Shown here piece after piece: positions 1-63,781 of a DNA stretch of 63,781 nt. The position numbers were made by a program, and so were the translations under genes. The notes beneath the pieces are model-generated. The model was not told the origin of the DNA. It did not search any database and worked only from the letters and a program-made list of their open reading frames with translations. Each line of letters opens with the position of its first letter. The first letter of the stretch is position 1. Source of the stretch: a virus; the IMG/VR virus record IMGVR_UViG_3300047409_000439, positions 1-63,781 of that record, one strand, 5' to 3'.

Positions 1-112
1 CGTCGATGCCTATTACATCATGCAGGAGGACCGCAAGCGCTCCTACAATCAAGAGCGGGCGCTGATTGCCTCCGCCGAACCGCACGACATCATCTCCTGG
101 TTCGCCGCCCAG
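1..112. repeat. Terminal direct overlap (left copy)
   Basis: The first 112 bases are repeated at 63670-63781 with one mismatch (C at 110, G at 63779). The overlap lies inside one open reading frame, which is restored when the ends are joined. This is what an assembler leaves at the join of a circular or circularly permuted phage genome. A true short terminal repeat is less likely, because the boundary falls inside a gene. The mismatch changes a Gln codon to Glu and may be an end-of-read error. Confidence 0.9.
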
Positions 113-727
113 AACAAGCATCTGGAGAAGCAGATCGCAGCGACGCTGGACTTGTACAGCGCTTCCAAGCCGGAAGGGGTCTGGGCACGAAGGCAATGCG
201 GTATCGGTCCCATCATCTCGGCGGGGCTGTTGGCGAACGTCAGTTTGTTCAAGCCCAACGGCGAGCGCGCGACAGCAGCCAACCTCTGGCGCTTTGCCGG
301 TATGGACCCGACGAGCAAATGGGAGAAGGGCAAGAAGCGGCCTTGGAACGCCTCGCTGAAAGTCTTGTGCTTCAAGATCGGGGACAGCTTCGTCAAGACC
401 TGCAACAACGAGGACAGCTACTACGGTCCCGTCTACAAGAAGCGCAAGGAGCTGGAGATCAGCAGGAACGAACAGTTCATGTTCAAGGAGCAAGCGGCTA
501 AAATTTTGGAGGTCAAGAAGATCGACAAGAAGACGGAAGCGTACAAAGCCTACATCCAGGGCAAGCTGCCCGACGCCCATATTCATGCCCGCGCCCGGCG
601 CTATGCCGTCAAGCTGTTCCTGTCGCACTACTTAGAGACAGCACAGCGGCTGCACGGCATCGAGCCCGCGATCCCATACATCATCGCGGTCGCCGGGCAC
701 GCCGATTACATTCCGCCGCCGCCCTGA
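1..727 (+). CDS. IS110-like (Transposase_20 domain only) protein, 3' part
   Basis: This is the C-terminal 90% of a protein that starts at 63581 and crosses the assembly join, 271 residues in all. The core resembles the C-terminal Transposase_20 (IS116/IS110/IS902) domain: helix-hairpin-helix-like GIGPIISAGLLA (about residues 97-108), then a FAGMDPTSKWEKGKKR loop (about 129-144) and a WNASLKVLCFK helix (about 145-155), where IS110 enzymes have their serine-containing loop and GN..LR segment. The N-terminal DEDD/RuvC-like domain of complete IS110 recombinases is absent, replaced by about 70 helical residues. The basic C-terminal third contains YYGPVYKKRKELE and HARARRYAVK. The stop codon TGA is the start of an array half-repeat. 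It could be an inactivated transposase domestically reused, or a partner protein of the array; catalytic activity cannot be judged from sequence alone. Confidence 0.72.
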   Translation, partial: VDAYYIMQEDRKRSYNQERALIASAEPHDIISWFAAQNKHLEKQIAATLDLYSASKPEGVWARRQCGIGPIISAGLLANVSLFKPNGERATAANLWRFAGMDPTSKWEKGKKRPWNASLKVLCFKIGDSFVKTCNNEDSYYGPVYKKRKELEISRNEQFMFKEQAAKILEVKKIDKKTEAYKAYIQGKLPDAHIHARARRYAVKLFLSHYLETAQRLHGIEPAIPYIIAVAGHADYIPPPP

Positions 728-1949
728 ACCAAAGAGATTGTGTCAAACCAAGTAGCTGGAGTGAACCAAAGTGAGAGTGTCAAACCAATGGATACGAGTG
801 AACCCCTACTGATGCGTCAAACCATATTGGCAGCGTGAACCAAGATGCCCGAGTCAAACCGAGAATCTTGCGTGAACCATTATCCTTGCGTCAAACCATA
901 TTGGCAGCGTGAACCAACATACGGGAGTTAAACCATATGTGCGGAGTGAACCAGTGCAACTGCGTCAAACCATGTTGTCCGCGTGAACCAAGTATCGCGT
1001 GTCAAACCTCTGAAGCGGAGTGAACCATAGCATACGTGTTAAACCGAGAATCTGGCGTGAACCAAAATGCGCGTGTCAAACCCAACAGCGCGGAGTGACC
1101 CATCCCCTCGGCGTCAAACCATGTCCTTAGCGGGAACCAGAATACGAGCGTCAAACCATAATCTCAGTGTGAACCATCTGATTGTGTCAAACCAATAGGA
1201 AGCGTGAACCAATGAGCAAGTGTCAACCCAAGTTGCGCGTGTGAACCAATTCAATTGCGTGAAACCATGTTTGACGAGTGAACCAGTGCTGGAGTGTCAA
1301 ACCAAATTGTGTGAGTGAACCATCGCGAGGATGTAAAACCAAAATACATGAGTGAACCATTGACGATGTGTCAACCCAAGAGACATGAGTGAACCGCCAT
1401 CGCAGCGTCAAACCAACATAATTGCGTGAGCCATCATCACAGCGTCAAACCATCATAGGAGTGCGAACCAAAATACATGTGTCCAACCAATCAGGAAGTG
1501 TGAACCAACCTATTTGCGTCAAACCAATCAATAAGCGTGAACCAACTTTCCTGTGTCAAACCAATCAGGAAGCGTGAACCAAGTTAAAGGAGTCAAACCA
1601 AGTGTACTGCGTGAACCAAACATGACGTGTCAAACCATGTTAACCGCGTGAGCCAAATTCGGTGCGTCAAACCAATGTTGTCGGCGCGAATCAACGATCC
1701 CCGCGTCAAACCAAAGTCCTTGTATGAGCCAAGATCACTGCGTCAAACCTAGAGCGCTGTGTGAACCATGTACAACGTGTCAAACCAAAGTACGAGTGTG
1801 AACCATAACTGGAGTGTCAAACCAAAGAACGAGTGTGAACCGCAATACCGGCGTTAAACCATAGAGGAGGAGTGAACCAAATCACCGGGGTCAAACCAAC
1901 CCTATCGCGTGAACCAAGATTGCCGTGTCAAACCAAATTGCTTGTGTGC
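725..1949 (+). repeat. Alternating two-half-repeat spacer array, right block
   Basis: Half-repeat A (GNGTCAAACCA, N usually A, C or T) and half-repeat B (GNGTGAACCA) alternate, each followed by a variable segment. I count 33 A units (first at 740, last at 1925), 33 B units and 66 spacers. Of the spacers, 61 are exactly 8 nt, three are 9 nt and two are 7 nt, giving a strict 37-nt period (740, 777, 814 and so on). Spacers are mostly unique with A or T favoured at the first position. Exceptions are tattggca at 825 and 899, atcaggaa at 1490 and 1564, aaatacat at 1342 and 1471, and the near-pair agaatctt/agaatctg at 862 and 1047. The block begins at the stop codon of the IS110-like gene and ends in a degenerate B unit (GTGTG, about 1943) next to the ribosome binding site of the gene at 1963. 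It is not coding: TGAACCA carries a stop and 37 is not a multiple of three. It is not a canonical CRISPR. Confidence 0.93.
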
Positions 1950-1962
1950 AACGGAGACCATC

Positions 1963-2124
1963 ATGAAATTCGTATTCCTATTCGGCCTGCCAATTGTCCT
2001 AATCTTTTACCTTTTCGTCTTGATCAATGAGATTTCCAAAGGCGATTGGACAATGCTGATCATCACGGCTTTCCTGCTTATCGTGATCTACGCCAACGAC
2101 GATACGCCGTTCTCGGGAATTTGA
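1963..2124 (+). CDS. Small membrane protein, 53 aa
   Basis: This 53-residue protein is almost entirely hydrophobic, with two likely membrane segments (about residues 3-20 and 28-44) separated by NEISKGDW. The ATG at 1963 is chosen because GGAG lies eight bases upstream; an upstream in-frame start at 1909 would place coding sequence inside the repeat array. It directly follows the last degenerate half-repeat and ends three bases before the primase gene, so it is probably co-transcribed with the replication genes. Function unknown. Its position beside the array and the IS110-like gene makes it a possible accessory of that locus, but nothing in the protein shows this. Confidence 0.7.
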   Translation: MKFVFLFGLPIVLIFYLFVLINEISKGDWTMLIITAFLLIVIYANDDTPFSGI

Positions 2125-2126
2125 GC

Positions 2127-3164
2127 ATGACAGACTGGCAGCGTATCCTGACCCAGCACGGCATTCCCTTCGCCGACAAAGGCCGCAACCTGTATGTCAA
2201 ATGCGTCTTCTGCGGCACGGCGGACGAGGGCCAGCATCTCGGCATCAGCACGACGGGACGGGGCTGGGGCTGCTGGCGCAACGCCAAGCACCGGGGCAAG
2301 TCGGAAGTCCGGCTGCTCGCCGCCCTGCTGCGGGTCGATCCGCTGCGGGCCGCAGCCTTACTGGGGAGGCCCGCTGGCGGGCCGGTCGCGGACCTGGACC
2401 TGGGCGGCAGCGTCCGGCGTTTGCTGGCTGACGCGCCTCCGGAGGCTGCGGGCGAGGCGCTCAGCCTGCCGCCCGAGATCAAGCCGCTCTCCGGGAGCCG
2501 GACCTGGGAACGCGGCATCTTCCTGGACTACCTCAAGGACCGGGGCTACCAGCCCAAGGATGTCTGGCTGCTGTGCGAGGAATTTCACCTGCACTACGCC
2601 ATGACAGGTCCGTTCGCGTACCGCCTCGTGCTGCCGGTCTATGACGAGACCGGATTGAAAACCTGGACCGGACGCACCGTCAGCCAGAACACGCAGCCGC
2701 GTTACTTGACGCTCTCAACGCACGCGGACAGCAAGCTCGCGGAAGAAGGCATGCCGCTGGCGCGCGCGCCGATCACGGATATGCTGTTCCAGGAGGATCA
2801 TCTGTTCTCCGTACCGCAACAGACGCTCGTTGTCTGCGAAGGGCCGTTCGACGCCATGCGGGTCGCCTTCGCGCACCGACGACGCAGCGTGTCGGCGACC
2901 TGCCTGTTCGGCAAGGTCCTCTCGGATGTTCAATTCGACAAGCTGGCGCAGCTGGCGCAGTATAGCGACCATAAATTCCTGCTGCTCGATTCCGATGCCC
3001 GGTTATCCGCTTTCGGGCTCAATGACAGATTAAGCAGCCTGGGCTTTCATGCCATCCATCTGCCGGGAGAGTACAAGGACCCCGGCGACGAACGCCTCGG
3101 TTTCGCGGACCTGCGGGACTTGATCGAAGCCGAGATCGAGAAACATCAAGGGAGGACTATTTGA
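2127..3164 (+). CDS. DNA primase (zinc-finger plus TOPRIM)
   Basis: The 345-residue protein has a phage-primase layout. An N-terminal zinc-binding region contains CVFC (about residues 26-29) and a GWGCWRNAKHRG segment, as in T7 gp4-type zinc motifs. A C-terminal TOPRIM region has the catalytic glutamate motif VVCEGPFDAM (about 235-244) and a downstream LLLDSDA acidic pair (about 285-291). It would synthesise RNA primers for lagging-strand replication. There is no fused helicase; the DnaB-type helicase is a separate gene at 52955. The start at 2127 follows the preceding stop after two bases; the longer reading frame from 2046 overlaps the membrane protein and lacks a clear binding site. The stop overlaps the TTG start of the next gene. 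Confidence 0.85.
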   Translation: MTDWQRILTQHGIPFADKGRNLYVKCVFCGTADEGQHLGISTTGRGWGCWRNAKHRGKSEVRLLAALLRVDPLRAAALLGRPAGGPVADLDLGGSVRRLLADAPPEAAGEALSLPPEIKPLSGSRTWERGIFLDYLKDRGYQPKDVWLLCEEFHLHYAMTGPFAYRLVLPVYDETGLKTWTGRTVSQNTQPRYLTLSTHADSKLAEEGMPLARAPITDMLFQEDHLFSVPQQTLVVCEGPFDAMRVAFAHRRRSVSATCLFGKVLSDVQFDKLAQLAQYSDHKFLLLDSDARLSAFGLNDRLSSLGFHAIHLPGEYKDPGDERLGFADLRDLIEAEIEKHQGRTI

Positions 3165-3694
3165 GACCGGAACGCCTGCACCATATCGACAAGGGCATGA
3201 TGGCTTGGATCGAAAACACGGCGCGGAAGAACCGCTGGCGCTGTGCCGCCTGGATGGGCTTGGACGACCTGATCCAGGAAGGGTATTTCTGTTATGCCAA
3301 GGTGCAAGCCAGATACCCGGCCTCGCTCAGCCGGGCGCAGCGCATGGCCCTGGTCAAGACGGCGTATACCAACCGGCTGCACGATTTGAGCAAGGCCAAG
3401 ACCCGCCAGCTCGACGATCCTGTCCCGCTCCAGGACGGGCAGACCGTCGCCGACGCTCTGGAGACGCTGCTGCCCGGCGAACCCGAAGCGCAGACCTTCG
3501 GCGTGATGCTGTCCAGCCTGCCGCGCGAAATTCAAGAGATGCTGTCCATCCTCGTAACCGCCGCGCCGGACATGGTTTTCGCCAAGGGACGCCCGGAAGG
3601 GATCAACCGCTATCTCTGGCGCTTGATCGGGCAAGAACCCTGCGGCATCGATCTGTACAGCGCGTTCTGTAATCACTTCGGGCTCGTGCCATGA
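3161..3694 (+). CDS. Sigma-70-like RNA polymerase factor
   Basis: The 177-residue protein resembles sigma region 2: WMGLDDLIQEGYFCYAKVQARY (about residues 31-52) matches the core-binding DLxQEG segment, followed by a helical stretch ending in LVKTAYTNRLHDLSKAKTRQLDD. A clear region 4 helix-turn-helix is not obvious, although the C-terminal half (LPREIQEMLSIL) could be a degenerate one. The start is a TTG at 3161, preceded by GGGAGGAC and overlapping the primase stop. It probably redirects host RNA polymerase to a class of phage promoters, since no phage RNA polymerase was recognised. It could also be a sigma-fold protein that has lost promoter recognition. Confidence 0.65.
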   Translation: MRPERLHHIDKGMMAWIENTARKNRWRCAAWMGLDDLIQEGYFCYAKVQARYPASLSRAQRMALVKTAYTNRLHDLSKAKTRQLDDPVPLQDGQTVADALETLLPGEPEAQTFGVMLSSLPREIQEMLSILVTAAPDMVFAKGRPEGINRYLWRLIGQEPCGIDLYSAFCNHFGLVP

Positions 3695-3764
3695 CCTAGA
3701 CATATAGCCCAACCCTCTGATAGACATCTGCGTTTAACGAACGACAACACGAAGGAACTACCCT

Positions 3765-4559
3765 ATGACGACAAGTGCAGCGGAATTGGAGTTGCTCAAA
3801 CTTGCCAAGCTCAAGCCCTATAAGCGCGGCGACCGGCAGGCCTTCCTGACCGATTTGCTCAACGGCTGCGACAAAACCCTCGACGCCATGAGCAAAATTG
3901 ACGCCAACAAGGCGTATGATGCGTTATCGGTCGAGGCCAAGGAATGGTATCAGAGCTGCATCGACCGCCAGGACGCCAATCCGGAGGCCGAACTTCCCGA
4001 GTTCGAACTGGAAACGGAAGACGAGGACGAGGAGGAAGATGAGCGGGCTGACGCTGACGATAACGCCGCTGACGGCGACGGGGGCGATGCTCTCGATATT
4101 CCCTTCAATGCCGATGACGACGAGCCGGTCGCCAAGAAGCGCCCCGGCGTGCTGCAAGGGGCCAAGGCCAAGCTCAAAGCCAAGCCCAAAGCCCCCGAGG
4201 CTCCGGGCCGTTCCCGCTTCGCGGCCAAAAAGCCGGAAGCGAAGCCCGAGGCAGCCCGTCCCCGAGGATGGGTAGGCAGAGAGATCGTCAAGGAGAAGCA
4301 GCAAGCCGGTAAGCCTGCTGCTGCCGCTGCCGCCAACGGCAAGAGCGCCCTCGGCAAGCGCGGCCAAGGCATGATCGAAGCGGCGATCCCGACGCTCTGG
4401 AAGCACCCGAGCGACTCGATCCCGAACCTGCGCCTGCGTCTGGAAAAGAAGAACATCATGCTGAGCGAGGTCACGATTGGACAAACCCGCCGCGATCTTA
4501 TCCGCAGCACCAAGTTCTTCGTCGCCGCAGGCTTGCTGCCGAAGAACCCGTTCGTCTGA
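3765..4559 (+). CDS. Charged-linker replication-region protein, unknown function
   Basis: The 264-residue protein has three parts. An ordered N-terminal domain (about residues 1-70, with LKPYKRGDRQAFLTDLLNG and KEWYQSCID) is followed by a long acidic then Lys/Ala/Pro-rich low-complexity linker (about 75-200). An ordered C-terminal segment (about 205-264) contains MIEAAIPTLWKHP and TRRDLIRSTKFF. I do not recognise the family. The acidic/basic linker between two small domains suggests a scaffold or nucleic-acid-associated protein. It lies between the sigma-like factor and the sliding clamp, and a strong hairpin follows its stop. GAAGGAAC precedes the ATG. Confidence 0.75.
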   Translation: MTTSAAELELLKLAKLKPYKRGDRQAFLTDLLNGCDKTLDAMSKIDANKAYDALSVEAKEWYQSCIDRQDANPEAELPEFELETEDEDEEEDERADADDNAADGDGGDALDIPFNADDDEPVAKKRPGVLQGAKAKLKAKPKAPEAPGRSRFAAKKPEAKPEAARPRGWVGREIVKEKQQAGKPAAAAAANGKSALGKRGQGMIEAAIPTLWKHPSDSIPNLRLRLEKKNIMLSEVTIGQTRRDLIRSTKFFVAAGLLPKNPFV

Positions 4560-4584
4560 GTTTCATCCGTATAACTCTCATCTG

Positions 4585-4617
4585 GAGCCCTCGTAAGCCG
4601 ACCGCTTACGGGGGCTC
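4585..4617 (+). terminator. Strong intergenic hairpin
   Basis: Two 14-nt arms (GAGCCCTCGTAAGC at 4585 and GCTTACGGGGGCTC at 4604) pair with one T-G wobble around a 5-nt loop. It lies between the 3765 gene and the sliding-clamp gene. No U-run follows, so it may be an RNA-processing or stability element or an inefficient terminator, not a classical intrinsic terminator. The motif AGTATGTTTAG follows at 4619. Confidence 0.65.
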
Positions 4618-4646
4618 AAGTATGTTTAGGCTAAAGAGGATTTCCG

Positions 4647-5702
4647 ATGAAGCTGGACCGCGCGCCGTTCTTGCAGGCCGTGACGCTCTGCAAGCCTGCG
4701 ATAGCCGACAAATCGATCATTCAGGAACTGACCTTCCTGTTCTCGGACGGCGCGACCCTGACCGCGTACGACGATGTCATCGGCATCCAGGTTCCCTTCG
4801 CCAGCGGCCTCGTCGGCGGGGTCAAGGGCACGCTGCTGCTCGGCATGCTGGAGAACGCAACGGCCAAGCAGATCGAGATCGAACAGGACAACCCGGACGA
4901 GGTCTTGCTCAAATCCGGACGCTTCCGCGTCACGCTGGCGCTGCTGCCCGCCGACCGGGCGGTGTACCAGCTGCCCAAGGGCAAGGCCAAGCCCTTCCGC
5001 CTGTCCCTGAGCTTCTATGAGGCGCTCAAAGCCTGCCTGCCCGCTCTCAGCAGCAAGGCCGTGCTCCCGGACCAGCTCGGCATCTCCATCGCGCTGCATG
5101 ACAGCTTGCGGTTCTTCGCGACCGATTCGAATACCATGGCCTTCGCGACGATGAAGCACAATTGCGATCAATGGCCCTTCAAGCAAGGCTTGCGGGTCAT
5201 CCTGCCTGCTGCCTTCGCCAAGCAGCTGATCGACATCGGCACGGACGGGACGACCCTATATCTGACCGCGAACGAGGCTCTCGCCGAAACCGATAAAGGT
5301 ATCAAGCTGTTCTCCCGCCTGATCTTCAGCCCCAAGCCGCATGACTTTCAGCGTACGCTGGAGGCCGAGATGAAATCCGTCCAATTGTTCACCATCCCGC
5401 CCCGCCTGGAGACCATGCTGGACCGCGCCTTGCTGATCTTCGAGCATCACCCGGAGAAGCTGATCGCGGCCCAGCTCCAGATCAAGGACGGGACTTTGCG
5501 CGTAGCGGCGAAGACCAAGCATGAAGCATTGAACGACAGCACCAAACTGGACGAGATACCGCAGGACAAGACCGCGCTCGTCGTGCCCAAACGCCTCAAG
5601 CGCGTCCTGCCGCTGGCGGAGCGCATGGGCCTCACCGAAAACGGCGTTGTCCTGACCGGCAAGAACGTGATCTATCTGGTCGCCAATCATAGCGAGGCAT
5701 GA
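4647..5702 (+). CDS. DNA polymerase sliding clamp-like protein
   Basis: The 351-residue protein has the size and beta-clamp character of DnaN-type processivity factors, for example LTFLFSDGATLTAYDDVIGIQVPF near residues 28-51 and a later repeat-like domain LRFFATDSNTMAFATM near 155. A ring-shaped clamp would tether the PolA-type polymerase encoded next. The assignment rests on overall pattern and context (clamp, polymerase and clamp-loader genes in a row), not on a single motif. The start ATG is preceded by AAAGAGGA. It ends three bases before the polymerase gene. Confidence 0.65.
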   Translation: MKLDRAPFLQAVTLCKPAIADKSIIQELTFLFSDGATLTAYDDVIGIQVPFASGLVGGVKGTLLLGMLENATAKQIEIEQDNPDEVLLKSGRFRVTLALLPADRAVYQLPKGKAKPFRLSLSFYEALKACLPALSSKAVLPDQLGISIALHDSLRFFATDSNTMAFATMKHNCDQWPFKQGLRVILPAAFAKQLIDIGTDGTTLYLTANEALAETDKGIKLFSRLIFSPKPHDFQRTLEAEMKSVQLFTIPPRLETMLDRALLIFEHHPEKLIAAQLQIKDGTLRVAAKTKHEALNDSTKLDEIPQDKTALVVPKRLKRVLPLAERMGLTENGVVLTGKNVIYLVANHSEA

Positions 5703-5705
5703 CGC

Positions 5706-8270
5706 ATGGGCTGGTTCGCAAGCGGCATCGGAGCCGCACGGCGGCACAACAAGGAACCGTCACTGGCATTGCTGCATCGCTTGCAATGCCGCATCTGTCC
5801 CTTGGACAAGCTCAAGGAGAACCGGCATCCGCACATTCCGGCGCAAGGCGCGGAACGGCCTTTGATCTATGTGCTCGGCGAAGCGCCGGGCCGGGACGAG
5901 GACCGGGACAATCAGCAATTCATCGGCGCGTCCGGACAGGTCCTGCGCGAGGAATTGCCGGAGTATCTCTTGCCGCAAATCCGCTGGAACAACGTCGTAC
6001 GGACCCGGCCCAAGGATAACGAAGACCCGACCCCCATCGAGATCGAATGCTGCCGTCCTTCCGTCGCCGGAGACATCGCTGCGAGCAAGCCCAAGGCGAT
6101 CCTCGGCTTCGGCAACATCGCCTTGAAATGGGCAACGCAGCATTCCGGCATCATGACCTGGAGGGGCAGGAGAACGCCGGTCAACATCGACGGGCATGTC
6201 TGCTGGTATTATCCCATGCAGCATCCCGCCTCGATCCTGCACGAGCCGCACGAGGCCAAGAAGGACAGCCTGCATCGCGTCTTCAGATCGGACTTGGCCA
6301 AAGCCATCGCCGAGATCGACAGCCTGCCGGAGCCCGAAGTGCATGACCGCGAGGTTGCCGGATACGGCGTCGAATTCGCCTACGGCAACAAGGAAGGCGA
6401 TCTGCAACGGGTCGAAAGTCAGCTGCGCTGGGCCATGAAGCAGGAGGAGGTTGGGCTCGACCTTGAAACCAAGGGCTATCGTCCGTATGCGGAAGGGTCC
6501 AAGATATTGACCCTGGCCATCGGCTCCCGCGACAACAGTTTCTCCGTCGCGCTCGGGCATAAGCAGGCCAAATGGAGCCGCTCCGACCTCAAGCACTTGC
6601 GCGACTTGATCCGGGAATTCCTGCACAGCAAGGTGCGCAAGATCGTGCATTTCCTGCGCTTCGAAATGGAATGGCTCGCCGACCGCTATGGCTGGGACGT
6701 TGTCTATGCCGGGCGTTGGGGCGGCACGGAGACCCAAGCCGCCGTCATCGACGAGCGCTCCGGCGCGATGTCGCTGGATTTCCTCGTGCAGCAATATTTC
6801 GGCTTCGATCTGAAGGCCTTATCGCCGCTGAACAAGCTCCAGCTCGATAACGAGCCCATCGAGGACGTGCTCAGCTACAATGCGATGGACGCCAAATATC
6901 ATTATCTGCTCTGGCAGATGCAGAACGAGATCATCAAGCAGCGCAAGTTCGAGCATCTCTATGACGAGATGATCGCTCGCGTGCCGTCCTGCGTCCTGAC
7001 GCAATTACGCGGCATCCCGGTCAATCCGCAGATCGCGGCGACGCTGGCAACCAAATACGAGCAGCAGATCGAGGCCGCCCGCGCCGATGTCATGGCCGCG
7101 CCGCAGCTCAAGCAATTCCGCAGGCATTATGCAAAGGAAGGGATCAAGGAGTTCAAGCCGCTCTCCGACGATCATTGCGTCAAGCTATTCCGTCATGTCC
7201 TCGGCTACAATGAAGGCCTGTCGAAGCTGCCGGGGCGGGATCATAAATTCGCCGTCGATGAAGAAGTTCTGAAGCAGATCGGATTGCCCATCTGCTTTGA
7301 CATCCTGCGTCTGCGCAAGGCCTCGAAGCGCCTGAGCACCTATATCTACCGCAACAACGAGAAGAAGACGATTGTCTGGCCCGATGGGCTGCTGCATCCC
7401 AATTTCAATACCGTCAAGGTGCGGACCAAGCGCCTCTCCGCCGACGAGCCGAACTGCCAGAACATCCCCAAGCGCGACGAAGACGGCAAGGAAGTGCGCG
7501 CCCAGATCGAAGCTCCGGAAGGTCTGCTGCTTTGTTCCGCCGACCATGGCCAGATACAGGCACGCGGCATCGCCATGTCCTCCCAAGATAAACAATTCTG
7601 TCAAGCCTTATGGGAACGCTTCGACGTGCATGGCTATTGGGCCGAACGCATTGCCAAGGCCTATCCGCGCCGCGTCGATAACGTCACCAATTTCAAGGAC
7701 GAGGCGGGCAAGAAGGTGCTGAAGAAATTCCGTGCCGACATCAAGAACCAATGGACCTTTCCGCTGTTCTTCGGAGCCCGCATGGAGCGGGTCGCCGAGG
7801 AACTGCATATTCCGGTCAATGTCATAGAGCCGGAATTCAACGCCTTCGAAAAGATGTTCGCCGGGGTCTTTCAATGGCACGAGGAGTTGATCAGATTCTA
7901 CAACCGCAATGGCTACGTCGAAGACCTCTTTGGCTTCCGCCATCATGCGCCCCTATCCAAGAACGAGATCATCAATTCGCCCATTCAAAGTCTGGAGGCG
8001 CTGTTCGTCATGCGCGGCATGAACCAGCTCTCGCGTCATGCCGCGCAAACCGGGGATTGGCATTATCAGCCCATCGCGCAAATCCATGACGACCTGACTT
8101 TCCTCTTGCCAGAGAGTAACATCGATGTATATGTACAGAAGATCGTCACCGAGATGTTGAACGTGACCTTTCCCTGGGTCAACATCCCGATGACCTTGGA
8201 AGTCGCGATAGGCCCGAACCTGTTGGACATGAAAGAATGTCTGGTTGCCTCAAGCGACGATTGGAAGTAA
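5706..8270 (+). CDS. Uracil-DNA glycosylase-like / family A DNA polymerase fusion
   Basis: This 854-residue fusion carries an N-terminal UDG-superfamily domain: CRICPLDK (about residues 27-34, possible Fe-S ligand pair), VLGEAPGRDED (about 56-66) and a later YYPMQHPAS segment. A 3'-5' exonuclease follows (VGLDLETKG about 248-256, YNAMDAKYHYLL about 395-406). The polymerase domain has motif A SADHGQIQARGIA (about 610), motif B RADIKNQWTFPLFFGARM (about 675) and motif C IAQIHDDLTF (about 790). Motif C reads HDD where most PolA enzymes have HDE, and motif A has DHGQIQAR where most have DYSQIELR. It is the replicative polymerase, flanked by clamp and clamp-loader genes. The UDG-like part may police uracil or act only as a structural domain. 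Confidence 0.9.
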   Translation: MGWFASGIGAARRHNKEPSLALLHRLQCRICPLDKLKENRHPHIPAQGAERPLIYVLGEAPGRDEDRDNQQFIGASGQVLREELPEYLLPQIRWNNVVRTRPKDNEDPTPIEIECCRPSVAGDIAASKPKAILGFGNIALKWATQHSGIMTWRGRRTPVNIDGHVCWYYPMQHPASILHEPHEAKKDSLHRVFRSDLAKAIAEIDSLPEPEVHDREVAGYGVEFAYGNKEGDLQRVESQLRWAMKQEEVGLDLETKGYRPYAEGSKILTLAIGSRDNSFSVALGHKQAKWSRSDLKHLRDLIREFLHSKVRKIVHFLRFEMEWLADRYGWDVVYAGRWGGTETQAAVIDERSGAMSLDFLVQQYFGFDLKALSPLNKLQLDNEPIEDVLSYNAMDAKYHYLLWQMQNEIIKQRKFEHLYDEMIARVPSCVLTQLRGIPVNPQIAATLATKYEQQIEAARADVMAAPQLKQFRRHYAKEGIKEFKPLSDDHCVKLFRHVLGYNEGLSKLPGRDHKFAVDEEVLKQIGLPICFDILRLRKASKRLSTYIYRNNEKKTIVWPDGLLHPNFNTVKVRTKRLSADEPNCQNIPKRDEDGKEVRAQIEAPEGLLLCSADHGQIQARGIAMSSQDKQFCQALWERFDVHGYWAERIAKAYPRRVDNVTNFKDEAGKKVLKKFRADIKNQWTFPLFFGARMERVAEELHIPVNVIEPEFNAFEKMFAGVFQWHEELIRFYNRNGYVEDLFGFRHHAPLSKNEIINSPIQSLEALFVMRGMNQLSRHAAQTGDWHYQPIAQIHDDLTFLLPESNIDVYVQKIVTEMLNVTFPWVNIPMTLEVAIGPNLLDMKECLVASSDDWK

Positions 8271-8346
8271 CGGGGTGTAGCTCAGTTGGCAGAGCAGGCG
8301 GCATATAACCGTCAGGTCGCCGGTTCGAACCCGGCCATCCCTACCA
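8271..8346 (+). tRNA. tRNA, anticodon UAU (Ile, AUA codons), encoded CCA
   Basis: The cloverleaf can be drawn: acceptor arm CGGGGTG (8271-8277) with CATCCCT (8336-8342), D arm GCTC/GAGC, anticodon stem GGCGG/CCGTC with loop CATATAA, T arm GCCGG/CCGGC with loop TTCGAAC, then A and an encoded CCA. The anticodon is UAU, which would read AUA isoleucine codons. Two oddities are A in place of the near-universal U at position 33 and a C-U mismatch at the end of the acceptor stem. It starts directly after the polymerase stop codon. A decayed or anticodon-altered tRNA is possible. Confidence 0.8.
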
Positions 8347-8385
8347 TCGCTGTCCATGACCCTGCATACACGGGAGTTCTTGTCT

Positions 8386-9309
8386 ATGACCTTGCATACA
8401 AAGTACCGCCCGGAGAGCTTTCAGGAGGTCGTCGGCCAGGACCTCGTCATTGCCGCGCTGCAAGCGGTCCTCAAGGAGAAGCGCAGCCAGACCTTCCTGT
8501 TCCATGGCCCGTCCGGGACCGGCAAGACGACGCTCGCCCGCCTCTGCGCCCTGGGGCTGGGCTGTGTCCCCGGCCAGTCGATCATCGAATTCGACGCCGC
8601 GACCTATACCGGCATCGACGACATGCGCGAGATCGTCGCGACCAATCTGATGAAGCCGCTCGGCGGCGGCAACCGGGCCATCATCATCGACGAGGCCCAT
8701 AGATTGTCCGCTGCCGCCTGGGCCTCCATGCTGAAGACCCTGGAGGAGCCGCAGCCCTGGCTCTACTGGTTCCTCTGCACGACCGAGCTGGGCAAGGTCC
8801 CGGCCAACATCAAAACCCGCTGCACGGCCTTCGAGCTGCGGCTGGTCGATCAGGATACGCTGTTCGAGCTGCTCAACGGGATCGTCGAGAAAGAACGGCT
8901 GACCATCGAGGACGGCATCCTCGACCTCTGCGCCAGAGAAGCCGGAGGGTCGCCGCGTCAAGCCATCGTCAACCTCGGTATGTGCCTGCACGCGCAAGGC
9001 CGTCAAGACGCTGCCGCGCTGCTCAAATCCGCCGTCGATAGTAGCGAGGTCATCGACCTCTGCCGGGCCTTGGCCAAGCGCGAGCCCTGGCTCCGGGTCA
9101 AACCCATCCTGAGCGATCTGCAAAGCACCAATCCGGAGAGCATCAAGGCCGTCGTCTGCGCCTATATGAGCAAGGTCCTGCTCGGCGCGGCCAACCCGCG
9201 CGACGCCGGGCTGGCGGCGGAGGTTTTATCCGCTTTCATCAGTACACCCTTCTCGCCCGGAAGCGGCTTTGCGCCGGTTCTGGTCGCCTGCGCCAAAGTG
9301 CTTTTATGA
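8386..9309 (+). CDS. Clamp loader ATPase (DnaX / gp44-like)
   Basis: The 307-residue AAA+ protein begins with KYRPESFQEVVGQD, the classic clamp-loader N-terminus. It has Walker A GPSGTGKT (about residues 40-47), Walker B IIIDEAH (about 98-104) and a TRC sensor segment (about 141-143) in place of the usual SRC. It opens and loads the sliding clamp encoded at 4647. The start at 8386 has GGAG upstream. The in-frame ATG at 8356 encodes a near-duplicate MTLHT beginning but lies right against the tRNA with no binding site. Only one loader subunit was recognised, so the complex may be homomeric or use a host subunit. Confidence 0.87.
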   Translation: MTLHTKYRPESFQEVVGQDLVIAALQAVLKEKRSQTFLFHGPSGTGKTTLARLCALGLGCVPGQSIIEFDAATYTGIDDMREIVATNLMKPLGGGNRAIIIDEAHRLSAAAWASMLKTLEEPQPWLYWFLCTTELGKVPANIKTRCTAFELRLVDQDTLFELLNGIVEKERLTIEDGILDLCAREAGGSPRQAIVNLGMCLHAQGRQDAAALLKSAVDSSEVIDLCRALAKREPWLRVKPILSDLQSTNPESIKAVVCAYMSKVLLGAANPRDAGLAAEVLSAFISTPFSPGSGFAPVLVACAKVLL

Positions 9310-9355
9310 CCGCAGTATGTTTAGTCTTGAGACCTAGCAAAGCAAGGAACCTGAA

Positions 9356-9850
9356 ATGCCCATGACGATTGAAGACCTCAGAGAATATGCCGAGATCAGC
9401 AAGTACACGCTCGACGATGACAACATCAAGCAGCTGCAACTGATGCATGACGCAACCCAAAGCTACGCCGTTGCCGAAGAAGCCAGAAGCCTCGCCAAGC
9501 TCGAAGCCGAGGAACTGTATGCCAGACTGGACGCCGAGTTGCGCGCCGGAGCTGCCGAACGCAACGAGAAGATGTCAGAAACCCAGATCAAGATGCAGAT
9601 CGCCTTGAACCCGGAGATGATGGAAGCCGAGCGCCGCTTAATCGCCCGCGAGCGGACCAGGAACGACTGGTCCGGCGCGGTCAAGACCATCGAAGCACGC
9701 GGCTATTCCATGACCAATATGGGCAACCTGTATCAAGCCAACTACTTCAGCCGGGAATCGAGCGGCAAGGCCCGCGAGTACCAGAAGGACGATAGAGCCG
9801 AACGCGCCCGCAGCTTGAGACCGCAACGCCGGGGCTCCTGGGAGAGCTAA
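9356..9850 (+). CDS. Helical protein in the recombination/replication block, unknown
   Basis: The 164-residue protein is strongly helical and charged, with a likely coiled coil over about residues 35-85 (AVAEEARSLAKLEAEELYARLDAEL). It then has MSETQIKMQIALNPEMMEAERRL and a basic C-terminus. I do not recognise the family with certainty. Its place just upstream of the SSB and RecA/UvsX-type genes fits a small recombination mediator, but that is only context. AAGGA precedes the ATG at 9356, and AGTATGTTTAG lies 32 bases upstream. Confidence 0.75.
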   Translation: MPMTIEDLREYAEISKYTLDDDNIKQLQLMHDATQSYAVAEEARSLAKLEAEELYARLDAELRAGAAERNEKMSETQIKMQIALNPEMMEAERRLIARERTRNDWSGAVKTIEARGYSMTNMGNLYQANYFSRESSGKAREYQKDDRAERARSLRPQRRGSWES

Positions 9851-9853
9851 AGC

Positions 9854-10027
9854 ATGCTGATCCTATGCATCATCGCCGAGACGATGCTGGTCCTGCTGGG
9901 CTGTGTCTTCGCCCTCGGACTGGCCTATGCACTAGGACGGGCAGCCTCGCTGGGCTGGTATAAATCCAAATTCGAGCACCTTAAAAACATGATGCGACTG
10001 ATCGAAGAAAAGGAACCCAAGGAATGA
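9854..10027 (+). CDS. Small single-span membrane protein, 57 aa
   Basis: This 57-residue protein has one long hydrophobic segment (about residues 2-32) followed by a basic then acidic helical tail ending in EEKEPKE. Its stop overlaps the SSB start in an ATGA arrangement, and GGAGAG lies upstream near the previous stop. Function unknown; phage early regions often carry small membrane proteins that alter the host envelope. Confidence 0.7.
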   Translation: MLILCIIAETMLVLLGCVFALGLAYALGRAASLGWYKSKFEHLKNMMRLIEEKEPKE

Positions 10028-11193
10028 GTACAGAGTTTCGTTACCGAGGCCGTGACGTTAAGGACGTACGGGAGCGGGCCGAACAGCAAGGCGGCTCCTT
10101 CGACCGCTATACCGATTCGGCCATTCCCATGTTAAGGGTCGGCAAATCGCATACGCTTCGCATCCTGCCGCCCGCCTATGACATCGACATCGATAGATGG
10201 GGTAAGAACTGGAGCATTCCGATTTACGTCCATTACAATATCGGGCCGGATAAAGGCACGTATCTCTGCCTGCAACGCATGGAGCAGGGCGATTGCCCGA
10301 TCTGCGAGGCCCGCGCGGAGCAGAATTTGCAGGAAGGCGAGCCCGATCCCTTGAAGCCGACGCTGCGCTATCTCTGCTTCGTCATCGACCGGGACAACGA
10401 GCGCGAAGGGCCGATGCTCTGGGCGCTGCCTTGGACCATCGAGCGCGAGATTCAATCCTTGTCCCTCGACGGCAAGGAGGGCCTGCTGCCCATCGATCAT
10501 CCCGATGACGGCTATGACATCAGCTTCAGCCGCGAGGGCAAGGGCATCCAAACCAAATGGGTCGGGGTCAAGATCGCCCGGCGTTCTTCTCCGATCAGCG
10601 ACAACCCCAAGACGCAGAAGGCATGGCTCGCCTTTATCGAGGAGAACCCGCTGCCGGACACGTTGCATTTCGAAGACTATAAATATCTCGATAAGGTGTA
10701 TCGTGCCAAGACCCCAAAGAAAGACGAAGACCGCCGCCGCGCACAGAACGGCGACGACGATGACGACAGACCGGCACGGCGCGAACGCGCTGACCGCGAT
10801 GACGACGCGAGACCCGCTGCAAGAGCGGGCCGGGACGATGCTGACGAAAGGCGTGATCGTCATCCGCCTGAACGCGCTGGACGATATTCCGCTGATGCGG
10901 AAGCTGAGGATATTCCGGAGAACGTACATCGACGCTCTGGAAGCAAGGCTGAAGCGGACGCTGACGTTAAGCCAGCTCGCCGCCGGGGCAGAGAAGCAGC
11001 GGAAGAAGACGAAGCCGACGAAGCCGATCCTGCTCCTGAAGCAAAGACCCGTTCGGAGGCGGCACGCGAGCGGGTCAACAAGCTGAAATCCGGCGCGGAC
11101 AAGAACGGCAAGGCGGATGACGCCAAGGCCGAGCCGCGCGAGCGGCCCCGCCGCCGGGCGCGGGACGAGGACGAGGACGAAATCCCGTATTAG
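10024..11193 (+). CDS. Single-stranded DNA-binding protein (T4 gp32-like)
   Basis: The 389-residue protein has the gp32-type core: MLRVGKSHTLRILPP near residue 37, a zinc-binding loop with CLQRMEQGDCPIC (about 80-92), and the LRYLCFVIDRDNEREGP and ALPWTIEREI segments. Its last 140 or so residues are an extended, highly charged Asp/Arg/Glu-rich tail. In gp32 and bacterial SSB proteins such tails recruit partner proteins and weaken DNA binding. It coats single strands during replication and recombination. The gene is sandwiched between a small membrane protein and the RecA-like gene. The tail is longer than in T4 gp32. Confidence 0.85.
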   Translation: MSTEFRYRGRDVKDVRERAEQQGGSFDRYTDSAIPMLRVGKSHTLRILPPAYDIDIDRWGKNWSIPIYVHYNIGPDKGTYLCLQRMEQGDCPICEARAEQNLQEGEPDPLKPTLRYLCFVIDRDNEREGPMLWALPWTIEREIQSLSLDGKEGLLPIDHPDDGYDISFSREGKGIQTKWVGVKIARRSSPISDNPKTQKAWLAFIEENPLPDTLHFEDYKYLDKVYRAKTPKKDEDRRRAQNGDDDDDRPARRERADRDDDARPAARAGRDDADERRDRHPPERAGRYSADAEAEDIPENVHRRSGSKAEADADVKPARRRGREAAEEDEADEADPAPEAKTRSEAARERVNKLKSGADKNGKADDAKAEPRERPRRRARDEDEDEIPY

Positions 11194-11201
11194 GATAGGC
11201 C

Positions 11202-12206
11202 ATGCGGCCCGTACGCAAAACCAAGGGGGGCGGCAAACCGCCGCCCTCCGAGGACATCGCCTTTGTCAGCAGCGGCTGTACCGTGCTCGATCTGATGCTC
11301 GGGGGCGGCTGGCCGCTGGGCCGTATCTTCAACATCGTCGGCGACAAGAGCACGGGAAAGACTTTGCTCGCCATCGAAGCCTGCGCCAATTTCAACCGCA
11401 AATATCCAACCGGACGCATGTGCTACAGGGAAGCCGAGGCGGCCTTCGATCAGCAATACGCCGCTTCCATCGGCATGCCGGTCAAACGCATCTCCTTCGT
11501 CGGCGACCGGCCTTTCGACACCATCGAGGATTTCTACGAGGACCTCAACGAGCAATGCGATATTGCCCTGAGCAAGCGGACGCCGGGGCTGTACATCCTC
11601 GACAGCCTGGATGCCTTGACGGACGAGAGCGAACAAAAGCGCGAGTTCGACGCGGCCTCTTATGGCGGCGGCAAATCGAAGAAGCTGTCGGAGCTGTTCC
11701 GGCGTTCGGTGCGCAAGATCGAGCAGGCCCATATCGCGGTCGGCATCATCTCCCAGGTGCGGGCCAATATCGGCGTCGCCTTCGGGCGCAAGACGACGCG
11801 CAGCGGCGGCAAGGCGCTGGATTTCTACTCCTCGCAGACCATATATGTTTCCCATGTCGAAACTCTGTACCGCATCGTGATGGGCGACCGCATGGCCTAC
11901 GGGGTCCGCATCCGGGTCAAATGCGACAAGAACAAAGTCGCGCCCGCGTTCAGAGAATGCGAGTTTCCGATCTATTTCGGATATGGTATCGAGGACCTGA
12001 TCGCCAGCACGGAGTTTCTCATCAGTACGGCCCGGACCAAGGCCGCCGACCTCTCGGAAAGCGACGCCAAGAAGCTGATCAAAAGCTGTACGACGATGCG
12101 AAACGAGGACTATAACAAGCATCTCGCCGTCATCAATGCGGCGGTGCGTTCGGTCTGGCACGAGCGCGAAGCCGCCATGAAACCGTCAAGGAGTAAATAC
12201 ACATGA
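11202..12206 (+). CDS. RecA/UvsX-like recombinase
   Basis: The 334-residue RecA-fold ATPase has GGGWPLGRIFNIVG leading into a Walker A variant GDKSTGKT (residues 47-54). YILDSLDALTDESE forms the Walker B and following loop (near 130), and a flexible YGGGKSKKLSELFR region matches the RecA L1-containing stretch. It would form filaments on single-stranded DNA and drive strand exchange with the SSB encoded just upstream and the SbcCD pair downstream. Its stop overlaps the next gene by four bases. Confidence 0.85.
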   Translation: MRPVRKTKGGGKPPPSEDIAFVSSGCTVLDLMLGGGWPLGRIFNIVGDKSTGKTLLAIEACANFNRKYPTGRMCYREAEAAFDQQYAASIGMPVKRISFVGDRPFDTIEDFYEDLNEQCDIALSKRTPGLYILDSLDALTDESEQKREFDAASYGGGKSKKLSELFRRSVRKIEQAHIAVGIISQVRANIGVAFGRKTTRSGGKALDFYSSQTIYVSHVETLYRIVMGDRMAYGVRIRVKCDKNKVAPAFRECEFPIYFGYGIEDLIASTEFLISTARTKAADLSESDAKKLIKSCTTMRNEDYNKHLAVINAAVRSVWHEREAAMKPSRSKYT

Positions 12207-12568
12207 AAGGCAGACCCGGAATTCCCAAGCGCGCGACGCTGCATCCCATCCTGGTGCGGCTGTTCGAGGAGGCGAGCAAGCAAGGCATCACGCTGCAAGA
12301 CATCGCCGCCGAGACCGGCATGGCTCGCGAGACGCTGGGCCATTGGAAACAGCGGCGGCGCGAACCGGCCCTGATCGCGGTCGAGCAGGCCCTCAACGCC
12401 GTCGGCCTGCGCTTGGCGCTGGAGCCGCTGGCGCAGCCCAAGCCGCGTCCTGTCCATGTCCGCAAGCCCAACGCCTCGAAAGGCGAGCTGCGGCTCAAGG
12501 CAGGCCGTCCGCAGCGCAATCCGCTGGGCCAAATGCAGCAGCGCTTCCGCGAAGGCTTGCATAGCTGA
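12203..12568 (+). CDS. Helix-turn-helix (XRE-type) DNA-binding protein
   Basis: The 121-residue protein contains a helix-turn-helix: ITLQDIAAETGMARETLGHWKQRR (about residues 32-55), followed by a helix typical of XRE/Cro-type folds (PALIAVEQALNAVGLRLAL). The C-terminus is basic and proline-rich (QPKPRPVHVRKPN). It sits inside the recombination operon, overlapping genes on both sides by one to four bases. It is one of three candidates for the protein that binds the operators at 56.2-60.9 kb; the sequence does not decide between them. Confidence 0.75.
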   Translation: MKGRPGIPKRATLHPILVRLFEEASKQGITLQDIAAETGMARETLGHWKQRRREPALIAVEQALNAVGLRLALEPLAQPKPRPVHVRKPNASKGELRLKAGRPQRNPLGQMQQRFREGLHS

Positions 12569-13104
12569 TGAAACGAGGCGGGGGGAATGCCAAGGGCAGC
12601 GCCTTCGAGCGCTGGACCTGCGAGAAACTGTCCCGCCTCGTCGATCCCGAAGGCAAGGAAACGCATTTCTGGCGCACGAGCATGTCCGGCGGGCGTTCGA
12701 CGCTGCAACGCCGCAAGGGGGTCAAGAACGAGGCCCAGCTCGGCGACATCGCTTGCATCACGAAGCATAAGCAGGCGCAGCATCTGACCAAGCTGTTCCT
12801 GATCGAGTGCAAGCATCTCAAACGCCTCGATCTGGAAGGCTCGCTGCTCAAGGGACGCGGCAGGCTGCATCGCTTCTGGGCGAAACTCGCCGAGGAAGCG
12901 GAGGCGACCGACCGGCATCCGCTGCTGATCGCCAAGCAGAACAATTTCGGCACGCTGCTGTTGAGCAGCCATATGGGCTTTACGATGCTGCGGCGGCTGT
13001 ATCCGGTCACCTACTTTCTGACGACGCTGGCCCTGGCTGACGAACAGACCATCCGCGTGTCCTGGTTTCATGATCTGTGCAAGACGGAGGACGACGATCC
13101 ATGA
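12568..13104 (+). CDS. PDDEXK-type nuclease / Holliday-junction-resolvase-like
   Basis: The 178-residue protein begins with GGGNAKGSAFERWTCEKLSR, as in Holliday-junction-resolvase-like and VRR-type nucleases, followed by the acidic metal-binding pattern GDIAC (about residues 57-61) and LIECKHLKRLDLEG (about 76-89, giving E-x-K). It likely resolves recombination intermediates or trims branched DNA made by the neighbouring RecA and SbcCD proteins. It overlaps the preceding stop by one base and the SbcD-like gene by four. Confidence 0.7.
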   Translation: MKRGGGNAKGSAFERWTCEKLSRLVDPEGKETHFWRTSMSGGRSTLQRRKGVKNEAQLGDIACITKHKQAQHLTKLFLIECKHLKRLDLEGSLLKGRGRLHRFWAKLAEEAEATDRHPLLIAKQNNFGTLLLSSHMGFTMLRRLYPVTYFLTTLALADEQTIRVSWFHDLCKTEDDDP

Positions 13105-14084
13105 CCCTGCTGCTTTGTGCCGATCTGCATCTGACCAGCAAGCCGCGCGACGAGGACCGCTGGAAGCTGTTCCCCTGGCTCTGCCAGCAGATGCGGGAGA
13201 AACGCATCGACGACATTGCGATCCTGGGCGATTTGACCGACGCCAAGGACCGCCATGACAGCATCCTCGTCAACCGCCTCGTCGCCAATCTCAAGACCCT
13301 TGCCAAGGTCGGGCGCGTGTTCATTCTCAGAGGCAATCATGACTTCATCGACGAGCAGCATCCCTTCTTCCGCTTCCTGCATCGCCCGCCCGACATCAAT
13401 TACATCAACACGCCGACGCTGCATTTCTTTCACGATTTCTCTGCGCTCTTTATCCCATGCACGCGGGACGGAGAGTTGTTCAAGAGACAAGCCCAAGAGA
13501 CCAAACAACCGGAGTACATCCTGACCCATCAAACCTATGACGGCTGTCTCTCGGAGAACGGAACGAAGTTGAACGGCATTCCTCCATCCGTCTTCAAAGA
13601 TTATCCGGGCCGGGTTTGGTCGGGCGACATCCATACGCCGCAAAAGGTCGGCAAGAAGATCGAGTATGTCGGAGCGCCGTATCCGATCAAATTCGGCGAT
13701 TTGTACAAACCGCGCTGTGTCCTTCTATCCGCAACCGGGAGCGAGGACCTGCATTTCCCGTTTCAACAGAAACTGCTTGTAGAAATTGGTTCGGGAGAGA
13801 TGCTACCGCTGCTGCCGGAGGGGGCGCAGATCAAGCTCCGCGTGCATCTGCGGCGGCGCGATCTGGCGGACTGGCGAAGCCTGCGGGCAGGGCTCCAGGA
13901 GCAAGCGCTGGCGGCCAAGCTCGACCTCGTGAGTATCGAGCCAGCCTGGACCCCCGAGCGGGCTGTACGGGCTTCTGAGGAGGTCCTGCAAACACAATCC
14001 AAGGTTGAAATCGTTAAGGACTACGCGCAGCGCAAGAAGCTCGACAAAGCCCTGACGGCCTACGGCGTAAGCCTGCTGTCATGA
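13101..14084 (+). CDS. sbcD: SbcD / T4 gp47-like recombination nuclease subunit
   Basis: The 327-residue calcineurin-like phosphoesterase shows all metal motifs: CADLHL (Asp8, His10), ILGDLTD (about residue 46), RGNHDFID (about 77), LTHQTYDG (about 141) and WSGDIHTPQ (about 173). It is the nuclease subunit of the Mre11/SbcD family and pairs with the ATPase encoded immediately downstream. ATG at 13101 is chosen over the upstream in-frame start because the N-terminus then begins directly at the first metal motif and overlaps the previous gene by four bases. Confidence 0.9.
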   Translation: MTLLLCADLHLTSKPRDEDRWKLFPWLCQQMREKRIDDIAILGDLTDAKDRHDSILVNRLVANLKTLAKVGRVFILRGNHDFIDEQHPFFRFLHRPPDINYINTPTLHFFHDFSALFIPCTRDGELFKRQAQETKQPEYILTHQTYDGCLSENGTKLNGIPPSVFKDYPGRVWSGDIHTPQKVGKKIEYVGAPYPIKFGDLYKPRCVLLSATGSEDLHFPFQQKLLVEIGSGEMLPLLPEGAQIKLRVHLRRRDLADWRSLRAGLQEQALAAKLDLVSIEPAWTPERAVRASEEVLQTQSKVEIVKDYAQRKKLDKALTAYGVSLLS

Positions 14085-15847
14085 AACTGTGCTTTGAAAG
14101 CCTGCATCTCACCAACTTCAAGTCCTTCAGCGGCAAACACGTTTTCCCTCTCGATAGAGGTCCGGCGCTGGTCTATGTCGCCGGGCAGAACGAGAGCGAT
14201 CCTGAGCTGGGAGCCAACGGCGTCGGCAAAAGCACGCTGTTCGATGCCCTGCTTTGGGTCCTCTACGGCAAGACCGGCAGGGACAACCGGCCTGGAGCCT
14301 CGGTCGAACCCTGGGACGGCGAGCCTGCAACGAAAGTGTCATTACATCTGGTCGTCCAAGACGATGCCGTGACCATTACGAGATCGCGCAATCCGAACGC
14401 CTTGACGGTGCAATACCTCGACGCGGCGAAGACGACGGTCACGCAAGACGAGATCGACAGCATCTTGGGCATGACGGAGAGCATGTTCCGCTGCGCCGTC
14501 GTCCTGTCACAATTCGGCTCGCTGTTTCTCGATCTGAAAAGCGAAGCGCAATCGCAGATGTTCACCGATGCACTCAACCTCGATCAATGGCTGGAGGCAA
14601 GCAAGCGCGCGGGCGAGCGCAAGAAGACCTTGGCACAAGCGCTGAACGCCTTGACGCTCGGGCTCGCCAAGGCGGAAGGCCGTCTGGAAGAACTCAAGGC
14701 GCAGATGCAGCAGGAACGCCTCGCCGCCAAGGATTTCGACCGGGATTTACTGGAGCGCGTCGCCGCGCAGAAATATCTGCTTCAGACGACGGTCGAGGAG
14801 TTGCGCAGCCTGCCCGACGCCGCGACCGGGATCAAGCAGCTGGAAAAAGAGCTGCTGATTCTGGTCCAGGACCGCGCCAAGGTCGAGGCGCAATATCATG
14901 CCGCCCAAAAAGACATCACCAAACTGACGGCGACCCTGACGCAATACCGCAAGGCCTCGAAAGCCGAAAAACCGCTCTGTCCGGAATGCGGTCAAAGCGT
15001 CAGCGCGGACCATCTCGACCGCAAGCTCGAACTCCTGCAAAAAGAGTATACTCAAACCGTCGCGACCAAGGACAAGCTGTATAAGACGCTAGGTCCCTTG
15101 GACGAGCGCGTGCAGAAGCGGCGCAGCGAGATCAACCGTCAGCAGATCACCTTGAACAAGATGCTGGTCTTGCAGACGGACATCAAAGCTCAGAAAACCG
15201 TATTGGAGGACCTGACCCGGCAGGTCAACACGCATCGCCAGAAAGCCGAAACGCTGAAGGCCGCATTCACCAAGCTGTACAAACAGGTTGCCGGGGACAA
15301 GGCGGAGATCGCCGAACAGACCAAGGCGTTAGGCATGGCGGAGTATTGGGCCGGAGCCTTCAAGGAAATCCGGCTGGAGCTGATCGACGCGGTCTTGACG
15401 GAGTTGAGCCTCGCCGCGACCCAACACGCCGAAGCCTTGGGCCTGTCCGGCTGGCGCATCGCCTTCGCGACCGAGCGCGAGACCAAAAGCGGGTCGCTTT
15501 CCGCCGTGTTCAACGTGCTGCTCTATCCCGATCAGGACGAGCCTATCCGCTTCGAGGCGTATTCGGGGGGAGAGAGCCAGCGGCTTCAACTTGCCATTGC
15601 CTTCGGGCTGTCGGAGATCGTGCTGGCGCGGGCGGGGGTAACAGTCAATCTCGCGGCCTTCGACGAGCCGACAAGGGGCTTGTCGGCGGAAGGGGTCGAG
15701 GCCTTGCTGGAGCATCTGGCGGACCGCGCCAAGACGCTGAAGCAAACGGTTTATGTCATTGAACATCATAGCCTGGAGCGCGGCGCGTTCGATCAGACCC
15801 TGCTCGTACGCAAGACGGCGGCAGGTTCGCAGCTCAAGGAGATTTAG
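14081..15847 (+). CDS. sbcC: SbcC / T4 gp46-like recombination ATPase
   Basis: The 588-residue SMC/Rad50-type ATPase has an N-terminal Walker A GANGVGKST (about residues 44-52), long coiled-coil arms, a zinc-hook CPECG (about 300), the ABC signature YSGGESQRLQLAIAFGL (about 495) and Walker B LAAFDEPTRGL (about 523). With the SbcD-like subunit it processes double-strand ends for recombination-dependent replication. It is shorter than bacterial SbcC, as usual for phages. It is the last gene of the rightward unit; its 3' end overlaps a leftward gene by 14 bases. Confidence 0.92.
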   Translation: MKLCFESLHLTNFKSFSGKHVFPLDRGPALVYVAGQNESDPELGANGVGKSTLFDALLWVLYGKTGRDNRPGASVEPWDGEPATKVSLHLVVQDDAVTITRSRNPNALTVQYLDAAKTTVTQDEIDSILGMTESMFRCAVVLSQFGSLFLDLKSEAQSQMFTDALNLDQWLEASKRAGERKKTLAQALNALTLGLAKAEGRLEELKAQMQQERLAAKDFDRDLLERVAAQKYLLQTTVEELRSLPDAATGIKQLEKELLILVQDRAKVEAQYHAAQKDITKLTATLTQYRKASKAEKPLCPECGQSVSADHLDRKLELLQKEYTQTVATKDKLYKTLGPLDERVQKRRSEINRQQITLNKMLVLQTDIKAQKTVLEDLTRQVNTHRQKAETLKAAFTKLYKQVAGDKAEIAEQTKALGMAEYWAGAFKEIRLELIDAVLTELSLAATQHAEALGLSGWRIAFATERETKSGSLSAVFNVLLYPDQDEPIRFEAYSGGESQRLQLAIAFGLSEIVLARAGVTVNLAAFDEPTRGLSAEGVEALLEHLADRAKTLKQTVYVIEHHSLERGAFDQTLLVRKTAAGSQLKEI

Positions 15848-16073
15848 GTTTCTTCTTCGGCTTCTTGTGCATGGCCAGAACGTCGCGGCGCTCGTCCGGC
15901 GTGTTGATGCTCATCTGGACGTTGCAATGCTTGGGCCAGCCTTCGCGCATGCAGACGATGCTGTTGACGGCTTCGCTATGGCCGCAGATATGACAATATA
16001 CGCGATTGCGCCGGAGCTTGGGATTGGCGGCAACGATACCGGCAAGAATACGCAGGCTTTCTTCGTGATCCAT
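15834..16073 (-). CDS. Small zinc-ribbon protein
   Basis: The 79-residue protein has a four-cysteine pattern, YCHICGHSEAVNSIVC then HC about nine residues later, and a Lys/Pro-rich C-terminal tail. The ATG at 16073 is preceded by GGAAG; a longer reading frame to 16172 lacks support. It is the last gene of the leftward unit and overlaps the convergent SbcC gene by 14 bases. It probably binds zinc and possibly nucleic acid; function unknown. Confidence 0.65.
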   Translation of the reverse strand: MDHEESLRILAGIVAANPKLRRNRVYCHICGHSEAVNSIVCMREGWPKHCNVQMSINTPDERRDVLAMHKKPKKKPKSP

Positions 16074-16216
16074 GACAACTTCCGGAAAATAAGGCACGGA
16101 CGGGGTCTGCTCCGAGCGAGGGGTCCGGGGGGACGACCCGCTATCCAACCCCATCCGTGTTCCATGCCGCAACTCACAGCCAACGGAGAGAAGCCTGCAA
16201 GCGCGGCGACAGAACC

Positions 16217-16597
16217 TTATTTCGGTGTCGGCAAATCAACGACTACATGACGTTCTCCGTAGCCCGAGATATAGACCATGACCAGGGCTTTGTGAGTCGG
16301 AGTCCCCGGAGGGAGCGGAGGCCAAACCGTGTCTGGCGGCGGGTCCGGAGGGACGATGGGAGGATTTACCCCCGGCGGCCAGCCTTGTCCAGGGGGGAGC
16401 GCAATCGGATGGCTGGGACGCCCAGGACCGCCCGGCAAGCCTTGGTCAGGATGGCCGGGCTGGCCCGGCAAACCATGAGATGGATGGCCGCCGCCGGGAA
16501 GCGGCTGGCCGGAGGGATACGTCGGCGGGTAGGAGGGCAATTGACCGGGAAGCCCTCCCGCCAATTCGCCCAACGGTACGAGCAACACGACTTGCAT
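16217..16597 (-). CDS. Pro/Gly-rich low-complexity protein
   Basis: The 126-residue protein starts with a hydrophobic MQVVLLVPLGELAGGLPG. It then becomes a Pro/Gly-rich stretch (about residues 14-95) with collagen-like GQPGHPDQGLPGGPG and polyproline-like PPDPPPDTVWPPLPPG, and ends in an ordered VMVYISGYGERHVVVDLP strand pair. AAGGAG lies upstream of the ATG at 16597. It lies between the holin-like gene and the zinc-ribbon gene. It could be a surface-exposed or virion-associated protein; I recognise no family. Confidence 0.6.
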   Translation of the reverse strand: MQVVLLVPLGELAGGLPGQLPSYPPTYPSGQPLPGGGHPSHGLPGQPGHPDQGLPGGPGRPSHPIALPPGQGWPPGVNPPIVPPDPPPDTVWPPLPPGTPTHKALVMVYISGYGERHVVVDLPTPK

Positions 16598-16632
16598 ATG
16601 CAGTCTCCTTCTTGGTTGAACCCCTACCCTCT

Positions 16633-16875
16633 TTAACGCCGGACTGTGAACAATCCGGAACAGGTCAATAGATCAAATACGAAATAGATGACGGCGATGG
16701 CGACGACGGCCCAGACGATGATCTGGAGAATGCGCAGGATCATGCCGCCATCGGGAGGCGAGCCGAACTGCGCCAGCAGCCAAGGCACGACCAGATTGAC
16801 GATGGCGACGAGCGCAACGACGAGAACGAGCCAGATCAGGAATTGTTGCAGCAAAGCGGGGGTGAAGCAAGCCAT
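16633..16875 (-). CDS. Small membrane protein, holin candidate
   Basis: The 80-residue protein has two strong membrane segments (about residues 7-38, FLIWLVLVVALVAIVNLVVPWLL, and 48-66, ILQIIVWAVVAIAVIYFVF) joined by a short polar loop with PPDGG. Size and topology fit a class II holin. It follows the giant internal virion protein at the end of the late unit, a common place for lysis genes. No endolysin was recognised beside it, which keeps the holin call tentative. Confidence 0.6.
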   Translation of the reverse strand: MACFTPALLQQFLIWLVLVVALVAIVNLVVPWLLAQFGSPPDGGMILRILQIIVWAVVAIAVIYFVFDLLTCSGLFTVRR

Positions 16876-16884
16876 GGGAGTACC

Positions 16885-19800
16885 TCATCGCGGGTTGGCA
16901 TTGATCAAACCTTGAGCGCGTTTGAACATCGGCATAGGTTGCATGACAGCCTCGCGCAGCTTGTCGGTAAAATCGATCCGGTGAACGGGGACTTTCTCGA
17001 TCTTGGTATCGAGATAGGCCTTGGCCTCGGCCTCGGTATCGAACCGCATGCCATAGGACATATAATTATTGTTCTTGACCATCCATTGGCCATGCGTCGT
17101 CTGATCCGGAGGCGTGATATGCCAGCCCTCTTTATTGATCGGCAAGTCCGCTGACTTAACCTTGGCCCCCGCTTTCTTCGCGTAATCGTTCATGAACCAG
17201 ATCGCCCGCTTGTCATAGATGTTGGCAAACCGTTTCTCCATCCGTGCCCGTTGCGCCCCATACGTCGGATAGCGAGTGAGCTGGGTCTGGGCCGTATCCC
17301 AGCTGATGCCGTCATAGCCATGCTCCGCCGCGTAACGCATCATGCGCTTCAGCACGAGTTCGTTCCAAGTGTCCGGGAACGGCGCGTTGGCGACATGCCC
17401 GCCGCCATACCGCGCCCGCTGATAATTGACGCTCGCTTCATCAAAGGCCTTCCGGGCGGCGAGCAGCTCCGGAGCGTTGGCATCAAGATCATGAAAAGCC
17501 TGTATCTGGTCCGCCGTGCCTTTCATCAGCAAATCGGTTGTCGTCGTATACGTCCCTCCGGACGCATCCTTCACAATTTGCGTGCGGGCTTGCTCCAAAC
17601 GGGTCAGGGCCTGATCGCGGGCCTCCCCCGCTTTGATAAGCGCCCCGCTGATGTTGTTTTGCTTGACGGACCTGAGCCCGAGCTGTTCCCCCTCATTATG
17701 CCAATCCGATTGCATCTCGGCCAGATGAATATACCGCTTGCCGGTCATGGGATCGGTACGGACATCGAAACGGATATGGGCGAGGATGTTGGGTTCGAGC
17801 ATATGCATGCCCCGGAAATTGAGCACGTCGGGCTTGCCGGTCAGCGCATCGGCGGCGTCCTGAGCATCCCTCCGGTTATCGTATGGTGTCCTATCATAAT
17901 AATCGTTGGTTCTATTGTCCCAAAGCCGGAACTTGCCATGAAAGTCGCCTAGATACCGATTATCCATAACATCGATAGGAACATCTCGATGCGGCAGCAG
18001 CATCAGCAATTCGCGCGGCTCGGTTCCGCCATGCAGCGAATACGTCTGGGCGTAAGGAGCCCTCGGCGTATTCCGAATCTCTGTGTCGATGTCCCTTAGA
18101 CGGTTGTTGATTTCATGAAGGCGGGGCGTAGCCTTCGCGGCAAACCTATCAGCGTCGGTAAACAATCCCGACATCCGCAAGCGGCCATTCTCGTCATGAA
18201 GCCCCCGCGCCTCATCCTCCAGCTGCTTGTACTCAGCCAGCAGCTTAGGATCGGCAGCGCCTCTGTAAATCTCCTTGAATTCGATCTGATTGGACCGCAA
18301 ATGATCGAGAATTTCCTGTTTCGTGACTTTCTGTCCGGCGCGTTGGGCGAACCAATCGTTCAGCTCGCGCCATTCGATTTCATCGGGTTTGACTTTGGCA
18401 AGTTTGGCGTTGTCGCTTTTAAGGAAGCCCAGCCATTGCGCAGCCGGGGCTTTATCCTGCTTACTGGCTTCAACAAAGCGCTCCAGCGCCGAATAGAACA
18501 CCGTCGCGGAATCAGGCGCACTGGTCCGCTGGAAACTCGCCGCGTCCGCATTGATCAGACCGCGATCATGCGCGCCGCTCTCGCGGCCTCCGATTTCGCC
18601 GCTCTCGATCTTGCGGAAGATGCTATCGACGGTATGAAAGCCTTCGCCCTTGAAGGCGTTCTTGATCGCCTGGAAGAAATCCTGCAAGCGGGAAACCAGA
18701 TGCTGAATACCTTGCGGAACGCCGTCCTTGAGCCATTTGGGAAAGGCGAAGGCGATGCCTTCCTCGCTCTGATAGGCTGGGCTCTGCCCCGGATATTTGC
18801 CTGCGATGTCATGCTCGGCGTTCCAGGTCTTCTCCGCCTCGCGTTCCAGCATCGCCCATTCGGACGGCTTGAACAGGCCGCTCGGGCTGGAGGCATCCAA
18901 AGCCTTCAGGGCATGAATGACCTCATGATTGACCGCGCTAAGGGGGTCGTCCTGCATCGCGACGGTAATGACATTCTGCCAATACATCGCGGGTTGCGAG
19001 ACCCGCTGCCCGCCCGCGCCCAGCTCATGAATGGCATCGACGACATGGACCCCGACATCGTGCAGGTTGAGCGCGTCGAGCCGGGCGCGGGCGGCTTGCG
19101 CGACGGCTTCGCGCTTGGCCTCCATGCCCGGCGTATAGACCAGCTCGACCTTGCCCCCGGCATAGGGTATGGCTTCCGCGCCGGGCGGCAGGACAGCGCC
19201 TTCCGCTCCGCCGCGCCGCTGGAAGCGGGGCTGACCCTTGGTTAAAACGTCTTCCCTCAGCTTGTCGGGAATCTCCAGCGACCGGGCTGGAATAGTGTCC
19301 AGCTTATACGATAATTCATTCTCAGCTTCTTCCTTACTATCATACAATTCGCTGTTGCCATGCTGGTCACGCAGCTCCCATTCGGTTTCGCCATAAGCCG
19401 GGTCGGGATCGATAATCTGCCATTTCTCCGGATTATGGGGGATCGAATCCATATTGAGTTTGGTTTTCCATTTCTTGACGTAATCGTTGATCGCATTTTG
19501 CGCGACCTTGTCATAGTAATCCAACATGCCCTGAGACCCGTGCGTCTGTCCGATGCTGTCAAGATCGTATTCGACCCCGAACTCATGCGCGTCCGGTTCA
19601 TCGGGATCGTAATTGACATAATTGCCCTGCGTATCTCTGTAACCCTCGCGCTCGACCATCTCCCGCGCGATGCCTTTGCCGTAGATATCCGCGACCTTTC
19701 CCGCCGTGAAGGTTCCAGATAACTCCTTGACGCCAATCCGGTCGCCGTCCGCGTTTATTGCCTGCACCGAAAATCTGCCGTCAGGCAGCGGTTCATACCG

Positions 19801-22206
19801 AAGGGTCTCGACTTCATGGACAAGATAACTCTTATAGCGATCGACATTGGTCGCACCGACATCGAAGTAGACTTTCTTGTAATTCATATCCGCCGCCCAG
19901 CGGAGTATCTGTTTGGTCAGGAGCGTTGTCCAAGCCGGGGTCGATTTGAACGGGGCGTCCGGGACAGGTCTGCCTTTCGGATGGAAGCCGCGTGCCTTCA
20001 GCATATTCTCCTGCGCTTCTTCATTGGCCTGCTCGGACTTACGATAGTCCTCGTCATCAATCTCACGCCTCTGAAACTCCCGTTTTTCGTCATCCGTGCC
20101 GTGCTGGAACAGATCGTCCTTGTCGGCATAATTGCCGGAAATCTCATGCACAAGGCGGGTTTGTTCTTTATCAAAGGTTGTTTTAGCTTGACCCAGAGCC
20201 TCACGCGCGGCGGTCTGAGCCTCCGGCGTATCAACGACACCCTTGACGCCAATCTGTTTGAGCTTCTGCAACCAATCCGATTGCATCTCGACGACAACCG
20301 GATGCACTTCGCCCGTACCGGGGTCTCTGACCAGGACCGTGCGGTAATGTCCTATGACATCCTTGATATGCGGCCAATGGCTTCGGTCAAAAGGTTCCGG
20401 TTTCGTGTTTATCGCTTGATGATAAGCCTTGTAGGTCTGCTCCGTCTCGGCCAGCAAACGGTCGGCGTCAGGAACCGCAGCGCGCAATTGATTGAGATCA
20501 TGATTCAGCATGCTCCCGTCTTGCGCGCCATATAACCCTCTAACCGCTTGGCTCCGGGTCAGCCCTCCAGCCCGCATGTATTCGGTTATCAGCTTGTCAT
20601 AGGCATTATCGCTGGCCTGCTCCAACGCATCGATCTTGGCCGAGGCATCAGGCCGCTTCAAAACCTGTAAATGTATCTGATACTCATCTCCCGGATGGGC
20701 ATAACCCTCATATTGCGCAGGCGGATTTTTGAGCCTGGGGCGCAGCGCGGAAATCTGGTTATCGATATCCTGGACCTTGGTCTGAGCCTGCGCCTCGGCT
20801 TCCTTGGCCGTCGCCAGATGCTCGTTGGCCTCTTGCCATCTGCCCGCATCGATCAGCTCGCGGTCCTTGGCCGCGAAATCGGCCTTTTGCTGGTTCAGAA
20901 TATCATGCTTCTGTTGCTCCAGATCGTTGATTTCCCGCCATACCTTAAAATTGGTCCCGCCGAGGACGACCTCCTCAATCTCGACGTTATGCGCTTTGAC
21001 ATGATCAAGAATCTCCTGCCGCGATACGGATTTTACGCCTTGAGCTTTTTTGTCGTTCAAAAACTCCTTCAACAGGACCTGTTCAAGTTCATCGACTTTG
21101 ATCCCTTTCCAGCCTTTGATCGTGTTCAACCATTGATCGGGCGGAGCTTTCTCCTGGACCTTTATCTCGGGATTTTTACCCTCCAGCGCGTTTTCCAATG
21201 CGGAATAGAGCGGCGGCGCGTCCGGCGCTCCGCTGCGCTGGAAGCGCGGGTCTTCACTCAACCGGCTATTGATCAAGCCCGGCAGCGTCGGCTGCGCCGG
21301 ATTGACCGGAAGAACGTCCTCATACTGATTGATCAAGCCCTTCCGTCCGATGGCGGCATTGCCCTCCGGATGGACTTCGCTCATGTTGCGCAGCATCTCG
21401 CTTTCGGCGAGCGAGCTGATGGCGTCTCCGGCGCGGCGGGCCTCGTCCCGCTCCATGCCGGAGAATTGCAAGGTCTCGGCAACCGTCGCGCCAATCCCGG
21501 CAATGGCGGCATTGGTCGCTCTCGATGAAACGTCAAGCCCGGCTTTGGTCAATTGATCGAGATCGGCTAGACCATTATATAGAATAGAAGCCGCGCCTTG
21601 CACCAATCCCGGCTTGGACGTATCGATGCCAATCGCTTTCAGGTTTTCATATACCTTATTATGTAATTCCTCACCTTCCTTGCCGAAGCCTGCAATCGGC
21701 TGAGTACCGAACGCAGCTTTGGCGGCTCCGGAAACGCCTTTGCTGAAGATCGAGGTTTGCGCTGCGAGGCCTTCGCTCTCGCCCGCCGTCGCGAGACTGT
21801 CCAGCAGGCCGCGTTTATGCGAGCGCATGAATTCCGCTGCGCGCTCGTCGGTATCGAACGCGCCGTAATGCTCGCCGGTCTGCTGGAAGCGCTTCGCCGC
21901 ATCGCCCAATTCGATGCCATCGCCAGAAGGGGGCTTGTCTCCAGGCAGTGTAGGAAGCACGTAATGCTTTTCAATTCCTTCGCTGTCGGTCAACTGATTA
22001 GTAGACCAAGCATCTCCCGCCCGACTTGGATCGAGCGTCGGCTCGTCGCCGGGGATCATGCCATTAGGCTTGACCCCTTTCGACAGCGCCAGCGGAGAGA
22101 GCACAACCCGGTCATGCGGCGCGTCATAATCGAAGGGCGGCGCGTCCTTGGGATCGAACGGCGGTATCTCGTCCCGCTCGGGATCGAAGAAGGGAATAGC
22201 GCCCAT
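16885..22206 (-). CDS. Giant internal virion / polyvalent protein with zincin motif
   Basis: This 1773-residue protein is likely carried in the capsid and ejected with the DNA. Central residues about 1090-1130 hold a zincin metallopeptidase signature: NHEVIHALKAL followed by EWAMLEREAEKTW and a later SEEGIAFAF. Two copies of a module flank it: a YSALE...QWL...EILDH segment (about residues 320 and 1222) and a segment with VEMQSDW or AEMQSDW (about 640 and 1497). Four G-L-I-N motifs mark domain borders, including the extreme C-terminus (GLINANPR). It is the largest of a series of internal virion genes. Large polyvalent phage proteins of this type combine peptidase and other effector domains; which are active here is unknown. 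Confidence 0.75.
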   Translation of the reverse strand: MGAIPFFDPERDEIPPFDPKDAPPFDYDAPHDRVVLSPLALSKGVKPNGMIPGDEPTLDPSRAGDAWSTNQLTDSEGIEKHYVLPTLPGDKPPSGDGIELGDAAKRFQQTGEHYGAFDTDERAAEFMRSHKRGLLDSLATAGESEGLAAQTSIFSKGVSGAAKAAFGTQPIAGFGKEGEELHNKVYENLKAIGIDTSKPGLVQGAASILYNGLADLDQLTKAGLDVSSRATNAAIAGIGATVAETLQFSGMERDEARRAGDAISSLAESEMLRNMSEVHPEGNAAIGRKGLINQYEDVLPVNPAQPTLPGLINSRLSEDPRFQRSGAPDAPPLYSALENALEGKNPEIKVQEKAPPDQWLNTIKGWKGIKVDELEQVLLKEFLNDKKAQGVKSVSRQEILDHVKAHNVEIEEVVLGGTNFKVWREINDLEQQKHDILNQQKADFAAKDRELIDAGRWQEANEHLATAKEAEAQAQTKVQDIDNQISALRPRLKNPPAQYEGYAHPGDEYQIHLQVLKRPDASAKIDALEQASDNAYDKLITEYMRAGGLTRSQAVRGLYGAQDGSMLNHDLNQLRAAVPDADRLLAETEQTYKAYHQAINTKPEPFDRSHWPHIKDVIGHYRTVLVRDPGTGEVHPVVVEMQSDWLQKLKQIGVKGVVDTPEAQTAAREALGQAKTTFDKEQTRLVHEISGNYADKDDLFQHGTDDEKREFQRREIDDEDYRKSEQANEEAQENMLKARGFHPKGRPVPDAPFKSTPAWTTLLTKQILRWAADMNYKKVYFDVGATNVDRYKSYLVHEVETLRYEPLPDGRFSVQAINADGDRIGVKELSGTFTAGKVADIYGKGIAREMVEREGYRDTQGNYVNYDPDEPDAHEFGVEYDLDSIGQTHGSQGMLDYYDKVAQNAINDYVKKWKTKLNMDSIPHNPEKWQIIDPDPAYGETEWELRDQHGNSELYDSKEEAENELSYKLDTIPARSLEIPDKLREDVLTKGQPRFQRRGGAEGAVLPPGAEAIPYAGGKVELVYTPGMEAKREAVAQAARARLDALNLHDVGVHVVDAIHELGAGGQRVSQPAMYWQNVITVAMQDDPLSAVNHEVIHALKALDASSPSGLFKPSEWAMLEREAEKTWNAEHDIAGKYPGQSPAYQSEEGIAFAFPKWLKDGVPQGIQHLVSRLQDFFQAIKNAFKGEGFHTVDSIFRKIESGEIGGRESGAHDRGLINADAASFQRTSAPDSATVFYSALERFVEASKQDKAPAAQWLGFLKSDNAKLAKVKPDEIEWRELNDWFAQRAGQKVTKQEILDHLRSNQIEFKEIYRGAADPKLLAEYKQLEDEARGLHDENGRLRMSGLFTDADRFAAKATPRLHEINNRLRDIDTEIRNTPRAPYAQTYSLHGGTEPRELLMLLPHRDVPIDVMDNRYLGDFHGKFRLWDNRTNDYYDRTPYDNRRDAQDAADALTGKPDVLNFRGMHMLEPNILAHIRFDVRTDPMTGKRYIHLAEMQSDWHNEGEQLGLRSVKQNNISGALIKAGEARDQALTRLEQARTQIVKDASGGTYTTTTDLLMKGTADQIQAFHDLDANAPELLAARKAFDEASVNYQRARYGGGHVANAPFPDTWNELVLKRMMRYAAEHGYDGISWDTAQTQLTRYPTYGAQRARMEKRFANIYDKRAIWFMNDYAKKAGAKVKSADLPINKEGWHITPPDQTTHGQWMVKNNNYMSYGMRFDTEAEAKAYLDTKIEKVPVHRIDFTDKLREAVMQPMPMFKRAQGLINANPR

Positions 22207-22209
22207 CGG

Positions 22210-23910
22210 CTATTGCTCCAATCTGCGTTGCGGGACCATGACCCCGTTGACCATCATGTAGACATGCCCGTTCTGGATGGCCTGCTCCCCTTCCCTGAAT
22301 ACCGGACGTTGCGGCATGGGCAGCGGCGTGTTGATCATGCCGCGCCGTCCGGTCGCGATGAAATTCTTGAGCCGGTCTACATTGCCCTGGCTGATGCTAT
22401 CGGCGATTTTCTGTGCGCCGATCCCGGCTAATCCTACCCCCGTCGAAGCAATCAAACTCTCCCCGCTATGCCCTAAAGCGGAGCCGCCGCCGAGGGCCAG
22501 AAGCTCAGCCCCCAGCGACCAAGCGTTATGCGTCGGCGACAGCACCCCAATTCTGCGGGCGACGTTCTGAAGGTTCGTGCCATGGACAAGCGCCCCCATG
22601 ACCTCGCGCTCATCCGCATTGAATTGCCGCGCGGCTCTTGGATTGTTCAATATCTTGGCGAACTGTGTCCTGACGGCGTTGTCGAACTTGTTGCGGGATT
22701 GATGCGCCCCGCTGGGAATAAGGTCGCCATGCCCGGCGGCGTTCTCGGCCTTCCGCATCGCCGCTTCGACGGCTTCAAGTTTAGCCCCGCGCGAGAAAAA
22801 ATTGCGCGCGTCGAACAAGGCCGAGCCTTCCGGCGCATTCAACCCCCGGACATAATCGTCGATCCCATCGATGATGACATGCGCCGCCGCCCGCTCGCTC
22901 TTTTCCGGACTATCAAGAACATGACGCATGACCCGGCGCGTCACGTCGATGTCCTTGAACGAGATATCCCCCGGATACTGATCAAGCTCCTCGAAAACGG
23001 TCCGGAGCGCCGTCGCCGTCTTCGGCTGAAGCGCCGGGCGGTACGTCACTTCCCGATGGGCCTCGGCAACGGCGCTGTTGAGAGCGCCGACCAGCCCCGC
23101 CTTCGGGACCGTTGCGCCGGTCGCTTCCGACGCTAGGTAGGCGTCCGACGCCATGGCCTTGTACATCTCGGAAGTCGGAACCGTGCCCCTGACCGCACTC
23201 AGCTTTGCCCCTGCCGCGCCCAGGACGGCCCCGGTAAGGCCGCCCGTGCCCGCCTGCTGGGCTTTGGTGATCCAGTAGTCCCGCTCGGTCTTGGGCGGCT
23301 CCTGGACCGGCTGGAGGGCTCCATAGACCGCCCCGCCGGTCCCGCTCTTGAGCGTAGCATTGCCGACCGTGCCCAGAACCTGCGCCTCCGGCAGGACCTC
23401 GCCGAGGCCGGGCATGGCGATGGCTCCGCCGAACTCGCCCGTCCGCCGCAGCGCCATCGACGCTCGGGGGTTGGGGCTCGCGGCATCGACGCGCTGACCT
23501 GCGGCCTCGTAGTCCGCGTTTTGCCGTCCGATGACCTCATCGACATGATTGGCGATGCCGTGCAGCATGGCGGACAGCGAATTGGGCGCGGGCTTGCCCG
23601 TTCCCGAGCCTTTGACGGGATAGGTCGGCAAGAGATCGCTGGCCGCCGCCGCGCCATGCGCCGCCAGCGACTCCGCGCCCTGTCCCAGACGCAACAAGCC
23701 TTGATACGGAGCCCCGATGGCGGGATTGGTCCGTATCTTGTCTGCGATGGAGGGCGGCGGCGTATACCTGCGGCGGAAAGCTGGAATATCGTCCGGCGTC
23801 AAATCCCGGAAGCCGTCCGGCGGCGGCGGTAACAGATCGTCATGCGTGATATCACGCAGACCTTCCGGCATCGGGTCTTCGATATCGGTCAAGGCTGGTA
23901 CTCCGTCCAT
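22210..23910 (-). CDS. Internal virion protein, 566 aa
   Basis: The N-terminus carries two similar short segments (GLRDITHDDLLPPPP and GFRDLTPDDIPAF). A Gly/Ala-rich middle has membrane-like stretches such as GLTGAVLGAAGA near residue 220. Then comes a helical region with LDQYPGDISFKDIDVTRRVMRHVLD. The motif RRGMINTPL lies about 40 residues from the C-terminus. It sits between two other virion genes, overlapping the upstream one by 22 bases. The glycine-zipper-like stretches suggest insertion into or passage through the host membrane during DNA ejection. The family is not recognised with confidence. Confidence 0.65.
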   Translation of the reverse strand: MDGVPALTDIEDPMPEGLRDITHDDLLPPPPDGFRDLTPDDIPAFRRRYTPPPSIADKIRTNPAIGAPYQGLLRLGQGAESLAAHGAAAASDLLPTYPVKGSGTGKPAPNSLSAMLHGIANHVDEVIGRQNADYEAAGQRVDAASPNPRASMALRRTGEFGGAIAMPGLGEVLPEAQVLGTVGNATLKSGTGGAVYGALQPVQEPPKTERDYWITKAQQAGTGGLTGAVLGAAGAKLSAVRGTVPTSEMYKAMASDAYLASEATGATVPKAGLVGALNSAVAEAHREVTYRPALQPKTATALRTVFEELDQYPGDISFKDIDVTRRVMRHVLDSPEKSERAAAHVIIDGIDDYVRGLNAPEGSALFDARNFFSRGAKLEAVEAAMRKAENAAGHGDLIPSGAHQSRNKFDNAVRTQFAKILNNPRAARQFNADEREVMGALVHGTNLQNVARRIGVLSPTHNAWSLGAELLALGGGSALGHSGESLIASTGVGLAGIGAQKIADSISQGNVDRLKNFIATGRRGMINTPLPMPQRPVFREGEQAIQNGHVYMMVNGVMVPQRRLEQ

Positions 23911-25196
23911 TTCTTCGTCACGATGTCCCGATAGAAGAACTTACTGCCGTCCGTTTTGAGCTGCTCGCCATGCGGTCCGGTCGGCAGCGGCGCTCCGGTG
24001 ACCGGAACGCCCGCGCCGGTAACCGGCGCAGTTTTTGCTTCCCCCTCGTCCAGCGCGGCCCGTATCTTCTGGGTCATCTGCTTGACATCCATGATCGGAT
24101 AGAGCGAAGGAGGAATGTTCTGCTCCTTCAATTTCGCTACCGCCGATTCGTAGAGCGGCTGCACCCCCTTCTCATAAGCGTCATAGGTCGCATCGGAGAT
24201 TTTCTTGATCTGATTTCTCTGTTCGGGCGACAGAATTCCGGCATGCTCATGAAAGCGGTTGATCATGATGTTCAACCAATCGGAGTACGACGCCGAGCCG
24301 GTAATCAGTTTGACCTGGGCCTCGGTCACCGCGCCGCCGCTGTTCGACAGCTTGATCAGGCCGTCGAGGGCTTCCTCGTCGCCGGTGCCGGGGTTGGCCA
24401 GACCGGATTTGATCTTCTCCAGATAGGGCAGGGCATCCAGCGCCAGTTTGTACTGCGAGCTGGACGTTTCCGGAGATGCGATGCGGACGGCGACGCGCGA
24501 CAGCATATCAGCTTGCTTCGGCGTCAATTTGTTGGGGTTGGCTTGCCGGAGGTCCAAGATGGCCTTGCCGACCGCGTTGCGTAAGCCGGACGGCTCGTCG
24601 GTGATGTTGTTCAAGTTGTAAATGTTGGCCATGACGTTTTCAGCATGCAGATCGGCGAGCTGATCCAAGGTCACGCCCGGACCCAATTTCGCCAAATCCG
24701 CTTCCATCTTGGCGGCGGCGAGGGCTTGCTGTTTCTTCGTCGCTCCGGCTATCGAGGCCGGAGAATACTCGGCGGATTGCTGCGCCTGAGCGTTGATCGC
24801 GGCTTCCTTGCCTCTCAGGGCCAAGGCCTCCGGAGTACTCCGGACGGCGAGTTGCGCCTCCTCGTTGGCCCTGGTCGTCGCGGCTTCTTCCTCGGGGGTC
24901 TTGCGTTCAGCCGCTGCGACAGCCGCCTTGCCTGAAATGGCTTTGGGCGACGTATCGATGTCAAGCCGTGCCTGAGCTATCGCCTTCTCCTTATCGACCG
25001 CCGCCTGCTGCGCCTCGGGGCTGATGCTGCGGCGGAAGGTTTCGGCTTCCCGGCTGCGCAGCAGCTGATCGGACAACAACAGGTTCTGATGCTCCAGCTC
25101 GATCTGCATCTGCTGCAATCCGGCATCGTGCGCCCAATTGGAAAGCGCGCCGCCCATCGCCGACAAACCCCCCGCGATATTGATCATGCCGACCAT
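23889..25196 (-). CDS. Internal virion protein, 435 aa, helical
   Basis: The N-terminus reads MVGMINIAGGLSAMGGALSNW, a glycine-rich amphipathic segment carrying the G-M-I-N motif. A long Ala/Glu/Gln-rich helical region (about residues 30-180) follows, then a more globular C-terminal half ending in KFFYRDIVTKKWTEYQP. The composition is typical of podovirus internal core proteins. It starts immediately after the stop of the gene at 25197-25784. Structural role inferred from position and composition only. Confidence 0.65.
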   Translation of the reverse strand: MVGMINIAGGLSAMGGALSNWAHDAGLQQMQIELEHQNLLLSDQLLRSREAETFRRSISPEAQQAAVDKEKAIAQARLDIDTSPKAISGKAAVAAAERKTPEEEAATTRANEEAQLAVRSTPEALALRGKEAAINAQAQQSAEYSPASIAGATKKQQALAAAKMEADLAKLGPGVTLDQLADLHAENVMANIYNLNNITDEPSGLRNAVGKAILDLRQANPNKLTPKQADMLSRVAVRIASPETSSSQYKLALDALPYLEKIKSGLANPGTGDEEALDGLIKLSNSGGAVTEAQVKLITGSASYSDWLNIMINRFHEHAGILSPEQRNQIKKISDATYDAYEKGVQPLYESAVAKLKEQNIPPSLYPIMDVKQMTQKIRAALDEGEAKTAPVTGAGVPVTGAPLPTGPHGEQLKTDGSKFFYRDIVTKKWTEYQP

Positions 25197-25784
25197 CTAC
25201 ATGCCTCCATTGATGATACCGCCTTGCGGGCTGGGCGGGGGCTGAACCTGCCGACCGGGCGGCGGCGGGACCTTGGTGAAACCCGCATGCGCCTTGATCT
25301 TCTCCATCCGGACCGGGTCCTGAATAATCTCATGCGTCTTGGCGGCGGCATGCTGCATCATCTGCGGCGTGATCTTGAACGCGGCGAACAAGGTGTTGGT
25401 GAAGATATGGACCGCCCGCGAAAGGATCGCTGACGTAAGCGGCGGAATGAGCTTGCTGCGCTCCGCGAAACCGAGCGCCTTCAGCATCAGGACCATGGCC
25501 GCCGGAACCAGGGCTTGCATCGGCATCGCGCCGCGTGCCTGCTTGCGCATCATCAGAACCAAGCCGATAGCGCCTACGGCGCAATCATGGATCGGGTCTT
25601 TGCTGTCCTTGAGCTTGTACAAGATACCATTCGTGCCGCCGTCTATGCCTGCCCGCATGCCCGCGACGACAATCTTCTTGTAATTGGTCCGCATCTGCGG
25701 CGTGAGCTGGGTCTCGATACGCTGCTCCAAGGCGGCGAGCAGCGGCGAAGCGCTGGGAGCTTCCGGCGGCGGCGCTTTCATCAT
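25197..25784 (-). CDS. Internal virion protein, 195 aa
   Basis: The protein has a proline-rich N-terminus, a central hydrophobic helical region (AVGAIGLVLMMRKQARG and ALVPAAMVLMLKALGF, about residues 68-108) and a C-terminal tail PPPSPQGGIINGGM that ends in the recurrent G-I-I-N motif. The membrane-like segments suggest a small core protein that contacts the host membrane on ejection. It overlaps the next upstream gene by four bases. Confidence 0.65.
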   Translation of the reverse strand: MMKAPPPEAPSASPLLAALEQRIETQLTPQMRTNYKKIVVAGMRAGIDGGTNGILYKLKDSKDPIHDCAVGAIGLVLMMRKQARGAMPMQALVPAAMVLMLKALGFAERSKLIPPLTSAILSRAVHIFTNTLFAAFKITPQMMQHAAAKTHEIIQDPVRMEKIKAHAGFTKVPPPPGRQVQPPPSPQGGIINGGM

Positions 25785-26878
25785 AACCGGGGAACTCCCG
25801 TAACGAGTTGCGAGGACGGCGAGATGTTGATCATGCCTTGACCTGGAGCAGAGGGCGGCGGCTGGCCCGCAGGCGCTCCCGTCACAGGCGCGGAAGCAAC
25901 AGGCCGCAGCTTCGCGACCGGCATCCCGCCTTGCATATTGGAAAGCTGCTGGTTCATGATCGCGGCGTTGGCGCGATTGGACTCGGCTTGCGAATTCAGT
26001 TGATTGATCTGCGCGGGCGTAACCGGATTGAACATGCCTTGAACCAAGGACGATCCGGCCTGGATCAAGCCATACGAGACCATCTGGTTCTCATGCGCGA
26101 ACGATCCGATATCCTTGAGCATGCCCTGGAAGCCGCCAACCGGGATTTCCGCCAGCTTGGGGGCTCCCGTAACGCCCGGCGGATTGGTCGATATTCTCAA
26201 TTTTGTAGGATCGACGGGAAAGTCTGAACCCGTCGGCCCGGAAGGCGTCTCCGATGGTATGACCGGGTCCATCTGCGTCGCGTCAACGATAGGAACACCT
26301 TTCGGCGTTGTCCGACTGAAGCCCTTAGTGAAATTATCGCCTGACGGCGGTACGCCTCCGCCGAAACCGCCGCCGACATCACTCATGCTGGCATCATTTG
26401 CGGCAAGCTGTATTTCTTCAGGCGGGTTCGGAACCGGAGCAGGCGTATTGACGGAAACCTCGCCCAGCGGCGAGACCTCGACCGGCTGGACCGCCAAGGC
26501 GTCGAGCATGTCAGTGCTGGCCTGTCCCGTTCCGATATCGCCCAGGACTTTAGGCGTGATATCGACGCTGCTCGGTATCTGCGTCGCCAGCTCCGCTTCG
26601 GACGGTCCGAACATGGAGGCATTGCCATTGATCAAACCCGCCGTTGACGCCAGCCCGCCGATGGCCCCGATGCCAGCCATGACCAGCCCCGCCGTCTGCA
26701 AGTTCTTGTCACGGGCAACGACGCCGATGGTGCCGACAGTCGCGCCGACGGCGGCGACGAGCGTCATGGCTTCCGCGACGTTCAACGCCATGAAGCCGCC
26801 CGCCATCAACGTGCTGAGCGCCCCGCCTGCCGCGCCCCAGGCAATCGCCGTACCGATAAGCGGAATGACTACGGGCAT
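25781..26878 (-). CDS. Internal virion protein with membrane-like N-terminus, 365 aa
   Basis: The first 90 residues hold three or four hydrophobic glycine/alanine-rich segments (for example IPLIGTAIAWGAAGGAL and AVGATVGTIGVVA). A Pro/Gly-rich linker and a helical C-terminal domain (PAQINQLNSQAESNRANAAIMNQQL) follow. The G-L-I-N motif occurs near residue 81 and G-M-I-N near residue 348. It probably belongs to the internal core and may form part of a membrane channel during ejection. The start overlaps the preceding gene by 10 bases. Confidence 0.65.
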   Translation of the reverse strand: MPVVIPLIGTAIAWGAAGGALSTLMAGGFMALNVAEAMTLVAAVGATVGTIGVVARDKNLQTAGLVMAGIGAIGGLASTAGLINGNASMFGPSEAELATQIPSSVDITPKVLGDIGTGQASTDMLDALAVQPVEVSPLGEVSVNTPAPVPNPPEEIQLAANDASMSDVGGGFGGGVPPSGDNFTKGFSRTTPKGVPIVDATQMDPVIPSETPSGPTGSDFPVDPTKLRISTNPPGVTGAPKLAEIPVGGFQGMLKDIGSFAHENQMVSYGLIQAGSSLVQGMFNPVTPAQINQLNSQAESNRANAAIMNQQLSNMQGGMPVAKLRPVASAPVTGAPAGQPPPSAPGQGMINISPSSQLVTGVPRL

Positions 26879-27237
26879 GGTTTGACCTCATCGATACGAT
26901 AGAAGATGTCATGCTCGTCTTCATGCGTCTTATAGAAGCCGAGCTTCTCGTTGAAGCGCTGTTGGCGCTTGTCCTCGACCGGCGTTCTGGTGCAGGCGTA
27001 GCCATGCTGCTTGATGAACGCGCTCAAGGTCTCGCGGATGAATTTCAGGGACATCGGTTGTTTGGTTCCCAGACTGAGAAAATGAAACTCCGGTCCCTTG
27101 GCCAGGAACACGAAGGCGGGCGTGACCAGAACCTGATCGTATTGCTGAAGACCGGCGGCGAACTGCTCCCGGTCGATGAAGACATTCGGCTCCGCCTGAC
27201 GCCAAAGCGCTTCGATCAGAGCTTCGTCCAATATCAT
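26869..27237 (-). CDS. GNAT-like virion protein, 122 aa
   Basis: The small protein resembles acetyltransferase-fold phage proteins: PMSLKFIRETLSAFIKQHGYACTRTPVEDKRQQRFNEK and then LGFYKTHEDEHDIFYRID, where the NEKLGF segment matches the GNAT C-terminal pattern. Similar proteins sit next to internal core genes in T7-like phages. The acetyl-CoA loop is not clear, so enzymatic activity is doubtful. It overlaps the 567-frame gene by four bases. Confidence 0.55.
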   Translation of the reverse strand: MILDEALIEALWRQAEPNVFIDREQFAAGLQQYDQVLVTPAFVFLAKGPEFHFLSLGTKQPMSLKFIRETLSAFIKQHGYACTRTPVEDKRQQRFNEKLGFYKTHEDEHDIFYRIDEVKPCP

Positions 27238-28916
27238 GCCGGTCCGAGATAATACGGATTGGATTTATCCAGCGGCAAACCCCAGCCGTAATTCTGGGTC
27301 GGCGGATTGGACGCTTGATACTGTAGAATTTGATTGGTCTGCTGTTCCGTCGTCGCGTTGGACGTATTGTACAGGCCCAAATCCTGCGAATAGGTCGCGA
27401 CTTGCTCAGGCGTCGCCGGAGGCGGCGCGTTGGCGGGGTTCGCATTATAATTGCTGAAGCTCAAGAGCGACTGCATTCCCGGAATGCCGCTGATCTGGGA
27501 CATGATATTGAGCCCATCGTTCAGCTGCGCGACGATATCGTTGAGCGCGTTGGTCTTCTGCTGCTCGGTAAGGTCCTTGTTGTTGAGGATTTGCGCCGAC
27601 GAGGCCAAGGATTGGGCATACATGGACGCCGCGCCTTGCGAATTGGCCAGCAGCATCTTGTTGCTCTCGCCCATGGCTTCGATCTGGGTCTTGATCCGGC
27701 CATCGGCGAGCACCGTCTGAAGATTGCCGTCGTTCTGCATCTGCTGGACGATCTGAGAGTTGGCGTTGTTCATCGACGCAATCGCCTCCTGCGTCGCCGA
27801 GACCTTGTCCTGCAACGTCATTTGCGTGCTGCTCTGAATGCCCGCGATATACTGCGCCGAAAGATTGTTGGCGCTGGCGAGCGCGAGGCTGGCGGCGGCG
27901 GCCTTGTCCTGCACGGAGAGTTGGGTTTCGGATTGCAGTTGTCCGAGATAGGTCTGCAAGCCTACCTGACTTTGCTGGATGATCTTCTGGGTCTCGTCCT
28001 GCATCTGCTGTGCCGACAAGGTCGTATCTTGTTGAATGCGGGCGATCTGCTGCGCATTCGTGTTGTTCATATTAGCGATGATCTGCTGACTTTGATTGAC
28101 CTTGTCCTGCGCCGTCAGGGTCGTATCGGAATTGAGCTGGGCGATCTTCTCCTGCGAGGCGGTTTGCAGCGCGGCCAGCAGCTTCGAGGTCTCGCTCTGC
28201 TTGTCCTGGACGGTCAGCGCGGTATTGCTTTGGATGTCGGCCAGGACCCGGCTGGTCTGGTCCTGCATCTGCTGCGCCGTCAGCGTCGTATTGCTTTGCA
28301 ATTGCGCGATCCATTGCGAGGTCGCGGCCTGCAAAGTTGCGATGTCCTTGCTGCCCGCGATCTGCTGCGCCTGCTGAGCAAAGGTATTGGCCGCCGTCGC
28401 CTGGAGGTTGGCGGCGGCGTTGGCCTGCCCAGCGTTATACTGGCTGGTCGCCGTGCCGAGCTGGGCGTTCTGTAGCGCGGCGGCGTTCTGTGAAGCTGCA
28501 CCGAACTGGAGCGCGGCATTCTTGGCCGTCGTCGTATCGGTCGCGGCCTTAGCGTAGGTCGCGGCGTCACTGGCGGCAATCGGGGTTGCTGCGGCGATGA
28601 CGGCTTGCTGTCCCGCCGTGACCCCGATGCTGGAGTTGATCAGGCCGCGCTGGGCCATCTGCTCGCGGGCGGAGGTCTCCGCCTGCTGCATCAAAGGCGA
28701 GCCCGTCGCGATGATGTCCTTGAGGTTCTTCGCCGTCGTCTGTTCCGGCGTGACCTTGAAGGCCTCCGGGTCGTACGAGGTCGCGGGCGCGGCCTGAGCG
28801 CTCGCTTGCGCCGGGTTGTAGCCGGTAACCTGCCCGACGCCGGGCGCGGTCGTATTCGTCAAACCGGGCGGAGCCGTGCTGTTGATCAAACTCGGAATGT
28901 TATATGGATCAGCCAT
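27234..28916 (-). CDS. Long coiled-coil internal virion protein with Gln/Thr repeats
   Basis: This 560-residue protein is dominated by helical repeats rich in Gln, Ala, Ser and Thr (about residues 190-400). The recurring pattern is about 24-36 residues long, of the type LQSxTxLTxQDKxxxxxxLLAxL. The N-terminus carries PSLINSTAPPG and a second motif GLINSSIG near residue 93. The C-terminus is Pro/Asn/Tyr-rich. Such extended coiled coils fit an elongated ejection or core protein. The ATG at 28916 has AAGGAAGG just upstream, so the longer frame from 28937 is rejected. It is the first of the internal virion gene series downstream of the fibre gene. Confidence 0.7.
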   Translation of the reverse strand: MADPYNIPSLINSTAPPGLTNTTAPGVGQVTGYNPAQASAQAAPATSYDPEAFKVTPEQTTAKNLKDIIATGSPLMQQAETSAREQMAQRGLINSSIGVTAGQQAVIAAATPIAASDAATYAKAATDTTTAKNAALQFGAASQNAAALQNAQLGTATSQYNAGQANAAANLQATAANTFAQQAQQIAGSKDIATLQAATSQWIAQLQSNTTLTAQQMQDQTSRVLADIQSNTALTVQDKQSETSKLLAALQTASQEKIAQLNSDTTLTAQDKVNQSQQIIANMNNTNAQQIARIQQDTTLSAQQMQDETQKIIQQSQVGLQTYLGQLQSETQLSVQDKAAAASLALASANNLSAQYIAGIQSSTQMTLQDKVSATQEAIASMNNANSQIVQQMQNDGNLQTVLADGRIKTQIEAMGESNKMLLANSQGAASMYAQSLASSAQILNNKDLTEQQKTNALNDIVAQLNDGLNIMSQISGIPGMQSLLSFSNYNANPANAPPPATPEQVATYSQDLGLYNTSNATTEQQTNQILQYQASNPPTQNYGWGLPLDKSNPYYLGPA

Positions 28917-28972
28917 TTTACCTTCCTTCAACAACACGGCCCGATTGGTTTAACGCGAAGCGTGCCTTAGCT

Positions 28973-29656
28973 TTATAAGGCTAAAGCCCCATTCGGCTTC
29001 CTGCGGAACAGGAACATCAGCCCGAGCAAGCTCGCCCCTAACACAGCCCCGGAAGCGGGTTCCGGTACTCCAACAGCGACGGTCGAGGAGGAGACCGTGC
29101 CGGAGAAGCTGGCTCCGAAGCTGCACAAGGTCGAACCGCAGATAGCCAACGCCGGATTGACGTTGGAGAAGCTGAGGTTGAACGTACTCGGAGCCCCCAG
29201 ATTGGACGCCGCAATCACGCCCGAAGTCAGATTAAGCGTGTCCGGAGGATTGCTGACGTTGACAACCAGACCAGGACCTCCCAGAGCGCCGATAGCGGCG
29301 TCCTGGAACGTGCCCGAGAGGTAGTTGACGCCCGCGCAACCGGCAAGGCTGGTCAGGCAGAACGAGCCATTGAAATGCTGCACGACCAAGCCGAATGCCG
29401 TTGCCGCCGGATCAATGCTGGCTGCCGTCAAGCCGAAATTGGCAATGATGGGCGTAACATTGCCAAACAGCTGGCTGATGTTGATGTTGGCGTTGGCGCT
29501 CAACGTCGTTGCCGTATTCGCGCCGTTCGCCGTTGCTACGATGGTATTGCTGCCCGACGTTTGACCGAAGGCGCTGAGCTGGATCGGTACAGCTTGGGCA
29601 GGAACAGTCCAGGCTAAAGCTCCAAGGCCCATGATGATAAGACGTTTCATTGTCAT
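28973..29656 (-). CDS. Secreted PEP-CTERM domain protein
   Basis: The 227-residue protein has a signal peptide (MTMKRLIIMGLGALAWTVPAQA), a beta-rich secreted body with four cysteines in two pairs (FCLTSLAGC and ICGSTLC), and a C-terminal VPEPASGAVLGASLLGLMFLFRRK. That tail is a textbook PEP-CTERM sorting signal: a VPEP motif, a membrane helix and a basic end. In bacteria such tails are recognised by exosortase. Finding one in a phage late unit, next to the tail-fibre gene, is unusual and suggests capture from an exosortase-carrying host. GGAG precedes the first ATG at 29656. Possible roles are altering the infected cell's surface or serving as a virion or receptor-blocking protein. Confidence 0.8.
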   Translation of the reverse strand: MTMKRLIIMGLGALAWTVPAQAVPIQLSAFGQTSGSNTIVATANGANTATTLSANANINISQLFGNVTPIIANFGLTAASIDPAATAFGLVVQHFNGSFCLTSLAGCAGVNYLSGTFQDAAIGALGGPGLVVNVSNPPDTLNLTSGVIAASNLGAPSTFNLSFSNVNPALAICGSTLCSFGASFSGTVSSSTVAVGVPEPASGAVLGASLLGLMFLFRRKPNGALAL

Positions 29657-29751
29657 TACTTTCTCCATCTGCCCCATGAGATTGTCCATTCGCCTACCGG
29701 AGGCTAGAACAGTAGACACATAATACATACTGCACGGCTTACGCGGACGGT

Positions 29752-31830
29752 TCAGCCGTAGAATTTCGTGACGAGCCAATTTATCGTTTGGGTTACGCCG
29801 GAATTTTGCTGCCCGTACAAACCAAGGCCCGAAACCGAGATTAGCAACAGCGATCCTTGGTTTATGAGAGCGGCACGCGCATCCAAACCATCACAAACAA
29901 CTACCGCACAAGCGGAATAACTCGCTGTGCCAACCCCATAAAGATAGGCATGAACAAGCCAAAGCCCTGTTGAAAAGGAAATGCCGGAATTGACCAGTGT
30001 ATTTGAAGCAACAGGCGTTTGGTTGCTCTGCGTGCTGTATCCATAACTACAACGCAACGCTCCCGTAGTCACGCTAACATCGCCGTTCGCTTCAATTCGC
30101 ATACGCAGAGCGTCTTGCGTATGGAAATAGATCGGGGTCGCGGAGCGTGTCGCCAATGTAAGACCGCCAAAACCATTTGCATATAAGACCGTGCCGCTCG
30201 GTCTAAAAATAGTGCTTGTCCCATAACCCGATCCGCACAGCATAAGAATGCCGCTTGTCGCGTCATTACCCATTTGAAACATTGCAGACGCGCCGTTACC
30301 CGTATTAACATTTCTAATAAAGCAACGGGTATCTGTGTTCTGATTTAATTCGATATGAAGGGAAAATAGAGGGTTATTCGTCCCGATCCCGACATTGCCG
30401 CTCGCGTCGATCCGCATGCGTTCGACGCCTGCCGTCAAAAACAGCATCGCGTCAGGAGCGCCGCCATTATTCACGCTCCCATAGACAACCTGACCTCTGG
30501 GGACGCCTGCATTATTAAGAAAACTGATACCGCAATACCTCGCTTGTCCAGGAGACACATCCCGAAACCGGACAATCGCGTTGGCAGTATCGGCTGCAGT
30601 CTGTATCATTACCGCATCAGGTTTGCTGGCATCAGTCTGGATATGCAGCAAATCGGTCGGATTGGTAAGATTGATCCCGACAAAACCATTGGAGTCAATC
30701 CGCATGCGTTCCGGAGTAGCTCCAGGCGTAGAAGGTGCAGCCGATCCGGAACGGAAGATCATCGCCGAACCGCCGCCGCCGCTCTCCAGCGTCAAGCCAG
30801 CGCCGCCCGGAAGTTCATAAATTCGGGACGCAGTAACGCCATCGCCATCACGGTTGAATTGTATATCCCCGCTCTTGGCTGAATTACCGAGGATCAAAGA
30901 ACCGGGAGCTAGTTTGAGGCTTCCTGTTTCTATCAATTGCGCAGCGAGGATAAAGGAGGAATTGTTCAAGACATAAAACGAGAGGCCGCCATACGCATTG
31001 CTGATATGATACTCCCCGATCCGGCCAACGCCTGGACCGCCAACAGCATTGCAAATCTCCAGCATACCTCCGTTTATGGACACATCGCCCGACCCATTGT
31101 TGATGATCATACGCTGCGTTGAATTTCCTACCGTTGTTGTTCCCCCTCCGACCAGGAACACGAGAGGCGCATAGCGGCTCTCTATGTACGTTGCAGCAGC
31201 AGAGGCAAAGATACCGCCAGCAGCAAGGCCGTCCGTCTGCCGGTTTAAGGTCAGCGTACCAAGCGAGCCTGTTTTCCCTAAAGTCAAAGGTCCCGTTGCG
31301 CTGATCGCTCCTGTCGTATCGATCCGCATCTTTTCCGTGCTGTTGCCGGTCGCGAACAGCATGGGACCGCTGCCGCTCGATATTCCCAAGCCAGCACCGA
31401 AGGAAGCCAGATACCCAGCATTCGGTAGCTGGACGCCAGACGCCGCAACGTTATCGCCGAGATGATAAAGCGCGGAGTAACTGGAACCAGCGGCGACCCG
31501 GAAAGACGCCGCAGCGTTGACCCCCGGATTGGGATTGGTAAACCGTAACGTCGCGCTGGCATCGACGCTTTGTGCAATATCGACAAAAGCTCCAGGCGTA
31601 CTCGTCCCGATCCCGAGAAGGCCGCTGCTTGTGATAATCATACCGGGCGCGGTCGTGATGCCGGTCGCCGTGAAGTTGTTGATCAGGAACGTGCCGGGAG
31701 CGCTGCCGGTAAAGTCGGGGAACTTGTCGAAGCCGCCCTGAATGGCGAGGAACTCGCTGCGTACGGGCTGGCTTGCGCCGAACGAGGAGGTTGCGGGCGT
31801 GCCGGAAGCAACATAGAACGGGTTTGTCAT
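29752..31830 (-). CDS. Tail fibre / appendage protein
   Basis: The 692-residue protein is rich in Gly, Ser, Thr and Asn. It contains several copies of the pattern xRMRIDxxGxVGIGTxNP (for example near residues 385, 468 and 595), which is common in phage fibre and tailspike beta-structured shafts. The N-terminus (MTNPFYVASGTPATSSFG) may anchor it to the tail hub encoded by the overlapping upstream gene. The final 100 residues, with STQSNQTPVASNTLVNSG, probably form the receptor-binding tip. No hydrolase motif is obvious, so it likely binds without degrading the receptor. Confidence 0.75.
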   Translation of the reverse strand: MTNPFYVASGTPATSSFGASQPVRSEFLAIQGGFDKFPDFTGSAPGTFLINNFTATGITTAPGMIITSSGLLGIGTSTPGAFVDIAQSVDASATLRFTNPNPGVNAAASFRVAAGSSYSALYHLGDNVAASGVQLPNAGYLASFGAGLGISSGSGPMLFATGNSTEKMRIDTTGAISATGPLTLGKTGSLGTLTLNRQTDGLAAGGIFASAAATYIESRYAPLVFLVGGGTTTVGNSTQRMIINNGSGDVSINGGMLEICNAVGGPGVGRIGEYHISNAYGGLSFYVLNNSSFILAAQLIETGSLKLAPGSLILGNSAKSGDIQFNRDGDGVTASRIYELPGGAGLTLESGGGGSAMIFRSGSAAPSTPGATPERMRIDSNGFVGINLTNPTDLLHIQTDASKPDAVMIQTAADTANAIVRFRDVSPGQARYCGISFLNNAGVPRGQVVYGSVNNGGAPDAMLFLTAGVERMRIDASGNVGIGTNNPLFSLHIELNQNTDTRCFIRNVNTGNGASAMFQMGNDATSGILMLCGSGYGTSTIFRPSGTVLYANGFGGLTLATRSATPIYFHTQDALRMRIEANGDVSVTTGALRCSYGYSTQSNQTPVASNTLVNSGISFSTGLWLVHAYLYGVGTASYSACAVVVCDGLDARAALINQGSLLLISVSGLGLYGQQNSGVTQTINWLVTKFYG

Positions 31831-33941
31831 ACTCTAACTCCGCGACGTTGCGTATAGTGATAGATGATGCTGTTGATGGTATAGGTTGGAATGAAATCGG
31901 TTGAGGAATAAATCGTCAGTTGAATATTCTCCGCCGTGCCCCCGATATCCATGTCGGAAGGCGCAAGCGTAGAGCCGTCCCAAGTGAATTGATCCCAAGT
32001 GAATTGATCCCAATTCTGCGCTAACGCGAACGATGAAACAAAGGTCAAATCCAATGGCTGCGCGACGAAAGGCAATTTCCAATTGAGGTTGTAGCCCAGC
32101 ATCACTTCCGCATAGCCATTGCCTTGCATCTCGATAGAGAGCGCCCGGAAGCGTTTCAGCACGCGCGGGCTGCGCAAGTTGTCCCAAGCCAGCGTCAGAT
32201 ACGAATTAATCGGCTGGCCATCGAAGCTCGTGCCGATATCCATCTGATAGACATAGCCCAGATTATCGCTGCTGCCGAAATAGATTTTCTCCGCGCCGGT
32301 CGAGACATTGCTCACATCGATGCAGTTGACGGGATTGGGAAACTGAACCGGAATTGCGCCCAGATACTGCTGGTTGACCATCGTCAGATACAAGCCGTAA
32401 CCGTCCTTGAAGAAGACGCGATACTGACCCTTGGTATGAAACACGCAGGAGGTTGAAATCTTCGTCCGCTGCTGAATGATGAAGGGCAAAAGGTTCTTGG
32501 TCAGCGAGGAGCTGGCGAAGTTGCCGAAGTTCAACGTCGTCTGAACTGTGATCACGCCCAGCGAGTCGAAGACAAAAACATCGAACAGATTTTGGATGCT
32601 GCCAGGGAGAGCGCCGATGCCTGTGTTGAACGTGACGTAGTTGAAGGTCGTGCGATCTGTGCCGTAGAGGAAGGCTGTGTTCTCCGCTTGGAAGACAGCC
32701 AAGGTTGCTGTCGTCTGTGCGCCCGGCACAGTAACCATTCCCGTCACTGTGCCGCCGGTTGCAATCTCCCAAGCCCCGTCCGTCGCTGTCCATTTGAACG
32801 GCTGCGCCGGAGCGCTGCCGATAATGGAGCCTTGCAGCGAAAAGATCAGATAGCCCTTATGACAGACGACATGTTTGGGCGCATCGGGGTTGGCTCCGGT
32901 CGGGATCGGGGTATACGTGACGCCATCGAACTCATAGCCTTTGTTGACGCCGTCGCAGCCATAGACCTTCTGCTGGCCGCTGGCGCTGCTGAAATTGTAC
33001 TTGTCATGCTCCCATACGCCCCCCGGCAGGAGCGTGATGGCTGTCTGCGCGCCGGAGAGGGTCAGCACGCCCCCGCTGCTCGACGTTGCTGCTCCGGCTG
33101 CAAAGTTGCCCCCTGTTGGATTGGACAGTACGAGCGTTCCAGCAGCACTGCTTGCGCCCGTCGTGCCCGTAGACCAGACAACTCTGAGAATGGTTGCATG
33201 GACTGCGCCTTGCGTCAGCGTATCGCCTTGAAGGGGCAAGACGCTGCTCGCTGTAAACGCGATCTGATTGTTGAGCGCGACAGAAGTCCAGCCTGACGTG
33301 CTCGCTTGATATAAATTGACCGCCGTGCCGCCCGCATTAGCGCGAAAGGCGAAGACCTTATCCTGGTTCCCGACGACGAGATGAAAAACATCCAGTATGG
33401 GACCGGAGCCCGGAACTGGATTGATCAGCGCGCGATAGACATTGGCTGCCGCTGCCGTATACATCGCATTCTGTTTGCCGGTAATGGTCGCGAGCGCCGG
33501 AATGGGAATGCCGACATCGTTCGCGCCATCATGGACCATATGCGTTGTATCGAAATTGCCCAGCACTTGCGTCAGCGCGACATACGTCGCGCCCGGCATC
33601 TGGCGTACGGCGACGACCTTGCCCGTCGCAACCGAAACATCCTGATTGAGCACGTCGCCTACAGCGGGTTTGAACAGGAAGGCGGTAAACTGGACGATGA
33701 CATAACCCGCAGCGGAAGGCGCGAACTTGCCGTCGAAGCGTTCATAGCCTTCGATGCGGGCATATCCGCCCGCTTGCGTGCATTCGTAGTTCTGCGCTGT
33801 CCGCAAGCTGCCTGGAGGCAGGGACAAGCTCGGCGTGACGAGGTCCAAACCGCCCGGATAGGGGATACCGGAACGGGTCTGACCGCCGCCTAAGCGGGTA
33901 ATGGCATATTCGGTTTTGGGGAATTTGGCGCGGGCGTTCAT
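31827..33941 (-). CDS. Tail hub / stabilisation protein, P22 gp10-like
   Basis: The 704-residue beta-rich protein starts with FPKTEYAITRLGGGQTRSGIPYPGGLDLVTPSLSLPPGSLR, a pattern seen at the start of podovirus tail hub or stabilisation proteins, and continues with propeller-like beta repeats. An exact NWDQFTW/DQFTW duplication occurs near residue 654. It overlaps the fibre gene and the small membrane gene by four bases each. It would form the tail tube end below the adaptor and hold the fibres. Confidence 0.7.
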   Translation of the reverse strand: MNARAKFPKTEYAITRLGGGQTRSGIPYPGGLDLVTPSLSLPPGSLRTAQNYECTQAGGYARIEGYERFDGKFAPSAAGYVIVQFTAFLFKPAVGDVLNQDVSVATGKVVAVRQMPGATYVALTQVLGNFDTTHMVHDGANDVGIPIPALATITGKQNAMYTAAAANVYRALINPVPGSGPILDVFHLVVGNQDKVFAFRANAGGTAVNLYQASTSGWTSVALNNQIAFTASSVLPLQGDTLTQGAVHATILRVVWSTGTTGASSAAGTLVLSNPTGGNFAAGAATSSSGGVLTLSGAQTAITLLPGGVWEHDKYNFSSASGQQKVYGCDGVNKGYEFDGVTYTPIPTGANPDAPKHVVCHKGYLIFSLQGSIIGSAPAQPFKWTATDGAWEIATGGTVTGMVTVPGAQTTATLAVFQAENTAFLYGTDRTTFNYVTFNTGIGALPGSIQNLFDVFVFDSLGVITVQTTLNFGNFASSSLTKNLLPFIIQQRTKISTSCVFHTKGQYRVFFKDGYGLYLTMVNQQYLGAIPVQFPNPVNCIDVSNVSTGAEKIYFGSSDNLGYVYQMDIGTSFDGQPINSYLTLAWDNLRSPRVLKRFRALSIEMQGNGYAEVMLGYNLNWKLPFVAQPLDLTFVSSFALAQNWDQFTWDQFTWDGSTLAPSDMDIGGTAENIQLTIYSSTDFIPTYTINSIIYHYTQRRGVRV

Positions 33942-34042
33942 CGCTGTCCTATCAGGAGGAAGATGATCGTGCTGAAAAGGGTGCCGCAGAAGCCGCCAGC
34001 GATGAAGCCGAACCAGAACACAAGGGCGCGGGCTTCGTTCAT
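33938..34042 (-). CDS. Tiny single-span membrane protein, 34 aa
   Basis: This 34-residue protein is nearly all one membrane helix (LVFWFGFIAGGFCGTLFSTIIFLLIG). It overlaps the adaptor gene stop and the hub gene start by four bases each, in ATGA arrangements, which argues that it is translated. Function unknown. It lies inside the tail module, unlike most lysis proteins. Confidence 0.6.
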   Translation of the reverse strand: MNEARALVFWFGFIAGGFCGTLFSTIIFLLIGQR

Positions 34043-34758
34043 GCCAAGGCGGCGGCCATGCGGGCGCGCGGGCCGTATTGCCGTTCGAGTTGGGTCAGCA
34101 GCTCGCCGAAGCCGTCGAGGCCGCGCTCCATGACCTCGGGCGCAGCCTCGTAGGAGCCGTAAAAGATCATGCCTTTGTAGACGATGGCCATATGATATTG
34201 CGGCGGCAATCCGACCGGAATATCCAGATCGGCGGTCATCGCCGAGGGAGCCTGATAATAGTCTCCGGTGACCGTATACTGACCATTCGAAGGCGGGCCG
34301 ATGCAGAGCGATTTGTCGGGACCGATGGCGAGGGCGACGGGCCGGGTTTTGACATCGCGATTGGCCCCGTACATATAGGCGTCGCGCCAGAAATCGTAGC
34401 GGATATCGGTCATGAAGATTTCCGATCTCGGCCCGACGCTCGTCGTATAGTTGCGGAAGCTGGCTTTGGCCCATTTGCCGCCGAACAATAGAGGATCGAG
34501 GCCTATGGTCCCTGGCCCGGTGCCGAGCGGGATCGAGGCTTGCCCCGGATCGGGCACGAAACTGACGCCTTGGCCGAGCAAAGAACTCGACCGCATCCAT
34601 TCCCAATCGTCATGCAAGGTTTGCAGCTCGTTCCAGGATGTATTGACCCAATTGACGAAGCGCTGCTGTTCGCCCTGCTGATTGAGCATGCTGTTCAGCG
34701 TGACATTGGTCGCGCCGCATTCGGTCGCTAAGCGCTGGCCGAGCTGGAGATAGTTCAT
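34039..34758 (-). CDS. Head-tail adaptor, gp4-like
   Basis: The 239-residue protein begins MNYLQLGQRLATECG and continues with QRFVNWVNTSWNELQTLHDDWEWMRSS, the helical pattern of P22 gp4-like adaptors or tail accessory factors that bind beneath the portal. The C-terminal LLTQLERQYGPRARMAAAL helix fits too. It is placed between capsid-side and tail-side genes, as expected for the adaptor. Confidence 0.72.
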   Translation of the reverse strand: MNYLQLGQRLATECGATNVTLNSMLNQQGEQQRFVNWVNTSWNELQTLHDDWEWMRSSSLLGQGVSFVPDPGQASIPLGTGPGTIGLDPLLFGGKWAKASFRNYTTSVGPRSEIFMTDIRYDFWRDAYMYGANRDVKTRPVALAIGPDKSLCIGPPSNGQYTVTGDYYQAPSAMTADLDIPVGLPPQYHMAIVYKGMIFYGSYEAAPEVMERGLDGFGELLTQLERQYGPRARMAAALA

Positions 34759-34765
34759 ATCCGCC

Positions 34766-35281
34766 TCAGTAGTTGCGCCGCCGCATCTCGGTCAGCCATG
34801 CCCGGCCCTTCGGGTTCCTGTCTTCGAGCACCTGGAAGGCTTGATAGGCCGAAGTGAAGCGGTTGATCCGGTTCATCGGGGTCTCGTCGCCCGGTTTGCC
34901 GAAATCGGTTGTGATCTTGTCCTGCTTGGCCTTGATCAGGACAGCGAGATACTTGCGCTTGACCGTCAGCTCAACGCTGACCGGGATATACGGCAGCTCG
35001 AACCAGCGGCCCTTGAAATACACTTCGCAGCCCTTGCCGTTGACCCAGATCGGAATGGCGGTCGCGGCGTTTGCTTCCGTGCTCGGATCGAGCCGGATGA
35101 CAACAGGTTCTTCGTTGAAGGCGATTTCATCCAGCAACTCGCTGTTGCGGATAAGCGATTCGTCGGCCCGCACGACATTGCGCGGATGGATCAGGACATC
35201 GCCGATGATGGGCTCGGCTTGTTCAATGGGAAAATCTTCCGAATGCACCTGTTTGCGGCGCAGCGGGATCGGTCTCGGCAT
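34766..35281 (-). CDS. Virion-module protein, unknown
   Basis: This protein of 171 residues begins MPRPIPLRRKQVHSEDFP and contains a beta-rich middle (AIPIWVNGKGCEVYFKGRWFELPYIPVSVELTVKRKY) and a helical C-terminus (RINRFTSAYQAFQVLEDRN). I do not recognise the family. It is conserved-looking and sits between decoration-like and adaptor genes. A GTG start at 35341 would add 20 residues and cannot be excluded, since neither start has a strong binding site. Confidence 0.65.
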   Translation of the reverse strand: MPRPIPLRRKQVHSEDFPIEQAEPIIGDVLIHPRNVVRADESLIRNSELLDEIAFNEEPVVIRLDPSTEANAATAIPIWVNGKGCEVYFKGRWFELPYIPVSVELTVKRKYLAVLIKAKQDKITTDFGKPGDETPMNRINRFTSAYQAFQVLEDRNPKGRAWLTEMRRRNY

Positions 35282-35408
35282 GAAGCGGTCTTTCTCTTGA
35301 AGGAAGGCGGACAGCGGTATGCCTGTGCGCACAGACAACACCCGCCGCCCGTCCCCATCCTTTCACATCAAATCAAAGCGCTGATACGGCGCGTTCTGCA
35401 CGCGCCGG

Positions 35409-35891
35409 TTAAGCGATTTGCGGACGATCAGGAATGCAAATCACGTCCTGGAAAACCTGGGTAACGCCGGTTGCGGCATTGGCGCTGGTGCCGAAGACCC
35501 AGCCGCCCGCCGCCGCCGTCGGCCCGGCTTTGACCATGATATAGCCAATCGGACAGAAGTCGTTCGGCGGGCTGCCGAAGTTGGGGGCGTTGATGAAATT
35601 GAGACCCGCATCGAGCGGCGCGATGGTGCCTTGCACGCATTTGACATTGCCCGCTGCATCATAACCGACGAGATAGACGCAGCCATTGTTGGGTAGGAGC
35701 GGCAGGAACGGATTGCCGGTCGCGGCATCGGTCGTCGGGGTCGGCGCATTGGCCAGCGCCGCCTTGGAATAGGCCTTGCTGCGGATGCTGTAGAGGGTCG
35801 TGCCGGTCGTGACGAGCGTGCTCGTCGTGCCCGCCGCCAGCGCCGCCTTGCTCAAGCACAGAGTAACCGGAGGATAGGATTGAAGGTCCAT
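35409..35891 (-). CDS. Decoration-like virion protein B
   Basis: The 160-residue protein resembles the product of the next upstream gene (35907-36425) in its second half: VYLVGYDAAGNVKCVQG and FCPIGYIMVKAGPT correspond to FCFFIDAAGVKTSAMG and ALIGYIVINPTGT there. Both are Ala/Thr/Gly-rich and lie directly after the major capsid gene. They are probably paralogous capsid decoration or head-fibre proteins, an inference from position and similarity. Confidence 0.65.
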   Translation of the reverse strand: MDLQSYPPVTLCLSKAALAAGTTSTLVTTGTTLYSIRSKAYSKAALANAPTPTTDAATGNPFLPLLPNNGCVYLVGYDAAGNVKCVQGTIAPLDAGLNFINAPNFGSPPNDFCPIGYIMVKAGPTAAAGGWVFGTSANAATGVTQVFQDVICIPDRPQIA

Positions 35892-35906
35892 TTGCCGTTG
35901 CCTTTC

Positions 35907-36425
35907 TTAGCTGGCGAGAGTGTTGGGATTGAACCCGCCGACAGGCGAGACAAAGACCGCGTTGGGAATGACGGTCGCATCGTCCAGCGGCGTCGTGCCG
36001 CCGACGAAATTCCCGGTGCCGGTCGGATTGATGACGATATACCCGATCAGCGCTTTGTTCGCGGGGAAGTCCGGGAACGAACTCGACGCCAGCGTCGCGC
36101 CTTGGCCGCCCATCGCACTCGTCTTGACGCCAGCCGCGTCGATGAAGAAACAGAACACGTTCCATTTCCCGTTCTGGACCGTGCCGACGAGGGCAGGCAT
36201 GTCGGTGCTGGCCGGGAGCGTGACGAGGTCGCCGTTGACGCTGAACACGGTCGCGGCTGGACCGGATTTGGCGACGGGGTTCGTCGCCGATTTGATGACG
36301 AGGCCCGCGCTGCTCATCGCCTGATTGGACGTGCTTTGATACAACGGGGTCATGATCTTTCGAATGGCTTCCTGCGTTGCGCTGTCGCGTATCGCCTGAA
36401 GCAAACGGGCTAAACTTTCCGCCAT
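35907..36425 (-). CDS. Decoration-like virion protein A
   Basis: The 172-residue protein has a helical N-terminus (MAESLARLLQAIRDSATQEAIRKIM) followed by a beta-rich body with FFIDAAG, ALIGYIVINPTGTGNFVGG and a C-terminal FVSPVGGFNPNTLAS. The ATG at 36425 has AGGAG upstream; the much longer open frame continuing upstream is a shadow of the capsid gene. It is a paralogue of the following gene. Likely a capsid surface or stabilising protein. Confidence 0.68.
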   Translation of the reverse strand: MAESLARLLQAIRDSATQEAIRKIMTPLYQSTSNQAMSSAGLVIKSATNPVAKSGPAATVFSVNGDLVTLPASTDMPALVGTVQNGKWNVFCFFIDAAGVKTSAMGGQGATLASSSFPDFPANKALIGYIVINPTGTGNFVGGTTPLDDATVIPNAVFVSPVGGFNPNTLAS

Positions 36426-36439
36426 GGGTTCTACTCCTG

Positions 36440-37513
36440 TTAGGTCAGGACTTTGGAGCCGGTGTAGCCGACCGCCATCCAGCCCTGGTTTTCGATCATG
36501 ACGGCCTTGTACCAGATGGTTCCGGCATAGCCGCGCTGTCCCATGGGATCGGATTTGGACTTGTCGCCGGGCGGCAGGAAGGTCGGGTTCAAGGATTCCT
36601 TGCCGCGTACCGCGATCTGGCCCCAAGCGTCCTGCGCCGTGACGATGAAGGGATAGACATCGATCAACGCGCCGGTCGTGCTGTACAGCCCGGTTGCGCC
36701 GACCGGCCCGCCGCCGTCCTGGATACTCGGCAGATCGGGGCTGGTGATGAAGCGGAAGCGCTCGCATTTGCCGATTTCATTGGGCATCGGCGTGCCGGAC
36801 GCATAGCGCTCGGAGGGGGTGAAGTTGGGAATGTCGCGGATATCCGGTTCCAGATCGGTATGACAGTATACCGTAAAACCTTCCGCGACCGGATCGGTGC
36901 CGTATTTGCCGCTCGCGCCCAGGACCCGATTGACCGGCTTGCCATGGTTGGCTTGCAGGTTCTTAGCGATCTTTCGGATCATGCCGAGCGTCAATGCGCC
37001 GCTGACGCTGCCGACGCTGTTGGCTCCCGCGCCCGCATAATAGACATTGGTGCAGGCTTTCAACGCGCCGTAGATGATCATCTCGTTGACGAAGGTGACG
37101 CGCTCGCCGATCTGTTCGATCATCGCCTTCGGGATATCGTCTTCATACAGATCATAGGTCTTGTCGGAGAAGCCGTAGAGACAGCCGTACTGTTGAATGA
37201 CGACAGTGATGTCCTGCGGCACGATGCTGTCCGGCCCCGGCGTGACGCCTTCCTGGATTTGATGGGCCTGGATGACGGCCTGATCGCGGTTGCCGATGCC
37301 GTCCTGGAAGAAGCGGTTGATGGTATTCTGATTGAGCGCCGTTGCGCCGTACGGCAGCCAGCGTCTCGCGACATAGGTATCGGAATTGTTCTTGGGCAAT
37401 TGAATTTGCCGTCCGGTCTTGCCCAGGACTTCGACCGGCACGGCATGCGCCAGAATTTGCCCCTTGAACTTGTTGATTCGACCGGGGGTCAAGGAGAAGG
37501 TTTGTAAAGCCAT
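36440..37513 (-). CDS. Major capsid protein, N4-gp56 family
   Basis: The 357-residue protein shows the features of the N4-gp56 capsid family: NKFKGQILAHAVPVEVLGKTGRQIQLPKNNSDT near the start, then RRWLPYG, a central DKTYDLYEDD region and a C-terminal QRGYAGTIWYKAVMIENQGWMAVG. It forms the icosahedral shell with the HK97 fold. The scaffold gene lies directly upstream and the portal two genes before that, the usual head order. Confidence 0.85.
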   Translation of the reverse strand: MALQTFSLTPGRINKFKGQILAHAVPVEVLGKTGRQIQLPKNNSDTYVARRWLPYGATALNQNTINRFFQDGIGNRDQAVIQAHQIQEGVTPGPDSIVPQDITVVIQQYGCLYGFSDKTYDLYEDDIPKAMIEQIGERVTFVNEMIIYGALKACTNVYYAGAGANSVGSVSGALTLGMIRKIAKNLQANHGKPVNRVLGASGKYGTDPVAEGFTVYCHTDLEPDIRDIPNFTPSERYASGTPMPNEIGKCERFRFITSPDLPSIQDGGGPVGATGLYSTTGALIDVYPFIVTAQDAWGQIAVRGKESLNPTFLPPGDKSKSDPMGQRGYAGTIWYKAVMIENQGWMAVGYTGSKVLT

Positions 37514-37531
37514 GATAGGGTCCTCGTTGGG

Positions 37532-38377
37532 TTAGCCTTGCGCGAAGCCTTCATCGAAGTCGTCGTCGGGCGTTCGCGCACGAATGGCCGTGTTGCCTGC
37601 TGTCGTTCTAGGCGGAACAGCGTTCGCAATCCGGTCGCGACGTGCGGCCTTCACTCCGTCAACCGCCTTCGCCTTCATGGCGGGTTGAGGTCCCTTCGGC
37701 GGCGGCTTCGCCGTCTCGGCTTTGAACAAATCGATGGCCCGCGCAATCGCTCGCGCGGAGTTGGACGTATTGATCTTGGTTTGATAGGCCGCGTCCTTGG
37801 ACGCCAGCCATTTCCTGAACGGATGCTCGGGATCGGGGGTTTCGTTCGCCTTGGGCGCACCGACGAGGTCGCGCCAATCGGGATAATCCTCCTCCAGATC
37901 GATCATCGCCTGTTCTTGCAGACGCTTGATGATCAAGGCTTCGCCGGTCAGGCGCGGCTGCGGCTCGACCGGGGCGGGCTTGGCATCGCCGCGCAAGGTC
38001 TTCAGCTGCTGCTGCAACTCGCCGATGGTGCCGAAGGCCTTGGACAACTGGCGATCCTGCTCCGGGACCTTCTGCTCCAAAGCGCGCAAGCGGGCGATCT
38101 CGTCCGGAGACAGCGGGCCGGAGGCAGGTTTGGCCGGTTTGGGGCTCGCCGCCGGGCTTGCCGCCGGGCTGGGCGGGGTTTTGGCGGCGGCGGGGGGCTT
38201 GACCGCCCCGGACGCCGGTTGGCCGCCAGCGGGCGGCTCCGGGGGCTTTTCCGGGGCTGGCTTGGCCTCAACCGGAGGTATTTGGCCTTGCTGCGGTGCA
38301 ACCGGCTTGCTACCGGCGGCGAAACCGGATTCAAAATCGGCGTCGCCGTCTTCGTCTTCGTCATCCGTACCTGTCAT
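37532..38377 (-). CDS. Scaffolding protein
   Basis: The 281-residue acidic, Pro/Ala/Lys-rich protein has a helical centre (LSPDEIARLRALEQKVPEQDRQLSKAFGTIGELQQQLKTL, about residues 95-135) and flexible ends, typical of phage scaffolds encoded just before the capsid gene. Both termini carry related motifs: DADFESGFAAGSKP near residue 14 and DDDFDEGFAQG at the extreme C-terminus. The second motif is in the position where scaffolds contact coat protein. Confidence 0.75.
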   Translation of the reverse strand: MTGTDDEDEDGDADFESGFAAGSKPVAPQQGQIPPVEAKPAPEKPPEPPAGGQPASGAVKPPAAAKTPPSPAASPAASPKPAKPASGPLSPDEIARLRALEQKVPEQDRQLSKAFGTIGELQQQLKTLRGDAKPAPVEPQPRLTGEALIIKRLQEQAMIDLEEDYPDWRDLVGAPKANETPDPEHPFRKWLASKDAAYQTKINTSNSARAIARAIDLFKAETAKPPPKGPQPAMKAKAVDGVKAARRDRIANAVPPRTTAGNTAIRARTPDDDFDEGFAQG

Positions 38378-38384
38378 GACATCC

Positions 38385-38594
38385 TCATCGGGAAGCCCGG
38401 TCTGTTTCCAGATCGAGCAAATACTTCAGGATCGTGATCTCGCCTCTGAGCGAGGCGGTCACGATGGGATCGAACGGCGTGTCATTGCTCTCGCGCCGGG
38501 TTTGCAGCATCAGCGCGAACTGCTGCTTGAGCCTGCGCCATAAGACGCTGTCGCGTTCCTGCGGCGTCAGGACGAACTTCTCGGGGGCGATCAT
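38385..38594 (-). CDS. Small head-module protein, 69 aa
   Basis: The short helical protein (LTPQERDSVLWRRLKQQFALMLQTRRESND...ITILKYLLDLE) lies between portal and scaffold, overlapping the portal stop by four bases. It is probably a minor head or assembly factor. No family recognised. Confidence 0.7.
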   Translation of the reverse strand: MIAPEKFVLTPQERDSVLWRRLKQQFALMLQTRRESNDTPFDPIVTASLRGEITILKYLLDLETDRASR

Positions 38595-41449
38595 TCGCCT
38601 TGTTCGAAGGCGCGGCCCGCGCCCGCCTTGCCGGGCAATTGAACCGGCGGCGCTTCTATCGTCAGCTTATGCTTCTTCATGTCATGCTTGCGCTCGGCCT
38701 CGGCGTCCGCGATCTCGGTCTTACGATCCTCGGTGCGATGCTCATCCTCCAACGCGCGATCTTCGGTTCGATGATGATGCTCCAGCTGACGCTCGGCGGT
38801 GCGATGCTGATGGTCTAATTGCTGCTCTGTTGTTTGCTGTCTCTGGGCCAGGGACAATTCGGCTTGCGTGCGTTGTTGTTCTAATTGCCGGTCGGCTTGC
38901 GCGTTGGCCAAGGCATGCTGACGTTCTTCGACGCGGTGTCCGGCATCGACGGCATGATCGAGCTGGTTCATCTTCATGGCCGCGTTCAACTTCATCGTCT
39001 CCTTGACCAGCTCGGCCTGCACCTGACTGAGCGCGATGTTGCGCTTGTTGGCGTGCTCCAGCATGGCGATCTGCTTCTTGGTCTCCAGCTCGCGCATGCG
39101 GACCTGGGCGTCCGCCGCCGCCTGCTGACGCTCGGTCTCCGCCCGCATGGCATCGGTCTTGGCTTGCATGCTGTCGAGATTGTTGGCGGCTTGCGCGATC
39201 TGCAATTCGTTCTGTGCGCTGCGCTGTTCGCTGGATTGGCTGGCGGCGAGCTTCTCCCTCGCGACCTGGGCATTGATCGTCGCGACTTCGATCTGGGGCG
39301 CTTTGGGCTGGGGCTGGCTCGCCATGTTCTCCAGCTCCTTCTCGCTGTAGGCGAGGTCCTGCGGATGAATGCGCTTGCTGCGCAGCATCATCTTGGCCCA
39401 GCGTTTCGGATCGAGGCCGTAATTGGGGTTGAGAACCATGTTGCCCATCTGGGCAATGGTCTGATCCTGGATGGCGCGTTCGACCAGGGCCGAGGAGCCA
39501 TGCGCTTCGATCTGATATTCGCCCTTCTCGTCATCCGGGACATCGGGATCGAGCAACAGCCATTCGTAATACTGCCGGATGAGAGGCTCTGTAACATAAT
39601 CGTCGAAGCAATAGCCGATGCTGCGCAGCAGCTGATTGGCGTTGGTGTCCTGCAACTGGCTCGCGCCATAGGTTTCCGGGGTCGTGACGCCGGTCTGGCC
39701 CTGGGTGATCAGGGGAATGCTGGTGCTCTCCTCGGCCAGCTTCAAGCTGTACTCGACGATCTTCATCAGAGGATCGGTCGTGTTGGGCAATTGAAAGACG
39801 GCGAAGGCGTCCTTGACGCCGTTGGGGGCGGAGGCGCTGCCGCGTTTCATGTACCAGAGCTTGTTCGGGGATACCGTCCAATCGCCGTCCGCCGGTTCGA
39901 CCGCGCTGACATCCATGACGGTCTGCGGCCCGGCGGCGATGCCCGCGTTGTCCATCATGGCGCGGGTCGCGCCGTTGATCATGCGCTGAGGCGCGACGAG
40001 CTGCTCGGGAATGCCGACCCCCGCCCAGGAGCCGGTGCGTCTCTGCCAAGGCATCGCATGATAGGGATACGCGCCGCTATCCAAAGGATTGATCGTCGCC
40101 CGGACGGGCTGGTCGTCGATCAGAGTGACGATGGCGAAGACGATGTCCTTGCCTTTCGGGACATCGGAGGTCTGATTGCCCATGGTGTACAGAATGTCGA
40201 TCTCGTCCTTGGTCAGCGCCCCGTAATAATACCAGACCTCGTAACGGGTATCGCGCTTCTGCTTTTCCCGGTTGGAGGGATCGGCGTTGTTCATGTCGCT
40301 GGCCTGCTTGGGGCCGCGCTCCAGGCAGAAATCGATGCGGTCGGCGATATAGCCGCGCTCCTTCTTCAAGGCGCGGACCTGCTTCTCGGTCATGTAATCG
40401 CGTTCGAAGACGTAATCGCCGTCATGAATACATTCGCCGCACGCCGGATCGGGAAAGAAATCCCAGGGCTTGATCCATTTGACGGCGGGCTTGACGCGGT
40501 TGACCATGTTGACGCTGACGCCGCTCTTGTCCTTGGACAAGGCGATGGCCCGCTGGGTGCGCGGGAACGGGCCTTTGAGCACGCCGACGCCCAATCTGGC
40601 GCTGTCATAGATGACCTTGCGTATCTCGGCGGCATACTGGCTCTCGACCAGCCAATCGTAGATGCGCTTCTCCGCCGCCTTGGCGGCCTTGTGCGCGATC
40701 TCGATCTTTTCCTCGGCGAGGTCCTTGACCGTCAGCGGCATGCGGCTTTGCGGTTGCGGAGGCGTCCCTGCGCCGAGGGGGCTCGCAGCGGGAGCGCCTC
40801 CGCCAGGAGCCGCCTGGGGCGGGGCTTGAGCGGCCCCTTGCGGAGCAGGAAAGGGAAGAACCTGCCCCGTTTGCGGTTGTTGTTGACCGGGTTGACCGGG
40901 TTGTTGCTGCTGCTGCAAGGCTTGCAGCTGACGCTCGTTGGCCGTGCTCGGACGGGTCAGCGGCAGGCCGGTCTCGTCATGCAGCACTTGCGCCCGGTTC
41001 TCCTTCGCCTTGATCAGCTCGGGATCGGGCGTCTCCTTGATGGAAAAGGCCTTGTCATCGACCGGCAGCAGTATCTCGGCCAGCTTGGCGGCTCCGGCAT
41101 CGACGTATCGGGAGGTCAGGCGCACGAAGATGGTGCTGCGGCTGCTCTCGATCTTCTGTTCGCGTCCGGCGCTGACCGGACCTTCCATGGACATCGGCTT
41201 GGTCCATTTGCTGGAGGCCCATTCAAGGCGGTTGGCGTCGTCGATGCCGAGATACGCCTCCTCGCACGCGATCCAAGTGCCTTCGATGTTGGACGCGGAG
41301 CGGGCCTGCTTGGCTTCCTCGCGCTTGCCGGTCAGCACAATCGCCAGCGCGGCCAGCATCTCCTTGGTTACGACATGGGGCTCGATCAGCTCGCGGACTT
41401 CGTCCGGCAGCGCGTCGAGGTCCTGGCGTGTCGCCTTCGTCTTAGCCAT
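38591..41449 (-). CDS. Portal protein with long charged C-terminal coiled coil
   Basis: The 952-residue protein shows the podovirus portal pattern, with KWTKPMSMEGP, a helical RLTSRYVDAGAAKLAEILLP stem and a central WKTPW-like clip region (GAYPYHAMPWQRRTGSWAGVGIPEQLVAPQRMINGATRA). From about residue 690 onward it becomes a continuous Gln/Glu/Arg/His-rich helix. This contains HRTAERQLEHHHRTEDRALEDEH-like heptads (no exact period) and ends in AGRAFEQGE. Portal C-termini often form the barrel inside the head; this one is unusually long and histidine-rich. Its start overlaps the preceding gene by eight bases. Confidence 0.8.
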   Translation of the reverse strand: MAKTKATRQDLDALPDEVRELIEPHVVTKEMLAALAIVLTGKREEAKQARSASNIEGTWIACEEAYLGIDDANRLEWASSKWTKPMSMEGPVSAGREQKIESSRSTIFVRLTSRYVDAGAAKLAEILLPVDDKAFSIKETPDPELIKAKENRAQVLHDETGLPLTRPSTANERQLQALQQQQQPGQPGQQQPQTGQVLPFPAPQGAAQAPPQAAPGGGAPAASPLGAGTPPQPQSRMPLTVKDLAEEKIEIAHKAAKAAEKRIYDWLVESQYAAEIRKVIYDSARLGVGVLKGPFPRTQRAIALSKDKSGVSVNMVNRVKPAVKWIKPWDFFPDPACGECIHDGDYVFERDYMTEKQVRALKKERGYIADRIDFCLERGPKQASDMNNADPSNREKQKRDTRYEVWYYYGALTKDEIDILYTMGNQTSDVPKGKDIVFAIVTLIDDQPVRATINPLDSGAYPYHAMPWQRRTGSWAGVGIPEQLVAPQRMINGATRAMMDNAGIAAGPQTVMDVSAVEPADGDWTVSPNKLWYMKRGSASAPNGVKDAFAVFQLPNTTDPLMKIVEYSLKLAEESTSIPLITQGQTGVTTPETYGASQLQDTNANQLLRSIGYCFDDYVTEPLIRQYYEWLLLDPDVPDDEKGEYQIEAHGSSALVERAIQDQTIAQMGNMVLNPNYGLDPKRWAKMMLRSKRIHPQDLAYSEKELENMASQPQPKAPQIEVATINAQVAREKLAASQSSEQRSAQNELQIAQAANNLDSMQAKTDAMRAETERQQAAADAQVRMRELETKKQIAMLEHANKRNIALSQVQAELVKETMKLNAAMKMNQLDHAVDAGHRVEERQHALANAQADRQLEQQRTQAELSLAQRQQTTEQQLDHQHRTAERQLEHHHRTEDRALEDEHRTEDRKTEIADAEAERKHDMKKHKLTIEAPPVQLPGKAGAGRAFEQGE

Positions 41450-41765
41450 GCGTCAGCGTCTCTTTGACGACGGCCAGCTTCTTTTCTTCGAGCAGTTCAC
41501 ATACTCTGCCGTAGACGAGAGGGCCTTGCACGGAGCCGACCGCTTCCTTGAGCTTGACGATCTGCTCGAAACTCAGATCAGGCATATCCTCGTTGAGCTT
41601 GAGCGCGAGCTGGAAGCGGTTGAACTTCTCGACCGCTGCGATGTCCTGCTCCTTGGGGATCAGCAGCGCTTCCTGGCAGGCGTCCCGAAGCAGGAAGGGT
41701 TTGCCGTCTCTCAGCGCGGGCTTGTTGTGCAAATCCCGGATCGGCTGGGTCATATCGACGAGCAT
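41442..41765 (-). CDS. Small head-module protein, 107 aa
   Basis: The protein starts MLVDMTQPIRDLHNKPALRDGKPFLLRDACQEALL and ends in a helical LLEEKKLAVVKETLTHG. The middle contains LSFEQIVKLKEAVGSVQGPLVYGRVCELL. This pattern (a short conserved N-terminus plus two helices) occurs in small phage proteins near portals; function unknown. It overlaps the portal start by eight bases. The longer open frame to 42155 is a shadow. Confidence 0.7.
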   Translation of the reverse strand: MLVDMTQPIRDLHNKPALRDGKPFLLRDACQEALLIPKEQDIAAVEKFNRFQLALKLNEDMPDLSFEQIVKLKEAVGSVQGPLVYGRVCELLEEKKLAVVKETLTHG

Positions 41766-41767
41766 GA

Positions 41768-42142
41768 TCAGCCTCCCGACCGGAGCGCTTGCGGGGCGAG
41801 CGCGAAGACCGACATGGTCAACTTGACGCCGACGCCGCCGACGACGCGGGGCTTGAACAGCAAGGTATGCTGAAGCAAAGCCGTGATGCTCTCCCCGTTG
41901 ATGTTGATCTGGGCGTTGTCGGCATATCTGAGGCTGACCCAATTGACGCCGTCGTTGGAGCCTTCGACTTCGACGAGGCCGCCGCCGAACGTGCCGAAGA
42001 CCATGATCGATTTGACCGAATGATTGGGCAGCCGCGCCGGGAAGCAGGCGATGCCTTCGGGCACGTCCGTCCAAGTGACGATCAGCGCGGAGCCGTCGCC
42101 CTTCTCGGACACGTCCGTCATGGATGGATTGATCTCGGCCAT
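41768..42142 (-). CDS. Beta-rich virion-module protein, 124 aa
   Basis: The protein is beta-rich (LIVTWTDVPEGIACFPARLPNHSVKSIMVFGTFGGGLVEVEGSNDG) with a C-terminal hydrophobic strand region (VVGGVGVKLTMSVFAL). The VEVEGSNDGVNW segment resembles small capsid-stabilising or lectin-like folds. Position between terminase and portal suggests a virion or assembly role; I do not recognise the family. Confidence 0.65.
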   Translation of the reverse strand: MAEINPSMTDVSEKGDGSALIVTWTDVPEGIACFPARLPNHSVKSIMVFGTFGGGLVEVEGSNDGVNWVSLRYADNAQININGESITALLQHTLLFKPRVVGGVGVKLTMSVFALAPQALRSGG

Positions 42143-42151
42143 GCCGTCTCC

Positions 42152-42439
42152 TCAATGCTTGGTGATGGAATTGACGTTGACGAATTGCTGGCTGATCTCG
42201 ACCAGCTTATCTATCGCTTCGCCCATCTCGGGACTGTTGGTCGTCTCGCAGACCGCGAGTTCGACGAGATTGGCATCGGTCGCCGCCAGCTTGATCTTGC
42301 CCGCTTGCGTCACTTCTGCCGTATACCAGCCTCCGCCAACGAGAAAGTTCAGCGCCTTGTGCTCGACGCCGAGCGAACGCTCGACATGCTGGACAGCGGC
42401 CTTGCCGTTGGGAAACTTGCGCAGAAAGGGAATGCTCAT
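42152..42439 (-). CDS. Small unknown protein, 95 aa
   Basis: It begins MSIPFLRKFPNGKAAVQHVERSLGV and has a GGGWYTAEVTQAGKIKLAA beta hairpin then a helical C-terminus. It overlaps the preceding gene by four bases. No family recognised. It is clearly part of the tightly packed terminase-to-portal gene string, where all neighbours share start-stop overlaps. Confidence 0.65.
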   Translation of the reverse strand: MSIPFLRKFPNGKAAVQHVERSLGVEHKALNFLVGGGWYTAEVTQAGKIKLAATDANLVELAVCETTNSPEMGEAIDKLVEISQQFVNVNSITKH

Positions 42440-42636
42440 GCTATCGCGTCCAGCTTATCCAAGAAGGCGTTGAGCAGTTCGAACAGATCGTAGCGCGCGC
42501 CGTCTTTAGTGACCAAGACAAGATAGCCCATCTTATCCTTGTCCAAGGGCGCGACGCCCAAGCGCCTTGCTAGTCCGGGCAGCTGAACCAGATGATTGCT
42601 ATCCTCGCTGAAGCGGATCAACTCAGGCATCGTCAT
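42436..42636 (-). CDS. Small unknown protein, 66 aa
   Basis: The short protein (MTMPELIRFSEDSNHLVQLPGLARRLG, then YLVLVTKDGARYDLFELLNAFLDKL) has a plausible alpha/beta fold. It overlaps the upstream gene by 14 bases and the downstream one by four. An alternative start is the internal ATG at 42630. Function unknown. Confidence 0.6.
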   Translation of the reverse strand: MTMPELIRFSEDSNHLVQLPGLARRLGVAPLDKDKMGYLVLVTKDGARYDLFELLNAFLDKLDAIA

Positions 42637-42820
42637 TATAATCCGTATACGAATGACGCGGCGCGCGCTGTCCGGCCTCGTAATAGCGTTCGCATTCCTC
42701 GCGCACGATGCGGAACAGCGCCTCAGAGGCAGGCTTGCCGTTCCGCATCAGCACGGCGTAACGCTCCTGTACGCGCTCGTTGCGCAGGAGCGCATGCTCG
42801 ACGGTCTCGTACGTGCTCAC
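42623..42820 (-). CDS. Small helical protein, 65 aa
   Basis: The protein is helical (ETVEHALLRNERVQERYAVLMRNGKPASEALFRIVREECERYYEAG) and starts with GTG in a GTGA overlap with the preceding stop. It lies in the same gene string as its neighbours. No family recognised. Confidence 0.6.
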   Translation of the reverse strand: MSTYETVEHALLRNERVQERYAVLMRNGKPASEALFRIVREECERYYEAGQRAPRHSYTDYNDDA

Positions 42821-43119
42821 GCTTCCGCGTCGGCCAGCTTGTCGCGCAACAAATAACCTTCGAACGACCAGACCTTTCGCACGGCTTGTTCCCGCGCCAG
42901 TTTGCGTCCGAGTTCGGCGTTGAAATTGGTTGGGCTGGCTGGCGCACTCTCGCCCGTAACAAAGAAGCCGTTGCGCAGCTTGAGAATACAGATCGTCAGG
43001 ATGCTCTCATGTACGAAATAGGTTTCTTCCGCGATCTTGCCTTCGATGCTTTTCAACGTCACGCGAGGGGCGACGGCGACCTTCTCCGCTTCGGCGTCGC
43101 TGAGGTCCAGAACATCCAT
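42817..43119 (-). CDS. Gp49/66-family phage protein
   Basis: The 100-residue protein matches the pattern of the phage gp49-like family, with VTLKSIEGKIAEETYF, then LTICILKLRNGFFVTGESAPA, and FNAELGRKLAREQAVRKVWSFEGYLLRDKL at the end. These small proteins are common near head genes or DNA-metabolism genes in many phages; their function is not established. Confidence 0.75.
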   Translation of the reverse strand: MDVLDLSDAEAEKVAVAPRVTLKSIEGKIAEETYFVHESILTICILKLRNGFFVTGESAPASPTNFNAELGRKLAREQAVRKVWSFEGYLLRDKLADAEA

Positions 43120-43161
43120 CTTGCACGTCCTTCCGTATACCCGGTTTCCGCCGGGCGCGGT

Positions 43162-44526
43162 CTATGACAGCATGCCCATGCCGGGAATGCGGCTTTGATA
43201 GGCAGGCACGCGCGGAGCCTTGAACTTCTCGCGCTCGACGACATCGGGGAATAGATCGGTCAAACCCCAGACCAAGGCATCGACCCTATCGGGACTGTAG
43301 TTGTCGCTGCGGTCAGCCGCGCGTTGCGGCGTGAACATGATCATCTGATCTTCGAGGGTCGGCAGCGTGCCGACATGATGGACGAGGCCTTGCTCGTACA
43401 AAGCGCTGATCGGTTCGGCCCGGACATACTTGCCGCGCGTCGCCTGCACCAGTTTGACCGGCACGTTCTCGTTGACCGATTGAATGACCATGCGGACCAT
43501 CTCGCCGCCTTGATTGGCTTCCGCGACGATGCAGTCGGCGCTGTAGCGCTTGTACGCGCCGACCGCCTTGCGCGCCCAGGTATCGGGACTGCCGCGTACG
43601 CTCCAATCGTCGAGCACATAGGCTTCCTTGCTCTTGGCCTGACCCGACACGATGACGCCTGCCTCGTTGGCATCCTCGTTGTCGTCGCTGGAGGTCGAAG
43701 GATCGACACTGACGACGATGCGGACAAACTCGGGGAGGGGGCCATGCCGGGTGATGTCGTGCCTGCTCTCGTCGAGGCCCCGGCGGGTCCAGAGGGCTCC
43801 AGGAACGTCGCCGAGTATCTCGGCCTCCAGCTCCTGCCTGCCCAGCCTTGTGCCCGCGTAGCGGTCGATCACGGCCTGTTTGAAGCTCGGGGCGATGTTG
43901 GCGAGGTTGTCGATGGTCCGGCCTCGCGTAACCTTGACCCCTGGGGTATTCATCAGCCGCTTGATCAGCGGGATCGGGCGGGGCGTCGTCGTCGCGATCC
44001 AATGCGGATGCTGGCCTAAACGCAAACCCAGCATGGCCTGATCGAAGACGGCTTCGGCATAACGGTATTTGGCCAGCTCGTCGAACCAGATCAGATCGTG
44101 CTGCGGCCCTCTCAACTGATCGGGCTCCCGCGCATCGTACAAGGTCGCCTGCACGCCATTGGGCCAAGTCAACCGGCGCTTGGAGGGTTCGTAGATCGGA
44201 CGCATCCAAAGCGGGGAGCATTCCAGGATGCCGCTCTCGCCCTCGACCAGCACGTCTCTGCCATCGGCGGAGGTCTCGGCAACCAGCCCGATGCGCTTGA
44301 CCGTGCCCGCCTCGACGACCTTGCGGACGTACTCCGCGCCGGTTCTGGTCTTGCCCCAGGCTCTCCCTGCCAGCATCAGCCAGCCGAACCATTCGCCCTC
44401 CGGCGGCAGCTGTTCCTTCCGCGCCCAGAACTCCCAGCGGTACTGTAAAGCCAGCGCTTCTTCCGCGCTTAAACTCGCTCTAAGACTTTTCAGTTGGGCC
44501 TGGGAGAAGTCTTGAAAATTTCGCAT
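43162..44526 (-). CDS. Terminase large subunit
   Basis: The 454-residue packaging motor has a Walker A variant LAGRAWGKTRTG (about residues 51-62), a Walker B IWFDELAKY (about 146-154), ATTTPRPIPL as coupling motif, and a RNase H-fold nuclease domain with VSVDPSTSS (about 271-279) and a C-terminal DRVDALVWGLTDLF. It cuts concatemeric DNA and drives it through the portal. The annotated start overlaps the terminase small subunit by 47 bases, so an internal start is possible. Confidence 0.9.
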   Translation of the reverse strand: MRNFQDFSQAQLKSLRASLSAEEALALQYRWEFWARKEQLPPEGEWFGWLMLAGRAWGKTRTGAEYVRKVVEAGTVKRIGLVAETSADGRDVLVEGESGILECSPLWMRPIYEPSKRRLTWPNGVQATLYDAREPDQLRGPQHDLIWFDELAKYRYAEAVFDQAMLGLRLGQHPHWIATTTPRPIPLIKRLMNTPGVKVTRGRTIDNLANIAPSFKQAVIDRYAGTRLGRQELEAEILGDVPGALWTRRGLDESRHDITRHGPLPEFVRIVVSVDPSTSSDDNEDANEAGVIVSGQAKSKEAYVLDDWSVRGSPDTWARKAVGAYKRYSADCIVAEANQGGEMVRMVIQSVNENVPVKLVQATRGKYVRAEPISALYEQGLVHHVGTLPTLEDQMIMFTPQRAADRSDNYSPDRVDALVWGLTDLFPDVVEREKFKAPRVPAYQSRIPGMGMLS

Positions 44527-45085
44527 CCAACATCCTGTTAGCGTCTATTATCAGCGTTTGTATAACATCCTGTCTTTGCTCATTATCCTTCCCGTACAAC
44601 CCGATATGACGCATCGCCTTCTCCAAGGCGTCGTTCTTGTTATGCAGCTTGATCCGCTTCGTTGTTATTCTCTGTCCGTTTTGGGTCGTGCGATACTCTG
44701 TATCGATCTGCGCAATGGCGGCCCGCATCTCCGGCTCCATGTCATGAATGGATTTGAGCGTGCCGTCGTCGTTGAACATCCGGATTGGATCGCAATAGGC
44801 AATTCTCGCGACCTCTCTCAAGGTCCTATTCACCGTCAAGCCGGTCAGCGCGGCCTGCTCCTCGTCATGGGCTCTGATCGTCTCCTGCACATCCGGGCGT
44901 CTGAGCATCCGCATGCCCTGTAAAGCCGAGCACTTGACCCCATACCCAGCCGTGATCGCAGCCTGCTTCGCGTTCCTGCCGTTCCTGAGATATTCAAGAA
45001 TGAACGCCCTCAGCCGCTTCTCGTATTCGAGAAAGCCCCTGGGGTACTGATGCAACTCCCGCCTGAGCCGTTGCGGTCTCGGCAT
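44480..45085 (-). CDS. Terminase small subunit (Terminase_2 type)
   Basis: The 201-residue protein has an N-terminal helix-turn-helix (FILEYLRNGRNAKQAAITAGYG, about residues 27-48) and RRPDVQETIRAH, the Terminase_2 pattern, followed by NRTLREVARIAYCDPIRMFNDDG and HNKNDALEKAMRHIGLYGKDN. It recognises packaging-site DNA and hands it to the large subunit. ATG at 45085 (MPRPQRLRRELHQYPRGF) is chosen because the frame further upstream overlaps another gene and is low-complexity. Confidence 0.88.
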   Translation of the reverse strand: MPRPQRLRRELHQYPRGFLEYEKRLRAFILEYLRNGRNAKQAAITAGYGVKCSALQGMRMLRRPDVQETIRAHDEEQAALTGLTVNRTLREVARIAYCDPIRMFNDDGTLKSIHDMEPEMRAAIAQIDTEYRTTQNGQRITTKRIKLHNKNDALEKAMRHIGLYGKDNEQRQDVIQTLIIDANRMLDAKFSRLLPGPTEKS

Positions 45086-45090
45086 TGTCT

Positions 45091-45309
45091 CTATGACATC
45101 CCGCTTTGATTGATGATGCCGGTCTGCTTGCGCTTGGTATTGGCGGTCTTGTTGTTGGCCCGCTTGTTGGCGGTCGCTATGGCGACGCCTTCCGGCACGC
45201 CCTTCTTCAGCATCGCATTGGCCTGCTTGGCAGCTTGACGGGCGGCGGCAGGACGTTTGACCAGTTTCTTGTTGTGCTTCGTCGCGAAGCTCTGCGCATC
45301 CCAAGGCAT
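45091..45309 (-). CDS. Small basic protein ending in a G-I-I-N motif, 72 aa
   Basis: The protein starts MPWDAQSFATKHNKKL and continues with a repeat-like KRPAAARQAAKQANAMLKKGVPEGVAIATANKRAN, a pattern seen in small phage proteins of unknown function. It ends RKQTGIINQSGMS, matching the motif found in internal virion proteins. It is strongly basic and may bind DNA. It lies directly upstream of the terminase small subunit. Confidence 0.65.
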   Translation of the reverse strand: MPWDAQSFATKHNKKLVKRPAAARQAAKQANAMLKKGVPEGVAIATANKRANNKTANTKRKQTGIINQSGMS

Positions 45310-45314
45310 GGTGT

Positions 45315-45770
45315 TTACTGCGCTCCTGTCGCCGGGACCGGCACGGCCTTCGACGGCGAGGCGGCGGAGCCTCCGGCAAAGCCTTGCTCGAAATTCTCGT
45401 CGTCGCTGCCCTCGTCGCCGCCCGCTTCGGACTGCTTGACGAGGTCGAGCACGCCTTTCAACAGGGCTCCGACACTATCGAAGCTCTCGCCCTGGCTTTG
45501 CGGGCCTGCGCCTTCCTCTGCGGGTTCTCCGCCTTCCTCTGCGGGGGCTTCTCCGGGTTCGGGCTCATCGCCCGCGATCAGCTGATAGCTGCCGTCCGGG
45601 TTCTTGAGGATCGTCGCAATGACCTGCGGGGCTCCGCCTTGGTCATCGGGGGCGGCCTCTGCCGCTTCGGGCGTATCTTCTTCGGGCGGGGCCTCGTCTC
45701 CGGCGTCCGCTTCGTCGTCCATCGTGTCGTCTTCCTCGTCTTCCGGCGGCACGGGCGGGGTTCTGGCCAT
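45315..45770 (-). CDS. Acidic low-complexity protein with FExGFAxG motif
   Basis: The 151-residue protein is very acidic and Pro/Ala/Glu-rich, with one more ordered stretch (APQVIATILKNPDGSYQLIAGDE) and a helix (DSVGALLKGVLDLVKQSE). Near the end DDENFEQGFAGGS matches the motif at both ends of the scaffold. GAAGGAG precedes the ATG at 45770; the frame further upstream is not supported. It could be a scaffold-like assembly factor. Confidence 0.65.
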   Translation of the reverse strand: MARTPPVPPEDEEDDTMDDEADAGDEAPPEEDTPEAAEAAPDDQGGAPQVIATILKNPDGSYQLIAGDEPEPGEAPAEEGGEPAEEGAGPQSQGESFDSVGALLKGVLDLVKQSEAGGDEGSDDENFEQGFAGGSAASPSKAVPVPATGAQ

Positions 45771-45869
45771 GATCGGACACTCCTTCGTTGGACATTTTTG
45801 GGATATTTCGGATAGCTGCCGCACGCGCGGGGCATACGGTCGCGCCTGACACAGTTTGCCCGTCAACGC

Positions 45870-46376
45870 CTACAGCGCGAGGCGGACGTTCTCCTTGGGC
45901 AGCTTGACGGGCAGCGGCACGCCCGCAAACTCCAGCAATACCGATAAGCGATTGGCGGTGACATCCTGCACCTGAGCGAGGCGGTCCTTATACGGACCAA
46001 GCAGGATTTGAATAAGCTGGCCCGGCTCTATCGCCTTGGGGGCCTGATCAACCGGGGTCTGCGCCAGCTCCGTCAAACGGGCTTGCAGATCGCGCATGTC
46101 CTGATTACGGATATGCGGCGCTTTGACCGTGCTCTCGTACCAGCCGACGAAACCCTTGACCCCGCGCGTGCCCAACACGCTGCGGCGTTTCTGCCATTCC
46201 ATCCGGATAAAGAGATACAACCGGAAGACCGGGACATTCTGTGCGATGCGGCGGCCCGTACTGTCCCGCTTATAGGCCTTGATCAACGGCAAATAGACCC
46301 GGAAACCCTGACGTTCCAAGCCCTTCGCGGCATAGGCTTCGCGTTTGGGCTCCGTGCGCAGGACATACCATTCCAT
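45870..46376 (-). CDS. NusG/RfaH-like transcription factor
   Basis: The 168-residue protein starts MEWYVLRTEPKREAYAAKGLERQGFRVYLP, the NusG N-terminal (NGN) domain, with VFRLYLFIRM and GVKGFVGW matching the family. The C-terminus has a KOW-like segment (LIQILLGPYKDRLAQVQDV). RfaH-type factors bind RNA polymerase and reduce pausing or termination. Here it could help transcription of the long leftward late unit, in whose early part it is encoded. A hairpin lies just upstream. Confidence 0.82.
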   Translation of the reverse strand: MEWYVLRTEPKREAYAAKGLERQGFRVYLPLIKAYKRDSTGRRIAQNVPVFRLYLFIRMEWQKRRSVLGTRGVKGFVGWYESTVKAPHIRNQDMRDLQARLTELAQTPVDQAPKAIEPGQLIQILLGPYKDRLAQVQDVTANRLSVLLEFAGVPLPVKLPKENVRLAL

Positions 46377-46435
46377 TCCGCCGCCCGTCAGAACATGAAG
46401 AACGAGCCTCTTAACGCAGACTGGCTTAAGATGTA

Positions 46436-46451
46436 AAGCGGCTTGCCGCTT
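46436..46451 (-). terminator. Small hairpin upstream of the NusG-like gene
   Basis: Read leftward, AAGCGG-loop-CCGCTT forms a 6-bp hairpin with a short T run beyond it. It overlaps the stop codon of the gene at 46450 and precedes the NusG-like gene. It could be a weak terminator or attenuator that the NusG-like protein itself must pass. The assignment is weak. Confidence 0.35.
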
Positions 46452-46809
46452 AAAGTGAAAAGTCTTTCCCGGTCAAGCGTTTGTAAAGGGTTTGCGCGAT
46501 CATCCTGGCATGTTCATCGGGCGCGGCATGGATGCTTTGCTCCAGATGCTGCACCATGGCGCGGGTTTCGGCCTCGCTTCTGGCCTTGTCATATTCCTTT
46601 TTCTCTTTTTCATACAAGGCTTTAAGCGCGTCCAAGCTGAGCTTGCGGGTCTCCTCCGTAAACGGATGAAAACTCTGCGTGCCGAGATACGGCTCCCTGG
46701 TGCGGTCGCCGATATGATCGATCTGGAGACTGACCCTGCCATTGACGGTATTGACCTGGATGCGGGCCGGAGGGTCGCGGTTATCCTCTAGTACGATAAG
46801 CTCTGTCAT
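46450..46809 (-). CDS. Unknown protein, 119 aa
   Basis: The protein has a beta-rich N-terminal half (LIVLEDNRDPPARIQVNTVNGRVSLQIDHIG) and a helical C-terminal half (LDALKALYEKEKKEYDKARSEAETRAMVQHLEQSI). It overlaps the upstream gene by four bases. No family recognised; it lies in the early-to-middle section of the leftward unit. Confidence 0.65.
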   Translation of the reverse strand: MTELIVLEDNRDPPARIQVNTVNGRVSLQIDHIGDRTREPYLGTQSFHPFTEETRKLSLDALKALYEKEKKEYDKARSEAETRAMVQHLEQSIHAAPDEHARMIAQTLYKRLTGKDFSL

Positions 46810-46979
46810 CGGACAGCCTCCCTATACTCCAACAATTCAATCTCTCGCGCTACATCCAAGAGCTTAGCCTCGTAATCGACCGCCAGACGGCAATCGCCAA
46901 TCAGTTGCGCCGCAATCAGGCGAACCTTGTCGGCTAAGGGCGTTGGTTTGGAGTAATCATGGTCCTCGGGCGCACTCAA
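46806..46979 (-). CDS. Small helical protein, TTG start, 57 aa
   Basis: A short helical protein (KVRLIAAQLIGDCRLAVDYEAKLLDVAREIELLEYREAV). The frame is open further upstream but there overlaps the methyltransferase. A TTG at 46979 with AGGGAG eight bases upstream, placed just after the methyltransferase stop, is the best start. Function unknown. Confidence 0.5.
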   Translation of the reverse strand: MSAPEDHDYSKPTPLADKVRLIAAQLIGDCRLAVDYEAKLLDVAREIELLEYREAVR

Positions 46980-46983
46980 TATC

Positions 46984-47544
46984 CTATCTCCCTGCACTCG
47001 GGTTGAGCCAAGATCGTACTTTGCGGGAATCGCTCCCCGATTGCTGTAAAGGGAGATTGAATTTTCCCTGCCATGCCGCCCAGGCGCGCATGACCGCACC
47101 CGTGCCAGGGAAAAGGTCGATCAATTCGTCTTCAGGCCGAGCGGCGGCGAGTTCGAAGGCCCAATGGCATACCTTCTCAGGCTTAACCCCTGTGAGCCCG
47201 CGCTTCATCGTAATCGGCTCCATGATCCAGTCGCGCATCACGAGGCGCTTGCTGACGACCGGCTTGCGGAGCGCTTTGATGTAAACCGGCTCCCAGGCAT
47301 AAGCGACGGACACGTTGCGCTTGAAGGCGGCGAACTGCTTGACCCAGATGCCTTTACGCGCCCCGGCCTTGCTCATCAGCGGGGCCAGGATTTCCTCGCT
47401 ATGATTTGCCGCAGACGCATGCAGAACCCAGCCGTCGAAATTCGCCTCAAGCCGCTTGACCAGAGCAATATGATCGACCTCGCGCTTCTCGACGTAGAGA
47501 TGAGCACAACCGATATAAGGCGGGTCGGCGTAACCTAAACGCAC
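46984..47544 (-). CDS. Permuted DNA methyltransferase-like protein
   Basis: The 186-residue protein has the catalytic motif IV near its start (YADPPYIG, residues 5-12) and the SAM-binding motif I near its end (LIDLFPGTGAVMRAW, about residues 153-167). That is the order of circularly permuted, beta-type N4-cytosine/N6-adenine methyltransferases. It has no restriction partner nearby, so it could protect phage DNA from host restriction. It is shorter than complete enzymes and lacks an obvious target-recognition domain. GTG start directly follows the stop of a tiny membrane gene, with GAGG upstream. Confidence 0.68.
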   Translation of the reverse strand: MRLGYADPPYIGCAHLYVEKREVDHIALVKRLEANFDGWVLHASAANHSEEILAPLMSKAGARKGIWVKQFAAFKRNVSVAYAWEPVYIKALRKPVVSKRLVMRDWIMEPITMKRGLTGVKPEKVCHWAFELAAARPEDELIDLFPGTGAVMRAWAAWQGKFNLPLQQSGSDSRKVRSWLNPSAGR

Positions 47545-47640
47545 TCAACCTCGCTTCCGGGGCAGGATCAAGGCCAAGAACAAGCCAATCGAAAAGCCGC
47601 AGATCGAATCGATCATCAGCGTCGTGTTATTCAGCAGCAT
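47545..47640 (-). CDS. Tiny membrane protein, 31 aa
   Basis: The 31-residue protein (MLLNNTTLMIDSICGFSIG, then LFLALILPRKRG) has one membrane span and a basic end. It overlaps the preceding gene by 14 bases, and its TGA is followed at once by the GTG of the methyltransferase, suggesting translational coupling. Function unknown. Confidence 0.5.
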   Translation of the reverse strand: MLLNNTTLMIDSICGFSIGLFLALILPRKRG

Positions 47641-47869
47641 CCAGCTTCTCCAATTCCTCCTTGGTCAATATCCGGCGCAAGGCGACGAGCTTATTCAACG
47701 CCTTCATCTCCTTCAACCGTTGATAATACCATCGCGCCAGCTTCAGATTGAGCTGTTCCGGGGTATCGGCCTTGCGCAGCAGCTCCAGCACGCGGGCCGC
47801 CGCATAGATCGGACCCCAACCCAGCGCGACGATATGGTCCCAAGGCGGCATCGGAGGGTTTGTCGTCAT
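47627..47869 (-). CDS. Small unknown protein, 80 aa
   Basis: The protein begins MTTNPPMPPWDHIVALGWGPIYAAARVLELL and ends with a helical KALNKLVALRRILTKEELEKLD. Its ATG overlaps the ThyX stop in an ATGA arrangement, which fixes the start at 47869. Function unknown. Confidence 0.65.
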   Translation of the reverse strand: MTTNPPMPPWDHIVALGWGPIYAAARVLELLRKADTPEQLNLKLARWYYQRLKEMKALNKLVALRRILTKEELEKLDAAE

Positions 47870-48768
47870 TCGAACGCTTCCGGCAGCGGGGCGCAAGCCT
47901 CGCTCATCAGCGTCTTGCGATACTGCTTCCAGCCGACGTAATTTCCATGCTCGTGCGGGGCTGCCCATCTCGCCGTCATCTCGAAATAGCGGTCGGGCGT
48001 CGCCTGATGCTCCGCCGGGCTGGCATGGATAGGCTGGCTGCCGACCAGCCTCTCGTACAGCTTGAGGTCTTCCGCGACCGTGCTGCGCTGGCCGGTCTCA
48101 TAGCTTTCATACGAGACCCTGGCACAGCGCGCGACGCTGACCTTGAGCAGAACATCCTTATACGATGGGACCATGTCCGTCATGCCTGCGAAGGCTTGGG
48201 CGACGAACCTCTCGTCCTCCAGCTCGATGAACGGCAGATGCCATTGCCCTAGTTTCAGCTCCTTCGGCTGGCTCGCCTTGCGGGCTTCCCATATGGCAAG
48301 CGCCAAGGCGCGCATCTCCGGCTGGGCGTCCCGATGCAATCTCAGGCCGAAGAAATTGTCCCATTCCGTCGCGCTGGCGATGACGTTGATATGGCTGAAC
48401 GGCTCCAGCAAACGGTTGACGATCTGCTTATGCAAGCCCTGCCGCTCGAACGCCTCCGCCATCTCGACGGCATGAATCGCCGCCTCCTTCCAAAGCACCT
48501 TGCAGAACGCCGGGTCCTCGTGCTCCTCGACGGCCTGCATGCCTTTCTGGTTCTTGCCCCAAAACACCGGCTCGGCCCGCAGCGCGTCCTGCTCGACCTC
48601 TGCGATCAGCTTATGGACCGGGATCGCCCGGCTGCTGCTGGCGTTGCGGGACAGCATCCGATGGGTCATGAACTCGCCATGGATGAATTTGGGATAGCGC
48701 AGCTTGCACGTCGTCAGCCGCTTGCCCTGCGCATTGACGCTGTCGCAGATCACGGTTGCCTCGATCAT
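47866..48768 (-). CDS. thyX: Flavin-dependent thymidylate synthase
   Basis: The 300-residue protein carries the ThyX signature in the form THRMLSRNASSSR (residues 35-47), where His36, Arg37, Ser40, Asn42, Ser45 and Arg47 fit the RHRxxSxNxxSxR motif with Thr in place of the first Arg. Later NRLLEPFSHINVIASATEWDNFFGLR and a C-terminal TPDRYFEMTARWAAP also fit. It makes dTMP from dUMP using FAD and methylene-tetrahydrofolate, supplying thymine for phage replication. The ATG at 48768 overlaps the stop of a tiny membrane gene in an ATGA arrangement. Confidence 0.88.
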   Translation of the reverse strand: MIEATVICDSVNAQGKRLTTCKLRYPKFIHGEFMTHRMLSRNASSSRAIPVHKLIAEVEQDALRAEPVFWGKNQKGMQAVEEHEDPAFCKVLWKEAAIHAVEMAEAFERQGLHKQIVNRLLEPFSHINVIASATEWDNFFGLRLHRDAQPEMRALALAIWEARKASQPKELKLGQWHLPFIELEDERFVAQAFAGMTDMVPSYKDVLLKVSVARCARVSYESYETGQRSTVAEDLKLYERLVGSQPIHASPAEHQATPDRYFEMTARWAAPHEHGNYVGWKQYRKTLMSEACAPLPEAFE

Positions 48769-48854
48769 AAACGGTCGAACGCCCTCCATAGCATAGCGAC
48801 GATCAGAGCAATGCCCAGCAAGGTCACGACGGCGAGGCCGATGTCTTCCAGCAT
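48765..48854 (-). CDS. Tiny membrane protein, 29 aa
   Basis: The 29-residue protein (MLEDIGLAVVTLLGIALIV, then AMLWRAFDRL) is one amphipathic or membrane helix with a basic end. Its TGA overlaps the ThyX start, supporting translation. Function unknown. Confidence 0.5.
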   Translation of the reverse strand: MLEDIGLAVVTLLGIALIVAMLWRAFDRL

Positions 48855-48862
48855 GGTTGTCC

Positions 48863-49048
48863 TCAACTCCCGTAGAGGGCGGCAATGATGGGGTTGCCCG
48901 TTTTCAGCGCGTCGTGCTTCGGAAATTCCTCGCGCATGCACTTGTCACAAACCAATCCGAGATGCTGAAAACGCTCGCCAACCATGAGTTCGGTTGCCGA
49001 ACCGCTGATGATCTTGAAACAGAATTCACAGACTGGAACGTAAGCCAT
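48863..49048 (-). CDS. Small zinc-finger protein, 61 aa
   Basis: The protein has a CEFC pair (residues 7-10) and a CDKC pair (about 34-37) around a short beta region, forming a zinc ribbon. GGAGG precedes the ATG by four bases. It lies between two other small genes in the accessory end of the leftward unit. It may bind nucleic acid or protein; unknown function. Confidence 0.65.
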   Translation of the reverse strand: MAYVPVCEFCFKIISGSATELMVGERFQHLGLVCDKCMREEFPKHDALKTGNPIIAALYGS

Positions 49049-49258
49049 TTACGCCTCCTCTAAATTGCAATATTTGGCCGCAGCTATCAGCTCTTGGATT
49101 AGCTCATTTACTTCAGCGCGGGATTGCAGCACGCTCCTGCGGTCGTCCATGATGACATAAACCCCCCAAGGCCAAACAACGCCCTTTTGGTTTTCCGCCG
49201 TAAGTTTGACAGCTTCCGTTTTGGACACTGCCGAAACATCGATGTAGTCTCCCAGCAT
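49049..49258 (-). CDS. Small unknown protein, 69 aa
   Basis: The protein (MLGDYIDVSAVSKTEAVKL, then WGVYVIMDDRRSVLQSRAEVNELIQELIAAAKY) reads like a small alpha/beta fold. GGAGGG lies eight bases upstream of the ATG. It abuts the zinc-finger gene directly. No family recognised. Confidence 0.65.
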   Translation of the reverse strand: MLGDYIDVSAVSKTEAVKLTAENQKGVVWPWGVYVIMDDRRSVLQSRAEVNELIQELIAAAKYCNLEEA

Positions 49259-49261
49259 TAT

Positions 49262-49357
49262 CTAATCCCTCCAAAAGAAATGGCCAATTATGATACCCAG
49301 ACCGAATACCCCGATGACCAAGAGGGTAAAAATGAGCATGTTATAACACTCGTTCAT
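49262..49357 (-). CDS. Tiny membrane protein, 31 aa
   Basis: The 31-residue protein (MNECYNMLIFTLLVIGVF, then GLGIIIGHFFWRD) has one membrane span with two glycines suited to helix packing. Its start overlaps the preceding stop by four bases. Function unknown. Confidence 0.5.
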   Translation of the reverse strand: MNECYNMLIFTLLVIGVFGLGIIIGHFFWRD

Positions 49358-49512
49358 CTCCATATTGTCGCTAAGACAGGCATAGCTTCCTCGATCTTGA
49401 TCCGCAGCGCCTTCATCTTGGCAGCCCGCTTATGATCTGATGACCAGTGCCATTCCTCATTCAGCAGCAAGGCGTAGACAATCTCACGCCATTCGTCCTC
49501 GTCGAGGTCCAT
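49354..49512 (-). CDS. Small acidic protein, 52 aa
   Basis: The 52-residue protein (MDLDEDEWREIVYALLLNE, then a basic helix KRAAKMKALRIKIEEAM) has an acidic N-terminal helix and a basic C-terminal one. It overlaps the downstream membrane gene by four bases and abuts the upstream gene. Function unknown. Confidence 0.55.
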   Translation of the reverse strand: MDLDEDEWREIVYALLLNEEWHWSSDHKRAAKMKALRIKIEEAMPVLATIWR

Positions 49513-49947
49513 CTACGCCTCGAAATACTTGCGCCGGACCTCGTCCGCATGCGCCCTGCCGCGCACGACGCCCGCGTCCTTGACCCCGACCATGTCCGGC
49601 GGCGGTAGAGGAATATCCTGCTTGAGCGGACGCCAAAGATGCAGACAGTTCGGATGGTTGTTGACGTAACTGCTTTCGGGCGGATGCAATTGCATGACGG
49701 CCTCCTCGGGCAGCCAGAACAAATCTTTGACGAAACACATTTCCCGCCAATTGGGCATGCGCCTCTCCAACGAGACACTGACATGCTCCCAACCCTTGCC
49801 GACGCCGGATATCATACGCAAGACCATGCCTTGATAGATCGCCATGAAGCAGCCGTTGTTCGTGCCGGTCGCGGCCCGCCCGACGATGTCGATCTCCAAT
49901 TCCCGATGGCGCAGCCGTTCCAAGGCTTCATTGGGGGCGGGCCTCAT
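49513..49947 (-). CDS. Conserved phage protein (DUF7694-like), 144 aa
   Basis: The protein contains the characteristic string WEHVSVSLERRMPNWREMCF, then VKDLFW, then HPPESSYVNNHPNCLHLWRP, a pattern that recurs in small phage proteins annotated only as a domain of unknown function (DUF7694 or close). The many invariant-looking Trp, His and Pro residues suggest an enzyme or metal site, but no activity is known. It overlaps the HTH gene stop by four bases. Confidence 0.65.
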   Translation of the reverse strand: MRPAPNEALERLRHRELEIDIVGRAATGTNNGCFMAIYQGMVLRMISGVGKGWEHVSVSLERRMPNWREMCFVKDLFWLPEEAVMQLHPPESSYVNNHPNCLHLWRPLKQDIPLPPPDMVGVKDAGVVRGRAHADEVRRKYFEA

Positions 49948-50231
49948 GCACTCTCCTTGCCCCCTTGAATGAGCTTGAGCTGTTTATTGCTCAAAACCGG
50001 CTGGCCGGTCGCGGTCCAAACCGGATTGCGCGATACGCCCAGCACGGAGAGCACGCAATCGGCGGTGATGTTCCAAGGCCGCTTGGTGTCTCCGTTCAGC
50101 CAGTTGCGGATGGTCTGAGGCCGCACGAAGGCTTTCTCCGCGACCGCGTTGATATCGGCTTTGGTCTGCTGAAAGGCGGTCCGGATCAGATCGATGACCG
50201 GGTCCTTGTCGATACGTCTATAATCCTTCAA
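49944..50231 (-). CDS. Cro/CI-type helix-turn-helix protein, TTG start
   Basis: The 95-residue protein has a helix-turn-helix (ADINAVAEKAFVRPQTIRNWLNG, about residues 24-46) followed by RPWNITADCVLSVLGV, typical of small Cro-like regulators. The TTG at 50231 is chosen because ACGGAG lies eight bases upstream, a binding site used repeatedly in this genome, and because longer frames run through a tandem duplication in another gene. It could be a repressor of phage promoters; it is a candidate for the operators at 56.2-60.9 kb. Confidence 0.65.
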   Translation of the reverse strand: MKDYRRIDKDPVIDLIRTAFQQTKADINAVAEKAFVRPQTIRNWLNGDTKRPWNITADCVLSVLGVSRNPVWTATGQPVLSNKQLKLIQGGKESA

Positions 50232-50496
50232 TGCTGTTCTCCGTTTGCATATTTCCATTGGGCCAAAGCAGACCATACCGAATTCTATTGGGCCAAAGCA
50301 GACCATCCCGGCATGACCATTCCAGCACGCACAAATCCCCGCCATCGGTAATCATGAGGCGGGTAACGCTGCCATGCTGGCTCATCTCCCGCGCCCGCGC
50401 CAACGCTACCCCCAAGAGGACGTGCCGCCGCTCGGCGCGATACTTATCGGACCTGTCCCAAACATAGAGGCTGTACTCGGCTTCTTGCTTCGTCAT
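50218..50496 (-). CDS. Unknown protein with internal tandem duplication, 92 aa
   Basis: The protein begins MTKQEAEYSLYVWDRSDKY and contains RARE and VTRLMITDGGDL segments. Near its C-terminus GLLWPN occurs twice ten residues apart, encoded by a 30-bp in-frame tandem repeat. It overlaps the HTH gene by 14 bases. ACGGAG-type binding site upstream. Function unknown. Confidence 0.65.
   Translation of the reverse strand: MTKQEAEYSLYVWDRSDKYRAERRHVLLGVALARAREMSQHGSVTRLMITDGGDLCVLEWSCRDGLLWPNRIRYGLLWPNGNMQTENSIEGL
50257..50306. repeat. Tandem 20-bp repeat, 30-bp period
   Basis: The same 20 bases (attgggccaaagcagaccat) begin at 50257 and 50287. The spacing of 30 keeps the reading frame of the 50218-50496 gene, duplicating GLLWPN. 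It looks like a recent local duplication. Confidence 0.85.
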
Positions 50497-50723
50497 TGTT
50501 TTCTCCGTTTGTCATGAATTGGATTGCGGCATTTTGTACCCTTCTGAAACGACCAGCCGCAAACCGGACATTCCATCCAGCAATCGCATGCGCCATGCCT
50601 TGCCCCGCAAACCGTGCAGGACAACATCGAGGTATCGCCGCGCAGGAAATTGGCCAAGGCATCCATTCCCTCCTGCTGGGACGGTGCGGGCTTTTGGCTT
50701 TTGCGGGGCGGTCGTCCTGTCAT
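50493..50723 (-). CDS. Small zinc-ribbon protein, 76 aa
   Basis: The protein has a rich cysteine pattern (CTVCGARHGACDCWMECPVCGW, then KCRNPIH), giving at least two possible zinc sites, after a basic N-terminus (TGRPPRKSQKP). It overlaps its neighbours by four bases on both sides. A competing open frame at 50444-50662 on the same strand is a shadow. Function unknown; likely nucleic-acid or protein binding. Confidence 0.65.
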   Translation of the reverse strand: MTGRPPRKSQKPAPSQQEGMDALANFLRGDTSMLSCTVCGARHGACDCWMECPVCGWSFQKGTKCRNPIHDKRRKQ

Positions 50724-50971
50724 GCGTATAAAGCCTTCGCGGCCCAGCTGATCGATTGCTCCAAGGCGGTTACCGCCAAGGCGATATAGCGTGCTCTACG
50801 CGCATCGCTCGGCGGCAAACTCCGGATCAGGTTTTCCAGCTCGGTTGCTCTTAAAACCAAACTCGTCTGAACCGACTGTTCTTGAGGCAGCAACTCCCGT
50901 GTATTCAAGCTGAAGCGAATCAAAGGATTGGAAAGGTCGGTGCTGAACCGGGCATCGAAGGTATCGGGCAT
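50720..50971 (-). CDS. First gene of the leftward unit, 83 aa, unknown
   Basis: The protein (MPDTFDARFSTDLSNPLIRF, then LRATELENLIRSLPPSDARRARYIALAVTALEQSISW) has a helical C-terminal half with repeated small residues. It is the most upstream gene of the leftward unit and faces the gene-free region at 50.97-51.49 kb. AAAGGAACG lies upstream of the ATG. Function unknown. Confidence 0.65.
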   Translation of the reverse strand: MPDTFDARFSTDLSNPLIRFSLNTRELLPQEQSVQTSLVLRATELENLIRSLPPSDARRARYIALAVTALEQSISWAAKALYA

Positions 50972-51004
50972 GGCGGCGTTCCTTTCACATTTTGCCTAAC
51001 TGAA

Positions 51005-51015
51005 TCAAACATACT
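51005..51015 (-). promoter_or_regulatory. AGTATGTTTGA motif upstream of leftward unit
   Basis: Read leftward this is AGTATGTTTGA, 34 bases before the start of the 50971 gene. Near-identical AGTATGTTYAG copies precede rightward genes at 4619, 9314 and 51457, always 18-32 bases before the start codon. It may be a promoter element or a protein site; no consistent -35 box accompanies it. Confidence 0.3.
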
Positions 51016-51025
51016 AGGGCAGGTT

Positions 51026-51054
51026 TTGACAGCGCTTTCCGGCTTCGCTAGGCT
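51026..51054 (+). promoter_or_regulatory. Candidate rightward promoter of the structured RNA
   Basis: TTGACA (51026-51031), a 17-base spacer and TAGGCT (51049-51054) form a good sigma-70-type promoter. Transcription would start near 51061, five bases before the first stem of the structured region that follows. It lacks the operator found in the 56-61 kb promoters. Confidence 0.5.
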
Positions 51055-51060
51055 CGCTGG

Positions 51061-51333
51061 TTCGTGCATTGTCTGGCGCTAAGCGGACGGGGCAATGCGC
51101 ACGGAGCCGGTCCTACCGAAGGCTAACGCAGCATAGGACCTAGAGCAGGAGCGGAAGCTGGTTATGCTCGATTGCTGCGACCCAGGTTTGATCTGGGGAA
51201 AGAAACCGGCAAACGAGGGCATCAGACGAACCTCGTGCATCTGAGAACGCGACGCATCAAAGTCTGTTTTCGCGTTGCGTAGCTCCTCCTCCTGGTCTCC
51301 TTCGTCTAGGACACCGGGCTGGAGGAGCTATGC
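51061..51333 (+). ncRNA. Candidate structured non-coding RNA
   Basis: This gene-free stretch contains six successive inverted repeats. They are GCATTGTC/GGGGCAATGC (51066-51098, bulged), GGTCCTA/TAGGACC (51109-51140), CCCAG/CTGGG (51181-51197), ACGAGG/CCTCGT (51213-51236), AACGCGA/TCGCGTT (51246-51276), and a long stem GCGTAGCTCCTCC/GGAGGAGCTATGC (51277-51333). The last stem has a second stem inside it (CCTGGTCTCC with GGACACCGGG). The fifth stem ends one base before the sixth begins. No open frame with a binding site fits. A consensus promoter lies immediately upstream. It does not look like tmRNA or RNase P RNA. A transcribed RNA is inferred, not shown. Confidence 0.5.
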
Positions 51334-51396
51334 ATCATCCTCCGCTCTGCATGGGTTTATGGCTTGGGTTAGGGTTAGAACTAGCCTAGAGCTGAA

Positions 51397-51428
51397 TTGA
51401 AGTTCAGCTTTAGTCATTTGAACTTCAA
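51397..51428. other. Inverted repeat before the rightward unit
   Basis: TTGAAGTTCA (51397-51406) and TGAACTTCAA (51419-51428) are perfect 10-bp arms 12 bases apart. It lies between the structured RNA and the 51495 gene, near a direct repeat of TTCAGCTT. It could be an operator or a terminator stem; there is no U-run. Confidence 0.5.
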
Positions 51429-51494
51429 AAGCCGGAATTGCGTCCTAAGCCCTGGGAGTATGTTCAGCTTAGGGCTTAGGAAACCATACAGGAT

Positions 51495-52007
51495 ATGGAA
51501 AAGACGGAATTTGAAAAATTGACCTCACGGCTCGCGGAGCTGAGCCCGGAGCAGGTCACCAGTCTTTTGCAGCGCATCCGTCTGCTGCATAAACGTTCAA
51601 TAGACAACAACGCGGAAACCCTGCCGGGCGAGGATTGGCTGCTGCAAGGCATCGTCATCAAGCTCAAGCGGGCGGGGCTGCTCTCCGAGGCAGGCATGCC
51701 CGTGCTGCTGCGCTCGAAAGGCTATGCCGCCTATCGCAAGCGTTCCGTGCAGCTGCGCCAGGACCTCGACGGCCTGCTGGCCAAGCACAGCAACCGCTCC
51801 GCTGCCCGCTTGCTGCTCGCCGGTCTGGTCGCTTCGGCCCTGCTCGGCTGGCTCGCCGCCCGCCGCATCCCGGCGACGCCCAACCTGCTCCTGCTCAACG
51901 CGGATAAAGCCTTCACCGCCTTGAGCGAACAATGGCCCGGCTACATCGAAGCCAATCTGTTCCATATCGTCGTCTCCGGCCTGCTCCAGAAAGAACCTCA
52001 AGCATGA
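51495..52007 (+). CDS. First gene of the rightward unit, unknown, 170 aa
   Basis: The protein has a helical N-terminus (EKTEFEKLTSRLAELSPEQVTSLLQRIRLLHKR), a region LPGEDWLLQGIVIKLKRAGLL, a hydrophobic helix (ARLLLAGLVASALLGWLAA, about residues 103-121) and a C-terminal segment ending in LFHIVVSGLLQKEPQA. The hydrophobic helix suggests membrane association. It overlaps the QueE-like gene by four bases. AGTATGTTCAG lies 28 bases upstream of the ATG. Family not recognised. Confidence 0.7.
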   Translation: MEKTEFEKLTSRLAELSPEQVTSLLQRIRLLHKRSIDNNAETLPGEDWLLQGIVIKLKRAGLLSEAGMPVLLRSKGYAAYRKRSVQLRQDLDGLLAKHSNRSAARLLLAGLVASALLGWLAARRIPATPNLLLLNADKAFTALSEQWPGYIEANLFHIVVSGLLQKEPQA

Positions 52008-52816
52008 CCCAGGACATGATCGTGCAATTCGCCGATACCGATAAAGGACCTTCCGCCTATGCGCGGCTGGCTCCCGATCAGCTGCTGCTCGGCGGCATCG
52101 ACTACACCCTGGCCAGCGACGGCCCCTTCGCGGGCGTGCCTGCCCTGAGCTTGCGCCTCGCGGGCTGCAACCGGGGCAGCAAATTCATGAACGGCTGCGA
52201 CTTCTGTGCAACCGATTTCCGCTTCGCGCGCGGCAAGCCCTTGACCTTCCGCCAGATCGAAGAACAAATGATTGAAACCTCCGGCATCTTCTCCAGCAAA
52301 CGTTTATTGGTCGTCCTCTCCGGCGGCGAGCCCATGCTGCAACCCCATCTCGTACACTTCCTGCACTATCTGATCGCGCACAACTGGAGCGACATCGTCA
52401 TCGAAAGCAACGGCGACGCCTTGGCCAAGAACTTCTCCGCCTTGGCCAAGGACCATATCACCCTGATCGTCTCGCCCCGCGCCTTCGTCTCGTACAAACT
52501 CCCGGACGAGGCCATCCTGTACGCGGCGGATTATCTCAAATTCATGATCTCGTCCGAGGCCGGTCCCTACTATGACGTGCCCTTGAGCTACGTTGCCGCT
52601 TGGTCGCACTTGAACCGCGACAGCAGCACCATCTTCGTCGCCCCCATCAACGTCTACGCCCGTCCTCTGTTGGACGAGGAAACCCCCTGGCTGTTCGATC
52701 AGACCGTGCTCGACATGGGCAAGACCCGCATCAATTACCGCCGCGCCGCTATCCTGGCCAAGGAGCGCGGCTATCGCGTCGCCTTGCAAACCCCTCTCTT
52801 TCTTGGCCTTTCCTGA
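52004..52816 (+). CDS. QueE-like radical SAM protein
   Basis: The 270-residue protein contains SLRLAGCNRGSKFMNGCDFC (cysteines in a C-x9-C-x2-C spacing, about residues 54-67), a radical SAM cluster motif with the QueE-like context GVPALSLRLAGC. LVVLSGGEPMLQPHLVHFLHYL (about 105-126) and VIESNGDAL follow, as in 7-carboxy-7-deazaguanine synthases. QueE enzymes make a precursor of preQ0, used for queuosine and for deazaguanine modification of phage DNA. I see no FolE, QueD, QueC or DpdA-like partner in the window, so it may serve host-supplied intermediates or a different reaction. The start overlaps the previous stop by four bases; the longer frame from 51932 is rejected. Confidence 0.65.
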   Translation: MTQDMIVQFADTDKGPSAYARLAPDQLLLGGIDYTLASDGPFAGVPALSLRLAGCNRGSKFMNGCDFCATDFRFARGKPLTFRQIEEQMIETSGIFSSKRLLVVLSGGEPMLQPHLVHFLHYLIAHNWSDIVIESNGDALAKNFSALAKDHITLIVSPRAFVSYKLPDEAILYAADYLKFMISSEAGPYYDVPLSYVAAWSHLNRDSSTIFVAPINVYARPLLDEETPWLFDQTVLDMGKTRINYRRAAILAKERGYRVALQTPLFLGLS

Positions 52817-52836
52817 ACGCAGTATGTATCCGATAC

Positions 52837-52927
52837 GGAGGCTTGGGCCAGACCGCCCCCCGGCAACCCCGGCCTAAGCCTCCGAGAAGGGCGCTTGCCT
52901 CGCCTGACCCCAAGCCAAGCGTCCTTC
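52837..52927 (+). promoter_or_regulatory. Two consecutive hairpins before the helicase gene
   Basis: GGAGGCTTGGGCC (52837-52849) pairs with GGCCTAAGCCTCC (52871-52883) with one mismatch. Two bases later GAAGGGCGCTTG (52886-52897) pairs with CAAGCGTCCTTC (52916-52927), also with one mismatch. The pair fills most of the 138-base gap between the QueE-like and helicase genes. It could be a leader that regulates the helicase, a processing site or a terminator. No riboswitch class is recognised. Confidence 0.6.
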
Positions 52928-52954
52928 GCCCCTTAGCCTCAAAGGAGCCTATCC

Positions 52955-54358
52955 TTGGACAGGTTGTCCGTGCCGTTACAGGAATCCCTGCTCGCCCTGA
53001 TCGCGACCAATTCCAAGGAAGGCAAGATCGCCGCCGGGCTCCTGAGCGCCGAACGCTTCGACGCCGCGTACAGCGAATTCGCTTCCCGTCTCATCGCCTA
53101 TCATAAGAAATACGACAAGGCTCCCGGCGTCGCCCATCTCGACGATCTCGCCGACGACATTCTGTCCAACGATAAGCACAAACAGCATAAACAGACCATC
53201 CGCACCATCGAAGGCATCCTGAACAACGCCGCGAGCTTGAACCCGGCCTTCCTGCTGTCCAAGGTCAACGAGTTCGACGACACCCAGAGATTGAAGACCG
53301 CGCTGTTGGAGGCAAGCGAACGCTATCAGAACGCCGACGCCTCCCGCGTCAGCGACATCCGCGCCATTCTCCAGCAGAGCTTGAAGCCGTCGCTCGACAA
53401 TACGGGGCAGGGCGTGTTCCTGTCGGAGCATCGCAAGACGTTATCGTTCCTCGACAAGCAAGGCGTCGCGTATCTGACCGGGATACCGGAATTCGACCGC
53501 AACAATTTCGGGCCGCGCGCCGGGCGCATCTGGCTCATGATCGGACCCAAGGGCTGCGGCAAGAGCTGGTTCTGCATCGACGCGGGCAAACGCTGCCTGA
53601 TGCAGCATGCCAAGGTCGTCCATTACACGCTCGAAAACTCCTGGGAGGAAACGGCGGGACGGTATTATCAGAGCTTCTTCGCCATCGCGCAAAAGGACGA
53701 GCGCATCACGACGACCAAGATGGAGCTGGACGCGCTCGGACGCATCGTCAAGGCCCAGCCGGAAAGCCATGCTCCGGTCTTGAGCCTGAGCGACGCCGCC
53801 ATCCGTTACAAACTCAGCAAGAAGATACGCGAACAAAGCCCCCGCTTCGGCAATCTGTTCATTCAGGAATTCCCCGCCGGGTCGCTGACCCTCGATCAAT
53901 TGGACGCGCATCTCGAATGGCTCGAACTGGTGCATAACTTTGTTCCCAACGTCCTGATCCTGGATTATCCGGACTTGATGAAGCTACCGGGCGAAGACAA
54001 GCGCATCGCGCTCGGCAACACCTTCGTCGCCTTGCGCGGGCTGTTGCAGCGCCGCCAGCTCTGCGGGATATTCCCGACCCAGGGCAACCGCTCCTCCTTG
54101 AACGCCAAGACCGTGCAGACGAGCATGATCTCGGAGGACGTATCGAAGATATTCACGAGCGACATGGTCATGCTGTACTCGCAAACCCCCGCCGAGCAGG
54201 CGCTCGGCTGGGCGCGGCTGACCGTCGCCAACAACCGGGGCGGCAAGGACAAGTTCACCGTCGTCGTGTCGCAAAGCTACCCGACCGGGCAATTCGTGCT
54301 CAGCAGCGCCCGCATGGGCACCAATTACTTCGACCTCGTGCCGGACCCCGGAGCATGA
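52955..54358 (+). CDS. DnaB/gp41-type replicative helicase
   Basis: The 467-residue protein has an N-terminal DnaB-like helical domain and a RecA-fold C-terminal domain with Walker A MIGPKGCGKSWF (about residues 196-207), YTLENSWEE (about 223-231), Walker B VPNVLILDYPDLM (about 330-342) and an ARLTVANNRGGKD arginine-finger region near 427. It unwinds DNA at the fork and works with the separate primase at 2127. The start is a TTG with AGGAG upstream. It overlaps the SNF2-type helicase by four bases. Confidence 0.85.
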   Translation: MDRLSVPLQESLLALIATNSKEGKIAAGLLSAERFDAAYSEFASRLIAYHKKYDKAPGVAHLDDLADDILSNDKHKQHKQTIRTIEGILNNAASLNPAFLLSKVNEFDDTQRLKTALLEASERYQNADASRVSDIRAILQQSLKPSLDNTGQGVFLSEHRKTLSFLDKQGVAYLTGIPEFDRNNFGPRAGRIWLMIGPKGCGKSWFCIDAGKRCLMQHAKVVHYTLENSWEETAGRYYQSFFAIAQKDERITTTKMELDALGRIVKAQPESHAPVLSLSDAAIRYKLSKKIREQSPRFGNLFIQEFPAGSLTLDQLDAHLEWLELVHNFVPNVLILDYPDLMKLPGEDKRIALGNTFVALRGLLQRRQLCGIFPTQGNRSSLNAKTVQTSMISEDVSKIFTSDMVMLYSQTPAEQALGWARLTVANNRGGKDKFTVVVSQSYPTGQFVLSSARMGTNYFDLVPDPGA

Positions 54359-55911
54359 ACATCCATCCCGATTCGATCCGCGAGTTCCTGAGCCGGACCA
54401 GGGACGCCCATGACGGGCTGAAACGCCTGCCGGAAGCCCGCCTGCGGCAGGAACTGGCCGACCTGGGCTTTGCCCCCGCCCTGCGGGCAAGGCCGCTCCT
54501 GACCCATCAGACGGTCTGCGCGCTGCTCGGGATCGCCTATCCCGCCTTTGCCTTCTGGCTCGACATGGGGCTGGGCAAAAGCAGGCTGGCCCTGGAGCTG
54601 ATCCGCTACCATGTCCAGAAGGGCGAAATGAAGGGGGCGCTGATCCTGGTCAAGTCCGACGCGGCGGTCATCACCTGGGAAGACCAGATCGCGGAATGGG
54701 GCTTCGATCTGCCCTACCGGCTGCTGCTCAAGGGGACCTCGTCGAAGGACAAATGGACGGCCCTGGAAGGGTTCGAGGAAGGCGTCATCATCGGCTCCTA
54801 TGGCGGGGTCACGCGCATGCTGACCAAGCCCGGCCTGTCTCCCAAGGGCAAAGGCAAGCTGGTCTTCGACGAGCCCGCGCTCAAGCGCATGCGGGGCCTC
54901 GTCCAATGCCTCGTACCCGACGAAGCGACGATGCTGGCCAACGCCGATTCGCTGATCTCGCGCCTGTTCCATCAATTGCGCAAATCGGCTCCCTTCTGCT
55001 GGCAGCTCGCCGGTATCCCGTTCGGGCGCGATCCCGCCATGATGCACCGGCAGCTGTACTTGATCGACCAAGGCGAAACCCTGGGCGATACGCTGGGGCT
55101 GTTCCGCGCCGCGTTCTGCAAGGAGACCAAGAACCGTTTCGGCTTTTCCGAATATGTCTTCGACCGGACGAAGGAACAGCTGCTGCATAAGATCGTCAAG
55201 CATCGCAGCATCTCATACAGCGAGGCGGAATGCCTCGACCTGCCGAGGGTCGTGCAAGCCCGCGCCCGCGTCCATCTCCCGGACGAGGCGACGGCGTATT
55301 ATGCCCGCTTCATCGCCGAGATACGCAAGAGCAAAGCCTCGTTCCAAGTACGCAAGAACGCCTTCATCCGGATGCGTCAGATCAGCTCGGGTTATGTCGG
55401 CTTCACGGACGATCTGACCGGCGAGCGCTGTGAAATCGAATTCGCCGTCAATCCCAAATTGGAGCGCTTGCTGGAGCTGGTCGAGCAAGTCCCCGAGGAC
55501 CGCAAGTTCGTCATCTTCTGCGAGTACATCCATTCCGGGCGCTTGATCTGCGACGGCTTGACCAAGCTCGGCATCGGGCATGACTGGCTCTATGGCGGCA
55601 CGGCGGATTTGCGCCAGCTCAACGAGCGCTTCAATCATGATCCGAAATGCCGGGGCCTCGTCATCGGCCATAAGGTCGGGGCATATTCGCTGAATCTTCA
55701 GGCGGCGAACTATGTCTTTATCTTCGAAGCGCCGGTCTCGCCCATCGACGACCGGCAAATGCGCAAGCGGGTCGCGCGCCAGGGCCAGACCCGCGTCGTC
55801 TTCGAAACCGATCTGCTCTGCATTGGCACCGTCGATGACCGCATCCTGGCGTTTCATCGCCAAGGCCAATCGCTGTTCGACGCGATCATCAAGGACCCCG
55901 GCATTCTATGA
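54355..55911 (+). CDS. SNF2-type DNA helicase / translocase
   Basis: The 518-residue superfamily 2 ATPase has RPLLTHQTVCALLG (Q-like motif), Walker A WLDMGLGKSRLAL (about residues 69-81), a DEAT box (VPDEATML, about 187-194), a C-terminal IFCEYIHSGRLICDGL motif (about 384) and motif VI RQMRKRVARQGQ (about 466-477). The SNF2 fold fits phage proteins used in recombination or in clearing proteins from DNA. It sits between the DnaB-type helicase and the GcrA-like regulator, overlapping both by four bases. Confidence 0.82.
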   Translation: MNIHPDSIREFLSRTRDAHDGLKRLPEARLRQELADLGFAPALRARPLLTHQTVCALLGIAYPAFAFWLDMGLGKSRLALELIRYHVQKGEMKGALILVKSDAAVITWEDQIAEWGFDLPYRLLLKGTSSKDKWTALEGFEEGVIIGSYGGVTRMLTKPGLSPKGKGKLVFDEPALKRMRGLVQCLVPDEATMLANADSLISRLFHQLRKSAPFCWQLAGIPFGRDPAMMHRQLYLIDQGETLGDTLGLFRAAFCKETKNRFGFSEYVFDRTKEQLLHKIVKHRSISYSEAECLDLPRVVQARARVHLPDEATAYYARFIAEIRKSKASFQVRKNAFIRMRQISSGYVGFTDDLTGERCEIEFAVNPKLERLLELVEQVPEDRKFVIFCEYIHSGRLICDGLTKLGIGHDWLYGGTADLRQLNERFNHDPKCRGLVIGHKVGAYSLNLQAANYVFIFEAPVSPIDDRQMRKRVARQGQTRVVFETDLLCIGTVDDRILAFHRQGQSLFDAIIKDPGIL

Positions 55912-56240
55912 CGTTCCAAGTCATCTATGACGCGGCGCTGGCGCAGCGGGTGCAGGACCTCGCCGCTGCGGGCTGGTCGGCGGGCAAGATCGCCAAGCTG
56001 CTCGGCAAGACCCGCAGCAGCGTCGCTTCGTTCTGCAAGCGCCATCAGATCAAGCTGCATGGCCGTCCGCCCGGACGGGTGAAACCGCCGCCCCCGCCCG
56101 AGCCGCTCGCCATCTATGCGCAATGCCTTTGGCCGGAGCCCTGCGAGGGCTTACGCGAGAACAGCAAGAAGCCGTACTGCAAGGAGCATAACCGCCGCGC
56201 GTATGTCCCGCCCAAGCTGCATGACATACCCAAAGTCTGA
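55908..56240 (+). CDS. GcrA-family-like regulator
   Basis: The 110-residue protein has an N-terminal helix-turn-helix (LAAAGWSAGKIAKLLGKTRSSVASFCKRH, about residues 18-46) followed by GRPPGR, a proline-rich linker and a C-terminal CLWPEP...KKPYCKEHNRRAYVPP segment. That layout is the one found in GcrA, the alphaproteobacterial cell-cycle regulator that binds sigma-70 and acts at methylated promoters. It is followed at once by the first of seven operator-carrying promoters, so it may control them or redirect host transcription. GcrA is nearly restricted to alphaproteobacteria, which supports the host assignment. Confidence 0.75.
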   Translation: MTFQVIYDAALAQRVQDLAAAGWSAGKIAKLLGKTRSSVASFCKRHQIKLHGRPPGRVKPPPPPEPLAIYAQCLWPEPCEGLRENSKKPYCKEHNRRAYVPPKLHDIPKV

Positions 56241-56243
56241 CGC

Positions 56244-56272
56244 TTGACAAGCTAACAGAGTATCTCTTATAA
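56244..56272 (+). promoter_or_regulatory. Operator-promoter 1
   Basis: TTGACA (56244), 17-base spacer, TTATAA (56267). The spacer holds the operator TAACAGAGTATCTCT (56253-56267), whose AGAG/CTCT arms are an inverted repeat. It drives the DUF6011-type gene at 56305. Because the operator lies inside the promoter, a bound repressor would block RNA polymerase. Confidence 0.85.
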
Positions 56273-56304
56273 CTCTCCTCGTTGAACAACAACGGAGAGA
56301 ACAA

Positions 56305-56754
56305 ATGCACGCTCATGACGAACCAGCCCTGACCGGACGCCTGACCAGCCTCGACGCGATCAAGGAATTCCTCAGCGCAGGCAAGGCCGTGATCACGCTG
56401 GTCAGCCTGCGTACGGCGGTGCGGTATACCTATAAGATCAGCCAGAGCAAGGACAACGCGAATATGTTCTTCGTCGCCTTGCTCTCCGGCCCGGACAACG
56501 AAACCGATTACAATTATCTCGGCTTCATCCGGAACGGCGTCTATGCGCACGGCGTCAAATCCAAGATCAGCGCCGACGCCGGGAGCGCCATCGCCTTTTC
56601 CTGGTTCCATGGCCGCATCGCCGCTGGCGTGCTGCCGGACAATGTCGAGGTCTGGCACGAAGGGCGCTGCGGGCGCTGCTGCCGCAAGCTCACGGTCCCG
56701 TCGAGCATCGAACGCGGCATCGGGCCGGAATGCGCCGGGAAGCTGGGGGCGTAA
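56305..56754 (+). CDS. DUF6011-type zinc protein
   Basis: The 149-residue protein ends in CGRCCRKLTVPSSIERGIGPECAGKLG, the DUF6011 pattern with a CGRC...C zinc site. The N-terminal part has a beta-rich TYKISQSKDNANMFFVALLSG region, YLGFIRNGVYAHG and AIAFSWFHGRIAAG. Such proteins are common in phages and plasmids of soil and aquatic bacteria; role unknown. It is the first gene under the operator-carrying promoters and has a CAACGGAGAGAAC binding site. Confidence 0.72.
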   Translation: MHAHDEPALTGRLTSLDAIKEFLSAGKAVITLVSLRTAVRYTYKISQSKDNANMFFVALLSGPDNETDYNYLGFIRNGVYAHGVKSKISADAGSAIAFSWFHGRIAAGVLPDNVEVWHEGRCGRCCRKLTVPSSIERGIGPECAGKLGA

Positions 56755-56771
56755 GCCCCCTTCTTTTCCTG

Positions 56772-56811
56772 TTGACACGATAACAGAGTATCTCTAAACA
56801 GAGTATCTCTA
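56772..56811 (+). promoter_or_regulatory. Operator-promoter 2 with a second operator
   Basis: TTGACA (56772), 17-base spacer with operator TAACAGAGTATCTCT (56781-56795), -10 TAAACA (56795). A second operator copy (AACAGAGTATCTCT, 56797-56810) follows directly, the only tandem pair. It drives the KOW-like gene at 56830. Confidence 0.85.
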
Positions 56812-56829
56812 CCGCGAGGAGTACCGAGA

Positions 56830-57039
56830 ATGAAGACCATCCTAAAAGACATCCCGGAACTTTTTGGTCTGGACGGCGGGGAGCTGGTCGAGGTCGTAGC
56901 TGGTAACGATACCGGAATGCGCGGGGAGGTCAGCGGTTTTGATACCGAGACTGTCTGGATCGAACTTAACCAAGACGACATTCGTGAATATCCCCGTAAG
57001 GATGTCCGGCTGGTAACCTTCAAGACAAAACGCCCTTGA
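56830..57039 (+). CDS. Small KOW-like protein, 69 aa
   Basis: The protein is beta-rich (GELVEVVAGNDTGMRGEVSGFDTETVWIEL) with the spacing of a KOW motif, which binds RNA or ribosomal or polymerase partners in NusG and ribosomal proteins. It has its own operator-carrying promoter and a GAGGA binding site. Function unknown. Confidence 0.65.
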   Translation: MKTILKDIPELFGLDGGELVEVVAGNDTGMRGEVSGFDTETVWIELNQDDIREYPRKDVRLVTFKTKRP

Positions 57040-57064
57040 CATGATAACAGAGTATCTCTAACAT
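57036..57064 (+). promoter_or_regulatory. Operator-promoter 3
   Basis: TTGACA (57036), spacer with operator TAACAGAGTATCTCT (57045-57059), -10 TAACAT (57059). It drives the DUF2786-type gene at 57099 and overlaps the end of the preceding gene. Confidence 0.85.
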
Positions 57065-57098
57065 CCTCTTGTCATAGAGACAGCAACGGAGAGAACCA

Positions 57099-57800
57099 AT
57101 GACCGAGATCAAACGCGAAAAAGTCCTGGCCAAGATCAAGGCCCTGCTCAACAAGACCGTCGCCAACGGCTGCACCGAATTCGAAGCCCTGGCCGCGCTG
57201 ACCCTGGCGCGGGGGCTGATGGACAGTCACGAGGTCACGACGGAAGACCTGCAAGACATCAAGCGCGAGACCGCCGACATCCTCAATGCCGAATTCGACA
57301 GCCTCGGCATCAAAATCCAGCTGGCCCGCGCCATCGCCGATTTCTGCGATTGCAAGGTCTGGAAGACGAGCCGCCTCAAGACCATCAACTATTGCGGACT
57401 GCCGGTCGATGTCGAGCTGGCGTCCTATCTGACCGGCAGCCTGTACAATTTCGTCCGGGCCGAACTCAAGCGGCACATGCTGAGCCTCGGGCGCTTGGCC
57501 GGGCCGGAAAAGCGCCGGGCGCAGAACGGCTTCATGCTGGGCTGCTGCTCGCGCATCAGCGCCCGGCTCGACCAGCTGACGCGGGAGAGCAAGGCCAAGC
57601 AAACCTCCAACAGCACGGCGCTGGTCGTCGCCAAGGGGGCGCTCATCGCCAGCAAGATGCAAGCCATCGGCGTCGAGGTCAGAAACGCCCGCAAGACCTC
57701 GCGGCAGGTCAACTACAACAGCTATGCCGCCGGGGAAACGGCGGGCGACCGCGCCAGCCTCGGGCGTCCGCTCGGCGGCGGCAACCCGCTGCTCAAATAA
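57099..57800 (+). CDS. DUF2786-domain protein
   Basis: The 233-residue protein starts with REKVLAKIKALLNKTVANGCTEFEALAALTLARGLMDSHEVT, the DUF2786 pattern. A middle domain has WKTSRLKTINYCGLPVDVELASYLTGSLYNFV, and a C-terminal region carries SYAAGETAGDRASLGRPLGGG. These proteins occur in many phages and plasmids; no activity is established. It has a CAACGGAGAGAACC binding site and its own operator-carrying promoter. Confidence 0.75.
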   Translation: MTEIKREKVLAKIKALLNKTVANGCTEFEALAALTLARGLMDSHEVTTEDLQDIKRETADILNAEFDSLGIKIQLARAIADFCDCKVWKTSRLKTINYCGLPVDVELASYLTGSLYNFVRAELKRHMLSLGRLAGPEKRRAQNGFMLGCCSRISARLDQLTRESKAKQTSNSTALVVAKGALIASKMQAIGVEVRNARKTSRQVNYNSYAAGETAGDRASLGRPLGGGNPLLK

Positions 57801-57805
57801 TCTTA

Positions 57806-57854
57806 AGAGATACTCTGTTAGGTGCTTGACTGCCTAACAGAGTATCTCTACATT
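57806..57854 (+). promoter_or_regulatory. Operator-promoter 4 with inverted operator
   Basis: An inverted operator (agagatactctgtta, 57806-57820) precedes TTGACT (57826), a spacer with the forward operator TAACAGAGTATCTCT (57835-57849) and -10 TACATT (57849). The two opposed operators could form a stem in RNA or a loop site for a repressor. It drives the gene at 57883. Confidence 0.85.
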
Positions 57855-57882
57855 CCTCTTGCCAACAACGGAGAACGAGATC

Positions 57883-58074
57883 ATGAGACTGGAAAAAGTA
57901 GAAGCGGCTTTGGATTGGGCCTACCGGCGGGGATATTGCTACGCCAAGGAGGCTGCGGAACAATATGCAGCTTCGACCATGACCCGCGCGGTCAAGGAAG
58001 ATTTGGGGGCCTACGACGGATTGAGCTTTATCTCCATCGCCAATCCCGATGCAACCAAGCGGGAGCCTATCTAA
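57883..58074 (+). CDS. Small unknown protein, 63 aa
   Basis: The protein (MRLEKVEAALDWAYRRGYCY, then AKEAAEQYAASTMTRAVKEDL) is helical. The ATG at 57883 has GGAG nine bases upstream. It overlaps the next gene by one base. Function unknown. Confidence 0.6.
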   Translation: MRLEKVEAALDWAYRRGYCYAKEAAEQYAASTMTRAVKEDLGAYDGLSFISIANPDATKREPI

Positions 58075-58463
58075 TGACCAACCTGCCGGAACCCATCCTG
58101 TTCCTGAGCGACGCACGCGGGATTTATATCCCGCGTGATTTCGCCCAAGGCATCAAGCGCGAATGCGTCAGCGGCGTCACGGACGAGGATTGGAAAATCC
58201 TCGAAGCCGGTCCCGATCATGAAGCGTATTGGGAGACCTGGAACTTGGTATGCGACTACGCCGTCATTACGGACGAGCACGGCATCCGCTATCGTCCGTA
58301 TCAGAACGGCGATTGCTGGCTCGTCCCGGAGGGCATGGAATACGACGAACGGACGGAAGGCTTCAAATGGCCCGATGACGAGGACGAGGACGAGGAGGTC
58401 GTCGAACCCGAGGACCAGGACGAAGGCTCGCTCGGCGACGACACAGAAAAGGACGTTCCCTGA
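58074..58463 (+). CDS. Acidic-tailed early protein, paralogue 1
   Basis: The 129-residue protein shares a pattern with the product at 59638-60036: IPRDFAQGIKRECVSGVTDEDWKILEAGPDHEAYWETW matches LPQQFTQKIKREAVTGISDADWETIQKAPETEGYWDAW, and both have a CWLxPxGMxxD segment and an acidic tail. The tail here has a long Asp/Glu run. Likely a duplicated early protein of unknown role. It has an ATG overlapping the previous stop by one base. Confidence 0.7.
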   Translation: MTNLPEPILFLSDARGIYIPRDFAQGIKRECVSGVTDEDWKILEAGPDHEAYWETWNLVCDYAVITDEHGIRYRPYQNGDCWLVPEGMEYDERTEGFKWPDDEDEDEEVVEPEDQDEGSLGDDTEKDVP

Positions 58464-58690
58464 TGTATATCCTAGAAACCGGCCCGCAGCATCCCGGACT
58501 GAAGATGTTCGTGCAGAAACGCATCTACAGAAGCGCCTTCGATATGACGGAAGACCGCAACCGGGCCGAGGTCTTCCCCAACCGGGCTGCTGCCCGCCGC
58601 CGGGCGGCCCAGCTCAGCGACCTCTACGGCCTGCGCATCGTCCCTGCCAATGAAGGCCAGCCAGCGAAGGACAGTCATGAACAAGCGTAA
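58463..58690 (+). CDS. Small unknown protein, 75 aa
   Basis: The protein (MYILETGPQHPGLKMFVQKR, then FPNRAAARRRAAQLSDLYGLRIVP) has a short beta region and a basic helix. It overlaps the preceding gene by one base and the following one by 14. Function unknown. Confidence 0.6.
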   Translation: MYILETGPQHPGLKMFVQKRIYRSAFDMTEDRNRAEVFPNRAAARRRAAQLSDLYGLRIVPANEGQPAKDSHEQA

Positions 58691-58967
58691 TCTGAAAGCC
58701 CTCCAGGAGGCCCGGAGCGTAGCGCGCGAGCCCTACGCTTGGCCGGGCGGGTATCCCCGCTTCCTGGTCACCAGTGACGGCGGCTGCCTCTGTCCGGCCT
58801 GCGTCAGGCGGGAGTTTCATAAAATCGCTTCTGCTGCCATGGACAACCGCAACGACGGCTGGAAGCCGCAAGGCTCCAGCATCAACTACGAGGACAAGGG
58901 TCTGGTCTGCGATCATTGCAATAGGCTGATCCCGTCCGCTTATGGAGGAGCCAATGACCAAGCCTGA
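58677..58967 (+). CDS. Small zinc-ribbon protein, 96 aa
   Basis: The protein has CLCPAC (about residues 38-43) and CDHC (about 79-82), two cysteine pairs that would bind one zinc, with an aromatic YAWPGGYPRFLVTSDGG leader. It overlaps the preceding gene by 14 bases and the following by 14. Function unknown. Confidence 0.65.
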   Translation: MNKRNLKALQEARSVAREPYAWPGGYPRFLVTSDGGCLCPACVRREFHKIASAAMDNRNDGWKPQGSSINYEDKGLVCDHCNRLIPSAYGGANDQA

Positions 58968-59439
58968 CATCATCGAGAAATTGATCGAAACCGTCTATGA
59001 CGGGGCGAAGCTGATCATCGAGGAGGACCCGCAAGGGGAGTATGAGATAACGCCCATGGCATTTCTGCTGGCCGGAACCGAGCTGAAGCTGATCCCGATG
59101 CCCTGGGAGAACGAGCGCGAGAAACAGGTTTATCTGAGCTTCCTGCGCACGGTCTGCCAGGACAGTTTCATTACCGGCTATGCCATCGTCTCGGAGGCTT
59201 GGACGGTTACCGTCGCCAAGGATGCCTCAAAACTGACGGTCATGCCCAGCGAGCATCCCGACCGGGTCGAGGTCGTCAATATCGTCGCCCAGGCACGCGG
59301 CAAGCCTTCTGTGCTGATGACGGCGAGGATCACCCGGCAGGAAGGCGGGCGGCGCATCGTCGGGCCGTACGAGATCGACAGCAGCGAGGTTCGCGGGCGC
59401 TTGGCCAACCTGTTCGATCCGCCGGAAAGGCTCCATTGA
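58954..59439 (+). CDS. Unknown early protein, 161 aa
   Basis: The protein has an N-terminal helix (DIIEKLIETVYDGAKLIIEED), a beta-rich middle (TVTVAKDASKLTVMPSEHPDRVEVVNIVAQ) and a C-terminal RRIVGPYEIDSSEVRGRLANLF. The ATG at 58954 has GGAGG upstream. Overlaps the next start by one base. No family recognised. Confidence 0.65.
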   Translation: MTKPDIIEKLIETVYDGAKLIIEEDPQGEYEITPMAFLLAGTELKLIPMPWENEREKQVYLSFLRTVCQDSFITGYAIVSEAWTVTVAKDASKLTVMPSEHPDRVEVVNIVAQARGKPSVLMTARITRQEGGRRIVGPYEIDSSEVRGRLANLFDPPERLH

Positions 59440-59636
59440 TGACCCTCGATCTGCATCTGACCATCCGCACCATGCGCATGCTGGTGCGGGTCCTCAAAGG
59501 CGAGATCAACGCCAGGACGCATGTTCCCGTCCATGACATGCTGCTCTATCTGGAAGGACGGCTGAAGGATCAGGAGAAGATCAATCTGGAAAAGTACAAC
59601 CGGCGCAAGCGGGTCAAGAAACCTCTCGGAGAATGA
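59439..59636 (+). CDS. Small helical protein, 65 aa
   Basis: A short basic helical protein (MTLDLHLTIRTMRMLVRVLK, then LYLEGRLKDQEKINLEKYNRRKRVKK). The start overlaps the preceding stop by one base; a longer frame from 59199 is a shadow. Function unknown. Confidence 0.6.
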   Translation: MTLDLHLTIRTMRMLVRVLKGEINARTHVPVHDMLLYLEGRLKDQEKINLEKYNRRKRVKKPLGE

Positions 59637-59637
59637 C

Positions 59638-60036
59638 ATGACAGACAAACCCGTTATGACCCTGCTGATCGACTACACAGCCAGGGAATACCTGCCGCAG
59701 CAGTTTACGCAGAAGATCAAACGCGAAGCCGTGACCGGCATTTCCGATGCGGATTGGGAGACCATCCAGAAAGCACCGGAAACCGAAGGCTATTGGGACG
59801 CTTGGGGCAACATCTGCCGGAAGGCCAGGATCACCGACGCGAAGGGCGATGTGTTCAAGCTCAGTTGGAACATGGAATGCTGGCTCATTCCGAAAGGCAT
59901 GGATTGGGACCTCCAGAACGGAGGCTATATCTGGCCCGATTACGAGTACGATCCGGACAAGGAGGAAGAACCGGAACCCGATTACGAATATTTCGAACCG
60001 ACCCCTCCTATTGACAAGCTAACAGAGTATCCATAA
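59638..60036 (+). CDS. Acidic-tailed early protein, paralogue 2
   Basis: The 132-residue protein is the second copy of the family at 58074-58463, with a different N-terminus (TDKPVMTLLIDYTAREYLP) and an acidic tail ending PDYEYFEPTPPIDKLTEYP. The 3' end reads through the -35 and operator of the next promoter (60011-60034), so its last codons double as promoter DNA. Function unknown. Confidence 0.7.
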   Translation: MTDKPVMTLLIDYTAREYLPQQFTQKIKREAVTGISDADWETIQKAPETEGYWDAWGNICRKARITDAKGDVFKLSWNMECWLIPKGMDWDLQNGGYIWPDYEYDPDKEEEPEPDYEYFEPTPPIDKLTEYP

Positions 60037-60039
60037 GTA
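60011..60039 (+). promoter_or_regulatory. Operator-promoter 5 (variant operator)
   Basis: TTGACA (60011), operator TAACAGAGTATCCAT (60020-60034), -10 TAAGTA (60034). The second half of the operator differs (CCAT in place of CTCT), so it may bind the repressor more weakly. It lies inside the 3' end of the 59638 gene and drives the gene at 60066. Confidence 0.8.
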
Positions 60040-60065
60040 ACCCTCTCAACCAACGGAGTATGACA

Positions 60066-60260
60066 ATGTTGAAATACTTGAATGCAGCGGAAGTCCAAGC
60101 CGCATTGAGCGGCCTTCCTGCGGATACGCAAATCGTCGCCGTCCGCATCGACAACCCGTCCGTCGCCGGAGCCATCGCGGCACTGGCGCGGGCCGAGTCT
60201 CCGGAAGGCGTGCAGACCGTCGGCGGGGTGCGGGAAGCCCTTACCCAAGCCGCTTCCTAA
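60066..60260 (+). CDS. Small unknown protein, 64 aa
   Basis: The protein (MLKYLNAAEVQAALSGLPAD, then AVRIDNPSVAGAIAALARAESPEGVQTVGG) has an alpha/beta look. The second ATG (60066) has GGAG at seven bases; the first (60060) is too close. It is followed by the clearest terminator of the window. Function unknown. Confidence 0.6.
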   Translation: MLKYLNAAEVQAALSGLPADTQIVAVRIDNPSVAGAIAALARAESPEGVQTVGGVREALTQAAS

Positions 60261-60285
60261 GCAACACGCTGCATAAACCTGGATC

Positions 60286-60317
60286 GCGCCCCCGCCAAAA
60301 CGGGGGCGCTTTCTTTT
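60286..60317 (+). terminator. Intrinsic terminator
   Basis: GCGCCCCCG (60286) pairs perfectly with CGGGGGCGC (60301) around a 6-base loop and is followed by TTTCTTTT. This is a textbook rho-independent terminator ending the transcript of the 60066 gene just before operator-promoter 6. Confidence 0.93.
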
Positions 60318-60327
60318 GTAAGCTCCC

Positions 60328-60356
60328 TTGACACGATAACAGAGTATCTCTAAATC
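60328..60356 (+). promoter_or_regulatory. Operator-promoter 6
   Basis: TTGACA (60328), operator TAACAGAGTATCTCT (60337-60351), -10 TAAATC (60351). It restarts transcription after the terminator and drives the genes at 60385 and 60585. Confidence 0.85.
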
Positions 60357-60384
60357 TCTGACTGCAAACAACGGAGATACGGAC

Positions 60385-60582
60385 ATGCATGCAAGAGCCA
60401 AACAAACCTGGGCCGTAGGCCAGATCGTCAACGTCGGGTTCGTCAAGAACCTGACGGTCATGGAACACATCCCGACGCCGGGCGACTACCGCCCGGATGT
60501 CTGGCGGCTGCTTTCCCGGACCGGCACGGAATATGAATTCACGCCGCATTTCGGCCTCAAGAAAATCGCAACGGAGTATTGA
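60385..60582 (+). CDS. Small beta-rich protein, 65 aa
   Basis: The protein (QTWAVGQIVNVGFVKNLTV, then DYRPDVWRLLSRTGTEYEFTPHFGLKKI) reads as a small beta-barrel-like fold. GGAG lies upstream of the ATG. Function unknown. Confidence 0.6.
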   Translation: MHARAKQTWAVGQIVNVGFVKNLTVMEHIPTPGDYRPDVWRLLSRTGTEYEFTPHFGLKKIATEY

Positions 60583-60584
60583 TC

Positions 60585-60866
60585 ATGCATAAACTTTCCC
60601 TGCCTACGGTTCATCTCAACGGCACGAGCGGCGAGGAGCTGCTGGCACAAGTCACGACCGCCGCCCAGGCCATCCGCGACGCTCTGGAGGCGCTCGGCAA
60701 GACCGCCCCCCATGGCCGCGATTACTACATCAAGAGCGACGCGGAGTATTATACCGCCCGCAATGAGTTCCTCGGACGGGTGAACCATCTGGAAGCGGTC
60801 CTGAACGAGCTGGAGTTTATCGGCGAAAACATCTCAGATCAGATTTCAGTTCAGAACAGAAAATAA
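60585..60866 (+). CDS. Helical unknown protein, 93 aa
   Basis: The protein is mostly helical (SGEELLAQVTTAAQAIRDALEALG and YTARNEFLGRVNHLEAVLNELEFIGENI). The ATG at 60585 has GGAG eight bases upstream. Function unknown. Confidence 0.6.
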   Translation: MHKLSLPTVHLNGTSGEELLAQVTTAAQAIRDALEALGKTAPHGRDYYIKSDAEYYTARNEFLGRVNHLEAVLNELEFIGENISDQISVQNRK

Positions 60867-60870
60867 CCTG

Positions 60871-60899
60871 TTGACACCATAACAGAGTATCTCTACAAC
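60871..60899 (+). promoter_or_regulatory. Operator-promoter 7
   Basis: TTGACA (60871), operator TAACAGAGTATCTCT (60880-60894), -10 TACAAC (60894). It drives the DUF932-type gene at 60950 and probably transcription onward into the repeat array. Confidence 0.85.
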
Positions 60900-60949
60900 C
60901 TCTCTTGTCAGCACGGACTGACAGCAAGTCAAACCAACGGAGAACGACA

Positions 60950-62041
60950 ATGGCACACAACATCGATCAATCGAACGGGCGGGACAACTTCGCATTCAGG
61001 GGCGACCGCAACGACATCTGGCACAGGCTGGGTACGCAAATCCTGGATACCGACACGGCGGAGGAAATCCAAGCCAAGGCAGGCTTGCTCTGGGAAGCGG
61101 TCAAGGTTCCGCTCTGGGCCAACATCTCGGGCCTCGGCCTGACCGGCACGGACGGCAACCCGCTGCGCGGCATCAAAATCCCGCAGGTCGCCATCGTCCG
61201 CTCCGATACCGGCGCGGCCCTGGGCGTCGCGACCGACACCTATCAACCGCATCAGCCGCAGGAAATCTTCGACTGGTTCAAACGCTATCTGAGCGTCGAT
61301 AAGCGCTTCGTGCTCGACACGGCGGGCAGCTTGAAAGGCGGGCAGATCATCTGGGCGCAGGCCAAGTTCAGCAACGATATGACCATCGCGGGCGACAAGC
61401 ACGCCGCCCGGCTGCTGATGACAACCAGCTTCGACACGACGGCGGCGACCATCAACAAGGCGACGTTATGCCGGGTTGTCTGCAACAACACGCTGGACGC
61501 GGCGGTCGCCGATGGCGGCAAGTCGGTCGTGCGGACCCGGCACAATACCAAGTTCGATCCGGCCAAGGTCGGCGCGGAACTGGCCCGCATCGCGGAAGGC
61601 TTCGACACCTACAAGGGCATGGCGGAAGCCATGGCCAAGACGGAGCTGAGCCTCGGCGAGACGGCGAACTTCTTCAAGGCGGTGTTGGATATCCCGTTCG
61701 ATGTCAAACAGGACGAGGTCTCCGCCCGCAAGCTGAACCAGTTCAGCGCCTTGAACGCGGCTTATCAGCAGACGCTGCGCGAAGGCACGCAGCCGAAGAC
61801 GGCCTGGACCGCGTTGAACGCCGTGACCCGCTATGTCGATCACTCCAAGACGACACGCGGCGGGGCGTCCTCCGACGAGGCCCGTGTCCTGTCCTCGCAG
61901 TTCGGCTCTGGGGCGGCGTTGAAGGCCAAGGCCGTCCAGCTGCTGATCGGACGCAACGGCGAAACCATCGAGCAGGAGATCGACGCGCCAGACGCGCCGC
62001 GCTCCAACCTCGACGCCGTACTCGACATGATGGGCGCTTAA
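60950..62041 (+). CDS. DUF932 phage/plasmid-type protein
   Basis: The 363-residue protein matches the phage/plasmid DUF932 family: WHRLGTQILDTDTAEEIQAKAGLLWEAVKVPL near the start, ALGVATDTYQPHQPQEIFDWF, then RLLMTTSFDTTAATINKATLCRVVCNNTLD and a C-terminal AVTRYVDHSKTTRGGASSDEARVLSSQFGSG. The family is widespread on phages and plasmids and often highly expressed; function not established. The ATG at 60950 has CAACGGAGAACGAC upstream. A hairpin follows its stop. Confidence 0.82.
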   Translation: MAHNIDQSNGRDNFAFRGDRNDIWHRLGTQILDTDTAEEIQAKAGLLWEAVKVPLWANISGLGLTGTDGNPLRGIKIPQVAIVRSDTGAALGVATDTYQPHQPQEIFDWFKRYLSVDKRFVLDTAGSLKGGQIIWAQAKFSNDMTIAGDKHAARLLMTTSFDTTAATINKATLCRVVCNNTLDAAVADGGKSVVRTRHNTKFDPAKVGAELARIAEGFDTYKGMAEAMAKTELSLGETANFFKAVLDIPFDVKQDEVSARKLNQFSALNAAYQQTLREGTQPKTAWTALNAVTRYVDHSKTTRGGASSDEARVLSSQFGSGAALKAKAVQLLIGRNGETIEQEIDAPDAPRSNLDAVLDMMGA

Positions 62042-62054
62042 GGGGGAGGAGGGA

Positions 62055-62072
62055 GCGGGACTACGGTCCCGC
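62055..62072 (+). terminator. Hairpin after the DUF932-type gene
   Basis: GCGGGAC (62055-62061), a TACG loop and GTCCCGC (62066-62072) form a perfect 7-bp stem with a stable tetraloop. C-rich DNA follows, with no U-run, so it may protect the 3' end or attenuate, not fully terminate. The next gene starts 29 bases later. Confidence 0.5.
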
Positions 62073-62101
62073 CCCGCCCCCTTCAGCAATAGAGAACCGC
62101 C

Positions 62102-63064
62102 ATGAGCTTGATGCTTCCGCGCCTGATCGACGACCTGCTGGGCAGGGTCAACCGCTCGCAGCTGATCAAACTCCCTGGCAGCGAGTTGATGATCCCGGAG
62201 TTCGTCGCGTTGGCCCGCAAAGCGGAAAAGTTCAGCTTCGGGGAAATCCCTCTGGAGCTGGACCCCGACCCGGCACACGCTATTAATGGCCGTCCCATCT
62301 GGATTCAGCCGATGATCACCAAGGTCGAACATGAGGCCTGGGACGAGGGGCTGATCCCTCTGCCCGCGCCGGTCTGCTGGTTCGAGTTCATCCTCGGGGG
62401 CGAACCCTCGGGCATGCTGGTCCTCAAGACCCATCGCGACATCAAGGTCCAGCGGGTCGATTACGAGCCCAAGAAGGGAACCGGGGTCTTTACCGGAGTT
62501 TGGGTCGAGCGCTCGGAAGCGGAGCTGGACAAGGAGCTGCGGCTGAATACCAGCAACGGCGCGTCCTACTTTCAGCGCGGCGACCAAATCTATCGCGCCT
62601 CCGGGCCGCAAAAGGCTTTGGACTTTATTGCCTTGGCCAAAAGCAAAGGGACCAAGGTCCTGAACCTCGCGGCGGACCATTACCTGACCATGTACCTGAC
62701 GCTGATGCTGTACTCCTCGACGACGGAATTCCAGCAACAGGAAGCCCCGGCAAAGCTCAACAAAGCACGGGTCAAATCCGGGCATGAGCCGTTGCCGCCG
62801 CATCGTATCGTAACCATCGTGCCGGGGCGCTACCTGGAAAGGAAGGAGGCGCAAGGCGGCACGCATGCCAGCCCGCGCCTGCACTGGAGGCGTTCACACA
62901 AGCGCCATTTCGATCATCAGACCGGCAACGCCCGCTGGCTCGGGAACGAGGTCTACAAGGGACAGACCGGATGGTATGTTACCATCGTGCCGCGCTGTCT
63001 GGTAGGGCTGGCGGAGCTGGGCGAGGTCAGTCATGAATATCGCATTCAACATCCGAACCAATAG
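62102..63064 (+). CDS. Conserved phage protein upstream of the array, 320 aa
   Basis: The 320-residue protein ends with a recognisable pattern: LNKARVKSGHEPLPPHRIVTIVPG, then SPRLHWRRSHKRHF, LGNEVYKGQTGWYVTIVPRCLVG. Proteins with this histidine/arginine-rich C-terminus are frequent in phages and carry no established function. The last codons (CCG AAC CAA TAG) form a degenerate B half-repeat exactly 8 bases before the first array A unit, so the coding end merges with the array. Confidence 0.75.
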   Translation: MSLMLPRLIDDLLGRVNRSQLIKLPGSELMIPEFVALARKAEKFSFGEIPLELDPDPAHAINGRPIWIQPMITKVEHEAWDEGLIPLPAPVCWFEFILGGEPSGMLVLKTHRDIKVQRVDYEPKKGTGVFTGVWVERSEAELDKELRLNTSNGASYFQRGDQIYRASGPQKALDFIALAKSKGTKVLNLAADHYLTMYLTLMLYSSTTEFQQQEAPAKLNKARVKSGHEPLPPHRIVTIVPGRYLERKEAQGGTHASPRLHWRRSHKRHFDHQTGNARWLGNEVYKGQTGWYVTIVPRCLVGLAELGEVSHEYRIQHPNQ

Positions 63065-63575
63065 GTATGTGTCAAACCAAGTACCTAGCGTGAACCATGA
63101 TGAGGGCGTTAAACCATCGTCCGCGAGTGAACCATCGAGCCTGCGTTAAACCATGATCTGGGAGTGAACCAATACCGAGACGTTAAACCAAACGCGGAGC
63201 GTGAACCATAAGCCCTGTGTCAAACCCCGACGAAAGAGTGAACCAAACTATGAGCGTCAAACCATGCAAGGAGCGTGAGCCAAGAGCCCCGTGTCAAACC
63301 AATCATGGAGTGCGAGCCCAGTACAGCGTGTCAAACCAAGCACCGGGAGCGATCCAAGGAAAGGGAGTCAAACCGGGCCGTTAGTGTGAACCAAATTCCA
63401 TGAGTCAAACCAAGCAGAGCAAGTGAACCATGGAACTTGCGTCAAACCAATACGATGGAGTGAACCAATATCGACGAGTCAAACCAAATTGTTAGCGTGA
63501 ACCAATTTTATGGCGTTAAACCAAAGGGAATGTGTGAACCAAATCGGCAGTGTCTTAAACCAACTAAACGGAGTG
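63053..63575 (+). repeat. Alternating two-half-repeat spacer array, left block
   Basis: This is the same array as at 725-1949. It begins with a degenerate B unit (CCGAACCA, 63053-63060) inside the 62102 gene, then 14 A units (63069 to 63550, exactly 13 periods of 37) alternating with 13 B units, with all 28 spacers 8 nt long. The last A unit has a 2-base insertion and the last spacer (actaaacg) is followed by a truncated B unit GAGTG (63571-63575). Joined across the genome ends, that truncated unit and TGAACCA at 725 would make a complete GAGTGAACCA. No spacer here is identical to one in the right block, by my reading. Confidence 0.93.
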
Positions 63576-63580
63576 TTACT

Positions 63581-63781
63581 ATGACAACAGCATTCGATCC
63601 CATTACCAAATTAAGCAAGGACCTCAAAAGCGCCAGCGTAACCTTGGGCGCGGACGAGGCTCGCTTCCTCGTCGATGCCTATTACATCATGCAGGAGGAC
63701 CGCAAGCGCTCCTACAATCAAGAGCGGGCGCTGATTGCCTCCGCCGAACCGCACGACATCATCTCCTGGTTCGCCGCCGAG
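63581..63781 (+). CDS. IS110-like (Transposase_20 only) protein, 5' part
   Basis: These are the first 67 codons of the gene continued at base 1. The ATG at 63581 is preceded by ACGGAGTG, in which the truncated half-repeat itself supplies the ribosome binding site. The N-terminus (MTTAFDPITKLSKDLKSAS, then LGADEARFLVDAYYIMQEDRKRSYNQE) is helical and shows none of the DEDD residues of the IS110 catalytic domain. The reading frame is uninterrupted through the join. The last three bases differ by one from bases 110-112. Confidence 0.72.
   Translation, partial: MTTAFDPITKLSKDLKSASVTLGADEARFLVDAYYIMQEDRKRSYNQERALIASAEPHDIISWFAAE
63670..63781. repeat. Terminal direct overlap (right copy)
   Basis: Second copy of bases 1-112, one mismatch at 63779. 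See the left copy: it marks the join of a circular assembly, giving a unit length of about 63,669 bases. Confidence 0.9.

What the first reader, a model, noticed from the sequence alone, without database searches (positions are those of the whole stretch)
825..1571. Duplicated spacers separated by whole periods, and one in the opposite phase
Exact pairs are tattggca (825, 899; two periods apart), atcaggaa (1490, 1564; two periods) and aaatacat (1342 after an A unit, 1471 after a B unit, so 3.5 periods). A near-pair agaatctt/agaatctg (862, 1047; five periods) also shares an unusual G in the preceding repeat. Among 94 random 8-mers one expects about 0.07 identical pairs (about 4400 pairs over 65,536), so most are not chance. 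In-phase pairs suggest local block duplication; the out-of-phase pair cannot arise that way simply and would fit a shared source or target.
Basis: seen in the sequence. Interest (0 to 1): 0.72.

Follow-up and report, generated by a model that had tools for sequence, protein, structure and literature searches.

The report
Phage TIGR guide-RNA array, duplicated half-guides
A circularly mapping phage carries a long TIGR-Tas guide-RNA array (the recently described RNA-guided DNA-targeting system that is not CRISPR), and a few of its short guide segments are repeated a few units apart, most likely because pieces of the array were locally copied and re-paired rather than because the guides hit one shared target.

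Summary
The window is a 63.8-kb phage record whose two ends overlap by 112 bp. The repeats are a dual-repeat TIGR array: 33 guide units at 724-1945 and 14 at 63053-63571, flanking one 271-aa TasA (Nop-domain) gene that runs across the record's ends. The 94 spacers hold exactly three identical 8-mer pairs.

Across 26 TIGR arrays (720 spacers), same-phase spacer pairs are enriched over an empirical between-array null (loop side P = 4e-6, edge side P = 0.004) and lie close together (P = 0.002). Opposite-phase pairs are at chance (4 seen, 4.4 expected). So in-phase pairs fit local duplication, but of half-units or single units rather than blocks; the out-of-phase pair needs no explanation. Relatives show whole-unit duplication, re-pairing of half-units, order changes and slow substitution of guides.

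No target was found in the phage, relatives, IMG/VR or 275 host-family genomes; one promising lead failed its control. New member of a known kind, with some evidence on how TIGR arrays change.

The parts
724..1945 (+). Downstream TIGR array: 33 units of edge repeat (GHG-TGAACCA), 8-nt spacer A, loop repeat (GHG-TCAAACCA), 8-nt spacer B; period 37
   Evidence: parse; column composition; TRF period 37/74
63053..63571 (+). Upstream TIGR array: 14 units with the same repeats, begins with a truncated edge repeat (CCGAACCA) and ends in a degenerate edge before the tasA start
63581..63781 (+). tasA, 5' part (ATG at 63581; frame runs into the terminal redundancy that joins to window position 1)
1..727 (+). 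tasA, 3' part (listed as ORF 20-727); stop codon TGA lies inside the first edge repeat; whole protein 271 aa, Nop domain only
825..832 (+). spacer B TATTGGCA, unit 3 (paired with spacer A CTACTGAT)
899..906 (+). spacer B TATTGGCA, unit 5 (paired with TTATCCTT); 31 identical bases around it and the unit-3 copy
1490..1497 (+). spacer B ATCAGGAA (paired with AAATACAT)
1564..1571 (+). spacer B ATCAGGAA (paired with ACTTTCCT); flanking repeat bases differ from the other copy
1342..1349 (+). spacer B AAATACAT (paired with TCGCGAGG)
1471..1478 (+). spacer A AAATACAT, opposite phase
862..869 (+). spacer B AGAATCTT after a loop repeat ending CCG
1047..1054 (+). spacer B AGAATCTG after a loop repeat ending CCG
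1963..2124 (+). 53-aa probable membrane peptide ORF directly after the array (not shown to belong to the system)

Best explanation
This is a phage-borne TIGR-TasA system. The transcript of each array would be cut in the edge repeats into ~37-nt guide RNAs (tigRNAs), each with two 8-nt guide segments, which a TasA dimer uses to bind double-stranded DNA, one guide segment on each strand; TasA has no nuclease domain, so the likely act is binding or blocking (all of this inferred by homology). The duplicated spacers are traces of array evolution: short-range copying and recombination between the 8-10-bp repeats duplicates units or half-units in phase and re-pairs a spacer B with a different spacer A. 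The single out-of-phase pair is best read as chance.
For: System: alternating dual repeats with 8-nt spacers on both sides of the gene; protein matches TasR 9mty (phmmer 2e-14; profile 5e-24) and TasH (4e-7; 1e-13); the model (pLDDT 88) matches TasH and TasR structures at Foldseek E ~1e-6; its only relative among 50,697 phage records is Salicola phage CGphi29, the SpTIGR phage of Faure et al. (PMC12045711); 34 IMG/VR relatives, most with dual-repeat arrays of period 34-37 near tas. Duplication: in-phase pairs enriched over unrelated-array pairs (loop side 13 seen, 2.6 expected, P 4e-6; edge side 6 seen, 1.5 expected, P 0.004), opposite phase at chance; in-phase pairs cluster within 5 units (P 0.0017). 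Mechanism seen in relatives: exact whole-unit copy in L304 (TCTCCAGC/GCGAGAAT), one-substitution unit copy two units away in L309, diverged unit copy in L022; half-unit re-pairing (L003 AGCTCATC/TAAGTTTC and AAGTCGAT/TAACTCTG against L005 AGCTCATC/TAACTCTA with its variant loop repeat).
Against: In this array the copies are isolated half-units; a simple tandem duplication would also copy neighbours, so at least one further event (re-pairing or loss) must be assumed. Two of the three pairs have flanking repeat bases that differ, so they are not fresh copies. With a positional Markov null fitted to each small array the in-phase excess over all arrays vanishes (<=1 mismatch loop side 13 vs 9.0), although that null overfits arrays of about 12 spacers per phase. 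Without the window's downstream array the proximity result is only P = 0.055. Expression, processing and targeting of this array are not shown.
Confidence: 0.8

Rival explanations
1. Shared targets: identical spacers recur because different guides need the same half-site (a conserved or repeated site in a competitor phage, plasmid or host), in either phase since the two guides are interchangeable.
For: Faure et al. report that swapped A and B spacers still work (PMC12045711), so an out-of-phase repeat would be functional. Guides shared between relatives change by substitution while kept as pairs, as if tracking a changing target. Flanking repeats of two pairs have diverged while the spacers stayed identical.
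Against: Opposite-phase pairs are not enriched, and copies lie close together, which a shared target does not predict. Scans for CTACTGAT..TGCCAATA and TTATCCTT..TGCCAATA gave 85 and 79 chance-like hits, with no convincing gene common to both. No guide pair matches the phage itself or relatives above pairing-permuted controls.
Confidence: 0.12
2. Chance: with 94 biased 8-mers, three pairs are a rare but possible coincidence.
For: Source-sampling from a GC-rich genome stretch gives P(>=3) = 0.024; one-mismatch pairs in this array are not in excess under the Markov null.
Against: Other nulls give 0.0008-0.008; loop-side in-phase pairs in the window alone are 4 against 0.4 expected from unrelated arrays (P 0.0007).
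Confidence: 0.08
3. Not a guide array: repeated protein-binding sites (origin iterons or a partition site) with meaningless spacers.
For: The array sits before replication genes (primase, polymerase processivity factor, DNA polymerase); repeats of 18-19 bp periodicity are common in origins (own knowledge).
Against: Strict alternation of two repeats, fixed 8-nt variable spacers, an adjacent Tas homologue, the same arrangement in many phages, and guides shared as pairs between relatives.
Confidence: 0.03

Closest known systems
TIGR-Tas dual-repeat systems with TasA (Faure et al. 2025, PMC12045711)
   Same: Nop-domain protein without nuclease, arrays on both sides of the gene, alternating edge and loop repeats ending CCA, 8-nt spacers, truncated edge repeats at array ends, phage host.
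   Different: 47 units (paper: most often 5-15), period 37 not 36, no terminator found after the arrays, no ParB gene noticed beside it; internal in-phase spacer duplication is not described in the parts of the paper's main text that I read or searched.
Salicola phage CGphi29 SpTIGR (TasH)
   Same: 8-nt spacers, edge GCGAGCCA (close variants also seen in the window), loop AAGACAACCA, homologous Nop domain.
   Different: TasH carries an N-terminal HNH nuclease that this protein lacks; only 26% identity over 64% of the protein.
IS110/IS621 bridge-RNA recombinases
   Same: Related Nop-like RNA-binding domain (profile E 2.6e-7, Foldseek E 0.04).
   Different: No N-terminal DEDD recombinase domain and no single bridge RNA; an array of guides instead.
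CRISPR arrays
   Same: Repeat-spacer guide array.
   Different: Two alternating 8-10-nt repeats, 8-nt spacers, shared units in changed order between relatives rather than polar addition.

Membership tests
TIGR-TasA (dual-repeat) | Two alternating 8-12-nt repeats interspaced by about 9-nt (8-12) spacers | tested here: met
   94 repeats strictly alternating, 8-nt spacers plus conserved G-H-G
TIGR-TasA (dual-repeat) | Array adjacent to a gene for a Nop-domain Tas protein | tested here: met
   Protein homologous to TasR 9mty and TasH by sequence and by fold; arrays abut both ends of the gene
TIGR-TasA (dual-repeat) | No nuclease domain (TasA rather than TasR or TasH) | tested here: met
   271 aa; PDB matches fall in the Nop part (chain residues 123-319 of TasR, 86-302 of TasH); no Pfam nuclease
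TIGR-TasA (dual-repeat) | Box C (CCA) and box D (UG or covarying) shared by both repeats | tested here: met
   Both repeats end CCA; both start G-H-G-U; the box D is a variant, which the paper allows
TIGR-TasA (dual-repeat) | Array begins and ends with truncated edge repeats | tested here: met
   CTGAACCA and CCGAACCA at the starts; degenerate GTGCAACG and GTGTTACT at the ends
TIGR-TasA (dual-repeat) | Rho-independent terminator after the array | tested here: not met
   None found after either array by simple scan; the paper calls it typical, not obligatory, so it is not treated as defining
TIGR-TasA (dual-repeat) | Processing into 36-nt tigRNAs that bind the Tas protein | not testable with these tools
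   Needs RNA data
TIGR-TasA (dual-repeat) | Tandem-spacer recognition of both strands of a DNA target | tested here: inconclusive
   No target found for spacer A + reverse complement of spacer B, gaps 0-4
CRISPR array | One direct repeat of about 25-36 nt with spacers of similar size | tested here: not met
   Two alternating short repeats, 8-nt spacers
CRISPR array | cas genes nearby | not tested
   Only some neighbours were annotated; none of those was a cas gene
IS110 bridge-RNA element | N-terminal DEDD recombinase domain | tested here: not met
   271-aa protein aligns to a stretch behind the N-terminal domain of IS621 (chain residues 131-239)

The most novel reading that the evidence does not exclude
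TIGR arrays grow and adapt by half-units: a loop-repeat plus spacer-B module is copied a few units away and joined to a new spacer A, so that one guide half is re-used and the two halves of the dual guide evolve unequally. The loop-side excess of near-identical in-phase pairs (13 seen, 2.6 expected) against a weaker edge-side excess (6 seen, 1.5 expected) would be its trace.
Probability: 0.15. Interest if true: 0.65.

Novelty: new member of a known kind. Interest (0 to 1): 0.45.

Why it matters
How TIGR arrays arise, expand and find their targets is stated as open by the discoverers (PMC12045711). This phage carries a long array (47 guides), and its relatives form families of arrays that share guides. 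Together they show which changes occur: whole-unit copies, half-unit re-pairing, order changes and slow substitution of guides, with no sign of polar addition. That makes the expansion question testable with more arrays of the same families. The same data show that 16-nt dual guides are too short for naive target searches: an attractive target appeared and failed its control.

Tried and rejected
(1) Self-targeting: all 47 guide pairs against the phage genome outside the arrays, three geometries, gaps 0-2; same as pairing-permuted controls. (2) Targets in the other tas loci (490 kb, 328 units): same as permuted. (3) Lead: the guide shared by all five distinct arrays of one relative family (spacer A TAAAACTC, spacer B CMACWACT) matched KTQVV in a portal gene of many marine phages with a 1-nt gap, and its variants were synonymous. 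(4) Peptide-level match of guide targets to phage proteins: null. (5) Relatives of the phage by DNA polymerase: an apparent gap-2 excess came from low-complexity acidic codons. (6) 275 genomes of the host family of the Halomonas relative with one guide: 0. (7) The two units sharing TATTGGCA in IMG/VR: chance-like. (8) The same repeats elsewhere in IMG/VR: none. (9) Promoters and terminators around the arrays: nothing useful. (10) Loop-side bias of duplications: strong against column-shuffle and cross-array nulls, absent against a per-array Markov null; left as suggestive.

Full report
What is there. The window is a virus record of 63,781 bases whose ends share 112 bp with one mismatch, so it is circular or terminally redundant. 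Joining the ends gives one 271-aa reading frame, ATG at 63581 to the stop at 727. On both sides of it lie arrays of two strictly alternating short repeats: 28 repeats upstream (63053-63571) and 66 downstream (724-1945), that is 14 and 33 units. Column composition shows a conserved core plus G-H-G before it, leaving 8 variable bases per spacer.

What it is. The protein matches the solved TasR (9mty) and TasH by sequence, and the AlphaFold model of its 235-aa part that lies whole in the window (pLDDT 88) matches TasH and TasR at Foldseek E about 1e-6, with IS621 next. The array has the TIGR layout of Faure et al. [quoted passage not shown] Edge variants in the window (GCGAGCC, GTGAGCCA) resemble the edge repeats of relatives and of Salicola phage CGphi29, which is the only homologue among 50,697 phage records and one of the paper's founding examples. 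34 further loci in IMG/VR and 9 in bacterial genomes (Halomonas, acidobacteria, Propionivibrio and others) encode relatives, most with dual-repeat arrays.

Checking the observation. The three exact pairs are real and are the only ones. Expected number and P(>=3): column shuffle 0.16, 0.0008; positional Markov 0.35, 0.006; sampling from four real sequence sources 0.22-0.61, 0.0025-0.024. One exact pair by chance is not remarkable (P 0.15-0.30). Near-pairs are not in excess overall under the Markov null, though AGAATCTT/AGAATCTG also share the rare CCG ending of the loop repeat (3 of 47 loop repeats).

Phase. I parsed 26 arrays (720 spacers) and used pairs of spacers from unrelated arrays as an empirical null. 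Within arrays, loop-side pairs at <=1 mismatch number 13 against 2.6 expected (P 4e-6), edge-side pairs 6 against 1.5 (P 0.004), and opposite-phase pairs 4 against 4.4. In-phase pairs lie close: 14 of 19 within five units, null mean 8.1, P 0.0017; without the window's downstream array P is 0.055. Caveat: a Markov null fitted to each small array removes the in-phase excess, probably by overfitting.

Mechanism. Relatives show the steps. Whole units are copied: L304 holds TCTCCAGC/GCGAGAAT in both its arrays, L309 has GAAATAAC/CACTGGTA and GAAGTAAC/CACTGGTA two units apart, L022 has a unit pair differing by one base in each spacer. Half-units are re-paired: L003 has AGCTCATC/TAAGTTTC and AAGTCGAT/TAACTCTG, L005 has AGCTCATC/TAACTCTA with the variant loop repeat that accompanies TAACTCTG in L003, as a deletion between loop repeats would leave. 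Units shared between L003, L005, L007, L008 and L009 keep both spacers together, change by substitution, and change order (units 6, 8, 9 of L003 appear as 7, 6, 5 in L007), so there is no CRISPR-like polarity. In the window only half-units recur and their neighbours do not, so a block duplication alone does not explain it; copying plus re-pairing does. These steps are inferred from comparison, not observed.

Targets. By the published rules the target is spacer A followed by the reverse complement of spacer B, with a gap of 0-2 (the arrangement is my derivation from the reported 3' overhangs). No match above pairing-permuted controls was found in the phage, in tas relatives, in DNA-polymerase relatives, at peptide level, or for one guide in 275 genomes of the family of Halomonas sp. 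NO4. A promising match of a conserved guide to a marine-phage portal gene failed the test with the other guides of the same arrays. Scans with the two units sharing TATTGGCA were chance-like. The spacers average 42% G+C with a 90% A/T first base, against 59% for the phage genome, which also argues against a self origin.

Verdict. A genuine TIGR-TasA system by anatomy and homology, new as an individual and long, but of a known kind. The finding's duplications are real, mostly in-phase and local, and best explained by array recombination. Function (binding of DNA of competing elements without cutting) is inferred from homology only.

Noticed in passing
window 1-112 and 63670-63781: 112-bp terminal overlap with one mismatch: the record is circular or terminally redundant and splits the tasA gene, which is why simple ORF lists show only 235 of its 271 residues.
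   Followed up: yes
L003, L005, L007, L008, L009 (arrays right after tas): Family of arrays sharing many dual guides that drift by substitution, are re-paired and change order; spacer changes are sometimes three or six bases apart, hinting at coding targets.
   Followed up: partly
L280 (IMGVR_UViG_3300045284_000483): 9.4-kb contig 99.98% identical to window 4690-14093, the same phage in another record; it ends before the arrays, so array change could not be seen.
   Followed up: yes
L306 and L311, directly downstream of tas: Reading frames that look ParB-like (by eye, not searched), matching the TasA-ParB operons mentioned by Faure et al.
   Followed up: no
window 8271-8346: tRNA-Ile with anticodon TAT directly after the DNA polymerase gene.
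   Followed up: no
window 51932-52813 and 54355-55908: Radical SAM protein (PF04055) near an SNF2-type helicase with DpdE-like matches.
   Followed up: no
L304 and L308: The genome search reports a stop codon inside the matched tas region in both; not checked whether the genes are broken or the match overruns the end.
   Followed up: no
window arrays, first spacer base: 90% A/T at spacer position 1, and T-rich position 4, not explained by the phage's own composition.
   Followed up: partly
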